This document shows positions 1-64,000 of a stretch of 64,000 nt of DNA, one piece after another (the stretch's first letter is position 1; each line of letters begins with the position of its first letter). Origin of the DNA: Pseudomonas laurentiana. GTDB taxonomy: Bacteria > Pseudomonadota > Gammaproteobacteria > Pseudomonadales > Pseudomonadaceae. The notes below the pieces were generated by a model. That model was given only the letters and a program-made list of their open reading frames with translations. It was not told the DNA's origin and searched no databases. Made by a program: the position numbers and the translations under genes. The stretch covers positions 62,001 to 126,000 of the forward strand of contig NZ_BMQU01000001.1 of assembly GCF_014648275.1 (NCBI RefSeq). The letters are read 5' to 3'.

Positions 1-1326
1 CATCGGCTGATTCACCGACGCGGCATCCGCCTTGGCTGGGTAACCGGCCTTGTCGATGGCTGCACGCATCGCCGCTTCATCGAAACCACTGATTTTCTGA
101 TCGCCAATGGACACAACCACTGGGCTGCCAGGTTCTGCCGTCTCGGAGCTGTAGGGCAGGCCCTGTTTGACCAGGAAGGTTTTGACCTTGTCACATGGGC
201 TGTCGAAACGCGCCTTGCCCACCGGGTCGAACTGGAAAGTACAACCTTGTGGATCAGCAATGACCACAATCGGCGCCTGGCGGCTGGCCGCGTCGATCTG
301 CGGGTTGGCGTAATGGCTCAGGGCTTTGAACAACGGGAAGTAGAGCAGGGTGGCCAGCAGCAGGCCTGTCATCAGGATCGGCTTGCGTCCGACCCGGTCC
401 GACAGCCAGCCGAAGAACACAAAGAACGGTGCACCGATGACCACGCTGATGATCAACAAGGTGTTGGCCTGGCCAGGGTCCATCTTGAGCATCTGGGTCA
501 GGAAAAACAGCACGTAGAACTGCGCGGTGTAGAACGTCACTGCCTGCCCGGCATTGATACTGAACAGCGCGGTGAAAACCACCTTGAGGTTTTCCCAGGA
601 GCCGAAGGACTCACGAATCGGCGCACGACTGGTTTTGCCCTGAGCCTTCATTTTCACGAAGGCCGGCGATTCGTGCATGCTCATGCGAATCCAGGTGGAG
701 ATCGCCAGCAGCACAATCGACAACAGGAACGGCAGGCGCCAGCCCCAGACTTCGAACTGGTCCCCACTGACGTAACGGCTAGCCAACACCACCAGCAGGG
801 ATAACAGCAAACCCAGAGTGGCTGTGGACTGGATGAAGCCGGTGTGGAAGCCACGCTTGCCGGGCGGAGCGTGCTCGGCGACATAGGTCGCGGCGCCACC
901 ATACTCACCCCCCAGCGCCAGCCCTTGAAGCATGCGCAGCACCACCAGAATGATCGGCGCCGCAATGCCGATGCTCGCGTAGGTCGGCAACAAGCCCACG
1001 GCAAAGGTCGACAGCCCCATCAGCACAATGGTCACCAGGAAGGTGTACTTGCGCCCGATCATGTCACCCAGGCGGCCGAACACCAGCGCCCCGAATGGGC
1101 GTACCAGGAAACCGGCAGCAAAGGCCATCAAGGCGAAGATAAAGGCTGTGGTGTCGTTGACCCCGGCAAAGAACTGCTTGCTGATGACTGCCGCCAGGGC
1201 GCCATAGAGGAAAAAGTCATACCACTCGAAAACCGTCCCGAGGGATGACGCAAAGATGATCTTGCGTTCTTCCCGGCGGCTATTCACCACCGTTGCCGCG
1301 CCACGCTCTTGGATGTAGTCCGACAT
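1..1326 (-). CDS. MFS transporter, metabolite:H+ symporter type (3' end outside window)
   Basis: Probable inner-membrane proton-coupled uptake carrier of the metabolite:H+ symporter (ShiA/ProP-like) branch of the major facilitator superfamily. The start is MSDYIQERG, preceded by GAGG. The first 442 codons are present and the reading frame is open at base 1. I can trace nine hydrophobic segments, with the MFS loop motif GRLGDMIGRK after segment 2 and its echo GWLSDRVGRK after segment 8. After segment 9 comes a hydrophilic stretch of at least 85 residues with two cysteines, by topology a periplasmic loop. It lies 105 bp downstream of the GMC oxidoreductase gene on the same strand, so it may import that enzyme's substrate. 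Substrate unknown. Confidence 0.85.
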   Translation of the reverse strand, partial: MSDYIQERGAATVVNSRREERKIIFASSLGTVFEWYDFFLYGALAAVISKQFFAGVNDTTAFIFALMAFAAGFLVRPFGALVFGRLGDMIGRKYTFLVTIVLMGLSTFAVGLLPTYASIGIAAPIILVVLRMLQGLALGGEYGGAATYVAEHAPPGKRGFHTGFIQSTATLGLLLSLLVVLASRYVSGDQFEVWGWRLPFLLSIVLLAISTWIRMSMHESPAFVKMKAQGKTSRAPIRESFGSWENLKVVFTALFSINAGQAVTFYTAQFYVLFFLTQMLKMDPGQANTLLIISVVIGAPFFVFFGWLSDRVGRKPILMTGLLLATLLYFPLFKALSHYANPQIDAASRQAPIVVIADPQGCTFQFDPVGKARFDSPCDKVKTFLVKQGLPYSSETAEPGSPVVVSIGDQKISGFDEAAMRAAIDKAGYPAKADAASVNQPM

Positions 1327-1431
1327 CGTTGTTGTCCTCGGCCTTGAGGCCACAGTGATTATTGTTGTTGTTCCACTGTCGGTGCCGGGCGACTGCATCC
1401 GGCGCTCCGTTTACCACATCACCCTGTCAGA

Positions 1432-3078
1432 TCAAGGTGTAACGACTGCCGCTGTAACGGTCCCCCTTGGGCTTGCCGCATTGTTGAGTATCAGGTGTGC
1501 TGCCTTCTCGGCGATCATCAAGGTCGGCGAGCAGGTATTGCCCGAGACGATCTGCGGCATGATCGACGCATCGGCGATACGCAGGCCGGATACGCCGTGT
1601 ACACGCAATTGAGCATCCACCACATCCAGCGGCCCACTGCCCATGCGGCACGTACCGACCGGATGGAAGATGGTGGTACCGATCTTGCCGGCCGCTTCGT
1701 ACAACTGCTCCTCGGTCTGCAGTGCCGTACCCGGCAGGTATTCCCGCGGCTGAAAGGGTGCCAGAGCAGGTGCCTGCACGATCTGCCGGGTGAGGCGTAT
1801 GGCCTGGGCGGCAACCTTCAGGTCCTGAGGGTCGCTGAGGTAATTGGGATCGATCGTTGGAGCGGCTGCAGGATCTGCCGAACCGATGTCGACTCGACCA
1901 CGGCTGGCCGGGCGCAGGTTACAGACCGATGCAGTGAAGGCTGGGAACCGGTGCAGCGGCTCACCAAAACGCTCCAGTGACAACGGCTGCACGTGATACT
2001 GCAGGTTGGCACTGGCCTGCTCCGGCCCGGAGCGCACAAAGGCACCCAATTGGCTCGGCGCCATCGCCAATGGCCCGCTACGGTCGTACAGGTAGCGCAA
2101 ACCCATGCCGACCTTGCCCCACAGACTGTTGGCGACCTGGTTCAGGGTTCGGACATTGCTGACCTGGTAGATCAGGCGTAACTGCAGGTGATCCTGCAAG
2201 TTGCCGCCAACCCCTGGGAGTTCGTGCTGCACGGCGATACCCAAGCGCTCAAGCAGAGGCCGTGGGCCGATACCCGAACGCTGGAGAATACCTGGAGAGC
2301 CAATCGCGCCGGCACACAGGATGATCTCTCGACGCGCCGTAAAGCGTTGCCAGTTCCCCTGCCAGCGAGCATTCACTGCCGTGGCACGCCCGTTCTCAAG
2401 TATCAGATTATCGACCAGAACATCGGTCAGTACGGTCAGGTTGGCCCGCGCCTGAACCGGCCGCAGAAAGGCTTTTGATGCATTCCAACGTACACCAGAG
2501 CGCTGGTTGACCTGAAAATATCCACAGCCCTGGTTATCGCCGCCGTTGAAATCACTCACGCTGGCAATGCCGCTCTGGGCCGCCGCTTCGCGAAAGGCAT
2601 CGAGAATCGCCCAGGAATAACGCTGTTGCTCGACCCGCCACTCACCGTCGGCACCATGCACGTCGCTGGCACCGGCAAAATGCTTTTCGCTGGCTTTGAA
2701 CAGCGGCAACACATCCTCCCAGGCCCAGCCGGGGTTGCCTGCCTCTGCCCAACGATCATAGTCCTGGGCCTGACCACGCATGTAGATCATGCCGTTGATC
2801 GAGGAACAGCCGCCCAGCACCTTGCCACGTGGATAGCCCAGGCTGCGGCCCTGCAAACCGGGTTGAGCCTGAGTCTTGAAGCACCAGTCGGTGCGCGGGT
2901 TACCAATGCAATAGAGGTAACCGACGGGGATATGGATCCACGGATAGTTATCGCGCCCCCCTGCCTCCAGCAGCAGCACCCGGCACCCCGGATCGGCGGA
3001 AAGCCGATTGGCCAGGAGACAGCCGGCAGGGCCAGCGCCGACGATGACATAGTCGTAGGAGTGATCGGCTGATGCCAT
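1432..3078 (-). CDS. GMC-family FAD-dependent oxidoreductase (choline/alcohol dehydrogenase-like)
   Basis: A 548-residue flavoprotein, normal length for the glucose-methanol-choline family, which oxidises alcohols to aldehydes with FAD. The ADP-binding motif VIVGAGPAG is at residues 11-19, the family signature GGCSSINGMIYMRG near 88-101, and the C-terminal HPVGTCRM with the following SGNT carries the expected active-site His and Asn. No signal peptide is visible, so it is probably cytoplasmic or membrane-associated. It is followed on the same strand by an MHS transporter gene and is divergent from a LysR gene, suggesting a small regulated uptake/oxidation unit. The true substrate cannot be read from sequence; a betA assignment would be unsafe without the betIB neighbours. 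Confidence 0.85.
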   Translation of the reverse strand: MASADHSYDYVIVGAGPAGCLLANRLSADPGCRVLLLEAGGRDNYPWIHIPVGYLYCIGNPRTDWCFKTQAQPGLQGRSLGYPRGKVLGGCSSINGMIYMRGQAQDYDRWAEAGNPGWAWEDVLPLFKASEKHFAGASDVHGADGEWRVEQQRYSWAILDAFREAAAQSGIASVSDFNGGDNQGCGYFQVNQRSGVRWNASKAFLRPVQARANLTVLTDVLVDNLILENGRATAVNARWQGNWQRFTARREIILCAGAIGSPGILQRSGIGPRPLLERLGIAVQHELPGVGGNLQDHLQLRLIYQVSNVRTLNQVANSLWGKVGMGLRYLYDRSGPLAMAPSQLGAFVRSGPEQASANLQYHVQPLSLERFGEPLHRFPAFTASVCNLRPASRGRVDIGSADPAAAPTIDPNYLSDPQDLKVAAQAIRLTRQIVQAPALAPFQPREYLPGTALQTEEQLYEAAGKIGTTIFHPVGTCRMGSGPLDVVDAQLRVHGVSGLRIADASIMPQIVSGNTCSPTLMIAEKAAHLILNNAASPRGTVTAAVVTP

Positions 3079-3215
3079 GAGGGACCTCGCGCCTATTTAT
3101 TATTCTTGTCCCGATCCATGTTATTGATTAATTTCGAGATGAAAACGTTAGATTTCACTCAAGTGCTGTGCGTTTTAGAACAACGCACGTGAATACCTGA
3201 TTCACAAGGAAAAGC

Positions 3216-4103
3216 ATGTTCGACTGGAATGATCTGCGGTTTTTTCTCGAGTTGCAGCGCAGTGGCCGACTACTGACCGCCGCCAAGCGCCTCAACACCA
3301 CCCACAGTACCGTGGCCCGGCATATCGAAAGCATCGAGCAAAGCCTGGGTACGCCCTTGTTCGTGCAACACGCCCAAGGCTACGAACTGACCCCATCCGG
3401 CCAGGCCCTGCTCAAGCACGCCGAAGCCATGGAAAACGTTGCCCTGCTGGCCCAGGAAGAAATCACCCAGGCCATGACACCGCTGGGCAAGATTCGCCTG
3501 GGCGTCACCGAGGGCATCGGCATCATGTTCTTCACCCCTCGTATGGCTGGCCTGTTCGAGCGCTATCCAGGGCTGGAAGTGGAACTGGTGGCCGTGCCAC
3601 GCTTCGTCAGTATCCTCAACCGCGAAGCCGAGATCAGCATTCACCTGGAACGTCCCAACGCCGACCTGCTGATCACCCGCAAGCTCACCGATTACCGGCT
3701 GGCCCTGTATGCCAGCCCCGCCTACCTGGCACAGGCGCCCCTCCTGAACTGCCGCGAGGACCTAGCTCGGCATAACTGGATCGGCTATGTCGATGACCTG
3801 TTGTTCAGCCAGGAACTGCTGTTCCTCAACAGCTTCTGTCGAGCCCCGAATGTGGTCTTTCGCAGCACCAGTGTGATCGCTCAACAGCAAGCCGCACGCG
3901 CCGGGCTGGGTATCGCAGTACTGCCCAACTACATGGCTCGTCATGACCCTGGGCTGGTACGCGTACTGCCCGGCGAAACCATCCAGCGCAGTTACTGGAT
4001 CTGCACCCGTCGCGAGCTGCACAAGTCGGTACGCTTGAGAGTGGTATGGGACTACCTGCTGGCGCTCTGCGCCGAAGAACAGAGCGCCTTGCTGGCCGAG
4101 TAG
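3216..4103 (+). CDS. LysR-family transcriptional regulator
   Basis: A 295-residue LysR-type regulator. The N-terminal winged helix-turn-helix (about residues 5-62) contains LNTTHSTVARHIESIEQSLG, and the rest is a substrate-binding effector domain. It is divergent from the GMC oxidoreductase gene across 137 bp, the usual arrangement for a LysR gene controlling its neighbour and itself. By inference it regulates the GMC/transporter pair, with an inducer related to their substrate. The start MFDWNDLRF is typical of the subgroup that opens with (D)WDDLRFFL. It converges with the TauE-like gene, with only 9 bp between the stops and no clear terminator. Confidence 0.88.
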   Translation: MFDWNDLRFFLELQRSGRLLTAAKRLNTTHSTVARHIESIEQSLGTPLFVQHAQGYELTPSGQALLKHAEAMENVALLAQEEITQAMTPLGKIRLGVTEGIGIMFFTPRMAGLFERYPGLEVELVAVPRFVSILNREAEISIHLERPNADLLITRKLTDYRLALYASPAYLAQAPLLNCREDLARHNWIGYVDDLLFSQELLFLNSFCRAPNVVFRSTSVIAQQQAARAGLGIAVLPNYMARHDPGLVRVLPGETIQRSYWICTRRELHKSVRLRVVWDYLLALCAEEQSALLAE

Positions 4104-4112
4104 GGCACCGAG

Positions 4113-4931
4113 TCAGGTGCCCAGGGTCTTGACGATGAGCAGCAGGGCGGCGGCAATGCCGACCAGAGCGAACACCTGCTGGAGTCGAGGCCCGGCGACT
4201 TTGTGCGCGAACTGCCGGACGATGACCAAGCCGACCACCGCGCCGACCGCAAAGGGCAGGCCAACACTCCAATGCATCACACCACCCACGCTGGCACTCA
4301 CCACACTGCCAACAGACACCAGCGCAATAACCGCCAGTGAAGTGGCGACAATGCTCCTCATCTCCAGGTTGGTGTAACGACTCAAGGCCGGGATGATCAC
4401 AAAGCCACCGCCCACCCCGAGCAAACCCGACAACAGCCCGGAGAGCAGCCCCGTGAAGGCCAGCGCACGGGCACAGGGCAACGTCCAACGCAGGCGACCT
4501 TGCAGAGGGTTAAGGACACAAGGCTGAACATCACGCGGCAGCGATCCCGCGCCCCCTTTCAGTTCATGCCGCGCCTTGAGCAACATCCGCACGCAGACAT
4601 AGATCAGTACCAAGGCAAAGGCCAACGCCAGCGGCGCATTGGGCAGCCGATGCGCCAGCAACAAACCCAGTGGCGCCGTGAGCAACCCAAGCGAGGCAAC
4701 GAACAGCGCTGCACGATAGCGCACCACGCCCTGACGCAAGCCCAGCACAGCGCCAACGCCTGCGGCCAGGCCCACCGCCAGCAAGCCAACAGGCGCAGCT
4801 TCGGCCATCGACAAGCCCAGACCGAACACCAGAAGCGGCACGGCAAGAATGCCACCGCCAGCACCGGTCAGCGCAAGAATGGCACCAATGATCGCGCCCA
4901 GCCCGGCACCCAGAAATTCGTGCTCGATCAC
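4113..4931 (-). CDS. TauE/SafE-family sulfite/sulfur-anion exporter
   Basis: Inner-membrane permease of the TauE/SafE family, which moves sulfite, sulfoacetate and related anions. I place the start at a GTG at 4929-4931 that overlaps the TGA of the upstream SQR gene (GTGA), giving 272 residues. An upstream ATG at 4973 would overlap SQR by 46 bp and is less likely. The sequence is almost wholly hydrophobic, with two internally similar halves (LTGAGGGILAVPLLVFGLG near the N terminus, LLGVGGGFVIIPAL in the second half), as expected for the family. As the third gene of a sulfide-oxidation operon it probably exports sulfite or thiosulfate made by the two enzymes before it. Confidence 0.85.
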   Translation of the reverse strand: MIEHEFLGAGLGAIIGAILALTGAGGGILAVPLLVFGLGLSMAEAAPVGLLAVGLAAGVGAVLGLRQGVVRYRAALFVASLGLLTAPLGLLLAHRLPNAPLALAFALVLIYVCVRMLLKARHELKGGAGSLPRDVQPCVLNPLQGRLRWTLPCARALAFTGLLSGLLSGLLGVGGGFVIIPALSRYTNLEMRSIVATSLAVIALVSVGSVVSASVGGVMHWSVGLPFAVGAVVGLVIVRQFAHKVAGPRLQQVFALVGIAAALLLIVKTLGT

Positions 4932-6205
4932 TGATGGGCCTCGCGTGGTGCGGGCAATGGCTTGGCCATCCACTCACGGCCTTTGAGCATGCAACGCCAG
5001 TACAGCGGCGGCAGGATACGCTCCTTCAACAGCCACGCCAGGCGGGTCGGCTTACGCCCATCAAGCAGCCAGCGAGGGAAGCTCGGGGCAACCTTGCCAC
5101 CATAGGTGAACTCCGCCAGCACGATCTTGCCGCGCTCCACGGTCAACGGGCAGGAACCATATCCGTCGTAATGCACGACATTCGCCAGGCGCCCCAGCGC
5201 GACCAGTACGTTATTGGCAACCACAGGGGCCTGCTTGCGTGCGGCGGCGGCGGTCTTGGCATTCGTGGTGTTTGTGGCATCGCCAAGGCCGTGGATATTG
5301 GCAAAACGACGGTGGCGCAAGGTTGCTGGATCGACATCGATCCAACCCGCGGCATCCGACAAGGGGCTGTTACGAATGAACGCCGGGGGCACCTGTGGCG
5401 GCACCACATGCAGCATGTCGAATGGCTGAACCAGGGTTTCGCTGCTGCCGTCAGGCAGTGTGCGCACAAAGGTTGCCTGTTTTGCCGGCCCATCCACCGC
5501 CACCAGACGATGGGCGTAGTTGAGGTCGACCGCATACTTGTCGATGTACTCCATCAGCGCCGGCACATAGTCCGCTACGCCAAACAACACCGCGCCCGCA
5601 TTGAAGAACTGTGCCTGGATGTTGCCCAGACGCCCACTGCGCAACCAGTGATCGCACGACAGGTACAACGCCTTCTGCGGCGCACCTGCACACTTGATCG
5701 GCATCGGCGGCTGGGTGAACAGGGCCTTGCCTTTCTGCAGCTGTTGCACCAACTGCCAGGTGTACGGCGCCAAGTCATAACGGTAGTTGGAGGTCACACC
5801 ATTGCGGCCCAAGGTTTCACTCAAGCCTTCGATCGCGTCCCAGTCGAGCTTGAGGCCCGGGCATACAACCAGCTGTGCATAACTGATCAGCCGACCGTCC
5901 TCCAACTGCACCGTCTGCGCCTGGGGGTCGAAGAACTGTGCGGCACCCTTGATCCAGGTCACGCCCTTGGGAATGGCCGAAGCCATACTGCGTACTGTGC
6001 TCTTGGGTTGGAATACGCCGGCACCCACCAGTGTCCAGCCAGGTTGATAGTAATGAACCTCGGCCGGGTCGATGATTGCCACATCCAGAGACGGATCGCG
6101 GGCCATCAGGCTGGAGGCCGTGGCAAGGCCTGCTGCACCGGCACCGATGATCAGGACGTTGTGGTGCGCACAGGAGGCTGGCGTTGATGAAGGTTGAGCA
6201 AGCAT
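4928..6205 (-). CDS. sqr: Sulfide:quinone oxidoreductase (type II, detoxifying)
   Basis: A 425-residue membrane-associated flavoprotein that oxidises H2S to sulfane sulfur (persulfide/polysulfide) and passes electrons to ubiquinone. The FAD motif VLIIGAGAAGLA is at about 18-29. The two redox cysteines expected of mitochondrial-type SQR are visible: one in IKCAGAPQK near residue 170 and one in GYGSCPLTV near 350. The second FAD segment IHGLGDATN is near 303. It sits 38 bp after the persulfide dioxygenase gene and overlaps the exporter gene by 4 bp, so the three form one transcript. Together they oxidise sulfide to sulfite and export the anion. Expression probably comes from the sigma-54 promoter upstream of the dioxygenase. 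Confidence 0.93.
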   Translation of the reverse strand: MLAQPSSTPASCAHHNVLIIGAGAAGLATASSLMARDPSLDVAIIDPAEVHYYQPGWTLVGAGVFQPKSTVRSMASAIPKGVTWIKGAAQFFDPQAQTVQLEDGRLISYAQLVVCPGLKLDWDAIEGLSETLGRNGVTSNYRYDLAPYTWQLVQQLQKGKALFTQPPMPIKCAGAPQKALYLSCDHWLRSGRLGNIQAQFFNAGAVLFGVADYVPALMEYIDKYAVDLNYAHRLVAVDGPAKQATFVRTLPDGSSETLVQPFDMLHVVPPQVPPAFIRNSPLSDAAGWIDVDPATLRHRRFANIHGLGDATNTTNAKTAAAARKQAPVVANNVLVALGRLANVVHYDGYGSCPLTVERGKIVLAEFTYGGKVAPSFPRWLLDGRKPTRLAWLLKERILPPLYWRCMLKGREWMAKPLPAPREAHQ

Positions 6206-6243
6206 GGCTGTGTTTCCTTAATAATAATTCTGTCGCGCCGGAA

Positions 6244-7128
6244 TCAGATGGCGTTGAGCGGGATCTTCAGATAGCGCACACCATTGTCTTCGGGCTCGGG
6301 CAGCTGACCGCTGCGCATGTTGACCTGCACCGAGGGCAGGATCAGAACCGGCATATCCAGGGTCGCGTCACGGGCCTCGCGCATTGCCACAAATGCATCT
6401 TCGTCGATGCCTTCACGCACATGGATGTTGCTGGCACGCTGTTCGGCAACCGTGGTCATGTAGCGCAACTCGCGACCGCCTGGCAGGTAGTCGTGGCACA
6501 TGAACAGGCGGGTATGGTCGGGCAGGGCAAGAATGCGGTTGATCGAGCGGTACAACGTGCGGGCGTCAGCACCAGGGAAATCACACCGCGCGGTGCCGTA
6601 GTCAGGCATGAACAAGGTATCGCCGACGAATGCCACCGTTTCACCGCCGGCTTCGACGATGTAAGTCATACAGGCCGGGGTATGACCCGGCGTATGCATG
6701 GCGCGCGCGCGCAAGCCGCCAATCAGGAATTCGCTACCGTCTTCAAAGAGCACATCGAACTGACTGCCGTCTCGGGCGAATCGGCTATCGGCATTGAACA
6801 GCGCACCGAAGACTTTCTGCACTTGGGTGATATGGCTGCCAATGGCGACCTGCCCACCGAGCTTCTCTTTCAGGTACGCAGCAGCCGACAGGTGATCAGC
6901 ATGCACATGGGTTTCCAGAATCCATTGCACCTTGGCGCCCAACTCGGTCACCCGCGCAATCAGCTTGTCCGCCGAGCCGGTATCGGTACGTCCAGACTTG
7001 GGATCGTAGTCCAGCACACTGTCGATCAGTGCACAGTGTCCGCTGCCGCGATCCATCACCAGATAACTGATGGTCCAGGTCGCGCTGTCGAACAGTGCTT
7101 CCACATACAGGTTGCCGCCAATGATCAT
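6244..7128 (-). CDS. MBL-fold persulfide dioxygenase (ETHE1/Blh-like)
   Basis: A 294-residue metallo-beta-lactamase-fold hydrolase of the persulfide dioxygenase group, which oxidises glutathione persulfide to sulfite using mononuclear iron. The metal motif is THVHADHLSAA (HxHxDH) at about 73-83, followed by the later metal ligands in HTPGHTPACMTY and the FVGDTLF aspartate loop. The C-terminal part is longer than in ETHE1, as in the Blh/type II enzymes. It is the first gene of the sulfide operon and is followed by SQR, the partner that generates its persulfide substrate. A sigma-54 type promoter lies about 65-80 bp before its ATG. A generic MBL hydrolase annotation would be possible, but the SQR linkage argues for persulfide dioxygenase. 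Confidence 0.88.
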   Translation of the reverse strand: MIIGGNLYVEALFDSATWTISYLVMDRGSGHCALIDSVLDYDPKSGRTDTGSADKLIARVTELGAKVQWILETHVHADHLSAAAYLKEKLGGQVAIGSHITQVQKVFGALFNADSRFARDGSQFDVLFEDGSEFLIGGLRARAMHTPGHTPACMTYIVEAGGETVAFVGDTLFMPDYGTARCDFPGADARTLYRSINRILALPDHTRLFMCHDYLPGGRELRYMTTVAEQRASNIHVREGIDEDAFVAMREARDATLDMPVLILPSVQVNMRSGQLPEPEDNGVRYLKIPLNAI

Positions 7129-7191
7129 GACCTTCTCCCGATAAATCCATTGATGCCAACGTAAGGCATAGCTGGCAGTCGCAAGGCTGTC

Positions 7192-7207
7192 ATCAAGATA
7201 TGTGCCA
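7192..7207 (-). promoter_or_regulatory. Sigma-54 (-24/-12) promoter of the sulfide operon
   Basis: On the minus strand the sequence reads TGGCAC, five bases (ATATC), then TTGAT. The -24 half is a perfect sigma-54 element; the -12 half matches TTG but has A instead of the usual C. A transcript would start near 7181, leaving about 53 nt before the dioxygenase ATG. The divergent gene encodes a sigma-54 activator, which supports the assignment. Confidence 0.7.
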
Positions 7208-7266
7208 TCGGTCGGGAAGCGTATAGCCCCCGTGTTTACAGGGTCTGGCTGTATCCCTGCTAACAG

Positions 7267-7317
7267 ACTGCCGTGCCGTTTGGCAGTGATGTGGCAGTGC
7301 CTGGCAGTTTTTGGCAG
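7267..7317. promoter_or_regulatory. Phased TGGCAG repeat array, probable activator binding site (UAS)
   Basis: TGGCAG occurs four times in the same orientation, starting at 7281, 7292, 7302 and 7312 (spacings 11, 10, 10), so all copies face the same side of the helix. An inverted half (ACTGCC, 7267-7272) precedes them. The array lies about 75-110 bp upstream of the sigma-54 promoter at 7192-7207 and directly before the activator gene, the position expected of an enhancer for an AAA+ activator. Confidence 0.55.
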
Positions 7318-7366
7318 TCTTCGTCACCTTCGGGTAAGCTCTTCGAGTGCTTGCCCAGGTGTCGCC

Positions 7367-8683
7367 ATGTCCCGCTTGATTACTGCTGTCCCGAACATCC
7401 CCGCCGTCCAGGCGCTGGTGTCATACCTCGAACATGACCCCCAGCCCACCATCGTGCTGGATACCCGCTACAACATCCTTGCTGCCAACAGCGCGTACCA
7501 ACGTCAGTTCGGCGTGGAAGGCCAATCAACCGTGGGCGCCAAGTGCCATCAGGTCTCCCACCATTACGCTGTGCCCTGCGATCAGGCTGGCGAGCATTGC
7601 CCGATGCGCAAGGCCAGAGAAAGCCGTGTACCCGAGCGGATGCTGCATATTCACCACACGCCACGTGGCCCGGAACATGTCGATGTGGAGCTAAGGCCGA
7701 TACTCGATGAGCAGGGTGAAGTCGTCGCGTTCGTCGAGCGCCTGACCAGCATCACCGTGGCCTCGGCTCAACCCCAGCAACATGGCCTGGTCGGCCGGGC
7801 ACCCGCGTTCAAGCAGGCATTGGCCAGCCTGCAACGCGCAGCGCCATCACAGATTCCAGTGCTGCTGCAGGGTGAGTCCGGCACGGGCAAAGAGCTGTTC
7901 GCCCGTGCGCTGCACCTGAGTGGCCCCCGCGCCAACGGTCCGCTGGTGGTCGTTGACTGTACCGGCCTGACCGAATCGCTGTTCGAAAGCGAGCTGTTCG
8001 GCTATGAAAAGGGCGCCTTTACCGGCGCCTTGCAGCGCAAGATCGGTCTGGCTGAAGCCGCACATGGCGGCACCCTGTTTCTCGATGAAATCGGTGAAGT
8101 GCCACTGGCGATGCAAGTGAAACTGTTGCGTCTGATCGAGTCAGGCAGCTTCCGCCCGGTGGGCAGCCTGCGTACTGTTCACTCGGACTTCCGCCTGATC
8201 TCGGCCACCCATAAACCCCTCAAGGAAATGGTTGCCAACGGTACCTTCCGTGAAGACCTCTACTACCGGATCAGCGCCTTTCCGATTCGTCTTCCCGCCC
8301 TGCGCGAGCGTGTCGAAGACCTGCCGCTATTGATCGACAGCCTGTTGCAACGCATGGCCGGGCCCCAAGCGCCACGGGTAGATCCGCAGGCCATGCGCTG
8401 GCTCAACCTGCACACGTACCCAGGGAACATCCGTGAGCTGAGAAACATCCTTGAGCGGGCACGATTGTTTGCCGATGACGGGGTCATTCGGGCAGAGCAT
8501 CTACCCGACGATGTGAAACCCGACAATGCCACGGCAGGGCAATCGCAACGACGCAAAAAGGAACACCTTGGCCAACTGGCACAGGCACTCCAGGCGTTTG
8601 AAGGTTCACGCAGTGAGCTGGCTCAACAACTGGGAATGAGTGAGCGAACACTGTACCGGCGCTTGCGCGAGCTGGGTCTGTAA
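7367..8683 (+). CDS. fisR: Sigma-54-dependent activator, FisR-like sulfane-sulfur sensor
   Basis: Enhancer-binding activator of 438 residues with the order PAS-like sensor (about 15-130), AAA+ domain (about 140-370) and Fis-type helix-turn-helix (about 395-438). The AAA+ part shows Walker A GESGTGKE, the sigma-54 contact loop GAFTGA and Walker [12 protein letters not shown]. The sensor has exactly three conspicuous cysteines, Cys60, Cys71 and Cys78. Their 11- and 7-residue spacing matches, from memory, the three sensing cysteines of FisR in Cupriavidus, which reacts with sulfane sulfur and turns on sqr and pdo. It is divergent from just such an operon. I start at the ATG at 7367 because the sensor domain begins there; the longer open frame to 7202 runs through the TGGCAG array. 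Confidence 0.85.
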
Positions 8684-8806
8684 ACACGGGCGAGAAAACC
8701 AATAACACCGTTCCTTGATTTTCAGTTGCCCAAACAACGGTTTCTTCACGGTCCATCGGGCAAGATTCTGGCTGAATCTGCTTAGCTCTTGATGGGGTCC
8801 AGCTTT

Positions 8807-9460
8807 ATGTCGTTGTCTTTCACGGGGTCAAACCGGCGCGCAAGAAACGTGCTTATTACCGTACTTGCGATCGTGCTCTTAATTATTGGCTCCTACTTTC
8901 TATTCAGAACACCTCGGCTGACCAATCTTGCCCAGAGCAGTGTGGTACAGCTCGCACCGTTAAAAACAGCGTGGGCCAATGGCGACGTCATTGTCGTGAT
9001 TCGCCACGCGGAACGCTGCGACCTGTCGAGTGCACCCTGTCTGAATGCCCCTGATGGCATCACCAAGCGCGGCAAAGACACCGCCGTGAAGCTGGGTGAG
9101 CATTATCAAAAGCTCGGCCTGGACCAGGCAGATATCTTTGTCAGCCCCCTGACCAGAACCCGACAAACCGCGAACTTTATGTTCAACCGCGACGTCGAGG
9201 CCCAGAAGTGGCTCGCTGGCTGCAAAGGCATCATGCTTAAGACATCACTTGAAACCAAGCGCCCCGGACACAACCTGATTCTGGTTACCCACAGCGATTG
9301 CATTCGGGAAATAGAAAAGCACTTGAATGTGCATGCCCCTGAAAAGCCACCCTATGCCTCGTCACTGTTCATCGTCTTGGGCCATGACGACAAAAAACCT
9401 CGAGCATTGGGTTTCTTTTATGCGCGCGACTTCAATAGCGATTGGATGAACCAGAAATAG
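8807..9460 (+). CDS. Membrane-anchored histidine phosphatase (Ais/PmrG-like)
   Basis: A 217-residue histidine phosphatase-superfamily protein. An N-terminal signal-anchor (about residues 13-34, VLITVLAIVLLIIGSYFLF) should place the enzyme in the periplasm. The catalytic RHG-type motif appears as VIRHAERC, with the second histidine in LVTHSDCIREIEKH. These features resemble the lipopolysaccharide core heptose-phosphate phosphatase Ais/PmrG, which removes phosphate from the LPS core. The ATG at 8807 is preceded by GATGGGG at good spacing; a start at 8792 is possible. It stands alone between the FisR-like gene and a bidirectional terminator. The substrate is inferred from family resemblance only. 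Confidence 0.75.
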   Translation: MSLSFTGSNRRARNVLITVLAIVLLIIGSYFLFRTPRLTNLAQSSVVQLAPLKTAWANGDVIVVIRHAERCDLSSAPCLNAPDGITKRGKDTAVKLGEHYQKLGLDQADIFVSPLTRTRQTANFMFNRDVEAQKWLAGCKGIMLKTSLETKRPGHNLILVTHSDCIREIEKHLNVHAPEKPPYASSLFIVLGHDDKKPRALGFFYARDFNSDWMNQK

Positions 9461-9510
9461 TCACCCTACTTGCTGTACGCCCGTGAACGCGTTAGTTCCC
9501 GTGGCGTAAT

Positions 9511-9541
9511 AAAAAACGCCCCTGAAATCAGGGGCGTTTCA
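9511..9541. terminator. Bidirectional intrinsic terminator
   Basis: AAACGCCCCT (9514-9523), six-base loop, AGGGGCGTTT (9530-9539), with A-rich sequence before and T-rich sequence after. It separates the convergent histidine phosphatase and DUF2790 genes and can serve both. Confidence 0.85.
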
Positions 9542-9589
9542 CTAAGCCTGCTTGCACGCAAACAACAAGCAGGGTTTGCAGGGACTCAG

Positions 9590-9841
9590 TTAGTTGTCAA
9601 AGCATCCGTTACCCATCACCGCATACTGCAGGGTGTGCACCTGACCCTGGTGGTCTTCGTAGGTCATTTTCATCTGCACCACACCACACACATCAGGGAT
9701 GCGATCCTGATGGATCACGTGGGCAATATCAGGGTGGCTACCGTACGTATATTGCTCTACTGCAGGGACTTCGGCAGCGAATGCCATTTGAGTGCCGATC
9801 ATTACACAAGCAGTGGTAACCAGAGCGGTAAACAGTTTCAT
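9590..9841 (-). CDS. Small secreted DUF2790-family protein
   Basis: An 83-residue protein with a clear signal peptide: MKLF, a hydrophobic core (TALVTTACVMIGT), then cleavage after QMAFA. The mature part (AEVPAVEQYTYG...) has two cysteines, in DVCGVVQMKMTYEDHQG and near the end (NGCFDN), which may form a disulfide in the periplasm. Short proteins of this DUF2790 type are common in several copies per Pseudomonas genome; their function is not established. The ATG at 9841 is chosen because it begins the signal peptide; an in-frame ATG at 9865 would add eight residues not typical of a signal sequence. Monocistronic and ended by the shared terminator at 9511-9541. Confidence 0.75.
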   Translation of the reverse strand: MKLFTALVTTACVMIGTQMAFAAEVPAVEQYTYGSHPDIAHVIHQDRIPDVCGVVQMKMTYEDHQGQVHTLQYAVMGNGCFDN

Positions 9842-10198
9842 TTTTACAGTGTCCCAACGATGCAAACGGTCAACGTCTTCAGTCGGAATCGGTAAGGCTG
9901 AAGGCTCTGCGAAACGTGGCAGGGTCGTTTGCTTACACCCTTGAAGTTCTGCGTTTCGCGGCTTTGTCTGGAAGCTGGGTACAGTTTATTCCGCTGCGAA
10001 TTTAGATAAATGCCAATGTTGGCAAAGCAATCTTTAGCGAAATGGAACAATCGCTTCACGGCCACCGCCGTTGTATCTACAACCTGACCAGAAACGGTTT
10101 AAACATGCGGTGTTTTGCGGAGGCCGCATTAAGTCAGCCATGAAAGCGGCGGCCGCTTGCAGCTCGCCGCCGGGTTGCTTGTAACTGCCAACCTAGGG
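9842..10198. other. Non-coding gap upstream of the DUF2790 gene
   Basis: I see no convincing gene here; the short open frames have no family resemblance or good ribosome site. It holds a short palindrome, TGCCAA-TG-TTGGCA at 10011-10024, about 170 bp upstream of the DUF2790 start, which could be an operator. The rest is unremarkable. Confidence 0.4.
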
Positions 10199-10273
10199 TC
10201 AGCAGGCCACCAATGCTTGGTCGGCCCAGAGGGCCAGGAGAACATGCCAGGCACTCGATAATGCTGTTTGCAT
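10199..10273 (-). CDS. Possible 24-residue hydrophobic peptide
   Basis: A very short open frame beginning MQTALSSAWHVLLALWA and ending in VAC, preceded by a strong ribosome site (GGAG, eight bases before the ATG). The middle is hydrophobic enough to be a single membrane helix. It lies just after the terminator of the N-demethylase operon on the same strand, so it would need its own promoter or read-through. I do not recognise it. The strong ribosome site is the main reason to list it; chance is a real alternative. Confidence 0.35.
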   Translation of the reverse strand: MQTALSSAWHVLLALWADQALVAC

Positions 10274-10302
10274 GATCTTCACTCCAGATCGGAATTACGA
10301 CG

Positions 10303-10342
10303 GAAAGCGGCCAGCTTCAGCAACCTTGCTTGCCTGGCCGCT
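10303..10342 (-). terminator. Stem-loop terminating the N-demethylase operon
   Basis: Inverted arms AGCGGCCAG (10306-10314) and CTGGCCGCT (10334-10342) around a 19-base loop, followed on the minus strand by a short T run. It is placed 30 bp after the aldehyde dehydrogenase stop. Confidence 0.6.
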
Positions 10343-10371
10343 ATTGGCACCACCGGTTCAGTCAGTCCATA

Positions 10372-11796
10372 TCAATGCTTGAACATTACATGGCGTACGG
10401 CGGTGTAGTCCTCTAGCCCGTACATGGACATGTCCTTACCGTAGCCGGAGTGCTTGACCCCACCGTGAGGCATTTCGCTGGTCAGCATGAAATGCGTGTT
10501 CACCCAGGTGCAGCCGTATTGCAGGCGCGCAGACAAGCGATGGGCGCGACCGACATCCGACGTCCAGACCGATGAGGCCAGGCCGTAGTCCGAATCGTTG
10601 GCCCAGCCCAGAACTTGCTCTTCCTCATCAAAGGCAGTAACCGAAACCACTGGGCCGAATACCTCGCGACGAACGATTTCATCGTCCTGGCGGGCGCCAG
10701 CCAGCACGGTGGGTTGAAAGAAGAAGCCAGGGCCGTCAACGCGATGACCACCGGTGACCACCTGGATGTGCGGCAGGGCGCTGGCGCGCTGGACAAAGCC
10801 TTCGACACGCTCAAGGTGCTGCTCGGTGATCAGCGGGCCGAGTTCGGTCGTCGGGTCGTCCTGCAGGCCAGGCTGGATAGTGCTCACCGCCTCGCCGAGC
10901 TTGGCCACGAACTGCTCGTAGATACCTTTCTGCGCATAAATACGGCAGGCAGCGGTGCAGTCCTGACCAGCATTGTAGAAACCAAATGTACGGATACCCT
11001 CTACGGCGGCATCGATATCCGCATCATCAAAGATGATGACCGGCGCCTTGCCGCCCAGCTCCATGTGCATGCGTTTCACGCTGTCGGCAGTGCCACTGAT
11101 GATCCGCGAACCCGTGGCGACCGAGCCGGTCAGCGAGACCATGCGCACTTTCGGGTGGGTGACCAGCGGCTCGCCAACGCTCGGACCACGGCCAAACACC
11201 ATGTTCACTACGCCTGCGGGGAAAATGTCGGCGATGAACTCAGCCAGCTTCAGCGCGGTCAACGGCGTCTGTTCCGAAGGTTTCAGCACCACCGTATTGC
11301 CCGCCGCCAGGGCTGGGCCCAGCTTCCAGGCCGCCATCATCAGCGGGTAGTTCCACGGCGCGATAGAGGCGACCACGCCGACCGGGTCGCGGCGAATCAT
11401 CGAGGTGTGGCCAGGCAGGTACTCACCTGCCGCAGAACCGCTCATGCAGCGGCTTGCACCGGCGAAAAAGCGGAACACATCGGCGATGGCCGGCAGCTCG
11501 TCGTTCAAGGCGGCGGTGAAGGGCTTGCCGCAGTTCTGCGACTCCAGGCGGGCAAGCTCCTCGGCATGGGCGTCAATGGCATCGGCAAGCTTGAGCAGCA
11601 GGGTCGAACGGTCCTTCGGCGAGGTCTGAGACCACTGCGCAAAGGCGTTATCGGCGGCGCGCACGGCAGCATCGACCTGGGCCGCGCTGGCCTCGGGGAT
11701 TTCCACCAGGGCGGTACCCAAGGACGGGTTGAGCACTGCGATGCTAGGGCCTTCGCCAGCAATGAGTTGGCCGTTGATCAGGAGTTTTGTTTGCAT
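10372..11796 (-). CDS. Aldehyde dehydrogenase, gamma-aminobutyraldehyde dehydrogenase-like
   Basis: A 474-residue NAD(P)-dependent aldehyde dehydrogenase of the PatD/YdcW (aminobutyraldehyde, betaine aldehyde) subgroup, acting in the cytoplasm. The Rossmann segment [12 protein letters not shown] is near 225, the catalytic Glu lies in MELGGKAPV near 247, and the nucleophilic Cys in [11 protein letters not shown] near 282. It is the last gene of the operon carrying the N-demethylase, reductase and permease genes, 88 bp after the permease. The operon context suggests it oxidises an amino-aldehyde left after N-demethylation or chain cleavage. Annotating it as putrescine-pathway PatD is possible, but no aminotransferase or glutamyl-putrescine gene is nearby. 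Confidence 0.85.
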
Positions 11797-11820
11797 GATT
11801 CAGTCCTTCGGCTGCCTGAG

Positions 11821-11846
11821 CCCCTTCTCCCTGAAAGGAGAAGGGG
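11821..11846. repeat. Intercistronic perfect inverted repeat
   Basis: CCCCTTCTCC, six-base loop, GGAGAAGGGG between the permease and aldehyde dehydrogenase genes. It has no T run, so it is more likely an mRNA-stabilising or attenuating hairpin than a full terminator. Confidence 0.6.
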
Positions 11847-11884
11847 GGCAGCGTGAGTAAGGGAGGTTGGATAAAGGCGTTGGA

Positions 11885-13411
11885 TTAACGTACTGGCACG
11901 CCAGCGACGTTAGCGGCCTTGGGCAGAGGCTTGGAGAACTTCCAGGCGTCACCGGCCGGGGCCGTACCTTTGTCATACGGCTTGGCCAGCAGCATGTAGA
12001 GGAAGCCAGCGCCCATCACCACCACCGTAGTCAGAATCATTGAGTAGTTGATGTACCAGGCCGCATCAGGACTGCGCGGCCAGACCATGTTGATGATGGC
12101 GCCAACACCGTAAATCAGCGCGGCGATGTTCACCAACAGCCCCCAGCCACCGAGGCTGAACTGGCCGCTTGGGCGCCAGCCTTTGCCACGGGCGATCAGC
12201 GCAGCGATGACAATCAACTGGAACGCCACATAGATGCCAATGGCAGCGAAGCCGACGATGGTAGCCACGGCATCGGCCATGAACAGACCCAGGCAGACGA
12301 TGCACGCCGGCATCACGCCGCTCACGACCAGCGCGAAAGACGGTACATGGTTGGCAGACAAGCGCTTCAGCAGGTTGCTGCCAACGATCATCTCGTCACG
12401 GGCGTAAGAGAACAACAAGCGGCTCGCCGCGGCTTGCAGGCTCAGAACGCAAGAGATGAAGGAGACCATCACCACCGCCATCACCAATTTCGAACCTACC
12501 GGGCCGAAGGCATTGGCAAGGATGGTGGAAACCGGATCGGTGTCTTCGCCAGCAATCACTTTCTGCATATCCGGGACAGCCAGAATCAGCGCCAGGCAGG
12601 CGAACATGGCAGCGGCGCCACCAATGTAGATAGTCATGCGCATGGCTTTGGGGATGCGCTTGCCGGGGTTGGGGGTTTCTTCCGCCACGTCACCGCAGGC
12701 CTCAAAGCCGTAGTACTGGAACAGGCCCGCCAGGGAAGCGGCAAGGAAGGCTGGCAGGTAGGAGCCGTTGACGTTGAGATCAAAGGTATTGAACAGCACG
12801 CTAATCGGTTGGTGACGCTCGAAGATCAGCAGGTAACCCCCCACCAGGATTGCACCCACCAGTTCGCAGAGGAAGCCGAACATGGCCACCCGAGCAAGCA
12901 GCTTGGTGCCCACCAGGTTGAGTCCTGTAGACAACAGAATCAGGCTGAGGGCGATGTAAATATTGGCGTTGGAGCTGGAATCGAAACCGAGCATGGCGGC
13001 CATGTAAGGGCCAGCACCGACGGCGACACCGGCGATGGTGGCGCACAGCGCCCAGGCATAGACCCAACCCACCATCCAGGCCCAGCGCTTGCCGACCAGG
13101 CGTCGCGCCCAAGGGTAGACACCACCGGAGATGGGGAACTGGGACACCACCTCACCGAACACCAGACACACCAGCATCTGGCCGAGGCCAATCAGCAGGT
13201 AGGACCAGAACATTGGCGGACCACCTGCCGCGAGGCAGAGGCCGAACAACGTATAGACGCCGACCACCGGCGACAGATAGGTGAAACCCAGGGAGAAGTT
13301 CTCCCACAGGCTCATGCTACGGTTGAAGTTGGAGCTGTAGCCAAGCGCACGCAGTTGCTCGGCATCCTGATCGATAGAAGCGGTTGCACTTGCCGCAGAA
13401 GACCCACTCAT
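11885..13411 (-). CDS. APC-family amino acid/GABA-type permease
   Basis: A 508-residue inner-membrane permease of the amino acid-polyamine-organocation superfamily, with about twelve hydrophobic segments. The conserved start of segment 1 reads FSLGFTYLSPVVGVYTLFG, and a further family motif is GGVYPWARRLVG. It resembles the eukaryotic-type GABA/choline permease branch found in pseudomonads. The ATG at 13411 (MSGSSAAS) is chosen because GAGGAAAA precedes it; a longer frame to 13459 lacks this. It lies 105 bp after the N-demethylase gene and before the aldehyde dehydrogenase. In this operon it should import the nitrogen compound that the demethylase attacks. The exact substrate is unknown. Confidence 0.85.
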   Translation of the reverse strand: MSGSSAASATASIDQDAEQLRALGYSSNFNRSMSLWENFSLGFTYLSPVVGVYTLFGLCLAAGGPPMFWSYLLIGLGQMLVCLVFGEVVSQFPISGGVYPWARRLVGKRWAWMVGWVYAWALCATIAGVAVGAGPYMAAMLGFDSSSNANIYIALSLILLSTGLNLVGTKLLARVAMFGFLCELVGAILVGGYLLIFERHQPISVLFNTFDLNVNGSYLPAFLAASLAGLFQYYGFEACGDVAEETPNPGKRIPKAMRMTIYIGGAAAMFACLALILAVPDMQKVIAGEDTDPVSTILANAFGPVGSKLVMAVVMVSFISCVLSLQAAASRLLFSYARDEMIVGSNLLKRLSANHVPSFALVVSGVMPACIVCLGLFMADAVATIVGFAAIGIYVAFQLIVIAALIARGKGWRPSGQFSLGGWGLLVNIAALIYGVGAIINMVWPRSPDAAWYINYSMILTTVVVMGAGFLYMLLAKPYDKGTAPAGDAWKFSKPLPKAANVAGVPVR

Positions 13412-13516
13412 ATTGTTTTCCTCATTTGAATGGCAGTCGTTTGCATGGCGGCGGGTCACTGCCCGCCGGTGCTCATCGAAGAGCCTTTATTGTTATGGGT
13501 GAAGCGTGATGCGAAC

Positions 13517-14557
13517 TTATCCAGCCTTGACCACCTCCTCGTCTTGGCCGTCGTCAAACTGCGAGAGCCATTCAACAGCGGCGTCGCGGTAGCGGGTAAA
13601 GCCCTTGTAGTCCACCAGCTCCTGATTCAGGGACTTGAGCACACGGTGCATGCGCTTGGCCCAGGCCGGGTTGGTGGCGATGTCTTCCAGGTTCAGCAAG
13701 TAAGTGCGGATCGGGAATACGATCGCGTTACTGCGCGGCAGGCGGTGCAAGGGTTGCAGCTCAATACGCAGGTAAACCAGCTTGCCAGCGTTTTCAGCAG
13801 TGACCGTGGTGCGGTCAGGTGCCCAGTCCGGCAGGCTTTCGGCCGAGACGTCCAGCCGCGGATTGACCGTCAGCGACCAGTTCAGGCGGCGTACCGGGTG
13901 ACCGCAGCGCAGACGCAGAAGGAACTTCAGCGCACGGTCGAGCATGCCGGTTTCCTTCAGCAACGGCACTGGGCCGTGAAATTCGTGCCAGGCCATGCCG
14001 AGGTTGAAACGCAACGAGTAGTCGGCGCGCTGGGTAGCGATACCAGCACCCCAGTAAAGGGTGCCGTCGCGCTCTTCCTGCAGAACCCAATCGCCCTGAG
14101 CCTGGCGGGTGATGTACTCCATCGGCTCATAGGGCAAGGTGGACGGGTCACCGAAGGTGAAGGTGTCATCGATGTTCAGCAGCGTGTTGGTCCAGTGCCA
14201 GCGAGTGCCATCCTTCTCCAGAGTGAAGTATTCGGGGTAGTCGCTGGCGTAGGACTCCATGATCAGCTCGAGCAGGTCCCACTGCGCTTCCATCATGTGC
14301 GGCGCCGACACGTAGTGCATGCCCGGATCTTTCTCCAGGGTGATCGCACGGTCACGGCACTCGCTGATGTAGTGCTCGTCGATGTCGAAGATGGCCTTCA
14401 GCGCACCGTCACCCACCGATACATGGGGCTCCAGGTTCATCGAGTACATGTACTCGTCGTCCGGGAAAGGGAAGGGTGCACGGGCGATGCACTCCGGGCT
14501 GTTCGCGTAGGTGTAGTCGTCGCGGTACGTTTCGTCGGGTCGGAACTGGATGGTCAT
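13517..14557 (-). CDS. Heme-dependent oxidative N-demethylase family protein (DUF3445)
   Basis: A 346-residue member of the DUF3445/HODM family, the catalytic subunit type of dimethylamine monooxygenase in Pseudomonas. Characterised members bind heme in a PAS-like fold and split an N-methyl group off a secondary amine with O2 and electrons from a reductase. The protein begins MTIQFRPDETYRDDY; the central WGAGIATQRADYSLRFN and the RTYLLNLEDI region look family-typical. The two genes just upstream encode its usual partners, a 2Fe-2S/flavin reductase and a DmmA-like protein. No gmaS (gamma-glutamylmethylamide synthetase) is present, and the downstream genes encode a permease and an aldehyde dehydrogenase, so the substrate may not be dimethylamine. 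Confidence 0.85.
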   Translation of the reverse strand: MTIQFRPDETYRDDYTYANSPECIARAPFPFPDDEYMYSMNLEPHVSVGDGALKAIFDIDEHYISECRDRAITLEKDPGMHYVSAPHMMEAQWDLLELIMESYASDYPEYFTLEKDGTRWHWTNTLLNIDDTFTFGDPSTLPYEPMEYITRQAQGDWVLQEERDGTLYWGAGIATQRADYSLRFNLGMAWHEFHGPVPLLKETGMLDRALKFLLRLRCGHPVRRLNWSLTVNPRLDVSAESLPDWAPDRTTVTAENAGKLVYLRIELQPLHRLPRSNAIVFPIRTYLLNLEDIATNPAWAKRMHRVLKSLNQELVDYKGFTRYRDAAVEWLSQFDDGQDEEVVKAG

Positions 14558-14570
14558 GGGGGTTCTCCGT

Positions 14571-15539
14571 TCAGCAGTCGATGACCAGCCGCGAGCATTT
14601 GGCACGCGACACGCAGGGCATGATTTTTGTATTGGCGGCCTTGTCTTCGTCGGACAGCCAGTCGTCGGTGTGGACGATTTCGCCGTCGAGTTCGAGCACG
14701 CGGGTTTCGCACTCGCCGCAGGCGCCGCCACGGCACAGGTAGGGAATCGAGTGACCGGCAGCTTCAGCGGCTTCCAGCAGGCTCTGGTCAGGCGATACTT
14801 CGATCGTCGCGCCACTGCGCGCCAAGGTAACGCTGAACGCCTCGCCAACACTGCCTTGCTCTAGAAAGCGCTCGTAGTGAATGTGGCTATCGGTCCAGCC
14901 TTGAGCATGGGCACTGTCGATGGCGTCCTGAATCATGGATTCAGGGCCGCACACATACAAGTGGCTGCCCAGCGGGCGCGCGGCGACTACAACCGAGATA
15001 TCCAGGCGCTGGTCGAGGTCGTTGCGATACAGACGTACGGCATCGCCATATTCGCGCACCAGCTCTTCGCCCAAGCGCGCGTGCTCGGCACCGCGTACGG
15101 CCAAATGCACCTCGAAAGGCGTGCCTCGCAGACGCAGTTCGGCCAGTTGCGAGCACACCGGAGTAATGCCGACACCACCCGCGATGAACAGGTGCAGACG
15201 AGCATGCTTGCTCAACGGGAACAGGTTCACCGGACGCAGGATTTCCAGCACATCACCTTCGTTCACGGCTTCGTGCATCCGCAGCGAACCGCCACGGCCC
15301 TCTTCAACACGGCGCACGGCGATCTGGTAGGCACTGGAGTCGTATGGTGAACTCATCAGCGAGTAGGCATTGCGGTAGGTGCCATTCTCGTGAGGGATCA
15401 ACACCACCACGTTGCTGCCACCCGAGAAGGGCGGCAGGTGCGCGCCGTCGGTGGCCACCAGGGTAAATCGCTTGATTTCTGGTGTGACAGCTTCGATGCG
15501 GGCAACCCGCACATTCAGGGTTCCGTTGCTCAAGCTCAT
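14571..15539 (-). CDS. Ferredoxin/flavin reductase of the N-demethylase system (DmmB/VanB-like)
   Basis: A 322-residue phthalate-dioxygenase-reductase type protein: flavin-binding barrel, NAD(P)H-binding domain and C-terminal plant-type 2Fe-2S ferredoxin. The flavin motif RNAYSLMSSP is near 57-66, the nucleotide motif FIAGGVGITPVCSQ near 114-127, and the iron-sulfur cysteines are in LCRGGACGECETRVL plus a later MPCVSRAKC. It passes electrons from NAD(P)H to the heme demethylase encoded 13 bp downstream. Its ATG overlaps the TGA of the DmmA-like gene (ATGA), a sign of translational coupling. VanB-like reductases of aromatic demethylases look similar; the neighbours decide for the amine system. 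Confidence 0.88.
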   Translation of the reverse strand: MSLSNGTLNVRVARIEAVTPEIKRFTLVATDGAHLPPFSGGSNVVVLIPHENGTYRNAYSLMSSPYDSSAYQIAVRRVEEGRGGSLRMHEAVNEGDVLEILRPVNLFPLSKHARLHLFIAGGVGITPVCSQLAELRLRGTPFEVHLAVRGAEHARLGEELVREYGDAVRLYRNDLDQRLDISVVVAARPLGSHLYVCGPESMIQDAIDSAHAQGWTDSHIHYERFLEQGSVGEAFSVTLARSGATIEVSPDQSLLEAAEAAGHSIPYLCRGGACGECETRVLELDGEIVHTDDWLSDEDKAANTKIMPCVSRAKCSRLVIDC

Positions 15540-16138
15540 GTGTCGAGCTCCTCTGCTTCTGGCAATTCACCGGGGACTTCGGCGTCGGCCTTCACGGCCT
15601 GGAAGGCGGCGAGACGGCGGGAGTAATGGTCACGCACGACCAGCATTGCGTTGCAGCCAGGGCACTGGAACACGCGCTGGGTGACGTTCTCGGTGTAGCT
15701 GTCGCAATGCACGCACCAGATACGACGGACGAAAGAACCGGCGTGTTCGCGGAGCACTTCATCACTGTTCATGTCGTAGTGGGTGGCCACCTGCATGGCG
15801 GTACCGATAAAGCTCTCCGAGCCCGAAAGGTAGAGCCGGGTGCCCATGCGGGCATTACCCAGGATGCGCTCCAGATCCGCCACCAACTCTTGATTGCTGG
15901 GGTACACACGCAGCTCGGCGACCTGCCGCTGCTGTAGTTCGGCGAGGAAATCCAGGCCGGAGAAAGATTCCTGTGAATAGAGCAGAGTGGTCTGCATGCC
16001 TTGCTCGGGCATCTCATCCAGCAGGCGTAGCATGGCGCGGCCACCACTACCCTGGCCTGCGACGAGGTGACGGATTCCACCCGGCAGGGGGCGCAGTTGG
16101 TCGTAGACCGGCCGACTCTTGATACCTGTGATCAGCAT
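15536..16138 (-). CDS. DmmA-like subunit of an amine monooxygenase
   Basis: A 200-residue protein of the DmmA family. The N-terminal part looks like an NAD(P)-binding ferredoxin-reductase fragment (MLITGIKSRPVYDQL..., HLVAGQGSGGRAMLRLL), and the C-terminal part has a zinc- or iron-ribbon, CVHC...CPGC, near residues 148-172. In dimethylamine monooxygenase the equivalent protein is an accessory or electron-transfer subunit. The ATG at 16138 is chosen because GGAGG precedes it; an upstream ATG at 16186 has no such site. It is the first gene of the operon, about 90 bp after a strong sigma-54 promoter. Confidence 0.82.
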   Translation of the reverse strand: MLITGIKSRPVYDQLRPLPGGIRHLVAGQGSGGRAMLRLLDEMPEQGMQTTLLYSQESFSGLDFLAELQQRQVAELRVYPSNQELVADLERILGNARMGTRLYLSGSESFIGTAMQVATHYDMNSDEVLREHAGSFVRRIWCVHCDSYTENVTQRVFQCPGCNAMLVVRDHYSRRLAAFQAVKADAEVPGELPEAEELDT

Positions 16139-16228
16139 TGTTGTTTTACCTCCAGGACCGCCGATGCCCGATAGGGCATTCAGCATCGATGCAATGACCC
16201 ATCAGGTGGATGGGTTGCAGGTTGCTAT

Positions 16229-16244
16229 TGCACATGCTGTGCCA
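16229..16244 (-). promoter_or_regulatory. Sigma-54 promoter of the N-demethylase operon
   Basis: On the minus strand TGGCAC, five bases (AGCAT), GTGCA: a perfect -24 element and a -12 element with the invariant GC, at correct spacing. A transcript would start near 16218, 80 nt before the DmmA-like ATG. The gene just upstream encodes a sigma-54 activator. Confidence 0.85.
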
Positions 16245-16310
16245 ATTTTTAACTCATTGAAAAATATGGATTTTTATTATCTGCTGGCGAAAATGTTGGC
16301 AAAAATAGCG

Positions 16311-16388
16311 TGTGCCGTAGGCATTCTTGCAGCGGTATGGGAGGCGGCGGAGAGGGGAAATTGCAGCAGACGGCACATCCCTGTGCCG
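16311..16388. promoter_or_regulatory. TGTGCCG repeats, probable activator binding sites
   Basis: TGTGCCG occurs at 16311-16317 and 16382-16388, and its complement CGGCACA at 16371-16377. The last two form an 18-bp palindrome (7-bp arms, TCCC between). They lie about 95-170 bp upstream of the predicted transcript start, where an enhancer-binding protein should bind. The palindrome also sits right after the activator gene stop, so it might act as that gene's end hairpin instead. Confidence 0.5.
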
Positions 16389-16394
16389 GAAAAA

Positions 16395-17849
16395 TCAATC
16401 GCGTTGCAGCTTGCGAATCAAGGTACCGATATCAATGCCCAGTTGCTGGGCCGCCTTGCGTTTGCTGCCTTGGCTCTGGACTGCCTGGAGAATGAGCTGG
16501 CGCTCATAGCGCTGAACCTGCGCCTTAAGGCTTTCGCCCAGTTCGTCGTCGGCTGGCAGCTCTGCATCAACCTCCTGGCGTGGAGTCGTTGGTCTGATGG
16601 AAATCGGTGCAATGAGCCCCAGCAGTTCCGGTGGCAGATGCTGTTCACTGGCCTCATCATCAGCCAGCACAGCCAGGCGTTCAAAAATGTTCACCAGCTC
16701 GCGGATATTGCCCGGATAGTCATAGCTCAATAGACGTTGACGGCAACCGCCGGACAACCGCAGCGTGGGCTGGCGGTCACGGTTGATGCGCATCAGCAGG
16801 ATGTCCATGAGTACTGGCAAGTCTTCCAGGTGCTGGCGGAGCGGAGGAATCTCCACCGGCAACACAGCAAGGCGGTAGTACAGGTCGGCACGGAACTCGC
16901 CGGACTCTACTAGCCGCCGTAAGTCCTTGTTGGTGGCGGCGATCACCTGGACTTGCACCGTCTTGCTCAAGGGCGAGCCGACCGACTGAATGCTGCCGTC
17001 TTCAAGGAACTTGAGCAGCTTGGCCTGGACATGCAGAGGGATTTCGCCAATCTCATCAAGGAACAGGGTGCCGCCCGAGGCGCTTTCGATGTAACCGCGC
17101 TTGCCACTCTGCAAGGCACCTGTGAAGGCACCGCGCTCGTAGCCGAACATCTCTGACTCAAACAGGCTTTCCGGAATGCTGCCGCAATTGACGTGAATGA
17201 AGGGCCGATCCCCCCAACCAGCCGCGCGGTGGATATGCCGGGCAATAGCGGTCTTGCCAACGCCGGGTTCCCCCAGCAAGAGCAAACGAGCGCGGCGGCG
17301 AAATGCACGTACACCCGTGTCGGCGATGCTGGAGAGCAAAGGGGAGAGGTGCAGGGCGTTATCCTGCGGATCGCCAAGGCCGCTATTTTCCGCAGGGGCG
17401 AAAGCCTGCTGCGACGTGCGACGAGGGCTCTCACGACCTTCAAAATCTCGCTGCACCAATAACGTATAAGGCTTTTCGTAAGCGCCGGTGGGAACCGCCT
17501 GGGTGCTGGTGAGGAACATGCGGCCATCGCGGGAGCGGGTCAAGGCGCTGTTCCCACCCCGCCCAACAGCTTGCTGGAAATCATCGAAGCTCAGGGCCGA
17601 ACGCTGGAAGAACTCGGCATTGGGCAAGCCGATCGCGTCTTCTCGGGACACTCGATTCACCCGCTCAGCGGCAAGGTTGAGAAAGCGCACCCGAGACTCG
17701 CCATCGCACAGGATGATTGCCTCACTGAAGCTGTCCAGCAGGGCATGCAACGCAGGGGTTTCCAGCAGCGCGGAAAGTACGTCGCTGCTGACATTGACCG
17801 AAGATCGCATGCCCATCTTCAGGGGCGGCAAGAGACTTTTCTCGATCAT
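16395..17849 (-). CDS. Sigma-54-dependent activator (PAS-AAA+-HTH) of the N-demethylase operon
   Basis: A 484-residue enhancer-binding protein. An N-terminal PAS-like domain (about 35-130) is followed by the AAA+ domain (about 165-395) with Walker A GEPGVGKT, the sigma-54 loop GAFTGA and [11 protein letters not shown]. The C terminus (SKRKAAQQLGIDIGTLIRKLQ) is a helix-turn-helix of the TyrR/Fis kind. It is encoded just before the sigma-54 promoter of the catabolic operon on the same strand, so it is the likely activator. Its ATG overlaps the end of the PAS-only gene by 4 bp, suggesting the two proteins are made together and perhaps act as a pair. Confidence 0.88.
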   Translation of the reverse strand: MIEKSLLPPLKMGMRSSVNVSSDVLSALLETPALHALLDSFSEAIILCDGESRVRFLNLAAERVNRVSREDAIGLPNAEFFQRSALSFDDFQQAVGRGGNSALTRSRDGRMFLTSTQAVPTGAYEKPYTLLVQRDFEGRESPRRTSQQAFAPAENSGLGDPQDNALHLSPLLSSIADTGVRAFRRRARLLLLGEPGVGKTAIARHIHRAAGWGDRPFIHVNCGSIPESLFESEMFGYERGAFTGALQSGKRGYIESASGGTLFLDEIGEIPLHVQAKLLKFLEDGSIQSVGSPLSKTVQVQVIAATNKDLRRLVESGEFRADLYYRLAVLPVEIPPLRQHLEDLPVLMDILLMRINRDRQPTLRLSGGCRQRLLSYDYPGNIRELVNIFERLAVLADDEASEQHLPPELLGLIAPISIRPTTPRQEVDAELPADDELGESLKAQVQRYERQLILQAVQSQGSKRKAAQQLGIDIGTLIRKLQRD

Positions 17850-18979
17850 GGATGTAGCTCGCCGTTGTGCTGGATGGTACGTTCCGCTGCGCGCAGTACT
17901 GCCACCTTCCAGGCCACGCCTTCTTGCATGAGGATGCGCGAGCAGTGGACGTTAAACAGTTGCAGGTGCCCACTGAGATTGGTCAAGTGCAGGCTGTGCC
18001 AGGTGCGCTCAGGCAGTGACTGATCGAGCAGGGCGTGGGCGATGCTCGCACCTTGGGTGATACCGAAGGCCTGCTCAAAGGCGGCGTTACGCCACCGCGG
18101 TTGCAGCTCTTCGTCGATCACCAGCACAGCGTCCGGTACCGCGTCGAAGACTCGGCGCAAGGCATCGATGCGCTGCTCAGCATCGTGCTGCATCCGCAGT
18201 TCCTGGCTAACGTCGCGGATGCTGCCCCACATGCGTAGCAGGCGACCGTCATGGATAGCGGCACGGACATCGTTCTCCACATAGGCAGGGGAACCATCGT
18301 GGCGGCGGTCCACCGACAGCGCGCCGTCGACACAGAAATCGGTCTCCACCAGACGCCTTACGAACTCTTCGTTAGCCGGGCTGCGCGGCCAGTAAAGTCG
18401 GACCGGCTGCTGGTTAAAGTCGACGTCCGCCGGCATCTCGTAGACATCCGCCATGGCACGGTTACACATGCGCCAGTAAGAGCGGTTTTCGAACACCTGA
18501 CGGACGACTTCGTCGGGTGTCTGGGTAATGTCCACTGCTTCAGCGAACTCAATGCACCAGTAGGCCACCTTGGCGCTATAGAGCATCTGGGTCATGACTT
18601 CGTTGGCGTTCTGCAGCTCACTCAAGCGGTGACTCAACGAACCCAGCGGTATAAACACGAGGTGAATTCTGGGGGAGTGAACATCACGCCATTCAACGAG
18701 GCCGCTAGCCAGCACGGGAAACAGGCCTGTGCTGTGCCGTATCAATGTAAGCGCCAGGCTGCCCAGCTTTTCATCAGCCGGCGGGCAGGAAAACAGCTTA
18801 CGCAGAAGGTGTGTGGACTCCGCAGTGAAAATGCTTTCAATGCTGCAGTTCTGCATCTCTACCGGGGAGTAGCCGAGTTGGTCACTCAACGACGAAGAGA
18901 CGTTGGTCAGGCGTCCGCTTTCGCAGACCGTGCAGCTCAGTAGGGCACCCCGATCAGCGAGGGTTTGAATAAGCGACAT
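17846..18979 (-). CDS. PAS-domain sensor protein without output domain
   Basis: A 377-residue, apparently soluble protein. I see PAS-like modules at about 15-120 (TCVCESG not required; GRLTNVSSSLSDQLGYSPVEM is the clear start), about 125-255 with a PAC-like stretch (HDGSPAYVENDVRAAI), and about 265-375 (RVFDAVPDAVLVIDEELQP). No kinase, GGDEF, EAL or DNA-binding region is visible, so it should work through a partner. The overlapping downstream gene encodes a sigma-54 activator, the obvious candidate. A split sensor/activator pair for an amine or for oxygen/redox state is inferred. The ATG at 18979 is the only sensible start; 383 bp of gap precede it. Confidence 0.75.
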   Translation of the reverse strand: MSLIQTLADRGALLSCTVCESGRLTNVSSSLSDQLGYSPVEMQNCSIESIFTAESTHLLRKLFSCPPADEKLGSLALTLIRHSTGLFPVLASGLVEWRDVHSPRIHLVFIPLGSLSHRLSELQNANEVMTQMLYSAKVAYWCIEFAEAVDITQTPDEVVRQVFENRSYWRMCNRAMADVYEMPADVDFNQQPVRLYWPRSPANEEFVRRLVETDFCVDGALSVDRRHDGSPAYVENDVRAAIHDGRLLRMWGSIRDVSQELRMQHDAEQRIDALRRVFDAVPDAVLVIDEELQPRWRNAAFEQAFGITQGASIAHALLDQSLPERTWHSLHLTNLSGHLQLFNVHCSRILMQEGVAWKVAVLRAAERTIQHNGELHP

Positions 18980-19172
18980 GTATGCGTCCGGGCTGTGGAA
19001 ATGGGCTCGGGGCTAGATGCGCATAATGCATGCCAACCTCAAGCAGCAGAAAGACCGAGGCTTTCAGCAAGAAAACTCACCCAGCCGCTGCATTTTCGCA
19101 GCAGCCGACCTCAAAAATGCACACCATCCTTGGCAGAAGTGCCGAGGGAATTTCATTTCCGAACGCACACAA
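18980..19172. other. Upstream part of a divergent intergenic region
   Basis: Part of a 383-bp gap between the PAS gene (leftward) and the GNAT gene (rightward). No gene is supported here. It must contain the promoter of the PAS/activator pair, but I see no clear -35/-10 pair. Confidence 0.4.
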
Positions 19173-19201
19173 AAAAGGCCAATTCAAAGAATTGGCCTTT
19201 T
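19173..19201. terminator. Orphan intrinsic terminator between divergent genes
   Basis: AAAAGGCCAATTC, short loop, GAATTGGCCTTTT: a strong stem with A/T runs on both sides, strongest as a minus-strand terminator (six T). The flanking genes both point away from it, so neither needs it at its 3' end. It may end a small RNA or a leader transcript. Confidence 0.8.
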
Positions 19202-19362
19202 GGTCCCTATTCGAGAGATTAGCAGATCATCATTTGTGACACGGATCAGCTGCTTTGTGCTCACTGGCAGCCGGCAGAAATTGAGGAGGGTAGTTTCATC
19301 GCCACAAGCGTGTGTAGCCATGAGAATATTTGTTTTTCTAAGAACGCCACACAGGAGAGTGT

Positions 19363-19791
19363 ATGACGGATAACACTTACAGCTTCAGCTTAGGTGCTGA
19401 CGCCGAGGCCATGGCGGTGGTTCGCCAAGGTCTGGAACACTTCAATGTGGGGCAGATTGGCCCCTATACCTATACCGATTTCCAGCTCTATGCCCGCGAT
19501 AGCAGCGGCCAGGTAATGGGTGGTCTGTTCGGCCACAGTGGGATGGGCTGGCTCTACATTGACTATTTTTGGTTAAACGACACCCTGCGCAGCCACGGCC
19601 TGGGCAGCAACTTGTTGAAGCGGGCAGAGGATGAGGCACGGCGCCGGGGCTGTAAGGGTGTGTTTCTTTATACCTACAGCTTCCAAGCCCCCGACTTCTA
19701 TCAGAAGCAGGGGTACCAAGTGATGGGCGTGTTGGAAGACTGCCCACCTGGACACCAGCGTTACTACCTGAAAAAGCCACTGAAGGACTGA
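19363..19791 (+). CDS. GNAT-family N-acetyltransferase
   Basis: A 142-residue GCN5-related acetyltransferase, a single domain of normal length. The acetyl-CoA region is seen as DTLRSHGLGSNLLKRAEDEARRRGC near residues 72-96, followed by YTYSFQAPDFYQKQGYQVMG, typical of small-molecule or protein N-acetyltransferases. A GGAGAG ribosome site precedes the ATG. It stands alone between the divergent PAS gene and the gyrB terminator. The acceptor is unknown. Confidence 0.85.
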   Translation: MTDNTYSFSLGADAEAMAVVRQGLEHFNVGQIGPYTYTDFQLYARDSSGQVMGGLFGHSGMGWLYIDYFWLNDTLRSHGLGSNLLKRAEDEARRRGCKGVFLYTYSFQAPDFYQKQGYQVMGVLEDCPPGHQRYYLKKPLKD

Positions 19792-19877
19792 AAGGGCTCC
19801 AAGGAAAACAGCACTAATCCAGCGAGATGCGCCGATCCATTCGCACTCGTTTGAAGCGATGACTGTTTGAGCAAAAA

Positions 19878-19902
19878 AAAAGCCCGCTTTCGCGGGCCTT
19901 TC
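19878..19902 (-). terminator. Terminator of gyrB (probably bidirectional)
   Basis: AAAAGCCCGC, TTTC loop, GCGGGCCTTT between the converging GNAT and gyrB genes; on the minus strand it is followed by an eight-to-nine T run. Confidence 0.85.
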
Positions 19903-19976
19903 AGCTAACCGGCCTGGCTCTGAAGACTGAGCTTGGCCGGTCACTTATGTGTGAAAACACGCAGCTTTTTTGTGAA

Positions 19977-23502
<3,526 letters not shown>

Positions 23503-23522
23503 CTAGACTATGCGAGACAAGA

Positions 23523-24626
23523 TTACAGACGCATCGGCATGACGACGTATGCGGAATCGTCATTGCCTGCTTCCTGCAGCAATGCACTGCTGTTGGAGTC
23601 AGACAGAATCAGGCGAACCTGCTCGGTGGTCATGACACCCAGTACATCCAGCAGGTAGCTCACGTTAAAACCGATTTCCAACGAGCTGCCGTTGTAGTCG
23701 ACGCTGATTTCCTCTTCTGCCTCTTCCTGCTCCGGGTTGTTCGCCTGAATCTTCAGCTGGGCATTAGCCAGTTGCAGACGAATACCACGGTACTTTTCGT
23801 TGGACAGAATTGCGGTACGGCTGAACGCTTCACGCAGTGCCTGGCGGTCGCCCACTACCAGCTTGTCACCCCCCTTAGGCAGCACGCGCTCATAGTCTGG
23901 GAACTTGCCGTCCACCAGTTTCGAGGTGAAGGTGAACTCGCCAGTGGTCGCACGGATATGATGTTGGCCAAGCACGATACTGACCGTGCCATCCGGTTCG
24001 GTCAGCAGACGCGCCAGCTCGAGGATACCCTTGCGTGGCACGATCACCTGATGACGATCCGCTTGGTCGATGTTCGCGCTCATCGAGCACATTGCCAGGC
24101 GATGACCATCGGTAGCCACTGCCCGCAGTGTGCCTGTGGATACTTCCAGCAGCATACCGTTGAGGTAGTAACGAACATCCTGCTGAGCCATGGCAAAGCT
24201 GGTGCGCTCGATCAATCGGCGCAGCTTGCTTTGCTCCAGGGTGCAGGTCAACGAACCCGGGCCTTCCTCGACCGTCGGGAAATCGTTGGCAGGCAATGTC
24301 GACAGGGTGAAGCGGCTGCGACCCGCCTTCACCAGCAGCTTTTGCTCATCAACCTTGATGTCGATCAGCGCATCGCTTGGCAGGCTTTTGCAGATGTCCA
24401 TCAGCTTGCGCGCAGGTACGGTGATCTCGCCTGGTTCGGCAGGCTCTTCCAATTGCACACGGCCAACCAGTTCCACTTCCAGGTCAGTACCGGTAAGCGA
24501 CAGTTGTTGGCCCTGGACAACCAGCAGCACATTGGACAATACCGGCAAGGTCTGACGGCGCTCGACGACGCCTGCGACCAGTTGCAGGGGTTTCAACAGG
24601 GCTTCGCGTTGAATGGTGAAATGCAT
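23523..24626 (-). CDS. dnaN: DNA polymerase III sliding clamp (beta subunit)
   Basis: The 367-residue processivity clamp, of normal length, with three similar clamp domains. It begins MHFTIQREALLKPLQLVAGVVERRQTLPVLSN and ends in the conserved VMPMRL. The dimer rings DNA and tethers polymerase III and many repair proteins. It lies 40 bp after dnaA and 20 bp before recF in the conserved origin operon. Confidence 0.98.
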   Translation of the reverse strand: MHFTIQREALLKPLQLVAGVVERRQTLPVLSNVLLVVQGQQLSLTGTDLEVELVGRVQLEEPAEPGEITVPARKLMDICKSLPSDALIDIKVDEQKLLVKAGRSRFTLSTLPANDFPTVEEGPGSLTCTLEQSKLRRLIERTSFAMAQQDVRYYLNGMLLEVSTGTLRAVATDGHRLAMCSMSANIDQADRHQVIVPRKGILELARLLTEPDGTVSIVLGQHHIRATTGEFTFTSKLVDGKFPDYERVLPKGGDKLVVGDRQALREAFSRTAILSNEKYRGIRLQLANAQLKIQANNPEQEEAEEEISVDYNGSSLEIGFNVSYLLDVLGVMTTEQVRLILSDSNSSALLQEAGNDDSAYVVMPMRL

Positions 24627-24666
24627 GGTCTAGTCCCTTGCCTTTAATAAGCTGCGCTGACAGTCA

Positions 24667-26172
24667 TCACGTTGTCAGCGTCCGCAGCAGGTTCTTGTAG
24701 TCCTCGCGGATATCCGCGTCGGATTCCTTGAGTTCGTTGATCTTGCGGCAAGCGTGCAACACCGTGGTGTGGTCACGACCGCCAAATACGTCGCCGATTT
24801 CGGGCAAGCTGTGGTTGGTCAGCTCCTTGGACAACGCCATCGCCACTTGTCGTGGTCGTGCGACCGAGCGGGAACGTCGCTTGGACAACAGATCGGAGAT
24901 CTTGATCTTGTAGTACTCGGCAACGGTGCGCTGGATGTTATCCACACTCACCAGTTTGTCCTGTAGCGCCAGAAGATCCTTGAGTGACTCTCGAATCAGT
25001 TCGATGGTTATGTCACGACCCATGAAGTGCGAGTGTGCGATAACGCGCTTCAGCGCACCTTCAAGTTCACGGACGTTGGAACGAATCCGCTGGGCGATAA
25101 AGAACGCCGCATCATGCGGAAGATCGACCTTGGCCTGATCGGCCTTCTTCATCAGGATTGCGACCCGCGTCTCCAGCTCCGGCGGTTCGACGGCAACCGT
25201 CAACCCCCATCCAAAACGAGACTTCAGGCGTTCTTCCAGGCCTTCGATTTCCTTCGGGTAACGGTCACTGGTGAGAATGACCTGCTGACCGCCCTCAAGC
25301 AAGGCGTTGAAGGTGTGGAAAAACTCTTCCTGCGAACGCTCTTTACGGGCAAAGAACTGAATGTCATCGATCAGCAGCGCATCGACCGAGCGGTAGAAAC
25401 GCTTGAATTCGTTGATGGCATTGAGCTGCAGTGCCTTCACCATATCCGCAACAAAACGCTCGGAATGCAGGTAGACCACCTTGGCATTCGGATTTTTCTT
25501 GAGCAGGTGGTTACCCACAGCATGCATCAAGTGCGTTTTACCCAGGCCAACGCCCCCATAAAGGAAGAGGGGGTTGTAACCATGTTTCGGGTTGTCGGCG
25601 ACTTGCCAGGCAGCGGCACGGGCAAGCTGGTTGGACTTACCTTCGACAAAGTTCTCGAAGGTAAAGGTCCGGTTCAGGTAGCTGGTGTGTTTCAACGCAC
25701 CTTCAACCTGCACTGTTCGCTGTTCGGCCCTGCCGCCAGATGCGGGAGAAGCGTTGGCGTCACCCATGGCATCGAAGCTATCGCGTGAAGGCGCATCCTC
25801 GACTTGAGCCACAACTGGCGCAGCGATCGGTTCAACGACCGGCGGGGCAACTTGAGCGGCTTGTGCCTGGGAAGCGGCAACGGCAGCCGCCAGCGGCGCA
25901 TTAGGCGCAGCGCGAGGCGCAGAGCTGCGTCTGCTGCCTATTAATAAGGAAAGCGCTGGCGCAATGCCGTTGCCCTGTTCGCCTAGCAGTTCGAGCAGAC
26001 GCCCAAGGTACTTCTCATTGACCCAATCGAGAACGAAACGGTTGGGCGCATAAACGCGCAACTCGTCGCCTTCGGCTTCGACCTGTAGCGGACGGATCCA
26101 GGTGTTGAATTGCTGGGCAGGCAGTTCATCGCGCAGAAGCTCCACGCACTGCTGCCAAAGTTCCACTGACAC
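24667..26172 (-). CDS. dnaA: Chromosomal replication initiator DnaA
   Basis: A 501-residue AAA+ initiator that binds DnaA boxes and opens the origin. Domain I is [20 protein letters not shown], domain II is a long Ala/Pro-rich linker (about 90-165), Walker A is [13 protein letters not shown], Walker [10 protein letters not shown], and domain IV has the DnaA signature [15 protein letters not shown] use the GTG at 26170-26172, preceded by AGGGGA, because the protein family starts at VSVELW; the ATG at 26220 would add 16 unrelated residues. A perfect DnaA box lies inside the gene at 24938. The 5' side faces oriC, where DnaA probably autoregulates. Confidence 0.97.
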
Positions 26173-26241
26173 GGATATCCCCTGAGTTTGAAAGCCGGTG
26201 AGGCAAAAACAAGCGGCCATTGTACCCGACCGGCCGCGCAG

Positions 26242-26600
26242 TTATCCACATGCCGATGCGATGAGCGAGGTGATAGATCAGCAACTTAGTGAACAAAATG
26301 ATGCTGGAGGGGTGTGAATAAGCCCTGTGGATAACCGCGCCTGAGGTCTTTGCACAAGTCCGGGTCGAAATCTGTTGATAACTCGCATGTTGATAACTCG
26401 CTTTTTTATCCACAGATTTTCCGAGCGTTCGGCACAGCCAAAGCACCGCTTCCCGACAAGGTTTCAGTTCTCTGTACACCATGAAAATAAAGGCCTGTAG
26501 AACCTTATCCACAGAATTCTTCTACATAAGCTTTATAAGATTTACAGAAAAGCTTTAAATAATTCCTCTCTCTTTTTTTATGTTTAGGTGTGAACCCTGT
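26242..26600. other. oriC: Replication origin oriC
   Basis: The gap between dnaA and rpmH. Perfect DnaA boxes (TTATCCACA or complement) are at 26242-26250 (+), 26326-26334 (-), 26406-26414 (+) and 26505-26513 (+). Near matches are at 26313 (TGTGAATAA) and twin TGTTGATAA copies at 26373 and 26388, 15 bp apart. To the right of the last box, 26514-26590 is very AT-rich with GCTTTATAAGA and AAAGCTTTAA, a likely unwinding element. Genes run outward on both sides. This is the classical Pseudomonas origin position. Confidence 0.95.
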
Positions 26601-26665
26601 TCCTCGACGCGTTCACCTCCAGCCCTCACCGACGTGACCACCTATAAGGAAAAGCTGGTTGGAAA

Positions 26666-26694
26666 TTGACCTATGGCCTTGCTTTCTCTAGAAT
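26666..26694 (+). promoter_or_regulatory. Sigma-70 promoter of rpmH
   Basis: TTGACC (26666-26671), 17-bp spacer, TAGAAT (26689-26694), 60 bp before the rpmH ATG; a near-consensus promoter for the rpmH-rnpA-yidD-yidC transcript. Confidence 0.85.
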
Positions 26695-26754
26695 CGCCGA
26701 TCTCTTAAAACGGGGGCCATTCCGGCCCGTAGTCGACGAACCAGGTAACACGCC

Positions 26755-26889
26755 ATGAAACGTACTTTCCAACCAAGCACCATCAAGCGCGCTCGCACTC
26801 ACGGTTTCCGTGCCCGTATGGCCACCAAGAACGGTCGTGCCGTTCTGTCGCGTCGTCGTGCCAAAGGCCGTAAGCGTCTGGCCGTTTGA
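26755..26889 (+). CDS. rpmH: 50S ribosomal protein L34
   Basis: A 44-residue, very basic ribosomal protein ([18 protein letters not shown]... ending GRKRLAV), the exact family length. It is part of the large ribosomal subunit. First gene rightward of oriC, with a near-consensus promoter just upstream, and followed after 13 bp by rnpA, the universal bacterial order. Confidence 0.98.
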
Positions 26890-26902
26890 TCATTCGGCAC
26901 AG

Positions 26903-27304
26903 GTGGTGAGTCAGGACTTCAGTCGGGAAAAGCGTCTGCTGACCCCCCGACATTTCAAAGCGGTCTTCGACTCCCCAACCGGCAAGGTTCCAGGCAAGAA
27001 TCTTTTGCTCCTTGCCCGCGAGAACGGTCTGGATCATCCCCGTTTGGGGCTTGTGATCGGGAAAAAGAGCGTCAAGCTCTCCGTTCAGCGAAATCGACTC
27101 AAGCGATTGATGCGCGACTCATTCCGCCTTCACCAAGATTTATTGGCAGGTTGGGATATCGTTATCGTTGCGCGCAAAGGCCTGGGCGAGATCGAAAACC
27201 CAGAATTGCACCAACATTTTGGCAAGCTCTGGAAGCGTCTTGCGCGTAATCGGCCCGCTCCAGCGCCCACCGAATCCGTAGGGGTAGACAGTCCAGATGC
27301 GTAA
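26903..27304 (+). CDS. rnpA: Ribonuclease P protein component
   Basis: The 133-residue basic protein subunit of RNase P, which with the M1 RNA cuts the 5' leader from tRNA precursors. The RNA-binding signature [12 protein letters not shown] is near residue 63, after [16 protein letters not shown] start at the GTG at 26903 ([13 protein letters not shown]), the start used in related pseudomonads by memory; the longer open frame to 26810 only overlaps rpmH. It overlaps yidD by 8 bp. Confidence 0.95.
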
Positions 27305-27542
27305 ACTGGCACTCGTTCCGATCCAGTTTTACCGTTATGCCATTAGTCCTCTGATGGCCAGTCACTGTCGTTTTTACCCCTCCTGCTCCTGCTACGCACT
27401 CGAAGCCATTGAATCTCATGGTCTTCTGCGTGGCAGTTGGCTGACCGTTCGTCGACTGGGGCGTTGCCATCCGTGGAACCCTGGTGGATACGACCCGGTT
27501 CCGCCCGCTTCTTCTTCCCGTACTTCTTCGATAGCCGAGTAA
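27297..27542 (+). CDS. yidD: Membrane protein insertion efficiency factor YidD
   Basis: An 81-residue inner-membrane-associated protein that helps YidC-dependent insertion. The family cysteine motif [19 protein letters not shown] is near residues 24-42, with [15 protein letters not shown] after it. It overlaps rnpA by 8 bp and ends 2 bp before the yidC ATG, so all are co-translated. Confidence 0.95.
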
Positions 27543-27544
27543 TC

Positions 27545-29218
27545 ATGGATATTAAACGCACGATCCTGATCGTCGCCCTGGCAATCGTGTCTTATGTCAT
27601 GGTTCTTAAGTGGAACCAGGACTACGGACAGGCAGCCTTGCCGACCCAGAACGCCGCCACCGCGCCGGCGTTGCCGGACACCGCGCGGGCCGCAAGCAAT
27701 TCCGCCAGTGCCGATGTACCGAGCGCCAACCCCGAGTCGCATTCGACCGAATTGGCCCCGGTTGCCATCAGCAAAGACCTGATTCGGGTCAAGACTGATG
27801 TTCTTGATCTGGCTATCGATCCCAACGGTGGTGATATCGCGCAGTTGATGCTGCCGAAATATCCACGTCGTCAGGACCATCCAGATATTCCGTTCCAGCT
27901 GTTCGACAACGGTGGTGAACGTGTTTACCTGGCGCAGAGCGGCCTGACCGGTACCAATGGTCCGGATGCACGTCCGTCTGGTCGTCCGCTGTACGCCACC
28001 GAGCAAAAAAGTTATCAACTGGCCGATGGTCAGGATCAACTGGTCGTCGACCTGAAGTTCAGCGACAACGGCGTCAACTACATCAAGCGCTTTACGCTTA
28101 AGCGCGGCGAGTACGACCTGACCGTCAGTTACCTGATCGACAACCAGAGCAGCCAGGCCTGGAGCGGTAACCTGTTCGCCCAGCTCAAGCGCGATGCCAG
28201 CTCGGATCCGTCCTCGAGCACCGCGACCGGTACTGCCACTTACCTGGGTGCAGCCCTGTGGACAAGTGCAGAGCCGTACAAAAAAGTGTCGATGAAAGAT
28301 ATCGACAAGGGCAATCTGAAAGAAAATGTGTCCGGCGGTTGGGTAGCCTGGCTGCAGCACTACTTCGTGACGGCCTGGATTCCGAACAAGTCTGACAACA
28401 ACATCGTTCAGACGCGCAAGGACAGCCAAGGCAACTACATCATCGGCTTTACTGGCCCGACACTGAATGTCGCTGCCGGCGGGAAAGTCGAAACCAGCAC
28501 CATGCTGTATGCCGGTCCAAAAATTCAGTCCAAGCTCAAGGAGTTGTCCCCAGGCCTGGAACTGACCGTCGACTACGGCATTCTCTGGTTCATTGCTCAG
28601 CCAATTTTCTGGTTGCTGCAACATATCCACAGCCTCCTGGGTAACTGGGGCTGGTCGATCATTGTCCTGACCATGCTGATCAAGGCACTGTTCTTCCCGC
28701 TGTCGGCTGCCAGCTATCGTTCGATGGCGCGCATGCGTGCCGTGGCACCTAAGCTTGCTTCGCTGAAAGAGCAGTTTGGCGATGACCGGCAGAAAATGTC
28801 GCAGGCCATGATGGAGCTGTACAAGAAAGAGAAGATCAACCCGCTGGGTGGCTGCTTGCCGATCCTGGTGCAGATGCCAGTCTTCCTTTCGCTGTACTGG
28901 GTGTTGCTGGAAAGCGTGGAAATGCGCCAGGCACCTTGGATGTTCTGGATCACCGACCTGTCGATCAAGGATCCGTTCTTCATCCTGCCGATCATCATGG
29001 GCGCGACCATGTTCATTCAGCAGCGCCTGAACCCAACCCCGCCGGATCCGATGCAGGCCAAGGTGATGAAGCTGATGCCAATCATCTTCACCTTCTTCTT
29101 CCTGTGGTTCCCAGCAGGTCTGGTGCTGTACTGGGTTGTGAACAACGTGCTGTCCATCACTCAGCAGTGGTACATCACCCGTAGCATCGAAGCAGCCAGC
29201 AAGAAAGCTGCTGCATAA
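27545..29218 (+). CDS. yidC: Membrane protein insertase YidC
   Basis: A 557-residue inner-membrane insertase that helps proteins fold into the membrane with or without SecYEG. N-terminal anchor MDIKRTILIVALAIVSYVMVL, a large periplasmic beta-rich domain (about 60-345), then the conserved five-helix core with NWGWSIIVLTMLIKALFFPL, GGCLPILVQMPVF and VLYWVVNNVLSITQQW. The start at 27545 is fixed by the N-terminal anchor. A terminator follows 25 bp after the stop. Confidence 0.97.
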   Translation: MDIKRTILIVALAIVSYVMVLKWNQDYGQAALPTQNAATAPALPDTARAASNSASADVPSANPESHSTELAPVAISKDLIRVKTDVLDLAIDPNGGDIAQLMLPKYPRRQDHPDIPFQLFDNGGERVYLAQSGLTGTNGPDARPSGRPLYATEQKSYQLADGQDQLVVDLKFSDNGVNYIKRFTLKRGEYDLTVSYLIDNQSSQAWSGNLFAQLKRDASSDPSSSTATGTATYLGAALWTSAEPYKKVSMKDIDKGNLKENVSGGWVAWLQHYFVTAWIPNKSDNNIVQTRKDSQGNYIIGFTGPTLNVAAGGKVETSTMLYAGPKIQSKLKELSPGLELTVDYGILWFIAQPIFWLLQHIHSLLGNWGWSIIVLTMLIKALFFPLSAASYRSMARMRAVAPKLASLKEQFGDDRQKMSQAMMELYKKEKINPLGGCLPILVQMPVFLSLYWVLLESVEMRQAPWMFWITDLSIKDPFFILPIIMGATMFIQQRLNPTPPDPMQAKVMKLMPIIFTFFFLWFPAGLVLYWVVNNVLSITQQWYITRSIEAASKKAAA

Positions 29219-29243
29219 CGGGTTAGCCAGCTAACCTGTGGAT

Positions 29244-29266
29244 AAACGCCCCCTCGTGGGGCGTTT
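29244..29266 (+). terminator. Intrinsic terminator after yidC
   Basis: AAACGCCCC, short loop, GGGGCGTTTT. A perfect DnaA box on the minus strand (29237-29245) touches its left arm. Confidence 0.85.
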
Positions 29267-29301
29267 TGCTATCTGTCGTTTTTGTCGTGAGGCTGTCGAT
29301 C

Positions 29302-30672
29302 ATGAATACTCCGCGTGAAACCATCGCTGCCATCGCTACCGCCCAAGGGCGCGGAGGGGTAGGTATTGTGCGTATCTCCGGTCCCTTGGCGAGCCAAGCC
29401 GGGTTGTCGATCGCTGGACGGACACTGACCCCGCGCTATGCCCACTACGGGCCGTTTCGCGGTGACGATGGCCACGTCATCGACGAAGGGCTGGCGCTGT
29501 ACTTTCCAGGGCCGAATTCGTTTACCGGTGAAGACGTACTGGAACTCCAGGGGCACGGTGGCCCTGTGGTGCTGGACATGCTCTTGCAGCGTTGCCTGCA
29601 GTTAGGCTGCCGGCTTGCTCGCCCAGGTGAATTCAGCGAGCGTGCTTTCCTCAACGACAAGCTTGATCTGGCTCAGGCTGAAGCAATTGCTGACCTGATT
29701 GAGGCCAGTTCTGCACAAGCGGCACGTAATGCCTTACGTTCGTTGCAGGGTGAGTTTTCCCGACGTGTGGATAAACTCACCGAGAGGTTGATCAACCTGC
29801 GCATCTATGTGGAAGCCGCTATCGACTTCCCCGAAGAGGAAATCGACTTCCTTGCCGATGGCCATGTCTTGAGCATGCTTGATCAGGTACGTGCTGAATT
29901 ATCCACAGTACTGCGCGAAGCCGGGCAGGGGGCCTTGCTGCGTGATGGCATGAACGTGGTGATCGCCGGGCGTCCCAATGCCGGTAAATCCAGCCTGTTG
30001 AACGTGCTCGCCGGTCGCGAGGCAGCCATCGTGACTGATATTGCCGGTACTACCCGGGATATTCTTCGTGAACATATCCACATCGATGGTATGCCGCTGC
30101 ATGTCATCGATACCGCCGGTTTGCGTGACACCGACGACCATGTGGAAAAGATCGGTGTGGAACGTGCACTGAAAGCCATTGGCGAGGCCGACCGGGTATT
30201 GCTGGTTGTGGACAGCACCGCACCTGAAGCCAGCGATCCCTTTGCGCTCTGGCCTGAGTTCCTTGATCTGCGTCCGGATCCCGCCAAGGTGACTCTGATT
30301 CGCAACAAGGCCGACCTCAGTGGCGAACCGATCACCATGACGCACAGTGATGATGGCCACGTCACCATTACCCTGAGTGCCAAGGATGCGGACATGGGGC
30401 TTGATCTGCTGCGTGAACACCTCAAGGCCTGCATGGGTTACGAACAGACTGCCGAGAGCAGCTTCAGTGCCCGCAGGCGCCATCTGGAAGCGCTCCGCCA
30501 GGCTAGCGACAACCTTGAACACGGTCGTGCCCAACTGACCCTGGCTGGCGCTGGTGAGCTCTTGGCCGAAGACCTGCGCCAGGCACAACAAGCGCTTGGT
30601 GAAATCACCGGCGCATTCAGCTCCGATGACTTGTTGGGCCGAATCTTCTCCAGCTTCTGCATCGGCAAGTAA
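29302..30672 (+). CDS. mnmE: tRNA modification GTPase MnmE
   Basis: A 456-residue GTPase that with MnmG adds the (carboxymethyl)aminomethyl group to U34 of certain tRNAs. The N-terminal folate-binding domain starts [19 protein letters not shown]1 is [12 protein letters not shown] near residue 223, G3 DTAGLRDT, G4 NKAD, and the C-terminal CIGK cysteine motif is present. I start at 29302 by family homology. Perfect DnaA boxes lie inside it at 29766 and 29899. Its partner mnmG follows after a 515-bp gap that looks like an origin module. Confidence 0.97.
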
Positions 30673-30684
30673 GCACCTTATCCA

Positions 30685-30710
30685 CAGTCGGCTCGGTTTC
30701 GAGCCGACTG
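30685..30710. terminator. Perfect hairpin downstream of mnmE
   Basis: CAGTCGGCTCG, GTTT loop, CGAGCCGACTG: an 11-bp perfect stem 12 bp after the mnmE stop, without a T run. Its left arm overlaps a perfect DnaA box at 30678-30686. Confidence 0.6.
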
Positions 30711-30798
30711 CTGCGCGTCATCTCCTGCCTTTCTCTCCTGACACGAATGTCGTCACAGGTCACGCCTGAGGATTTTCCCTGCCCGCGTGTCGGCTGCC

Positions 30799-31086
30799 TG
30801 TGAATTAAGCCCTGTGGAAAACTAACCTTCAGCTCCGTTGATAACTGGCCTTCAAGGTTGGAGATAACCTGCGCTGTGGGTAAGTGGCCATTTAATCCAC
30901 AGGCTTAAACCGCTTATCCAGAACGCTCAGACCCACTAGATCACAGGCTTATAAATCGCTGTACACGACGTATTTAAAGGCCTGTAGAGCTTTATCCACA
31001 GAAAGGTGGCTGCATAAGAATAAACATAAAAACAAAGCTTTAATAAATTTCTCTCTCTAATTTCTATTACCTGCCACTCATCCACA
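30799..31086. other. Second origin-like module between mnmE and mnmG
   Basis: A 515-bp gene-free gap holding a perfect DnaA box at 30992-31000 and near matches at 30813 (TGTGGAAAA), 30875 (TGTGGGTAA), 30893 (TAATCCACA), 30914 (TTATCCAGA) and 31078 (TCATCCACA). An AT-rich stretch follows (31001-31075). Several blocks match oriC in the same order: TGTGAAT(T)AAGCCCTGTGGA, CTGTACAC, TAAAGGCCTGTAGA three bases before the perfect box, AAAGCTTTAA and CTCTCTCT. It probably also contains the mnmG promoter. Whether it fires as an origin cannot be told from sequence. Confidence 0.75.
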
Positions 31087-31187
31087 GGCTGGTTAAATTT
31101 TGTGCAAAAGGTTCCTTTAGAGGGGGTGAAGTCCCTATACTTGTCGGCTATCCCTTATTTATTCGCGAAACAGGCACGAGGTGCGTG

Positions 31188-33076
<1,889 letters not shown>

Positions 33077-33080
<4 letters not shown>

Positions 33081-33721
33081 GTTCCATGGTTACCCCTCAA
33101 CATGCCGAAGAGTTGTCCACAGGCGCCCGCGAACTGGGCGTCGAGCTGAGTGCCAGCCAGCAGGAGCAACTGCTGGCCTATCTGGCACTGCTGATCAAGT
33201 GGAACAAGGCGTATAACCTGACCGCTGTGCGTAACCCGGACGAGATGGTTTCCCGTCATCTGCTCGACAGCCTGAGTGTAATGCCGTTTATCCACAGCGA
33301 GCGTTGGCTCGACGTCGGCAGCGGCGGTGGCATGCCGGGTATTCCATTGGCTATCCTGCATCCGGAAAAACAGGTCACCGTACTCGACAGCAATGGCAAG
33401 AAAACCCGCTTCCTGACTCAGGTAAAGCTGGAATTGAAACTGGATAACCTGCAAGTTATCCACAATCGGGTTGAGGCGTTCCAGCCGGAGCGCCCTTTCA
33501 CCGGAATCATTTCGCGTGCTTTCAGCAGCATGGAAAACTTCACTAACTGGACGCGGCACCTGGGTGATACCCAGACGCAGTGGCTGGCAATGAAAGGGCT
33601 GCATCCAGCTGATGAGCTGGTAGCATTGCCGGCAGATTTCAAAGTGGATAGCGAGCAGGCCTTGACCGTACCGGGTTGCCAAGGCCAGCGCCATCTGCTG
33701 ATACTGCGCCGCACGGCATGA
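33077..33721 (+). CDS. rsmG: 16S rRNA (guanine-N7)-methyltransferase RsmG
   Basis: A 214-residue SAM-dependent enzyme methylating G527 of 16S rRNA. The SAM motif [17 protein letters not shown] is near residues 76-92. The likely start is a TTG overlapping the mnmG stop (TTGA), with GGAG eight bases before; an ATG at 33086 is too far from that site. Two perfect DnaA boxes (33288, 33456) lie within the gene. It continues the mnmG transcript and leads into parA after 18 bp. Confidence 0.95.
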
Positions 33722-33739
33722 CTGGGAACACAAGCAAGA

Positions 33740-34531
33740 ATGGCTAAGGTATTCGCAATCGCGAACCAGAAGGGTGGTGTGGGTAAGACCACCACCTGTA
33801 TCAATCTCGCAGCATCGCTGGTGGCGACCAAGCGCCGCGTGTTGCTGATCGATCTCGATCCACAGGGCAACGCCACCATGGGCAGTGGTGTGGATAAACA
33901 CGTCCTGGAACATTCGGTCTATGACCTGTTGATCGGTGAATGCGATCTGGCCCAGGCCATGCGCTTCTCCGAGCACGGTGGTTATCAACTGCTGCCGGCC
34001 AACCGTGACCTGACCGCCGCCGAGGTGGTGTTGCTGGAAATGCAGATGAAGGAGAGCCGTCTGCGCACTGCGTTGGCGCCGATCCGGGAAAGTTACGACT
34101 ACATCCTCATCGATTGCCCGCCATCGCTGTCGATGTTGACCCTCAATGCCTTGGTTGCGTCCGATGGCGTGATCATTCCAATGCAATGTGAATACTTTGC
34201 ACTGGAAGGTCTGAGTGACCTTGTGGATAACATCAAGCGGATTGCCGAACGGCTCAATCCGCAACTGAAGATCGAAGGCCTGCTGCGGACCATGTACGAC
34301 CCGCGCCTGAGCTTGATCAACGATGTATCGGCGCAGCTCAAGGAGCATTTCGGTGATCAACTCTACGACACCGTGATCCCGCGCAACATTCGCCTGGCTG
34401 AGGCTCCAAGCTTCGGTATGCCGGCGTTGGCCTATGACAAGCAATCGCGCGGAGCCTTGGCCTATCTGGCCCTGGCTGGTGAGATGGTACGTCGCCAGCG
34501 TCGTCAATCTCGCACTGCACAAGCAACTTAA
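33740..34531 (+). CDS. parA: Chromosome partitioning ATPase ParA (Soj)
   Basis: A 263-residue deviant-Walker ATPase that moves ParB-parS complexes to segregate origins. The deviant Walker A KGGVGKTTTCINLA is near residues 11-24, then LLIDLDPQGNATMGSG and Walker B ILIDCPPSLSML. Perfect DnaA boxes lie in the gene at 33889 and 34222. It is followed after 9 bp by parB, and parS sites are 11 kb away in recF. Confidence 0.97.
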   Translation: MAKVFAIANQKGGVGKTTTCINLAASLVATKRRVLLIDLDPQGNATMGSGVDKHVLEHSVYDLLIGECDLAQAMRFSEHGGYQLLPANRDLTAAEVVLLEMQMKESRLRTALAPIRESYDYILIDCPPSLSMLTLNALVASDGVIIPMQCEYFALEGLSDLVDNIKRIAERLNPQLKIEGLLRTMYDPRLSLINDVSAQLKEHFGDQLYDTVIPRNIRLAEAPSFGMPALAYDKQSRGALAYLALAGEMVRRQRRQSRTAQAT

Positions 34532-34540
34532 GGAATCCGC

Positions 34541-35413
34541 ATGGCCGTTAAGAAACGAGGTCTCGGACGTGGGTTGGATGCACTGCTGAGTGGTCCGACC
34601 GTCAGCGCGCTCGAAGAGCAGGCTGTCAAGGTCGATCAGAAAGAACTGCAACACCTGCCGCTCGACCTGATCGAGCGCGGTAAGTACCAACCTCGCCGGG
34701 ACATGGATCCGCAGGCGCTGGAAGAACTGGCGCACTCGATCCGCAGCCAGGGCGTCATGCAGCCGATCGTGGTTCGTCCGATCGCTGAAAACCGCTATGA
34801 GATCATTGCCGGTGAACGCCGCTGGCGAGCCAGCCAGCAGGCCGGCATGGAAACCATTCCGGCAATGGTGCGCGATGTACCTGATGAGGCTGCCATCGCA
34901 ATGGCCCTGATCGAGAACATCCAGCGCGAGGACCTCAACCCGGTGGAAGAGGCGATTGCACTGCAGCGCCTGCAGCATGAGTTCCAGCTGACCCAGCAAC
35001 AGGTTGCCGATGCTGTGGGCAAGTCGCGGGTCACCGTGGCTAACCTGCTGCGTCTGATCACTCTGCCGGAAGTCATCAAGACCATGCTTTCCCACGGTGA
35101 TCTGGAAATGGGCCATGCACGTGCATTGCTCGGATTGCCGGATGAGCAACAGGTTGATGGGGCGCGACATGTTGTCGCACGTGGACTGACGGTGCGCCAG
35201 ACTGAAGCGCTGGTTCGCCAGTGGCTCAGTGGCAAGCCTGAACCGGTCGAACCGGCCAAGCCTGATCCGGACATCGCACGCCTTGAACAGCGGCTCGCAG
35301 AGCGGTTGGGCTCGGCTGTCCAGATCCGTCATGGCAACAAGGGCAAAGGCCAGTTGGTGATTCGTTATAACTCGCTGGATGAGTTGCAGGGTGTCCTTGC
35401 TCACATCCGCTGA
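34541..35413 (+). CDS. parB: Chromosome partitioning protein ParB (Spo0J)
   Basis: A 290-residue CTP-dependent clamp that loads at parS. The CTPase/ParB box region includes ERGKYQPRRDMD and the GERRWRASQQAG motif near residues 91-102, then ENIQREDLNP, and a helix-turn-helix LTQQQVADAVGKSRVTVANLLRL near 148-170. The C-terminal dimerisation segment ends DELQGVLAHIR. Last gene before the ATP synthase operon promoter. Confidence 0.97.
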   Translation: MAVKKRGLGRGLDALLSGPTVSALEEQAVKVDQKELQHLPLDLIERGKYQPRRDMDPQALEELAHSIRSQGVMQPIVVRPIAENRYEIIAGERRWRASQQAGMETIPAMVRDVPDEAAIAMALIENIQREDLNPVEEAIALQRLQHEFQLTQQQVADAVGKSRVTVANLLRLITLPEVIKTMLSHGDLEMGHARALLGLPDEQQVDGARHVVARGLTVRQTEALVRQWLSGKPEPVEPAKPDPDIARLEQRLAERLGSAVQIRHGNKGKGQLVIRYNSLDELQGVLAHIR

Positions 35414-35458
35414 AACAATTCCTGTTGTAGCGCACAATCGGAAATCACTACCCAGCAG

Positions 35459-35487
35459 TTGAATAGGGGTTAAACCGCCCCTATACT
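35459..35487 (+). promoter_or_regulatory. Sigma-70 promoter of the ATP synthase operon
   Basis: TTGAAT (35459-35464), 17-bp spacer, TATACT (35482-35487), 75 bp before atpI. The spacer contains AGGGG and ends in CCCCT, an inverted repeat. Confidence 0.8.
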
Positions 35488-35562
35488 CTGCGCGCATTTT
35501 GTCGGCACAAATTATGCCAAGTCAGAGTTGACGGGTTGGCCGGCTTTTGAGGAGCAGTTGTG

Positions 35563-36856
<1,294 letters not shown>

Positions 36857-36985
36857 GACCGCCTGGCGTGTCTGAAGGCCCTTTCGCCAGTACGGGGAAG
36901 GGTCGAAAAAGGTCCGCAAGGGCAGCTGTACAAAACGATTTTGTTTTACCGCTTCAAACTAAAAAACCTAACCAATACGACGTAA

Positions 36986-37258
<273 letters not shown>

Positions 37259-37315
37259 TCACTCGATTTTTCGAGTGGTCTGGTGTGATGGACAAAGAAC
37301 GAGCGAGGTGTTGGC

Positions 37316-37786
37316 GTGAACATTAATGCAACCCTGATTGGCCAGTCCGTTGCGTTCTTCATCTTTGTACTGTTCTGCATGAAGTTCGTGTGGCCTCCGG
37401 TCATCGCGGCATTGCAAGAACGTCAGAAGAAGATCGCGGATGGACTGGACGCTGCCAGCCGAGCAGCTCGCGACCTGGAGCTGGCCCAAGATAAAGTGGG
37501 TCAGCAACTGCGCGAAGCGAAAGCTCAGGCAGCTGAAATCATTGAGCAAGCCAAGAAGCGCGGTGCTCAGATCGTCGAGGAAGCCCGTGATCAGGCCCGC
37601 GTCGAAGCTGACCGTGTGAAGGCTCAGGCTCAGGCCGAGATCGAACAGGAACTTAACGGTGTCAAAGACGCGCTGCGTGCCCAACTGGGTAGCCTGGCCG
37701 TTAACGGCGCTGAAAAGATCCTTGGTGCCACAATCGATCAAAACGCGCATGCGGAGCTGGTTAACAAACTGGCCGCTGAAATTTAA
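37316..37786 (+). CDS. atpF: ATP synthase F0 subunit b
   Basis: A 156-residue peripheral stalk protein: one N-terminal membrane helix ([19 protein letters not shown]) then a long charged coiled coil ([20 protein letters not shown]...). It starts with GTG at 37316, preceded by GAGCGAGGTG. It joins subunits a and delta. Confidence 0.97.
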
Positions 37787-37798
37787 GCGAGGGCGATC

Positions 37799-38335
37799 AT
37801 GGCAGAATTGACCACGTTGGCCCGACCTTACGCTAAGGCTGCCTTTGAGCATGCCCAGGCCCATCAGCAACTGGCCAATTGGTCAGCCATGCTCGGCCTG
37901 GCTGCTGCGGTGTCGCAAGACGGCACCATGCAGCGCCTGCTCAAGGCCCCGCGACTGACGAGCGCAGAAAAGGCCGCCACTTTTATTGAAGTGTGCGGTG
38001 ACAAGTTTGATGCCCAGGCACAGAATTTCATTCATGTTGCCGCGGAAAACGACCGTCTCCTGCTGTTGCCGGAGATTTCGTCGCTGTTCGAGCTGTACAA
38101 GGCCGAGCAGGAGAAATCCGTGGACGTGGAAGTCACTAGTGCTTTTGCGTTGAACCAAGAACAGCAAGACAAACTCGCCAAGGTTCTCAGTGCACGGCTC
38201 AGCCGGGAAGTGCGACTGCACGCTGTGGAGGATACCTCCCTCATAGGTGGTGTCGTGATCCGCGCCGGCGACCTGGTAATCGATGGCTCGATTCGCGGCA
38301 AAATCGCGAAACTGGCCGAAGCATTGAAATCTTGA
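37799..38335 (+). CDS. atpH: ATP synthase F1 subunit delta
   Basis: A 178-residue subunit linking the b stalk to the alpha3beta3 head. It begins [19 protein letters not shown] and holds the C-terminal delta signature region ([25 protein letters not shown]). It lies 12 bp after atpF. Confidence 0.97.
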
Positions 38336-38356
38336 GTTTGAAGGGGCAGCAGAGCA

Positions 38357-39901
<1,545 letters not shown>

Positions 39902-39907
39902 GCCGCA

Positions 39908-39929
39908 GCGGGGGCTTTGCAGCCCCCGC
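39908..39929. repeat. Intercistronic hairpin between atpA and atpG
   Basis: GCGGGGGC, six-base loop, GCCCCCGC, without a T run. Likely a stability or processing element setting subunit ratios rather than a terminator. Confidence 0.6.
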
Positions 39930-39951
39930 TTGCTAACCTGATAGGTGTTAC

Positions 39952-40812
39952 ATGGCAGGCGCAAAAGAGATTCGCAGTAAGATTGCGAGCATCAAAAGCA
40001 CGCAAAAAATTACCAGCGCCATGGAAAAAGTGGCGGTCAGCAAGATGCGCAGGGCTCAACTGCGTATGGCTGCTAGCCGTCCTTACGCGGAGCGCATCCG
40101 CCAGGTGATTGGTCATCTGGCCAACGCCAACCCGGAATACCGCCACCCGTTCATGATCGATCGCGCCATCAAGCGTGTCGGTTATATCGTGGTGAGCAGT
40201 GACCGTGGTCTGTGCGGCGGCTTGAACACCAACCTGTTCAAGGCCCTGGTCAAGGACATGTCGGCAAACCGCGAACAAGGCGTCGAGATCGACCTGTGCG
40301 TGATCGGCAGCAAAGGTGCGGCATTCTTCCGTAACTTCGGCGGTAACGTCGTTGCTGCAATCAGCCACTTGGGCGAAGAGCCATCGATCAACGATCTGAT
40401 TGGCAGCGTCAAAGTCATGCTGGACGCATACCTGGAAGGTCGTATCGATCGCCTGTCCGTGGTGTCGAACAAGTTCATCAATACCATGACGCAAAAACCA
40501 ACGGTCGAGCAGTTGATTCCGTTGGTCGCAACCCCGGATCAAGAACTCAAGCACCACTGGGACTACCTCTACGAACCCGATGCCAAAGAGCTGCTGGACG
40601 GCCTGATGGTGCGTTACGTGGAGTCGCAGGTCTACCAGTCGGTAGTCGAGAACAACGCGGCTGAACAAGCTGCGCGGATGATCGCAATGAAAAACGCCAC
40701 CGACAACGCCGGCGACCTGATCAGCGATTTGCAGCTGATCTACAACAAGGCACGTCAGGCTGCGATCACCCAAGAGATCTCGGAAATCGTCGGCGGCGCT
40801 GCCGCGGTTTAA
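39952..40812 (+). CDS. atpG: ATP synthase F1 subunit gamma
   Basis: The 286-residue central-shaft subunit. N-terminal helix [31 protein letters not shown] is split by the typical KITSAM motif, and the C-terminal helix shows [17 protein letters not shown]. It rotates within the alpha3beta3 head. Confidence 0.98.
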
Positions 40813-42216
<1,404 letters not shown>

Positions 42217-42221
42217 TCCCG

Positions 42222-42239
42222 GCGCCCCGAAAGGGGCGC
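42222..42239. repeat. Intercistronic hairpin between atpD and atpC
   Basis: GCGCCCC, GAAA tetraloop, GGGGCGC, without a T run; a stable GNRA-loop hairpin likely affecting mRNA stability or atpC level. Confidence 0.6.
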
Positions 42240-42260
42240 TAATCAGGTTGAGGCAAGCAG

Positions 42261-42686
42261 ATGGCTATGACAGTCCATTGCGATATCGTCAGTGCGGAAG
42301 GAGAAATTTTCTCCGGTCTGGTCGAGATGGTGGTTGCGCACGGCAACCTGGGTGATATCGGTATCGCTCCAGGCCACGCCCCGCTGATCACTGATCTGAA
42401 GCCGGGTCCGATCACGCTGACCAAGCAGGGTGGCGACAAGGAGGTGTTCTACATCTCCGGTGGTTTCCTCGAGGTCCAGCCGAACATGGTCAAGGTGCTT
42501 GCCGATACTGTGCAACGCGCCAGCGACCTGGATGAAGCCTCCGCTCAGGAAGCCGTCAAGGCTGCTGAAAAGGCTCTGCACGAAAAAGGCGCGGAGTTCG
42601 ACTACGGTTCCGCCGCTGCACGTCTGGCCGAAGCCGCAGCCCAGCTGCGCACCGTCCAGCAGATCCGCAAGAAGTTCGGCGGTTAA
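42261..42686 (+). CDS. atpC: ATP synthase F1 subunit epsilon
   Basis: A 141-residue regulatory subunit with an N-terminal beta-sandwich ([34 protein letters not shown]) and a C-terminal helical pair ([18 protein letters not shown]). Last gene of the atp operon, before an intrinsic terminator. Confidence 0.97.
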
Positions 42687-42713
42687 GCCGAGCCTCTGTC
42701 GTGTGATTGAGTT

Positions 42714-42739
42714 AAAGGGTAGCCTCGGCTACCCTTTTT
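42714..42739 (+). terminator. Terminator of the atp operon
   Basis: AAAGGGTAGCC, tight loop, GGCTACCCTTTTT, 28 bp after the atpC stop, with a good T run. Confidence 0.9.
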
Positions 42740-42801
42740 CTTTTTCTGTAATTCCTTCTTTTTGGTCGCAGTCGCTGACCACCCAGGATTGGTAGCCAGT
42801 C

Positions 42802-44169
42802 ATGTCTCTCGATATCGTTATTCTCGCTGCGGGCCAAGGCACGCGCATGCGCTCTGCCTTGCCCAAAGTGCTGCACCCGGTTGCAGGCAATTCCATGCTG
42901 GGTCATGTTATCCACAGCGCCCGGCAGCTTCAGCCACAGGGCATGCATGTGGTGATCGGGCATGGCGCAGAAGTGGTTCGTGAGCGTTTGGCTGCCGACG
43001 ATCTGAATTTTGTCCTGCAGGACAAGCAGCTAGGCACTGGCCATGCTGTTGCACAGGCGCTGCCACATCTGACCGCCGATACCGTGTTGATCCTTTATGG
43101 TGATGTGCCGCTGATCGAAGTCGACACCCTCACGCGGTTGCTGGCCAAGGTCACTCCGCAGCAACTGGGCTTGCTGACCGTGACGCTGAACGACCCGACA
43201 GGCTATGGCCGCATTGTGCGTGATGCACAGGGTCAGGTGGCGGCTATCGTCGAGCACAAGGATGCCAGCGAAGCACAGCGGGCGATCAAGGAAGGTAACA
43301 CCGGTATCCTCGCTGTCCCGGGTGCACGTTTGGCAGAGTGGCTTGGCCGACTGTCCAACAACAACGTACAGGGTGAGTACTACCTCACCGACGTGATTGC
43401 CATGGCCGTTGCCGATGGCCTGGTGGTGGCCACCGAGCAGCCGCACGATCCGATGGAAGTGCAGGGCGCCAATGACCGTCGCCAATTGGCTGAGCTGGAG
43501 CGTCACTATCAATTGCGTGAGGCGCGTCGACTCATGGCGCTGGGCGTCACCCTGCGTGATCCGGCGCGCTTTGATGTACGCGGTGAGGTTACCGTCGGCC
43601 GCGATGTGCTGATCGACATCAACGTAGTCCTGGAAGGCCGCGTCGAGATTGAAGACGACGTGGTGATCGGCCCTAACTGTGTGATCAAGAACAGTACGCT
43701 GCGCAAGGGCGTGGTGGTCAAGGCCAATAGCCATATCGAAGGTGCCATCATGGGTGAGGGCAGCGATGCCGGCCCATTTGCGCGCCTGCGCCCTGGCAGC
43801 GTGCTGGAAGCACGAGCCCATGTGGGTAACTTTGTCGAGTTGAAGAATGCTCACCTGGGCGAAGGCGCCAAAGCCGGTCACCTGACCTACCTGGGCGACG
43901 CGGAAGTCGGCGCGCGGACCAACATTGGCGCGGGCACCATCACCTGCAACTATGACGGTGCGAACAAGTTCAAGACCGTGTTGGGTGAGGATGTCTTTAT
44001 CGGCTCCAACAACTCCCTGGTCGCGCCTGTGGATATCCTTTCTGGCGCTACAACGGCAGCCGGTTCGACCATTACGCAGAATGTCGATACGGCTCAGTTA
44101 GCCGTTGGTCGGGCACGTCAGCGCAACATTGATGGCTGGAAGCGACCAGAGAAAATCAAGAAGAACTGA
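42802..44169 (+). CDS. glmU: Bifunctional GlmU, UDP-GlcNAc synthesis
   Basis: A 455-residue cytoplasmic enzyme: N-terminal uridyltransferase ([22 protein letters not shown] near residues 8-29) and C-terminal acetyltransferase made of left-handed beta-helix repeats. It makes UDP-N-acetylglucosamine for peptidoglycan and LPS. A perfect DnaA box (42908) lies in the gene and another just after its stop (44172). Ended by a strong terminator. Confidence 0.97.
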
Positions 44170-44187
44170 CGTTATCCACATGTGAAT

Positions 44188-44225
44188 AAAAAGCCGACTG
44201 GATTGTGCATAAGTCGGCTTTTTTT
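44188..44225 (+). terminator. Terminator of glmU
   Basis: AAAAAGCCGACT, 12-base loop, AGTCGGCT then a seven T run. A perfect DnaA box (44172-44180) lies directly before it. Confidence 0.9.
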
Positions 44226-44354
44226 GTGCCAGACGCTCTAGGTCGGTCATTGAGGATAAAAGCGTCAGTCATGTCTAGTTATGCACAGGCAAAAACACAG
44301 GTATCGCCCTTGACGAAGTGAAAGCTTTAGGTTTTGATTGGCTTCACTAACTTA

Positions 44355-44391
44355 CGAAACGAAACTTAAAGCCAAAATGTCGAAACGAAAC
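44355..44391. promoter_or_regulatory. Paired CGAAACGAAAC repeats at the glmR start
   Basis: Identical 11-mers at 44355-44365 and 44381-44391, 26 bp apart; the second overlaps the first codons of glmR. DeoR-type repressors often bind short direct repeats, so this may be an autoregulatory operator. Confidence 0.45.
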
Positions 44392-45144
44392 ACTCCACAA
44401 CGACGGCACAACATTCTCGCGCTGCTGAATGAGCGGGGCGAGGTCAGTGTCGATGCGTTGGCCAAACGTTTCGAGACCTCGGAAGTCACTATCCGCAAAG
44501 ACCTGGCTGCGCTTGAGGCCAATGGCCTGCTGCTGCGTCGCTATGGTGGTGCGGTCACACTGCCCCAGGAGCTGATTGCTGATCAAGCACAGCCGGTATC
44601 TGCCTACAAACAGGCCATTGCCCGTGCTGCGGTAGGCAAGATTCGCGAACATGCGCGGATCATTATCGACAGTGGCAGTACGACTGCCGCCATGATCCCT
44701 GAGCTTGGTCAGCAACCGGGCTTGGTGGTGATGACCAATTCGTTGAATGTTGCCCGCGCCCTCAGCGAGCTTGAGCATGAACCGGTGCTGCTGATGACCG
44801 GCGGTACCTGGGATCCGCATTCCGAGTCATTCCAGGGCCAAGTCGCCGAGCAGGTATTACGCTCTTACGATTTCGACCAGTTGTTCATTGGCGCCGACGG
44901 CATTGACCTGGTGCGTGGCACAACCACATTCAATGAGTTGCTGGGTTTGAGCCGGGTCATGGCCGAGGTCGCGCGGGAAGTGATTGTCATGGTCGAGTCG
45001 GATAAGGTCGGTCGCAAGATACCGAATCTCGAGCTGCCCTGGAGCAGCATCAATACCCTGATTACAGATGAACGCCTGCCCCAAGCGGCACGCGAACAGA
45101 TTGAAGCCCGCGGCGTAAACGTGATTTGTGCCGCAATCAGCTAG
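44377..45144 (+). CDS. glmR: DeoR-family regulator GlmR
   Basis: A 255-residue DeoR-type regulator. N-terminal helix-turn-helix ([42 protein letters not shown]) and a sugar-phosphate-binding domain with [15 protein letters not shown] and [19 protein letters not shown]. Located between glmU and glmS, the position of glmR in pseudomonads; it should adjust glmS to amino-sugar supply. I use the ATG at 44377; the open frame from a TTG at 44338 has no ribosome site. It ends 11 bp before glmS. Confidence 0.88.
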
Positions 45145-45155
45145 GAGTAATTTCT

Positions 45156-46991
45156 ATGTGTGGAATCGTTGGTGCCGTCGCCGAACGTAACATCACCACC
45201 ATCCTCATCGAAGGTCTCAAGCGCCTCGAGTATCGTGGTTACGACAGTGCCGGCTTGGCCGTCTACAGTGCACAAGGTGCGTTGGAACGCCGTCGCCGCA
45301 TTGGCAAGGTCAGTGAACTGGAAGCGGCCGTTGCTGCGCAACCGCTATCGGGGAAACTGGGTATTGCCCACACTCGTTGGGCGACTCACGGCGCGCCAAG
45401 CGAGCACAACGCACACCCACATTTCTCTGGCCATGACTTGGCGGTGGTGCATAACGGCATCATCGAGAACCATGAAGAACTGCGTGAGCAGCTCAAAGGC
45501 CTGGGTTATGTGTTCAGCTCGGAAACCGATACCGAGGTGATCGTTCACCTGTTGCATCACACCCTCAAGACTCAGCCTGATCTGACCGAAGCGTTGAAGG
45601 TGGCGGTCAAGCAGTTGCACGGTGCCTATGGCCTGGCCGTTATCAGTGCCAAGCAACCGGATCGCCTCGTTGCGGCGCGTAGCGGCAGCCCGCTGGTGAT
45701 TGGCCTGGGCCATGGGGAAAACTTCCTGGCGTCCGATCAGCTGGCCCTGCGTCAGGTCACCGACCGTTTCATGTACCTGGAAGAAGGTGATATCGCCGAG
45801 ATTCGCCGCGACAAGGTCAGTATCTGGAACCAGGCCGGCCAAGCTGTTCAGCGTGAAGCGGTGCAGTACCACGAAGGTGCAGAAGCGGCTGACAAGGGTG
45901 AATACCGTCACTTCATGCTCAAGGAAATCCACGAGCAACCTACCGTGGTGCAACGCACGCTAGAAGGTCGTCTGGGCAGTGACCATGTGCTGGTTCAGGC
46001 CTTTGGCCCGCAAGCCGCCGAGCTGTTTGCCAAGGTTCGCAATGTTCAGATTGTTGCCTGTGGCACCAGTTATCACGCGGGTATGGTTGCGCGGTACTGG
46101 CTGGAAGAACTGGCCGGTATTCCGTGTCAGGTCGAAGTGGCCAGCGAGTTCCGCTACCGCAAGGTGGTTGTGCAACCCGATACCCTGTTTGTTTCGATCT
46201 CTCAGTCTGGAGAGACAGCAGACACCCTGGCGGCGCTGCGTAATGCCAAGGAGCTGGGGTTCCTGGCCAGCCTGGCAATTTGCAACGTCGGGATCAGCTC
46301 GCTGGTACGTGAATCGGACCTGACCCTGCTGACCCTGGCTGGCCCGGAAATCGGTGTGGCCTCCACCAAGGCGTTCACCACCCAACTGGTCTCATTGATG
46401 CTGCTGACCCTGGCCCTGGGCCAAGTGCGTGGCACCCTGGGGGCGGGTGTCGAGGCTGATCTGGTCGAGCAATTGCGCCGCCTGCCGGTTCGCTTGGGCG
46501 AAGCCTTGGCGATGGATGCCACCATCGAGAAAATCTCTGAGCTGTTCGCCGACAAACACCACACCTTGTTCCTCGGTCGTGGCGCGCAGTTCCCGGTGGC
46601 GATGGAGGGGGCGCTCAAGCTCAAGGAGATCTCTTATATCCACGCCGAAGCTTACCCGGCTGGCGAGCTCAAGCATGGCCCGTTGGCACTGGTCGACAAC
46701 GATATGCCGGTGGTTACCGTAGCGCCGAACAACGAACTGTTGGAGAAGCTCAAGTCCAACTTGCAGGAAGTTCGCGCCCGGGGTGGTCAGTTGGTCGTCT
46801 TTGCCGATGAGCAAGCTCGCATGAGCAATGGTGAAGGCACTCACGTGATTGCGATGCCGCACATCGCTGATGCCCTGGCGCCGATTCTCTACACCATTCC
46901 GCTGCAGTTGCTGTCGTACTACGTTGCCGTGCTCAAAGGCACCGACGTTGACCAGCCACGGAACCTGGCCAAGTCGGTGACCGTGGAGTAA
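45156..46991 (+). CDS. glmS: Glutamine-fructose-6-phosphate aminotransferase (isomerizing)
   Basis: A 611-residue enzyme making glucosamine-6-phosphate, the first step of the amino-sugar route. The N-terminal glutamine amidotransferase begins MCGIVGAVA (catalytic Cys2), followed by two SIS domains, with [19 protein letters not shown] and the C-terminal [11 protein letters not shown]. The start is fixed by the conserved MCGI. No glmS ribozyme is expected or seen in the 11-bp leader. Confidence 0.97.
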
Positions 46992-47020
46992 GGCTGCGGT
47001 TGAGGCGAGCGCGTTGCTTA
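46955..47020. other. Tn7 attachment site region (attTn7), empty
   Basis: The 3' end of glmS and about 25 bp beyond are where Tn7 elements insert in most bacteria. Here the sequence runs uninterrupted to a chemoreceptor gene, so the site is unoccupied. Assigned from position, not from a mapped insertion. Confidence 0.5.
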
Positions 47021-47041
47021 CCAGCGCTGCTCGCCTGTTTC
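47004..47041. terminator. Imperfect hairpin between glmS and the chemoreceptor gene
   Basis: GGCGAGC...GCTCGCC arms with internal mismatches, followed by CTGTTT. It sits between convergent genes and may end both. Confidence 0.5.
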
Positions 47042-47049
47042 AGGCCGGC

Positions 47050-48648
47050 CTAGAGCCTGAACTGGCTGACAATCTCATCCAGCCGTCGAGCGTCTTCACC
47101 AGCCGCTCGGCCGCTTGCCAGCGTGCTTTCTGACAGTTCTGCGGTACGCCCGGCGACATTTGCCACGCTGCTGATCCGCTGGTTGATTTCATCGCTGACC
47201 ATGGACTGCTCGCGAGCCGCTTCAGCGATGTGCAAGCTCATCCCCGACACCGAGGCCATCAAGGTACTGATGTTCACCAGTGCCTGACCGGCTATTTCGG
47301 CCTGCATAACACCTTTCTCGGCATAGGTACGGCTTTCCTGCATGACCGCGACGGCTTCTTGGGACGCATTCTGCAGGCGTTCGATCATGCCATGGATTTC
47401 TTGGGTCGAGGCCTGGGTGCGGCTGGCCAACGTGCGTACTTCATCGGCGACCACGGCAAAGCCTCGGCCTTGCTCGCCGGCGCGTGCCGCTTCAATGGCT
47501 GCGTTCAATGCCAACAAGTTGGTCTGTTCGGCGATGGTCCGGATTACCTCCAATACGCCACCAATGGAGCGTGAGTGGGTTTCCAGGGTCTGAATCACTT
47601 CGGATGCCCGGCCTACTTCGTTGGCCAAGGTACGGATCTCGACAATCGTCTGGTTCACCACGCCAATGGCTTCTTGCGTCTGGCGATCAGCATCACCGGT
47701 TTGGGCCGAGCTTGCCTGTGCGTTGGCGGCCACGCCCTGTACGGTAGCAGCCATCTGATTGACCGCTGTGGCCACCTGATCCACTTCCGAACGCAAGGTT
47801 TCGGCGCTCGCTTCGGCAGCTTGCGCATCATTGACCAAATGCGTCGATGACTGGCCCAAGGTGCAGCCTACCTGGGCTACCGTCGCAATTTGCCCCCTGA
47901 GGCCGGCAACGAACTGATTGAAGCCCGCAACCACCTCACCGATCTCATCATCGTTGTCCTGGCGCAGGGTACGGCTGAGGTCACCATTACCGGTGTTCAA
48001 ATCGCGTAACGAACTGGACATCCGCTTAAGGGGAGGCAGGACGCGGCGGCTGATCAGCCAAAGGGTACCAAGGATCAGCAGCAGTGCTATGCCCCAGGCC
48101 ACGAGCGTATTGACCTTCAGTGACTCACGCACTGCGCTGGTTTCGTTGAGGGTGGCCTTGTATTTGGCCGACAGCGGGTCACGTAGCCCGGCGAACGTAC
48201 GAATCACTTCTGCCGAACGCTGGTCGAAGTCTTCCATCACCTTGTCGCCAGCCGCCTTACCAGCGCCGCTGTAGGCCTGGAACATGCGCAGGCCTTCACT
48301 GTCGAGTCGTTCTGCCGGAGCGTTCATCGCCTCCAGTTCGAGGCTGAATGCTGGAATTGCCTGTTTGAGTTCACCCAGCTTGTCTCGCATCCGCTGAAAG
48401 TGTCGATGTGCGGCCGCTGCTGCCTCGTTTTCGCCGGTCAAGCTTGCGTCGGTGTAAAACTGTTGAATTTGTGCCGTGTGATAACGAAGTTCTTCCACCT
48501 CTTGCTGGGCACTACTCAGGTTTTCCAACTGCCGACTGAGATCATCCAGGTGGTTTACCTGATGAGATATCCAGAATGACAGCCCCAGCGCCACAAGGAT
48601 CAGTGCTGTTGCGCTGCTGATCATCAGGCGTGTGATGGTGAACTTCAC
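47050..48648 (-). CDS. Methyl-accepting chemotaxis protein
   Basis: A 532-residue inner-membrane chemoreceptor. N-terminal helix (about 9-29), a periplasmic, mainly helical ligand domain (about 30-180) of the four-helix-bundle type, a second helix ([18 protein letters not shown]), a HAMP domain ([17 protein letters not shown]) and the cytoplasmic signalling domain. The invariant hairpin tip reads [23 protein letters not shown]. Ligand unknown; a benzoate-related attractant is possible given the neighbouring ben genes, but that is only proximity. Confidence 0.93.
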
Positions 48649-48691
48649 GAAACGCTCCTTACTATTAGTTAAATCGTGCGATCTAGAACAT

Positions 48692-48739
48692 GAGCCGTAT
48701 TCAACAGCGCCTGAGTCTTAAGCGCTGTTCATACGGCTC
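48692..48739. repeat. Long near-perfect inverted repeat upstream of the chemoreceptor gene
   Basis: Left arm GAGCCGTATTCAACAGCGC and right arm GCGCTGTTCATACGGCTC with an 11-base loop and one small bulge. It lies 44 bp before the chemoreceptor ATG, in its promoter or leader, and has no T run on either strand. Confidence 0.75.
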
Positions 48740-49158
48740 GTAGTGACGTGTGGGTAAATCAGTTTATTAATGATCGTTTCCAGTGATGGAACGGCACTGG
48801 GCGCGAGCGCAACGAGATGGTTTAGTTGAGTCGTTGGGGGAGTTATGGGGGGTATATTACTATTGACCGGGCATGCCTGTAATTCACTTTTCAATTAGTT
48901 TTCATGTACTTAAGTACTGGTTTCTGTTGAAGGTAATAGGTAGGCCGATGAGTTATTAATCAACATCACTACATGACGGTGATGCTGTATTGATTCAGGT
49001 CAACTCGAACAACATTAGTTGAGAGCGATACGCAGCTACTGGCCTATTCGTAAGTGCATTGTATATTGTGTAAGTAGTTGATTTTTATGGTTTTAAATTT
49101 CAGCTAACCGTTTTCTCCTTACCCCTTGGCATCTGCAAGGTAGCCGTCCACTGGCGCT
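48740..49158. other. AT-rich gene-free gap
   Basis: About 420 bp, visibly richer in A and T than its surroundings, with no supported open frame. It holds small palindromes such as GTACTTAAGTAC near 48906. It looks like old non-coding or regulatory DNA; nothing further can be assigned. Confidence 0.4.
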
Positions 49159-50046
49159 TCAGGTGTTGTTATCCACAGCCTGCATTTGGTCGATCAAGGC
49201 CAGGCAGTGCGTGAGCAAGGGGGAGTTATCCCCAGCCCGGCGACTGAGAATGATGGGTGAAACCGCCGACGTCTCGGTCAGTGGTGCATAGACAATGTCT
49301 GCGCGGTGCTGGGTTTGTACCGACGCGGGTACCAAGGTTATCCCCAGCCCGGCCGCCACCAGCCCGAGGGCGGTCTGCAGTTCGTTGGTCCATTGCACTA
49401 CCCTGACGCTGAGGCCATGGTTGGCGAACAGCGCCATGATGTGGTCGGCATAACTCGGTCGTGGCGTGGCGGGGTAGAGCACAAAGGGTTCGCGTGCCAG
49501 CCGTGCCAGGTCCAGCGGCTGCCCCAGTAAGGGATGCCCGCAAGGCAAGGCGGCAACTAACGGGTCTTCGCGCAACACATGCTGTTCAATAGCCGGGTCA
49601 TTGATGCGGATACGGCCGAAGCCGATATCGATACGCCCGGCCTTCAGTGCCTCGACTTGTTGCAGGGTAATCATCTCCTGCAGGCCCAGTTCCAGATCCT
49701 CGGAGCGACGCAGTTGGCGAATCAGCTCCGGTAGCAGGTCGTACAACGTCGAAGGCGCGAAACCGATCCGCAACCACTGGCGCTCACTGTTGGCAATGCG
49801 CCGGGTGGCTTCGGCGACCTGTTCGAGCTGGTCGAGCAAGGCGGCGCTCTGTTCATGGAAGAAGCGCCCGGCTTCGGTCAGGCGTAGCGGGCGGCTGCGC
49901 TCCAGCAGCTCTACGCCAAGGGTTTCCTCCAGTTGGCGGATCTGTCGACTCAACGGCGGCTGAGCAATGTGCAGTTGTTCGGCGGCGCGAGTGAAATTCA
50001 GGGTCTGCGCCAGCACGCGGAAATAACGCAAATGGCGCAGTTCCAT
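49159..50046 (-). CDS. LysR-family regulator, CatM/BenM/CatR-like
   Basis: A 295-residue LysR-type regulator. The helix-turn-helix is ELRHLRYFRVLAQTLNFTRAAEQLHIAQPPLSRQIRQLE, closely like CatR/BenM. The effector domain has IGFAPSTLYDLLPELI and the PHRPSY-type loop. A perfect ATAC-N7-GTAT site, the CatM/BenM recognition sequence, overlaps its ribosome site (50048-50062), implying autoregulation. It is divergent from a BenR-like gene and near ben and cat genes, so cis,cis-muconate or benzoate is the expected inducer. Unlike many pseudomonads, it is not next to catB. It ends in a perfect DnaA box (49169). Confidence 0.85.
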   Translation of the reverse strand: MELRHLRYFRVLAQTLNFTRAAEQLHIAQPPLSRQIRQLEETLGVELLERSRPLRLTEAGRFFHEQSAALLDQLEQVAEATRRIANSERQWLRIGFAPSTLYDLLPELIRQLRRSEDLELGLQEMITLQQVEALKAGRIDIGFGRIRINDPAIEQHVLREDPLVAALPCGHPLLGQPLDLARLAREPFVLYPATPRPSYADHIMALFANHGLSVRVVQWTNELQTALGLVAAGLGITLVPASVQTQHRADIVYAPLTETSAVSPIILSRRAGDNSPLLTHCLALIDQMQAVDNNT

Positions 50047-50047
50047 G

Positions 50048-50062
50048 ATACCTCCAAGGTAT
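50048..50062. promoter_or_regulatory. CatM/BenM-type operator
   Basis: ATAC, seven bases, GTAT, a perfect match to the recognition site known for CatM and BenM in Acinetobacter. It starts 2 bp before the LysR gene and lies 115 bp before the divergent BenR-like gene. Confidence 0.65.
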
Positions 50063-50176
50063 GGTTACCCACTTAACGGATATTGGACTGCCCACATCGA
50101 CTAACGCAAGCTGATCGCCTGTGGATAACCAGACCCTGTGGATATCGACATCATAATAATAAAACGAGGCCAGCCC

Positions 50177-51133
50177 ATGAGCAGTCTCCTGCTGAGCGAG
50201 CGCAGCCGTGTATTCGAGCGTGCCGACCCTTATGCGGTCTCCGACTACGTCAATCAGCATGTTGGTGGTCATTGCTTGCGCTTGCCCAGAACCGGCGAGC
50301 TGCAAGCCAGTATCAACCATCGCAAGTTCGCCAGCCTCGACTTGTGCCGCCTGAGCTATGGCGGCAAGGCGCAGGTCACCTCACCTGCGCTGGGCAGCCT
50401 GTATCACTTGCAGATCCTGCTCAAGGGTCATTGCCGCTCGGCCTGCCGTGGCAATGAGCACCCTTACGTCCCGGGTGAGTTGTTGCTGATCAACCCCGAT
50501 GATCCGGTAGACCTGACCTATTCGGCCGACTGCGAGAAATTCATCCTCAAGCTGCCGGCCAGTCTGCTTGAACAGACCTGCCTGGAACAGCGCTGGCAGG
50601 TGCCAGAGGGCGGTATTCGCTTTACGTCGGCCCGTCACAAGACCCAACCGCTGGATGGTTTCATCGGTTTGCTCGGGTTGGTCTGTGCTGAGGCCGAGTC
50701 CGACAATTCGCTGTTGCAGGTCCAGGAACACTACGGTCGTATTGTCGCCAGCAAGCTGCTGACCTTGCTGGATAACAACATTCAACGGGGAGAGCCGCAG
50801 GTTCAGGCTCATTCCTTTGAGCAGTTGGTGGAGTACATCGACGCCAACCTGAATCAAGACATCAGCATCGTGCAGTTGATGAACGTGGCGCGGGTCAGTG
50901 AGCGCACGTTGTACTCCCTGTTTGAGCGCCATGCTGGCCTGTCACCGAAGGGGTATGTGCGCCAGCGCAAACTGGAACGTATCCATGCAGTCTTGCAGGA
51001 TCCGGCCAGTAGCGTACGCAACGTGACGGAAATCGCTCTGGACTATGGTTTTCTGCACCTCGGCCGCTTTGCCGAGAGTTACCGCCAGCGCTTTGGCGAA
51101 CTGCCCTCGGTGACCTTCAAACGCTATCGCTGA
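50177..51133 (+). CDS. benR: AraC-family activator BenR-like, copy 1
   Basis: A 318-residue XylS/BenR-type activator. N-terminal ligand domain (SERSRVFERADPYAVSDYVNQHVG...) and C-terminal AraC helix-turn-helix pair (SIVQLMNVARVSERTLYSLFERHAG, VTEIALDYGFLHLGRFAESYRQRFGE). BenR binds benzoate and activates ben promoters through TGCA-N6-GGNTA repeats; two such operators lie downstream (51149-51184 and 55033-55068). The ATG at 50177 is preceded by GAGG. A very similar second copy is at 54070, so the symbol may belong to either. Confidence 0.85.
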   Translation: MSSLLLSERSRVFERADPYAVSDYVNQHVGGHCLRLPRTGELQASINHRKFASLDLCRLSYGGKAQVTSPALGSLYHLQILLKGHCRSACRGNEHPYVPGELLLINPDDPVDLTYSADCEKFILKLPASLLEQTCLEQRWQVPEGGIRFTSARHKTQPLDGFIGLLGLVCAEAESDNSLLQVQEHYGRIVASKLLTLLDNNIQRGEPQVQAHSFEQLVEYIDANLNQDISIVQLMNVARVSERTLYSLFERHAGLSPKGYVRQRKLERIHAVLQDPASSVRNVTEIALDYGFLHLGRFAESYRQRFGELPSVTFKRYR

Positions 51134-51148
51134 CACCTGGCCAGCCCC

Positions 51149-51211
51149 TGCGCTATCTGGATAGCGATTCGCAGGAAATGGCTATTGCCGCGCTCGACGT
51201 CTCCCTAACCT
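51149..51211 (+). promoter_or_regulatory. XylS/BenR-type tandem operator and promoter of the benK-like gene
   Basis: TGCG-N6-GGATA (51149-51163) and CGCA-N6-GGCTA (51170-51184) are 21 bp apart, each a near match to TGCA-N6-GGNTA. A -10-like TAACCT follows at 51206-51211, 22 bp after the second site. The geometry is identical to the benA promoter. Confidence 0.75.
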
Positions 51212-51296
51212 GAGTTTGCGAACACCGCCAGGCCCTCGCGCCGAGTGGGTATTGCGCCTTCGGGTTTCGATAACAACAACAAAAGAGACGCGCACC

Positions 51297-52631
51297 ATGC
51301 GAGCAGTCGATATCAATGCCCTGATCGATCAGGCCAAGTTCAATCCCTTTCACTGGCGTGTGCTGTTCTGGTGTGCGCTGATTATTATCTTCGACGGCTA
51401 TGACCTGGTCATTTATGGCGTGGTGCTGCCGGCATTGATGCAGGAATGGGGCATGACCCCGCTGCAGGCCGGCGCCCTGGGTAGCTATGCACTGTTTGGC
51501 ATGATGTTCGGTGCGCTGGTGTTTGGCCCGTTGTCGGACCGCATCGGCCGCAAGAAGGCAATCACCCTCTGTGTGATCCTGTTCAGTGGTTTTACAGTAC
51601 TCAATGGTTTCGCCCATAACCCCACGGAGTTCGGTATCTGCCGGTTTATCGCTGGTTTGGGAATCGGCGGCGTCATGCCCAACGTGGTGGCGCTGATGAA
51701 CGAATACGCACCGAAGAAGATTCGCAGCACCCTGGTCGCAATCATGTTCAGTGGTTATTCAGTCGGCGGCATGCTGTCTGCCGGGCTGGGCATTGTGCTG
51801 TTGCCGGCCTTCGGTTGGCAGTCGGTGTTCTATGTGGCGGTCATTCCTCTGCTGACCCTGCCGTTGATCTTGCGCTTTCTGCCGGAGTCCCTCGGTTTTC
51901 TGGTGCGCCAGGGTCGAATAGAGCAGGCACAGCAACTGTTGCAACGGGTTGAGCCGAGCTATCAGCCGCAAGCGGGCGATCAGCTTGAAGCCGCCGCAGG
52001 CAAGGCGCCGGGTGCTGCGGTACCACAACTGTTCCACGAAGGTCGGGCGCTGAACACGCTGATGCTCTGGGTGGCGTTCTTCTGCTGCCTGCTGATGGTC
52101 TACGCACTCAATTCCTGGTTACCGAAACTGATGAACAATGCCGGTTATGGCTTGGGTTCCAGCCTGGCGTTTCTGCTGGTGCTGAACTTCGGTGCGATCT
52201 TTGGCGCCGTGGGCGGTGGCTGGATTGGCGACCGCTTCAAGCTGGACAAGGTGTTGGTGGTGTTCTTCGCGGTGGCGGCCCTGTCCATCAGCCTGCTGGG
52301 CTTCAAAAGCCCGACACCGGTGCTCTACCTGCTGATCGCGATTGCCGGTGCGACCACCATCGGCACGCAGATTCTTGCCTATGCCTGTGTCGCGCAGTTC
52401 TACCCGATGGGCATCCGTTCGACGGGTCTGGGTTGGGCGTCGGGTATTGGCCGCAGTGGGGCCATCGTCGGGCCTCTGCTGGGAGGCGCCTTGCTGGGTG
52501 TTCAGTTGCCATTGCCGCTCAACTTCCTGGCGTTCGCCGTGCCCGGTGCCGTCGCTGCCTTGGCGATGATGGTATTCGCCAGCCGCTCACCGTTCGCCAG
52601 CAAGGCGTCGCCGCTGCCCGCCAAGGCCTGA
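51297..52631 (+). CDS. benK: Benzoate MFS transporter, BenK-like
   Basis: A 444-residue transporter of the aromatic acid:H+ symporter group. Twelve hydrophobic segments; the diagnostic DGYDLVIYG in helix 1 (near residues 34-42) carries the conserved Asp, and DRIGRKKAITLC follows helix 2. It closely resembles BenK, which imports benzoate with protons. The ATG at 51297 (MRAVDINALIDQAKFN) fits the family; the upstream frame does not. It has its own BenR-type promoter and is followed by the porin gene after a hairpin. Confidence 0.9.
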   Translation: MRAVDINALIDQAKFNPFHWRVLFWCALIIIFDGYDLVIYGVVLPALMQEWGMTPLQAGALGSYALFGMMFGALVFGPLSDRIGRKKAITLCVILFSGFTVLNGFAHNPTEFGICRFIAGLGIGGVMPNVVALMNEYAPKKIRSTLVAIMFSGYSVGGMLSAGLGIVLLPAFGWQSVFYVAVIPLLTLPLILRFLPESLGFLVRQGRIEQAQQLLQRVEPSYQPQAGDQLEAAAGKAPGAAVPQLFHEGRALNTLMLWVAFFCCLLMVYALNSWLPKLMNNAGYGLGSSLAFLLVLNFGAIFGAVGGGWIGDRFKLDKVLVVFFAVAALSISLLGFKSPTPVLYLLIAIAGATTIGTQILAYACVAQFYPMGIRSTGLGWASGIGRSGAIVGPLLGGALLGVQLPLPLNFLAFAVPGAVAALAMMVFASRSPFASKASPLPAKA

Positions 52632-52640
52632 TCAATAATC

Positions 52641-52657
52641 GGCCGGCTTTGCCGGCC
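52641..52657. terminator. Short hairpin between benK-like and porin genes
   Basis: GGCCGGC, TTT loop, GCCGGCC, without a T run; may lower read-through from the transporter into the porin gene. Confidence 0.45.
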
Positions 52658-52711
52658 ATCAAAGCAGCGCGTAGTACCTGTTAAAACAACAATAAAAAGA
52701 GCACGTTACTC

Positions 52712-53965
52712 ATGAACAACCTCCGTCATTCCTGGTTGCTGTCCACCCTTGCCCTGTGTGTTGGTGCCAGTGCCGCCGAGCCCGGTTTTGTCAGCGGTTC
52801 GAGCGCTACGCTGCAGGCCCGCAACTACTACTTCAGCCGTGATTTCTCCGACATCGTCGGTGCCAACAAACAATCCAAGGCCGAGGAGTGGGGACAGGGC
52901 TTCATCTTCAACTTCAAGTCCGGCTATACCCCGGGTCTGATCGGTGTGGGGGTCGATGCCATCGGCGTAGTGGGGTTCAAGCTCGACAGTAGCCCTGATC
53001 GTACGGGTACCGGACTATTGCCGGTGCAGGGCGATGGTCGTGCCGCTGACGAGTACAGCCGGGTAGGTGGCACCCTCAAGCTGCGCTACTCGAAGACTGA
53101 GTTAAAGGTTGGCGAGTTGCAGACCAACCTGCCTATTCTGCAGTACAACGACTCGCGACTGCTGCCACCGACTTATCAGGGGGCAAGTATCACGTCTTCA
53201 GAACTCGAGGGCCTTACGGTACAAGCCGGGCACTTGAGTTCCACCAGTCTTCGCAACGAGGCGGGTGATGAGAAGATGATTGCGGTGCTCGGCCATGTTC
53301 CCCAGCGTAAAGCCGATAGTGATGCGTTCAATTTTGCCGGGGGCGACTACAGCTTCAACGGCAACCGCAGCACCGTCAGCCTTTGGTACGGGCAATTGGA
53401 GGATATCTACCAACAAGGTTTTGTCGGTTTCAAACACAGCCAGCCGATGGGCGACTGGACGCTCGGTGCCAACCTCGGCTACTTCACTGCCCGCGAGCAA
53501 GGCGCCAGCAAGCTGGGTGATATCGACAACCGGGCATTTTACTCGTTGCTCTCTGCCAAACGTTCCGGACATACCTTCAGCGTGGGTTACCAGGCAATTT
53601 ATGGTGATGACGCTTTCCCCCGTGTGTTCCCGAACATTTCGCCATTGGGCAACGAAGTGCCGACCTATGAGTTTGCCTACACCGACGAACGTTCGTGGCA
53701 GGTGCGTTACGACTACGACTTCGTTGCCATGGGCATTCCTGGCCTGACAGCAACCGCACGCTATCTCAAAGGCGATAACGTCGACACCGGGTTGGGGTAT
53801 GAGGGACGGGAGCACGAGCGCGATTTCGATCTTGGCTACGCGGTGCAGGGCGGGGTATTGAAGGGCTTGGGGATTCGCGTGCGCAACGCCATGGCACGCT
53901 CGAACTACCGTTCTGACATCGATGAGAACCGCTTGATCCTGAGTTACACCTGGATTCTGTTGTAG
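52712..53965 (+). CDS. OprD-family outer-membrane porin (BenF/OpdK-like)
   Basis: A 417-residue OprD-type porin. Signal peptide [21 protein letters not shown], then the OprD start [23 protein letters not shown] and the typical strands ending in a C-terminal [10 protein letters not shown]. Porins of this group admit aromatic acids; BenF is the benzoate member. It lies between the BenK-like gene and the second BenR-like gene, so benzoate entry through the outer membrane is the natural role. The exact solute is inferred. Confidence 0.9.
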
Positions 53966-54069
53966 GGGCAGACAGGATGGGCGTCTGCAGGAAGCCGCCC
54001 ATCCCAAGTTTGGCCATAACCCCGGAGGATCACATAGACTGGGCAGACAAAAACGACGAGTACCGTGGT

Positions 54070-55026
54070 ATGGATAGTTCCCTGCTCAGCCATCGCAGCC
54101 GGGTGTTCGAGCGTGCCGATCCTTATGCCGTGTCGACCTACGTTAACCAGCACGTCGGCCAGCACCACATTCGACTGCCACGCAAAGGCCTCCCAGAGGC
54201 CAGCCTTGATCATCGAAAGTTTGCCAGTCTGGACCTGTGTCGGATCAGCTACGGTGGTGAGGTGAGGGTGCTTTCTCATGCCCTGGAAAGTGTTTTCCAT
54301 CTGCAGATTCTCCTGCAGGGGCACTGTATGTGGCGTCGCGGTCGGGCCGAACGCCTGCTCGGTCCGGGCGAGCTGTTGTTGATCAACCCAGATGAGCCGG
54401 TGGACCTGGCGTATTCCGCCGATTGCGAGAAGTTCATTCTCAAACTTCCGGCCCGTCTGCTCGATGCGGTGTGCGATGAGCAGCGCTGGCAGCGTCCCAG
54501 TGAAGGTGTCCGGTTTATCCACAGCCATTACCAGTTGTTGGCGTTGGAGGGTTTTGCCGGGCTGTTGACGATGGTCTGTCATGAGGCAGAAGCCTTTGAC
54601 TCGCTGCAGCGCGTCCAGGAGCACTACAGCCAGATCGTCGCCAGCAAACTGCTGACACTGCTGCAGACCAACGTCAGTCGTGAAAGCCTGGGAAGCCAGG
54701 CCGTCACCTTTGAGCGTATTGCCGAGTACATCGAGCGCAATCTCAAGCAGGACATCGGCAGTGAGCAACTGGCGCGGCAGGCGAGCATGAGCCTGCGTTC
54801 CCTCTATGGCTTGTTCGAGCGCCATGCCGGTACTACCCCGAAGCACTACATTCGCCAGCAGAAGCTTGAGCGCATTCATCGCAGCCTCAGCGACCCGGAC
54901 TGCAGTGTGCGCAACATCACCGAACTGGCCCTGGAATACGGCTTTGTTCATCTGGGCCGGTTCTCGGAAAGTTATAAGGCGCTATTTGGCGAGCTGCCCT
55001 CCGATACCCTCAAGCGTCGTCCCTGA
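54070..55026 (+). CDS. benR: AraC-family activator BenR-like, copy 2
   Basis: Another 318-residue XylS/BenR-type activator, the same length as the copy at 50177 and clearly paralogous (SHRSRVFERADPYAVSTYVNQHVG; VRNITELALEYGFVHLGRFSESYKALFGE). Two AraC helix-turn-helix motifs lie at its C terminus. It is placed directly before the benA promoter, where benR is found in P. putida, so this copy may be the true benR, with copy 1 controlling uptake or another inducer. A perfect DnaA box is in the gene at 54515. The ATG at 54070 matches copy 1; a longer frame to 53977 overlaps no ribosome site. Confidence 0.85.
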   Translation: MDSSLLSHRSRVFERADPYAVSTYVNQHVGQHHIRLPRKGLPEASLDHRKFASLDLCRISYGGEVRVLSHALESVFHLQILLQGHCMWRRGRAERLLGPGELLLINPDEPVDLAYSADCEKFILKLPARLLDAVCDEQRWQRPSEGVRFIHSHYQLLALEGFAGLLTMVCHEAEAFDSLQRVQEHYSQIVASKLLTLLQTNVSRESLGSQAVTFERIAEYIERNLKQDIGSEQLARQASMSLRSLYGLFERHAGTTPKHYIRQQKLERIHRSLSDPDCSVRNITELALEYGFVHLGRFSESYKALFGELPSDTLKRRP

Positions 55027-55032
55027 CGTGTT

Positions 55033-55095
55033 TGCAGAAAACGGATAAAGGTCTGCACAAAGCGGATATTTACCTGAGCCTGCGCTCCCTACCCT
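55033..55095 (+). promoter_or_regulatory. BenR-dependent promoter of benABCD
   Basis: Two perfect TGCA-N6-GGATA sites (55033-55047 and 55054-55068), 21 bp apart, as in Pm and Pb promoters for XylS and BenR. A -10-like TACCCT is at 55090-55095, 22 bp after the second site. It lies 37 bp before benA. Confidence 0.9.
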
Positions 55096-55131
55096 GACAT
55101 GGCCTGAACAATAACAACGGAGGCCCCGGCC

Positions 55132-56490
55132 ATGTCCCTGGGATTCGAATACCTTAATTCCCTGCTTGAAGAAGATCAGGAGAAGGGCATCTACCGCTGC
55201 AAGCGCGAGATGTTCACCGACCCCCGTCTGTTCGAACTGGAAATGAAACACATCTTCGAGGGCAACTGGATCTACCTGGCCCACGAAAGCCAGATTCCCG
55301 AGAAGAACGACTTCCTGACCACCACCATGGGGCGCCAGCCGATTTTCATCGCGCGCAACAAGGATGGGGTACTCAATGCCTTCCTGAATGCCTGCAGCCA
55401 CCGCGGTGCGATGCTCTGCCGGCACAAGAGTGGTAACCGCTCTTCCTATACCTGCCCGTTCCACGGTTGGACCTTCAACAACTCCGGCAAACTGCTCAAG
55501 GTCAAGGATCCGGTCGATGCCGGATACCCGCAGAGCTTCAATTGCGAAGGCTCCCACGACCTGACCAAAGTCGCGCGTTTCGAGTCCTACCGCGGTTTTC
55601 TGTTTGGTAGCCTGAACCCGGATGTACTGCCTCTGGTCGAGCACTTGGGCGAGTCGGCCAAGATCATCGACATGATCGTTGACCAATCACCGGATGGCCT
55701 GGAAGTGCTGCGTGGTTCTTCCACCTATATCTACGAAGGCAACTGGAAGCTGACCGCCGAAAACGGCGCCGACGGCTACCACGTCAGTGCCGTGCACTGG
55801 AACTACGCCGCCACCCAGAACCAGCGCAAGCAGCGCGAAGCGGGTGAAGAGGTCAAGACCATGAGTGCCGGTGGCTGGGCCAAGAATGGCGGTGGCTTCT
55901 ACTCCTTTGATAAAGGCCATCTGCTGCTCTGGACCCGTTGGGCCAACCCGGAAGACCGTCCGTTGTTCGAGCGCCGTGACGAACTGGCTCGCGACTTCGG
56001 TCAGGCCCGTGCCGACTGGATGATCGAGAACTCGCGCAACCTGTGCCTGTACCCCAACGTTTACCTGATGGACCAGTTCAGCTCGCAGATCCGTATTGCC
56101 CGGCCGATTGCCGTGGACAAGACCGAGATCACCATCTACTGCATCGCACCCAAGGGCGAAAGCGCCGAGGCTCGCGCCCTGCGTATTCGCCAGTACGAAG
56201 ACTTCTTCAACGTCAGCGGCATGGCAACGCCGGATGACCTGGAAGAATTCCGCTCTTGCCAGATGGGTTACCAGGGTAACCGTGGCTGGAATGACATGTC
56301 CCGTGGAGCGACGCATTGGGTTGAAGGTGCCGATGCTGCAGCCCAGGAAATTGACCTGCATCCACACCTCAGCGGTGTGCGTACCGAGGATGAGGGCCTG
56401 TTTGTACTGCAGCACAAGTACTGGCAGGAAACCATGCTCAAGGCCCTTGAGGCCGAGCAGCAGTTGATCCCTGTGGAGGCCGTGCAATGA
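55132..56490 (+). CDS. benA: Benzoate 1,2-dioxygenase large subunit
   Basis: A 452-residue Rieske oxygenase alpha subunit that forms the cis-diol of benzoate with BenB and BenC. The Rieske centre is [11 protein letters not shown] and YTCPFHGW near residues 82-107; mononuclear iron ligands are in [14 protein letters not shown] near 210-223. The sequence [20 protein letters not shown] fits BenA well. Its stop overlaps the benB ATG (ATGA). Confidence 0.95.
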
Positions 56491-56975
56491 GCATTTCCTA
56501 CGAAGCCGTACGCGACTTCCTTTATCAGGAAGCCCGCTACCTGGACGACAGTCAGTGGGATCAATGGCTGGAATGTTACGCCAGCGATGCCACCTTCTGG
56601 ATGCCGGCTTGGGACGACAACGACCAGCTTACCGAGGACCCGCAGCGGGAAATCTCGCTGATCTGGTACGGCAACCGTGGCGGCCTGGAAGACCGGGTGT
56701 TCCGGATCAAGACCGAACGCTCCAGTGCGACCATGCCCGATACCCGCACCTCGCACAACATCAGCAACCTCGAATTGCTTGAGCAGAGCGATGGGCTGTG
56801 CCACCTGCGCTTCAACTGGCACACCCTGAGCTTCCGCTACAAGACCGTGGACAGTTACTTCGGCGCCAGCTTCTACACCCTTGATGTGCGTGGCGATCGC
56901 CCGCTGATCAAGGCCAAGAAAGTGGTGTTGAAGAACGACTACGTACGCCAGGTCATCGACATTTACCACATCTGA
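56487..56975 (+). CDS. benB: Benzoate 1,2-dioxygenase small subunit
   Basis: A 162-residue ring-hydroxylating dioxygenase beta subunit ([39 protein letters not shown]), structural partner of BenA. Four-base overlap with benA implies coupled translation. It lies 39 bp before benC. Confidence 0.95.
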
Positions 56976-57014
56976 CCCGGTTTTCGAGCAACAGCCTGAT
57001 TCACGAGGTGTGCC

Positions 57015-58025
57015 ATGCACAAGATCGCCTTGAATTTCGAAGACGGGGTCACCCGCTTCATTGACGCCGCTGGCGGCGAAACCGTGGCCGATGCGGCCTA
57101 TCGCCAGGGTATCAACATCCCGCTGGACTGCCGTGATGGCGCTTGCGGAACCTGTAAGTGCTTTGCCGAGGCCGGTCGTTACGACTTGGGCCAGGAATAC
57201 ATCGAAGATGCCTTGAGCGAAGAGGAAGTGGCCCAGGGTTACGTGCTGACGTGTCAGATGCGTGCCGAAAGCGACTGTGTGATCCGCGTACCGGCCTCGT
57301 CACAGGTGTGCAAGACCGAGCAGGCCAGCTACCAGGCCAGCATCAGCAATGTGCGCCAGCTTTCAGACAGCACCATTGCACTGTCGATCAAGGGTGAGTC
57401 GTTGAGCCGTCTGGCCTTTCTGCCGGGCCAGTACGTCAACCTTGGCGTGCCGGGCAGCGAGCAGACCCGGGCCTATTCCTTCAGTTCATTGCAGAAGGAT
57501 GGCGAAGTCAGTTTTCTGATCCGCAACGTGCCGGGTGGGCTGATGAGCAGCTTCCTCACCGGCCTGGCCAAGGCCGGTGACAGCATGACCCTGGCCGGTC
57601 CGCTGGGCAGTTTCTACCTGCGCGAGATCCGTCGTCCGTTGCTGTTGCTGGCCGGTGGTACCGGGTTGGCACCGTTCACCGCAATGCTGGAAAAAATCGC
57701 CGAAGAGGGCAGTGCGCATCCGCTGCACCTGATCTACGGGGTCACGAACGATTTTGACCTGGTCGAGCTGGATCGCCTGGAAGACTTTGCCGCGCGCATT
57801 CCCAACTTCACCTTCAGTGCCTGTGTGGCCAACCCCGACAGCCAGCACCCGCTGAAGGGTTATGTCACCCAACACATCGAGCCACGCCACCTCAATGACG
57901 GTGACGTCGATGTGTACCTGTGCGGCCCGCCTCCCATGGTCGAGGCGGTCAGCCAGTACATCCGTGAGCAGGGCATCACCCCGGCGAACTTCTACTACGA
58001 GAAATTCGCTGCATCCGCGGCCTGA
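57015..58025 (+). CDS. benC: Benzoate 1,2-dioxygenase electron-transfer component
   Basis: A 336-residue reductase. The 2Fe-2S ferredoxin is N-terminal with Cys39, Cys44, Cys47 and a later Cys in YVLTCQM, followed by FAD (RAYSFSS) and NADH (LAGGTGLAPFTAML) domains. It feeds electrons to BenAB. It is followed by a terminator-like hairpin before benD. Confidence 0.95.
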   Translation: MHKIALNFEDGVTRFIDAAGGETVADAAYRQGINIPLDCRDGACGTCKCFAEAGRYDLGQEYIEDALSEEEVAQGYVLTCQMRAESDCVIRVPASSQVCKTEQASYQASISNVRQLSDSTIALSIKGESLSRLAFLPGQYVNLGVPGSEQTRAYSFSSLQKDGEVSFLIRNVPGGLMSSFLTGLAKAGDSMTLAGPLGSFYLREIRRPLLLLAGGTGLAPFTAMLEKIAEEGSAHPLHLIYGVTNDFDLVELDRLEDFAARIPNFTFSACVANPDSQHPLKGYVTQHIEPRHLNDGDVDVYLCGPPPMVEAVSQYIREQGITPANFYYEKFAASAA

Positions 58026-58035
58026 TCCTTTTTTG

Positions 58036-58074
58036 GAGCCGTTCGCATCGTGCGGGTACGGGCGGCTCTTTTTT
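58036..58074 (+). terminator. Terminator-like hairpin between benC and benD
   Basis: GAGCCG (58036-58041) and CGGCTC (58063-58068) arms with extra inner pairing, then a run of six T, ending only 13 bases before the benD ATG. It may partly stop transcription so that benD and catBCA are made at a lower level. Confidence 0.6.
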
Positions 58075-58087
58075 ATTCGAGGTTGTC

Positions 58088-58849
58088 ATGGGCAACAGAT
58101 TCGACAACAAGGTCGCGCTGGTTACCGGCGCGGCGCAGGGTATCGGTCGGCGCCTTTCCGAGCGCCTTCTGGAAGAGGGGGCCTTACTGGTCGCGGTTGA
58201 CCGCTCGGAGCTGGTGCATGAGCTGCAGGCCGACGGCGTGTTGACTCTCACCGCTGACCTGGAACAGCACGGTGAATGTCAGCGCGTGATGGCGGCAGCT
58301 GTGGAGCATTTTGGTCGGCTCGACGTGCTGATCAACAACGTCGGTGGGACCATCTGGGCCAAGCCGTTCGAGCATTACCAGGCCGACCAGATCGAGGCCG
58401 AAGTGCGTCGTTCGCTGTTCCCGACCCTGTGGTGCTGCCATGCAGCGCTGCCCTACATGCTCGAGCAGGGGCATGGGGCGATCGTCAACGTTTCCTCTAT
58501 TGCCACGCGCAGTATCAACCGCGTGCCTTACGGCGCGGCCAAGGGCGGGGTCAATGCACTGACCGCTTGCCTGGCTTTTGAGACTGCCGGACGCGGTGTG
58601 CGGGTCAACGCTACGGCTCCGGGCGGCACTGAAGCCCCGCCTCGTCGTGTGCCACGCAACAGCGCCGAGCAAAGCGCCCAGGAGCAGGGCTGGTACCAGC
58701 AGATCGTCGACCAGACCCTCGACAGTACCCTGATGAAACGCTACGGCAGCCTCGACGAACAGGTCGGCGCGATTCTGTTCCTCGCCTCCGACGAAGCCTC
58801 TTACATCACTGGCACGGTGTTGCCAGTGGGTGGCGGTGACCTCGGTTGA
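58088..58849 (+). CDS. benD: Benzoate cis-diol dehydrogenase
   Basis: A 253-residue short-chain dehydrogenase that converts the benzoate cis-diol to catechol and CO2 with NAD. Cofactor motif VTGAAQGIG near residues 12-20, NNVGG near 85, catalytic YGAAK near 152. It is followed by catB after 19 bp, so the ben and cat genes join here. Confidence 0.93.
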   Translation: MGNRFDNKVALVTGAAQGIGRRLSERLLEEGALLVAVDRSELVHELQADGVLTLTADLEQHGECQRVMAAAVEHFGRLDVLINNVGGTIWAKPFEHYQADQIEAEVRRSLFPTLWCCHAALPYMLEQGHGAIVNVSSIATRSINRVPYGAAKGGVNALTACLAFETAGRGVRVNATAPGGTEAPPRRVPRNSAEQSAQEQGWYQQIVDQTLDSTLMKRYGSLDEQVGAILFLASDEASYITGTVLPVGGGDLG

Positions 58850-58868
58850 GCACCCCTGGAGAATCCTG

Positions 58869-59990
58869 ATGAATTACCCCTTGATCGAGCGTATCTCGAC
58901 AACCATTGTCGACCTGCCGACTATCCGCCCGCACAAGCTGGCCATGCACACCATGCAGCAGCAGACCCTGGTGATCATTCGCCTGCGCTGCTCTGACGGC
59001 ATTGAAGGCGTGGGCGAGTCCACCACCATTGGTGGTCTGGCGTATGGCAATGAAAGCCCGGAAAGCATCAAGCAAAACATCGACCGCTACTTTGCACCGA
59101 TGTTGGTTGGCCTGGATGCCAGCAACATCAACAGTGCCATGCAGCGCCTGGACAAGGTGATCAAGGGCAATACCTTCGCCAAGTCGGGTATTGAAAGTGC
59201 CTTGCTCGATGCCCAGGGCAAACGCCTGGGCCTGCCGGTCAGCGAGCTGTTGGGCGGTCGTGTGCGTGACAGCCTGGAGGTCGCCTGGACCTTGGCCAGC
59301 GGTGACACTGCCCGCGATATCGCCGAAGCCGAGCAGATGCTCGATCAGCGCCGCCACCGTATTTTCAAACTGAAGATCGGCGCCAATGAAGTGGCTCACG
59401 ACCTGCGCCATGTCATTGCGATCAAGCAGGCCTTGGGCGAGCGCGCCAGCGTGCGGGTCGACGTCAATCAGTATTGGGACGAGTCTCAAGCGATTCGCGC
59501 CTGCCAGGTGTTGGGTGACAACGGCATCGACCTGATCGAGCAGCCGATCTCGCGCATCAACCGCGCCGGTCAGGTACGCCTGAACCAGCGCAGCCCGGCT
59601 CCGATCATGGCAGACGAATCCATCGAGAGTGTCGAGGACGCCTTCAGCCTGGCTGCTGACGGTGCCGCCAGTGTCTTTGCCTTGAAGATCGCCAAGAACG
59701 GTGGGCCGCGTGCGGTGTTGCGCACTGCTCAAATCGCCGAAGCCGCCGGGATCGCCCTGTATGGCGGAACCATGCTCGAAGGCTCGATCGGCACCCTGGC
59801 CTCGGCCCATGCCTTTATTACGTTGAACGCGTTGACCTGGCACACCGAACTGTTCGGGCCGTTGCTGTTGACCGAAGAGATCGTCGTCGAGGCCCCGGTG
59901 TACCGCGATTTCGCCTTGCACGTTCCGCGCACCCCAGGCCTGGGCCTGACTCTGGATGAAGAGCGCCTGGCGTTCTTCAGCCGCCGCTGA
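58869..59990 (+). CDS. catB: Muconate cycloisomerase
   Basis: A 373-residue enolase-superfamily enzyme turning cis,cis-muconate into muconolactone. The catalytic lysine motif FKLKIGAN is near residue 165, metal ligands lie in VDVNQYWD and the two following strands (IEQPI, MADESIES). The ATG at 58869 is preceded by GGAGAATCC; the longer frame from 58830 overlaps benD. No LysR gene or clear promoter precedes it, unlike the usual catR-catBCA arrangement. Confidence 0.94.
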   Translation: MNYPLIERISTTIVDLPTIRPHKLAMHTMQQQTLVIIRLRCSDGIEGVGESTTIGGLAYGNESPESIKQNIDRYFAPMLVGLDASNINSAMQRLDKVIKGNTFAKSGIESALLDAQGKRLGLPVSELLGGRVRDSLEVAWTLASGDTARDIAEAEQMLDQRRHRIFKLKIGANEVAHDLRHVIAIKQALGERASVRVDVNQYWDESQAIRACQVLGDNGIDLIEQPISRINRAGQVRLNQRSPAPIMADESIESVEDAFSLAADGAASVFALKIAKNGGPRAVLRTAQIAEAAGIALYGGTMLEGSIGTLASAHAFITLNALTWHTELFGPLLLTEEIVVEAPVYRDFALHVPRTPGLGLTLDEERLAFFSRR

Positions 59991-60005
59991 GATAGGAGAG
60001 CCCAC

Positions 60006-60296
60006 ATGTTGTTCCACGTAAAAATGACCGTGAAATTGCCCCTCGACATGGACCCGGCCCAGGCTGCCCGGCTCAAGGCTGATGAAAAGGCGCTGGCCCA
60101 GCGCCTGCAGCACGAGGGTATCTGGCGACACCTGTGGCGTATCGCCGGGCATTACGCCAACTACAGCGTCTTTGACCTGCCCAGTGTCGAAGCGCTGCAC
60201 GACACCCTGATGCAACTGCCGCTGTTCCCCTACATGGATATCGAGATTGACGGCCTGTGCCGGCATCCCTCGTCGATCCATTCCGATGACCGTTGA
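60006..60296 (+). CDS. catC: Muconolactone delta-isomerase
   Basis: A 96-residue enzyme isomerising muconolactone to 3-oxoadipate enol-lactone; exact family length. MLFHVKMTVKLPLDMDPA and LFPYMDIEIDGLCRHPSSI are typical. It lies 15 bp after catB and 39 bp before catA. Confidence 0.95.
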   Translation: MLFHVKMTVKLPLDMDPAQAARLKADEKALAQRLQHEGIWRHLWRIAGHYANYSVFDLPSVEALHDTLMQLPLFPYMDIEIDGLCRHPSSIHSDDR

Positions 60297-60335
60297 TCGC
60301 TGATTACTGATAACAACAATTCGAGGTAGCCAATC

Positions 60336-61268
60336 ATGACCGTGAAGATCGCTCACACTGCCGATGTCCAGAAATTCTTCGAGGAAGCCAGTGGCCTGCT
60401 CAACCAGGACGGCAATCCGCGCCTGAAGACGCTGATCAATCGCATCATCAACGATGTTGCCCGGGTCATCGAAGACCTGGAGGTGACCCCGGATGAGTTC
60501 TGGAAGGCGGTGGATTACCTCAATCGCCTGGGCGCCCGTCAGGAAGCCGGTTTGCTGGTGGCCGGTCTTGGCCTGGAGCACTACCTGGACTTGCAACTGG
60601 ATGCTCAGGATGAACAGGCCGGTTTGTCCGGTGGAACGCCGCGGACCATTGAAGGGCCTCTGTACGTAGCCGGTGCGCCATTGGCCGAAGGTGAAGTGCG
60701 GATGGACGATGGCCTGGATGCTGGCACCGTAATGTTCCTGCAAGGGCGGGTACTGGATGAGCATGGCCAACCGGTAGCCGGTGCGGTAGTCGACCTGTGG
60801 CATGCCAACACGCAGGGTACTTACTCGTACTTCGACAGCACACAGTCGAACTACAACCTGCGTCGTCGGATCATCACCGACGCAGAAGGTCGCTACCGTG
60901 CGCGCAGCATCGTGCCGTCGGGCTATGGCTGCCCAGCGGACGGTCCAACCCAGGAGCTGCTTGACCAATTGGGCCGCCATGGCAATCGCCCAGCGCATGT
61001 GCACTTCTTTATCTCCGCACCGGGTCATCGCCACCTGACTACTCAGATCAACCTGTCCGGTGATCAGTACCTGTGGGATGATTTCGCCTACGCCACCCGT
61101 GATGGGCTGGTCGGCGAGCTGCGCTTCGTCGAGGATGCTGCAGCAGCTGATGCCCGTGGTGTCGAAGGACGCTTTGCCGAGATGGACTTTGACTTCCAGT
61201 TGCAGGCCGCGCCGCAGCCAGCCTTTGAGCTGCGCAGCAATCGTCCGCGTGCTTTGCAGGATGCCTAA
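60336..61268 (+). CDS. catA: Catechol 1,2-dioxygenase
   Basis: A 310-residue intradiol dioxygenase with non-heme Fe(III), cutting catechol to cis,cis-muconate. Expected ligands are seen: Tyr in GTYSYFD, Tyr in VPSGYGC, and two His in RPAHVHFF. Catalytic end of the benABCD-catBCA cluster; no pca genes follow in the window. Confidence 0.95.
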   Translation: MTVKIAHTADVQKFFEEASGLLNQDGNPRLKTLINRIINDVARVIEDLEVTPDEFWKAVDYLNRLGARQEAGLLVAGLGLEHYLDLQLDAQDEQAGLSGGTPRTIEGPLYVAGAPLAEGEVRMDDGLDAGTVMFLQGRVLDEHGQPVAGAVVDLWHANTQGTYSYFDSTQSNYNLRRRIITDAEGRYRARSIVPSGYGCPADGPTQELLDQLGRHGNRPAHVHFFISAPGHRHLTTQINLSGDQYLWDDFAYATRDGLVGELRFVEDAAAADARGVEGRFAEMDFDFQLQAAPQPAFELRSNRPRALQDA

Positions 61269-61285
61269 GTAACGCGCTCGGTTTG

Positions 61286-61353
61286 TCGCCGGCAAGGGCG
61301 GACTGTGCATCAGTGGTTCATACCATTGATGCACGGGTCGCTCTTGCCGGCGA
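61286..61353. repeat. Nested inverted repeat between catA and benE
   Basis: Outer arms TCGCCGGCAAG (61286-61296) and CTTGCCGGCGA (61343-61353); inner arms TGCATCAGTGG (61306-61316) and CCATTGATGCA (61323-61333, one mismatch). The outer arm resembles Pseudomonas REP sequences. It may act as terminator or mRNA-protecting structure before benE. Confidence 0.7.
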
Positions 61354-61389
61354 TCTGCGTTGAGACAAGCACAAGCCTATGGTGGTCCG

Positions 61390-62595
61390 ATGAAGCATCT
61401 GCTCCACGACTTTTCTGTGTCTGCCCTCGTTGCCGGCCTGATCGCCACACTGATCTCTTATGCCGGGCCACTGGTGATCGTCTTTCAGGCCGCCCACAGC
61501 GCACAGCTGTCGGCGGCCGAATTGTCTTCCTGGGTCTGGGCCATTTCCATTGGCAGTGGTCTGCTTGGGGTGGTCCTCAGCCTGCGCTACAAAGTCCCGG
61601 TCGTGATCGCCTGGTCAGCGCCCGGTTCCGCGTTGCTGGTGGCGCTGCTTCCCAACATCGGCTTCGCTGAAGCGGTGGGTGCCTACATCGTCGCCAACCT
61701 GATCATCCTGGGTGTAGGGGTGTCCGGAGCGTTTGACCGGATTGTCAGCAAGCTACCGTCAGCCATCTCGGCGGCCATGCTGGCCGGCATCCTGTTCAGT
61801 TTCGGCACAGGCCTGTTCCTGTCGGTGAAAGCGCAACCCGTGCTGGTCTTGACGATGTTTGTCACCTACCTGCTGTTCAAGCGCCTGGCCCCGCGCTACG
61901 CAGTATTGGCAGTACTGATCTGTGGTGTGAGCTTGTCTCTGGGCAATGGCGAGTTGAAAAGTTCGGCGTTGGTCATTGGCCTGGCAACGCCCGTCTTGAC
62001 CCTGCCGGAATTCAGCTGGAACGCGGTGCTGAGTATCAGCTTGCCGCTGGTGATGGTCGCACTGACCGGGCAGTTCGTGCCGGGTGTTGTCGTGCTGCGT
62101 AATGACGGTTATGCCACAGCAGCCAGCCCGATCATCAGCAGCAGTGCGTTCACCAGCCTCTTGTTGGCGCCCTTTGGTTGCCATGGTCTTAACCTGGCGG
62201 CGATCACGGCGGCGATCTGCACTGGTCGTGAATCTCATGATGACCCACATAGGCGCTACTGGGCGGGTGTTTGCGGCGGTGCACTGTATTTGCTGCTGGG
62301 CGTGTTCGGCGCGACATTGGTGTCGTTGTTCAGTGCCTTTCCCGCCGCTCTGATCGCAGCCCTGGCCGGGCTGGCGCTGTTCGGTGCGATTGGCGGTGCG
62401 CTTGCCGGAGCGATGAGTGTGCCGGCTGACCGTGAGGCTGCACTGATCACCTTTCTGGTGACGGCATCCGGGATGTCTTTTCTTGGCCTGTCGGCAGCTT
62501 TCTGGGGGCTGATTTTCGGGTTGTTTGCTCATCTGTTACTGAACCTGCGGCGGGTCGCGCCGCAGGCTCGCAGGTCAGGTGTGCAGGCAGACTGA
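61390..62595 (+). CDS. benE: Benzoate/H+ symporter BenE
   Basis: A 401-residue inner-membrane protein of the BenE family with about twelve hydrophobic segments (HDFSVSALVAGLIATLISYAG, IAWSAPGSALLVALLP, APFGCHGLNLAAITAAICTG). BenE imports benzoate; here it is the second importer besides the BenK-like protein. The ATG at 61390 fits the family start. It ends 2 bp before the convergent lpd stop. Confidence 0.93.
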   Translation: MKHLLHDFSVSALVAGLIATLISYAGPLVIVFQAAHSAQLSAAELSSWVWAISIGSGLLGVVLSLRYKVPVVIAWSAPGSALLVALLPNIGFAEAVGAYIVANLIILGVGVSGAFDRIVSKLPSAISAAMLAGILFSFGTGLFLSVKAQPVLVLTMFVTYLLFKRLAPRYAVLAVLICGVSLSLGNGELKSSALVIGLATPVLTLPEFSWNAVLSISLPLVMVALTGQFVPGVVVLRNDGYATAASPIISSSAFTSLLLAPFGCHGLNLAAITAAICTGRESHDDPHRRYWAGVCGGALYLLLGVFGATLVSLFSAFPAALIAALAGLALFGAIGGALAGAMSVPADREAALITFLVTASGMSFLGLSAAFWGLIFGLFAHLLLNLRRVAPQARRSGVQAD

Positions 62596-62597
62596 GG

Positions 62598-63998
62598 TCA
62601 AATCTGCATGGCCATGCCTTCGACGTTCATGGCCGCCTGGCGCAGGGCTTCGGAGCGGGTCGGGTGCGGGTGGCAGGTGAGGGCAATGTCTTCGGCCGAG
62701 GCGCTGAACTCCATGGCCACGCAGTACTCCCCGATCATCTCGCTGACGCTTGGGCCAACCAGATGCACACCAAGGACTTCGTCGGTGTTGGCGTCCGCGA
62801 GCACCTTGGCGAACCCTTCGGTCTCATGGTTGATCTTGGCCCGGCTGTTGGCGGTGAACGGGAACTTGCCAACCTTGTAGGCCCGGCCTTCGGCCTTGAG
62901 TTGCTCTTCGGTCTTGCCGACGCTGGCCAGCTCCGGGCGGGTGTAGATAACCCCGGGGATCAGCCCGTAATTGACTTCATGCGCCTTGCCGGCAATGCGT
63001 TCGATACAGGCGATCGCTTCGTCTTCGGCCTTGTGCGCCAGCATCGGCCCCGAGGTGACGTCGCCGATGACCCAGATACCGGGAACTGTCGAGCGGTGGC
63101 CCTCATTGGCGAGCATGCCACGCTTGTCGGTTTCCAGGCCGACTGTCTCCAGGCCTAGCCCTTGGGTATACGGGCGACGACCGATGGCCACCAGCACATA
63201 GTCGGCTTCCAGCGATTCGGCGGCGCCGCCAGCGGCAGGTTCCAGGGTCAGTTGTACGTTGTTCCCGACGACACTGGCTTGGGTGACCTTGGTGCCCAGC
63301 TTGAACGTCATGCCTTGCTTGGCCAGTGAGCGTTGCAGGGTTTTCGCGGCTTCTTCATCAGTGCCTGGGCAGATGCGATCCAGGTACTCGACGACCGTGA
63401 CCTGACTGCCGAGGCGACGCCATACCGAACCCAGCTCCAGGCCGATGACTCCCGCTCCGATCACGACCAGGTGCTTGGGGACTTCAGCCAGGGAGAGGGC
63501 GCCGGTGGAGTCGATGATACGTTGGTGATCAAGGGTCACCCCTGGCAGCGGCGTGGGTTCGGAACCCGTGGCAATGACAATGTCCTTGGCCTGCAGCTCG
63601 CTGACGGTCCCTTGCTCGTCGGTTACCTTGACCTTGCCGACACCGTCGAGACGCCCCCAGCCCTTGATCCAGTCGACCTTGTTCTTGCGGAACAGGTACT
63701 CAATGCCCTTGGTCAGGCCGGTAACGCTGTCATCTTTTTGCTTCATCATCTGGGCAAGGTTCAAGGTCGGTTTCACCTCGATACCCAATGTGGCCAGTTC
63801 ACCATTGTTGGCGGCGTCATAGAGTTCCGAAGCATGCAACAGTGCCTTTGACGGCATGCAGCCGACATTCAGGCACGTGCCGCCCAGCGTTGAACGTCCT
63901 TCCACGCAGGCGACGCTCAGGCCTAGTTGCCCGGCTCGGATGGCAGCGTTGTAGCCGCCAGGCCCACCGCCAATGATCACGACATCGTAGCTTTTCAT
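62598..63998 (-). CDS. lpd: Dihydrolipoamide dehydrogenase (Lpd3-like)
   Basis: A 466-residue FAD disulfide reductase. FAD motif [15 protein letters not shown] near residues 6-20, redox pair in [13 protein letters not shown] near 39-51, NAD motif [12 protein letters not shown] near 180, and active-site His in [10 protein letters not shown] near 450. It closely resembles the Lpd3 of P. putida rather than the E3 of the main dehydrogenase complexes. No E1/E2 genes are near, so its partner is unknown. Convergent with benE; complete, with its ATG two bases from the window end. Confidence 0.93.
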
Positions 63999-64000
63999 TG

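Follow-up and report, generated by a model that had tools for sequence, protein, structure and literature searches.

Organisation of the locus

The window, a 64-kb stretch of Pseudomonas laurentiana DNA, carries on its minus strand the genes of a DmmA-like protein, a reductase, a HODM-type heme oxygenase, an APC permease and an aminobutyraldehyde dehydrogenase (ABALDH), in this order, preceded by the genes of a PAS-domain protein and a sigma-54-dependent activator. The features are the following.

17846..18979, minus strand: PAS-domain protein (Pfam PAS, PAS_4 and PAS_8), 5' of the sigma-54 site and probably acting as a sensor together with the activator
16395..17849, minus strand: sigma-54-dependent activator with an N-terminal PAS_4 domain and a C-terminal HTH (Sigma54_activat, 195.6 bits; HTH_50)
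16371..16388, no strand assigned: perfect palindrome (7-bp arms) that may bind the activator, with exact copies only in close relatives
16295..16334, minus strand: element that recurs around CGCTGCAAnAATGCCTAC and TTTTGCC, read by eye and a candidate for an upstream activating sequence
16229..16244, minus strand: putative sigma-54-type promoter TGGCACAGCATGTGCA, from pattern match and conservation
15536..16138, minus strand: DmmA-like subunit (NF041259, PF22290, PF22289)
14571..15539, minus strand: reductase subunit with a 2Fe-2S ferredoxin domain (PF00111, PF00175)
13517..14560, minus strand: HODM-type heme oxygenase alpha subunit, clade 2 (PF11927, match to 5LTE, tree)
11885..13459, minus strand: APC permease (PF13520), real start probably near 13411
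10372..11796, minus strand: ABALDH (NF010000; 73.6% identical to 1wnb)

Profiles and coordinates agree with the common strand and the gene order that a preliminary description had given for the five genes from DmmA to ABALDH. Its DmmA end at 16138 also coincides with the conserved MLITG start common to relatives, the longest open reading frame starting at 16186. In profile searches the DmmA-like protein reached 112.9 bits against NF041259 (cut-off 60) and the HODM alpha subunit 232.9 bits against PF11927 (cut-off 25), and the latter matched 5LTE with 435.5 bits and 54.6% identity. A PF11927 protein, a DmmA-like protein and a 2Fe-2S reductase, the combination that marks a HODM-type secondary-amine oxygenase, are thus found side by side, and by its profiles the trio is assigned to this family. 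Relatives of the permease are encoded in both HODM and ydc loci. Judging from strand and spacing, the five genes would form one transcript; the PAS-protein and activator genes share four overlapping bases.

We then considered the control of this transcript. A single sigma-54-type site was found in the window, a number within chance (0.68 expected). A looser version of the pattern recurred in the corresponding intergenic region of 54 out of 56 type A loci (ABALDH, where present, 3' of the permease; in type B it lies 5' of DmmA), a set containing duplicate records of some contigs, and in 1% of letter-shuffled copies. Moreover, the PAS protein and the activator were both present in all 19 type A loci of the genus. 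The operon is accordingly placed under putative sigma-54 control by the activator gene together with a −24/−12 type site known from pattern and conservation. The earlier statement that the operon lies behind one such promoter can hold only from DmmA to ABALDH, the PAS and activator genes being upstream of the site. The palindrome was set aside as a conserved element because exact copies occur only in close relatives, and its looser version matched 6 of the 56 type A intergenic regions. The CGCTGCAAnAATGCCTAC/TTTTGCC element comes from eight intergenic regions compared by eye, without statistics, and is imperfect in some of them. Between 9900 and 19500, a scan for sigma-70-like promoters found none and terminator-like sites were no more numerous than chance predicts.

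A separate dimethylamine system

The genome carries elsewhere a textbook cluster of tmm, tdm, dmmABC and dmmD, and one gmaS gene (G000:C21:52607-53911; 662.8 bits, cut-off 469.6), and no gmaS lies within the operon. The idea that the operon is the dimethylamine system of this genome was rejected because of that separate cluster. The preliminary description was therefore right that gmaS is missing here and that dimethylamine is not the pathway; the case that it had named against itself, a known dimethylamine pathway with gmaS elsewhere, applies as far as gmaS is concerned, but the canonical cluster is a distinct one. Across the genus, clade-2 DmmA does not track gmaS: among 399 genomes, counted per genome and uncorrected for relatedness, gmaS was present in 50 of the 51 with canonical DmmA, in 6 of the 30 with clade-2 DmmA only and in 42 of the 318 with neither. 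Clade 2 occurs in 38 of the 399 genomes; 30 of these 38 lack canonical DmmA, and 24 of the 30 lack gmaS.

The GcvT-like subunit DmmD follows a similar pattern. It lies directly 3' of HODM in all 24 canonical loci examined (from the 51 genomes), whereas within the stretches scanned it was found in none of 38 genus and none of 80 named-genome clade-2 loci. The operon thus differs from the canonical pathway in having no adjacent dmmD, no co-occurrence with gmaS and a HODM outside the 5LTE group. "N-demethylation", the reaction originally ascribed to the operon, is probably the wrong one, because of the gmaS pattern, the absence of DmmD and the repeated entry of ABALDH described below. However, Ruegeria can do without DmmD when growing on dimethylamine itself (PMC5520151), so that the absence of this subunit is compatible with formaldehyde release.

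Clade 2 of the HODM family

All 54 clade-2 HODM sequences, 11 of them from Actinobacteria, form one group in the tree (support 0.976), and 25 canonical Pseudomonas sequences, to which the HODM of the window is 51.8-56.3% identical, stand apart from it with 5LTE. The clade is represented in Pseudomonas, Shimwellia and Lacisediminimonas as well as in Actinobacteria. At three positions, W, W and F in 31 of 31 canonical-type sequences, clade 2 carries smaller aromatic-site residues: W180Y (54/54), W193F (54/54) and F206L (53/54). If these positions line the pocket, the changes are as expected for a larger substrate. The five-gene order, which the preliminary description had proposed to look for in other genomes, does occur there, as just one of several arrangements.

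A class-wide DmmA search gave a match in 10 of 369 genomes, own genome included. The six best besides our own were fetched (32-42% identical; G564, G433 and G663 left out). A DmmD-like gene is present in five of the six stretches, lying some 4 kb away from DmmA in the case of L122; the remaining one, an 8-kb contig (L126), has a Tdm-like gene. These matches were rejected as an extension of clade 2 on account of their canonical-looking neighbours.

The aldehyde dehydrogenase and the ydc locus

ABALDH scored 832.2 bits against NF010000 (cut-off 615) and 881.7 bits against the stricter NCBIfam equivalog TIGR03374, whose cut-off is 909.3. The nearest solved structures are 1wnb (793.5 bits), which we take to be E. 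coli YdcW and which the PDB labels a putative betaine aldehyde dehydrogenase, and 6c43 (778.7 bits), labelled gamma-aminobutyraldehyde dehydrogenase. Among the genus clade-2 loci in which the relevant side could be read, ABALDH was present in 31 of 35 (a figure that includes two copies truncated at a contig end and a fragmented one) and absent from four. Type A and type B copies separate on a tree of copies of at least 400 aa, the 19 type B copies forming one clade (0.998) and type A being represented by nine ABALDH rows, as row opA_L082 is a PuuC-like gene. In four of six type A genomes compared in this way, DNA identity between the operonic copy and the genome's own ydc-locus copy was 97.9-99.2%, against 84.5-94.1% for operonic copies from different genomes. 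It looks as if the same activity had been re-supplied to the operon, and we conclude from the sequences that ABALDH joined clade-2 operons more than once. The structure matches, the tree and the near-identical ydc copies show that the weight first given to an amino-aldehyde dehydrogenase was well placed.

Free ABALDH genes were part of a ydcSTUV-ABALDH arrangement in 18 of 20 regions fetched, and in 10 of those regions they precede the gene of an APC permease that shares 74-78% identity with that of the window. The gene is also common in general, with a match at the threshold used in 243 of 361 genus genomes without clade 2. It was absent downstream in 18 of 26 named-genome type A loci with readable sequence and from nine of nine full actinobacterial clade-2 loci. 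As a weak lead, the operon of L082 has neighbours reminiscent of a gamma-glutamylputrescine route, their synthetase- and PuuC-like products scoring under the NCBIfam cut-offs.

Proposed function

We tentatively propose, with a confidence somewhat short of even, that the operon encodes a paralogous secondary-amine oxygenase yielding 4-aminobutyraldehyde, most simply from pyrrolidine. The permease would take up pyrrolidine, and the monooxygenase (DmmA-like protein, reductase and HODM) would hydroxylate the carbon next to the nitrogen, giving 2-hydroxypyrrolidine, which would open to 4-aminobutyraldehyde/1-pyrroline. The carbon skeleton itself would thus become 4-aminobutyraldehyde, with no release of formaldehyde and methylamine. 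ABALDH would then oxidise the aldehyde to GABA for general GABA catabolism, and the PAS protein and the sigma-54 activator would induce the operon. The gene identities, the separate clade, the missing DmmD and gmaS linkage, the repeated ABALDH recruitment and the conserved sigma-54-type site are read from the sequence; the reaction, the substrate, the inducer and the permease cargo are what we infer, pyrrolidine having been picked by chemical parsimony. Weighing against the proposal are the loci that lack ABALDH, many of type A and the actinobacterial ones among them, and the frequency of this gene in genus genomes that have no clade 2.

Other substrates would fit parts of these data. The N-methylated polyamine derivative suggested at the outset survives as a rival in the form of an N-methylated C4 amine such as N-methylputrescine, from which HODM would remove the methyl group as formaldehyde and leave ABALDH to act later on a putrescine-derived aldehyde. 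N-demethylation is the known reaction of the family, and ABALDH, the permease and their ydc-type relatives point to C4 amines; against this, DmmD is absent from all 38 loci, gmaS is not enriched, no putrescine aminotransferase was recognised in the neighbourhoods read by eye, and more steps are required than in the direct oxidation to 4-aminobutyraldehyde. We regard it as unlikely. The ydc-type dehydrogenase and the permease could also be signs of polyamine metabolism instead of pyrrolidine use. If a linear polyamine containing a secondary nitrogen, such as spermidine or homospermidine, were cleaved oxidatively into 4-aminobutyraldehyde and a primary amine, the aldehyde would form directly, and ydcSTUV, a polyamine-type transporter, lies directly ahead of two clade-2 operons (L178 and L194). 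However, these are the only two among 80 named-genome loci, there is none among 38 genus loci, a pocket inherited from a dimethylamine enzyme would need to accommodate a long, multiply charged chain, and pseudomonads have other polyamine routes, all of which makes the cleavage quite improbable.

A second monooxygenase for dimethylamine or small dialkylamines, with the dehydrogenase and the permease incidental, appears equally improbable: the identity of its HODM to canonical enzymes and the presence of gmaS and dmmD elsewhere in the genome would suit it, but most clade-2 genomes have no canonical DmmA and most of those no gmaS, and the enzyme belongs to its own clade, with fixed differences and repeated recruitment of the dehydrogenase. 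A different secondary amine, cyclic or short (for example piperidine, azepane or diethylamine), with the dehydrogenase oxidising the matching aldehyde, shares the logic of the pyrrolidine proposal, and ABALDH-type enzymes accept several amino-aldehydes; since the dehydrogenase is nearest to structures of the aminobutyraldehyde subfamily, we consider this choice improbable as well.

Pyrrolidine as substrate would have consequences beyond this genome. The Pseudomonas pyrrolidine route has been under study since 1959, and we know of no oxygenase gene assigned to it; our literature search, judged by listings and with subscription papers mostly outside its scope, turned up no recognisable description of the gene cluster or of a Pseudomonas pyrrolidine oxygenase. 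It is possible, and put forward with a little more reserve, that, in Pseudomonas and Actinobacteria, pyrrolidine or a similar cyclic secondary amine is opened to 4-aminobutyraldehyde by a widespread HODM clade unrelated to P450, which would supply the first-step gene of the Pseudomonas route. If so, pseudomonad pyrrolidine use would gain a testable gene, and the family would have moved from N-demethylation to ring opening. Genes labelled by profile as dimethylamine monooxygenase would then have another role in about one tenth of the sampled genus genomes (38/399), and surveys based on DmmA or HODM homologues would report too many dimethylamine users.

Comparison with known systems

The dimethylamine monooxygenase DmmDABC/HODM of Ruegeria pomeroyi (PMC5520151; 5LTE) agrees with the operon in its three redox subunits and in their order. 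In contrast, the window operon lacks DmmD and linkage to gmaS, its clade is separate with fixed residue changes, and ABALDH is often present instead. The proposed role resembles that of the mycobacterial PipA/MorA systems (PMC9477822), in which cytochrome P450, likewise a heme oxygenase, opens a cyclic secondary amine (piperidine, pyrrolidine or morpholine). The heme families differ, P450 there and PF11927 here. The FadR-like GntR regulator of PipA/MorA (PMC2018728) is loosely paralleled by a GntR-FCD gene present in type B clade-2 loci, but the window operon has the PAS/sigma-54 pair and no GntR gene. The ydcSTUV-ydcW regions fetched lack HODM and encode an ABC transporter that is absent from 116 of 118 clade-2 locus records scanned; nevertheless, the Pseudomonas ydc locus shares with clade-2 operons the APC permease and near-identical dehydrogenase copies.

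The operon and its promoter

The genes of the operon and the candidate promoter are, in window coordinates:

18979 to 10372, minus strand, in this order: PAS protein, sigma-54 activator, DmmA-like protein, 2Fe-2S reductase, HODM-type heme protein, APC permease, aldehyde dehydrogenase
16229-16244, 5' of the DmmA-like gene: sigma-54-type site

Profiles confirmed each kind of gene, and the strand and order given in the preliminary description were sound. The activator and PAS genes overlap by 4 bases. The heme protein (HODM, heme oxygenase alpha subunit, PF11927) matches 5LTE, the only distinct PDB sequence found, at 435.5 bits and 54.6% identity. Among PDB entries, the dehydrogenase best matches 1wnb (73.6% identity), annotated there as a putative betaine aldehyde dehydrogenase and taken here to be E. 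coli YdcW, and 6c43, annotated as gamma-aminobutyraldehyde dehydrogenase.

One sigma-54-type site per 64 kb is within chance expectation; a looser pattern was found in the same intergenic region of 54 of 56 loci with the same PAS-to-permease order as the window (type A, duplicate records included), versus 1% of letter-shuffled copies. The five genes had been placed behind one sigma-54 promoter. The conserved site 5' of DmmA agrees with this for DmmA to the dehydrogenase, for which we infer a single transcript; the PAS and activator genes lie upstream of it. The scan of 9900-19500 found no sigma-70-like promoter, and terminator-like sites did not exceed the chance number. Genes reading by eye as gyrB, recF and dnaN (19977-24626) lie just upstream, which probably places the operon near the chromosomal origin.

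Relation to the dimethylamine pathway

The nearest named relative of the window DmmA is from Pseudomonas defluvii (98%). The 5.2 Mb assembly containing the window has a second HODM gene on contig C3, with tmm, tdm and a dmmA-reductase-HODM-dmmD set around it; purU, amtB and glnK were recognised by eye nearby. Tmm and Tdm pass their equivalog cut-offs (836.5 over 675 and 1146.6 over 1100), as does GmaS, encoded on contig C21 (661.7 over 469.6). No DmmD equivalog was among the NCBIfam matches; the dmmD gene of the C3 cluster, which matches GcvT-type profiles below their cut-offs, was named from its place and from the description in PMC5520151. With this distinct cluster on C3 and gmaS on C21, the window operon is ruled out as the dimethylamine system of the genome, in agreement with the preliminary description.

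The operon encodes a variant of an already known enzyme kind. In the HODM tree (FastTree local supports, single alignment, midpoint root), the window protein formed one group, clade 2 (54/54, support 0.976), with 37 sequences from further Pseudomonas loci and 16 taken from genomes with names (one each from Shimwellia and Lacisediminimonas, three from Pseudomonas, 11 from Actinobacteria). The scan behind these 16 found 108 relatives, of which 80 were retained. Twenty-five canonical Pseudomonas sequences, including 5LTE, formed a separate group (0.999). Within clade 2, the window HODM shares 66.8-95.4% identity with the remaining 53 members, versus 51.8-56.3% with the canonical ones, and 28 positions divide the two clades at ≥90% on both sides. 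W180Y, W193F, D170G and D185N (5LTE numbering) occur in 54/54 clade-2 proteins and F206L in 53/54; the 25 canonical sequences and 6 from outside the two groups all have the first-named residue.

Among 399 Pseudomonas genomes, canonical DmmA occurred in 51 (26-41% identity to the window DmmA, 43-69 bits), clade-2 DmmA in 38 (69-100%) and both in 8, matches below 26 bits (genome G307 and several reductase-like proteins) being excluded. The gmaS gene, which acts on the methylamine product, was present (E up to 1e-120) in 50/51 canonical genomes (all except G413), 6/30 with clade 2 only and 42/318 with neither; the last two did not differ (Fisher p 0.28, uncorrected for relatedness). DmmD lay 3' of HODM in 24/24 canonical loci examined, drawn from 24 of the 51 genomes. 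The DmmD query had no match in the clade-2 loci, 38 from the genus set and 80 from named genomes (overlapping sets); of these, locus L068 says little because its contig ends 63 bases after HODM. Both tests speak against demethylation. The absence of DmmD argues against formaldehyde formation, but is only suggestive and no proof, since Ruegeria dmmD, according to PMC5520151, is required for growth on TMA and TMAO and not on DMA or MMA. The 'N-demethylation' label proposed earlier is therefore probably wrong; the idea that the operon stands for a catabolic system not described before is plausible, and its limits are now drawn more closely.

Locus architecture and origin of the dehydrogenase

The gene order of the window, type A with the dehydrogenase, is one of several arrangements. 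Type A (19 genus genomes) runs PAS, activator, DmmA, reductase, HODM, APC permease, with or without the dehydrogenase; in type B (19 genus genomes), GntR and Cache genes are divergent from dehydrogenase, DmmA, reductase, HODM and MFS genes. Aminobutyraldehyde dehydrogenase (ABALDH) occurred in 31/35 genus loci readable on the relevant side: 19/19 of type B and 12/16 of type A. Among these 12 it is complete in nine, runs off the contig in L059 and L074 and is fragmented in L073; three further loci (L065, L068, L071) were too short to count. The operons without it (L063, L069, L070, L082) belong to genomes with ABALDH elsewhere. In the named genomes, which overlap the genus set and are counted without 16 truncated loci, it was present in 8/26 full type A, 25/25 type B, 4/4 other proteobacterial and 0/9 full actinobacterial loci. 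Two Pseudarthrobacter loci (L195, L196) have an aldehyde dehydrogenase directly behind HODM (about 11885-13432); for that of L195, the one scanned, the nearest models are those of succinic-semialdehyde dehydrogenase, with scores under the cut-off. Genome-wide (E up to 1e-160), ABALDH matched in 38/38 clade-2 genomes versus 243/361 others, a comparison inflated by operonic copies and by a threshold that also admits a ~61% identical relative (the matches in G059, G113, G152 and G242 are no better than about 1e-200).

ABALDH was recruited into clade-2 operons repeatedly. On the dehydrogenase tree, the 19 type B sequences form their own clade (0.998) and the nine of type A lie among free copies, that of the window grouping with free copies of other genomes, apart from the other eight. 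Operonic and same-genome free copies share 97.9-99.2% DNA identity in 4/6 type A genomes tested (operonic/ydc-locus pairs L066/L216, L067/L215, L072/L210, L060/L214) and 91.8 and 87.8% in the remaining two; operonic copies of different genomes share 84.5-94.1%, and type B operonic and free copies about 80% (4 genomes). The near-identical type A pairs fit recent duplication or gene conversion that maintains the same activity.

The free copies lie in ydcSTUV-ABALDH arrays in 18 of 20 regions fetched, and in 10 of the 18 an APC permease comes next that shares 74-78% identity with that of the window; L222 has neither, and the L213 region seems to be a clade-2 operon end that has broken off. Type A permeases adjoin the ydc permeases on the tree (weak type A support, 0.393), the actinobacterial ones being more distant. 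Two clade-2 operons, L178 and L194, stand directly behind ydcSTUV (YdcS of L178, 734.7 over cut-off 725), and no others among the clade-2 loci scanned had ydcSTUV nearby. In L062 (G337:C2:14001-34000), a second APC permease follows ABALDH in the clade-2 operon and groups with ydc permeases, as though the end part of a ydc locus had moved in.

Proposed reaction

Enzymes of this family oxidize the carbon adjoining a secondary nitrogen, as established for dimethylamine. If the attacked carbon lay within a four-carbon ring, the product would open to 4-aminobutyraldehyde, on which the operon dehydrogenase is expected to act, yielding GABA. Neither formaldehyde nor methylamine would arise, so that DmmD and gmaS would both be unneeded; on grounds of chemical parsimony, this points to pyrrolidine as the candidate substrate. 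N-methylputrescine, polyamines, other cyclic amines and dimethylamine are also possible substrates. Pyrrolidine and gamma-aminobutyraldehyde dehydrogenase have an older literature (Jakoby and Fredericks 1959, cited in PMC5550421), which reportedly dealt with Pseudomonas. In mycobacteria, P450 enzymes act on piperidine, pyrrolidine and morpholine (PMC9477822) and are accompanied by a FadR-like regulator (PMC2018728), whereas the window has a HODM-type enzyme with a PAS protein and a sigma-54 activator.

In Lacisediminimonas profundi (L160, 5877-11714), the operon stands behind a gamma-glutamyltransferase gene (366.7 over 357.85), with a peptide-type ABC transporter also recognised by eye on the 5' side, perhaps a gamma-glutamylated amine route.

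Elsewhere in the window, 4928-8683 holds a gene similar to those for sulfide:quinone reductase and one for an MBL-fold protein akin to the dioxygenase portion of Blh (both below NCBIfam cut-offs); with a divergent sigma-54 activator, presumably FisR, they look like a sulfide-oxidation unit. The protein encoded at 8798-9457 passes the NCBIfam cut-off (199.1 over 170) for PmrG, a lipopolysaccharide core heptose(II)-phosphate phosphatase.
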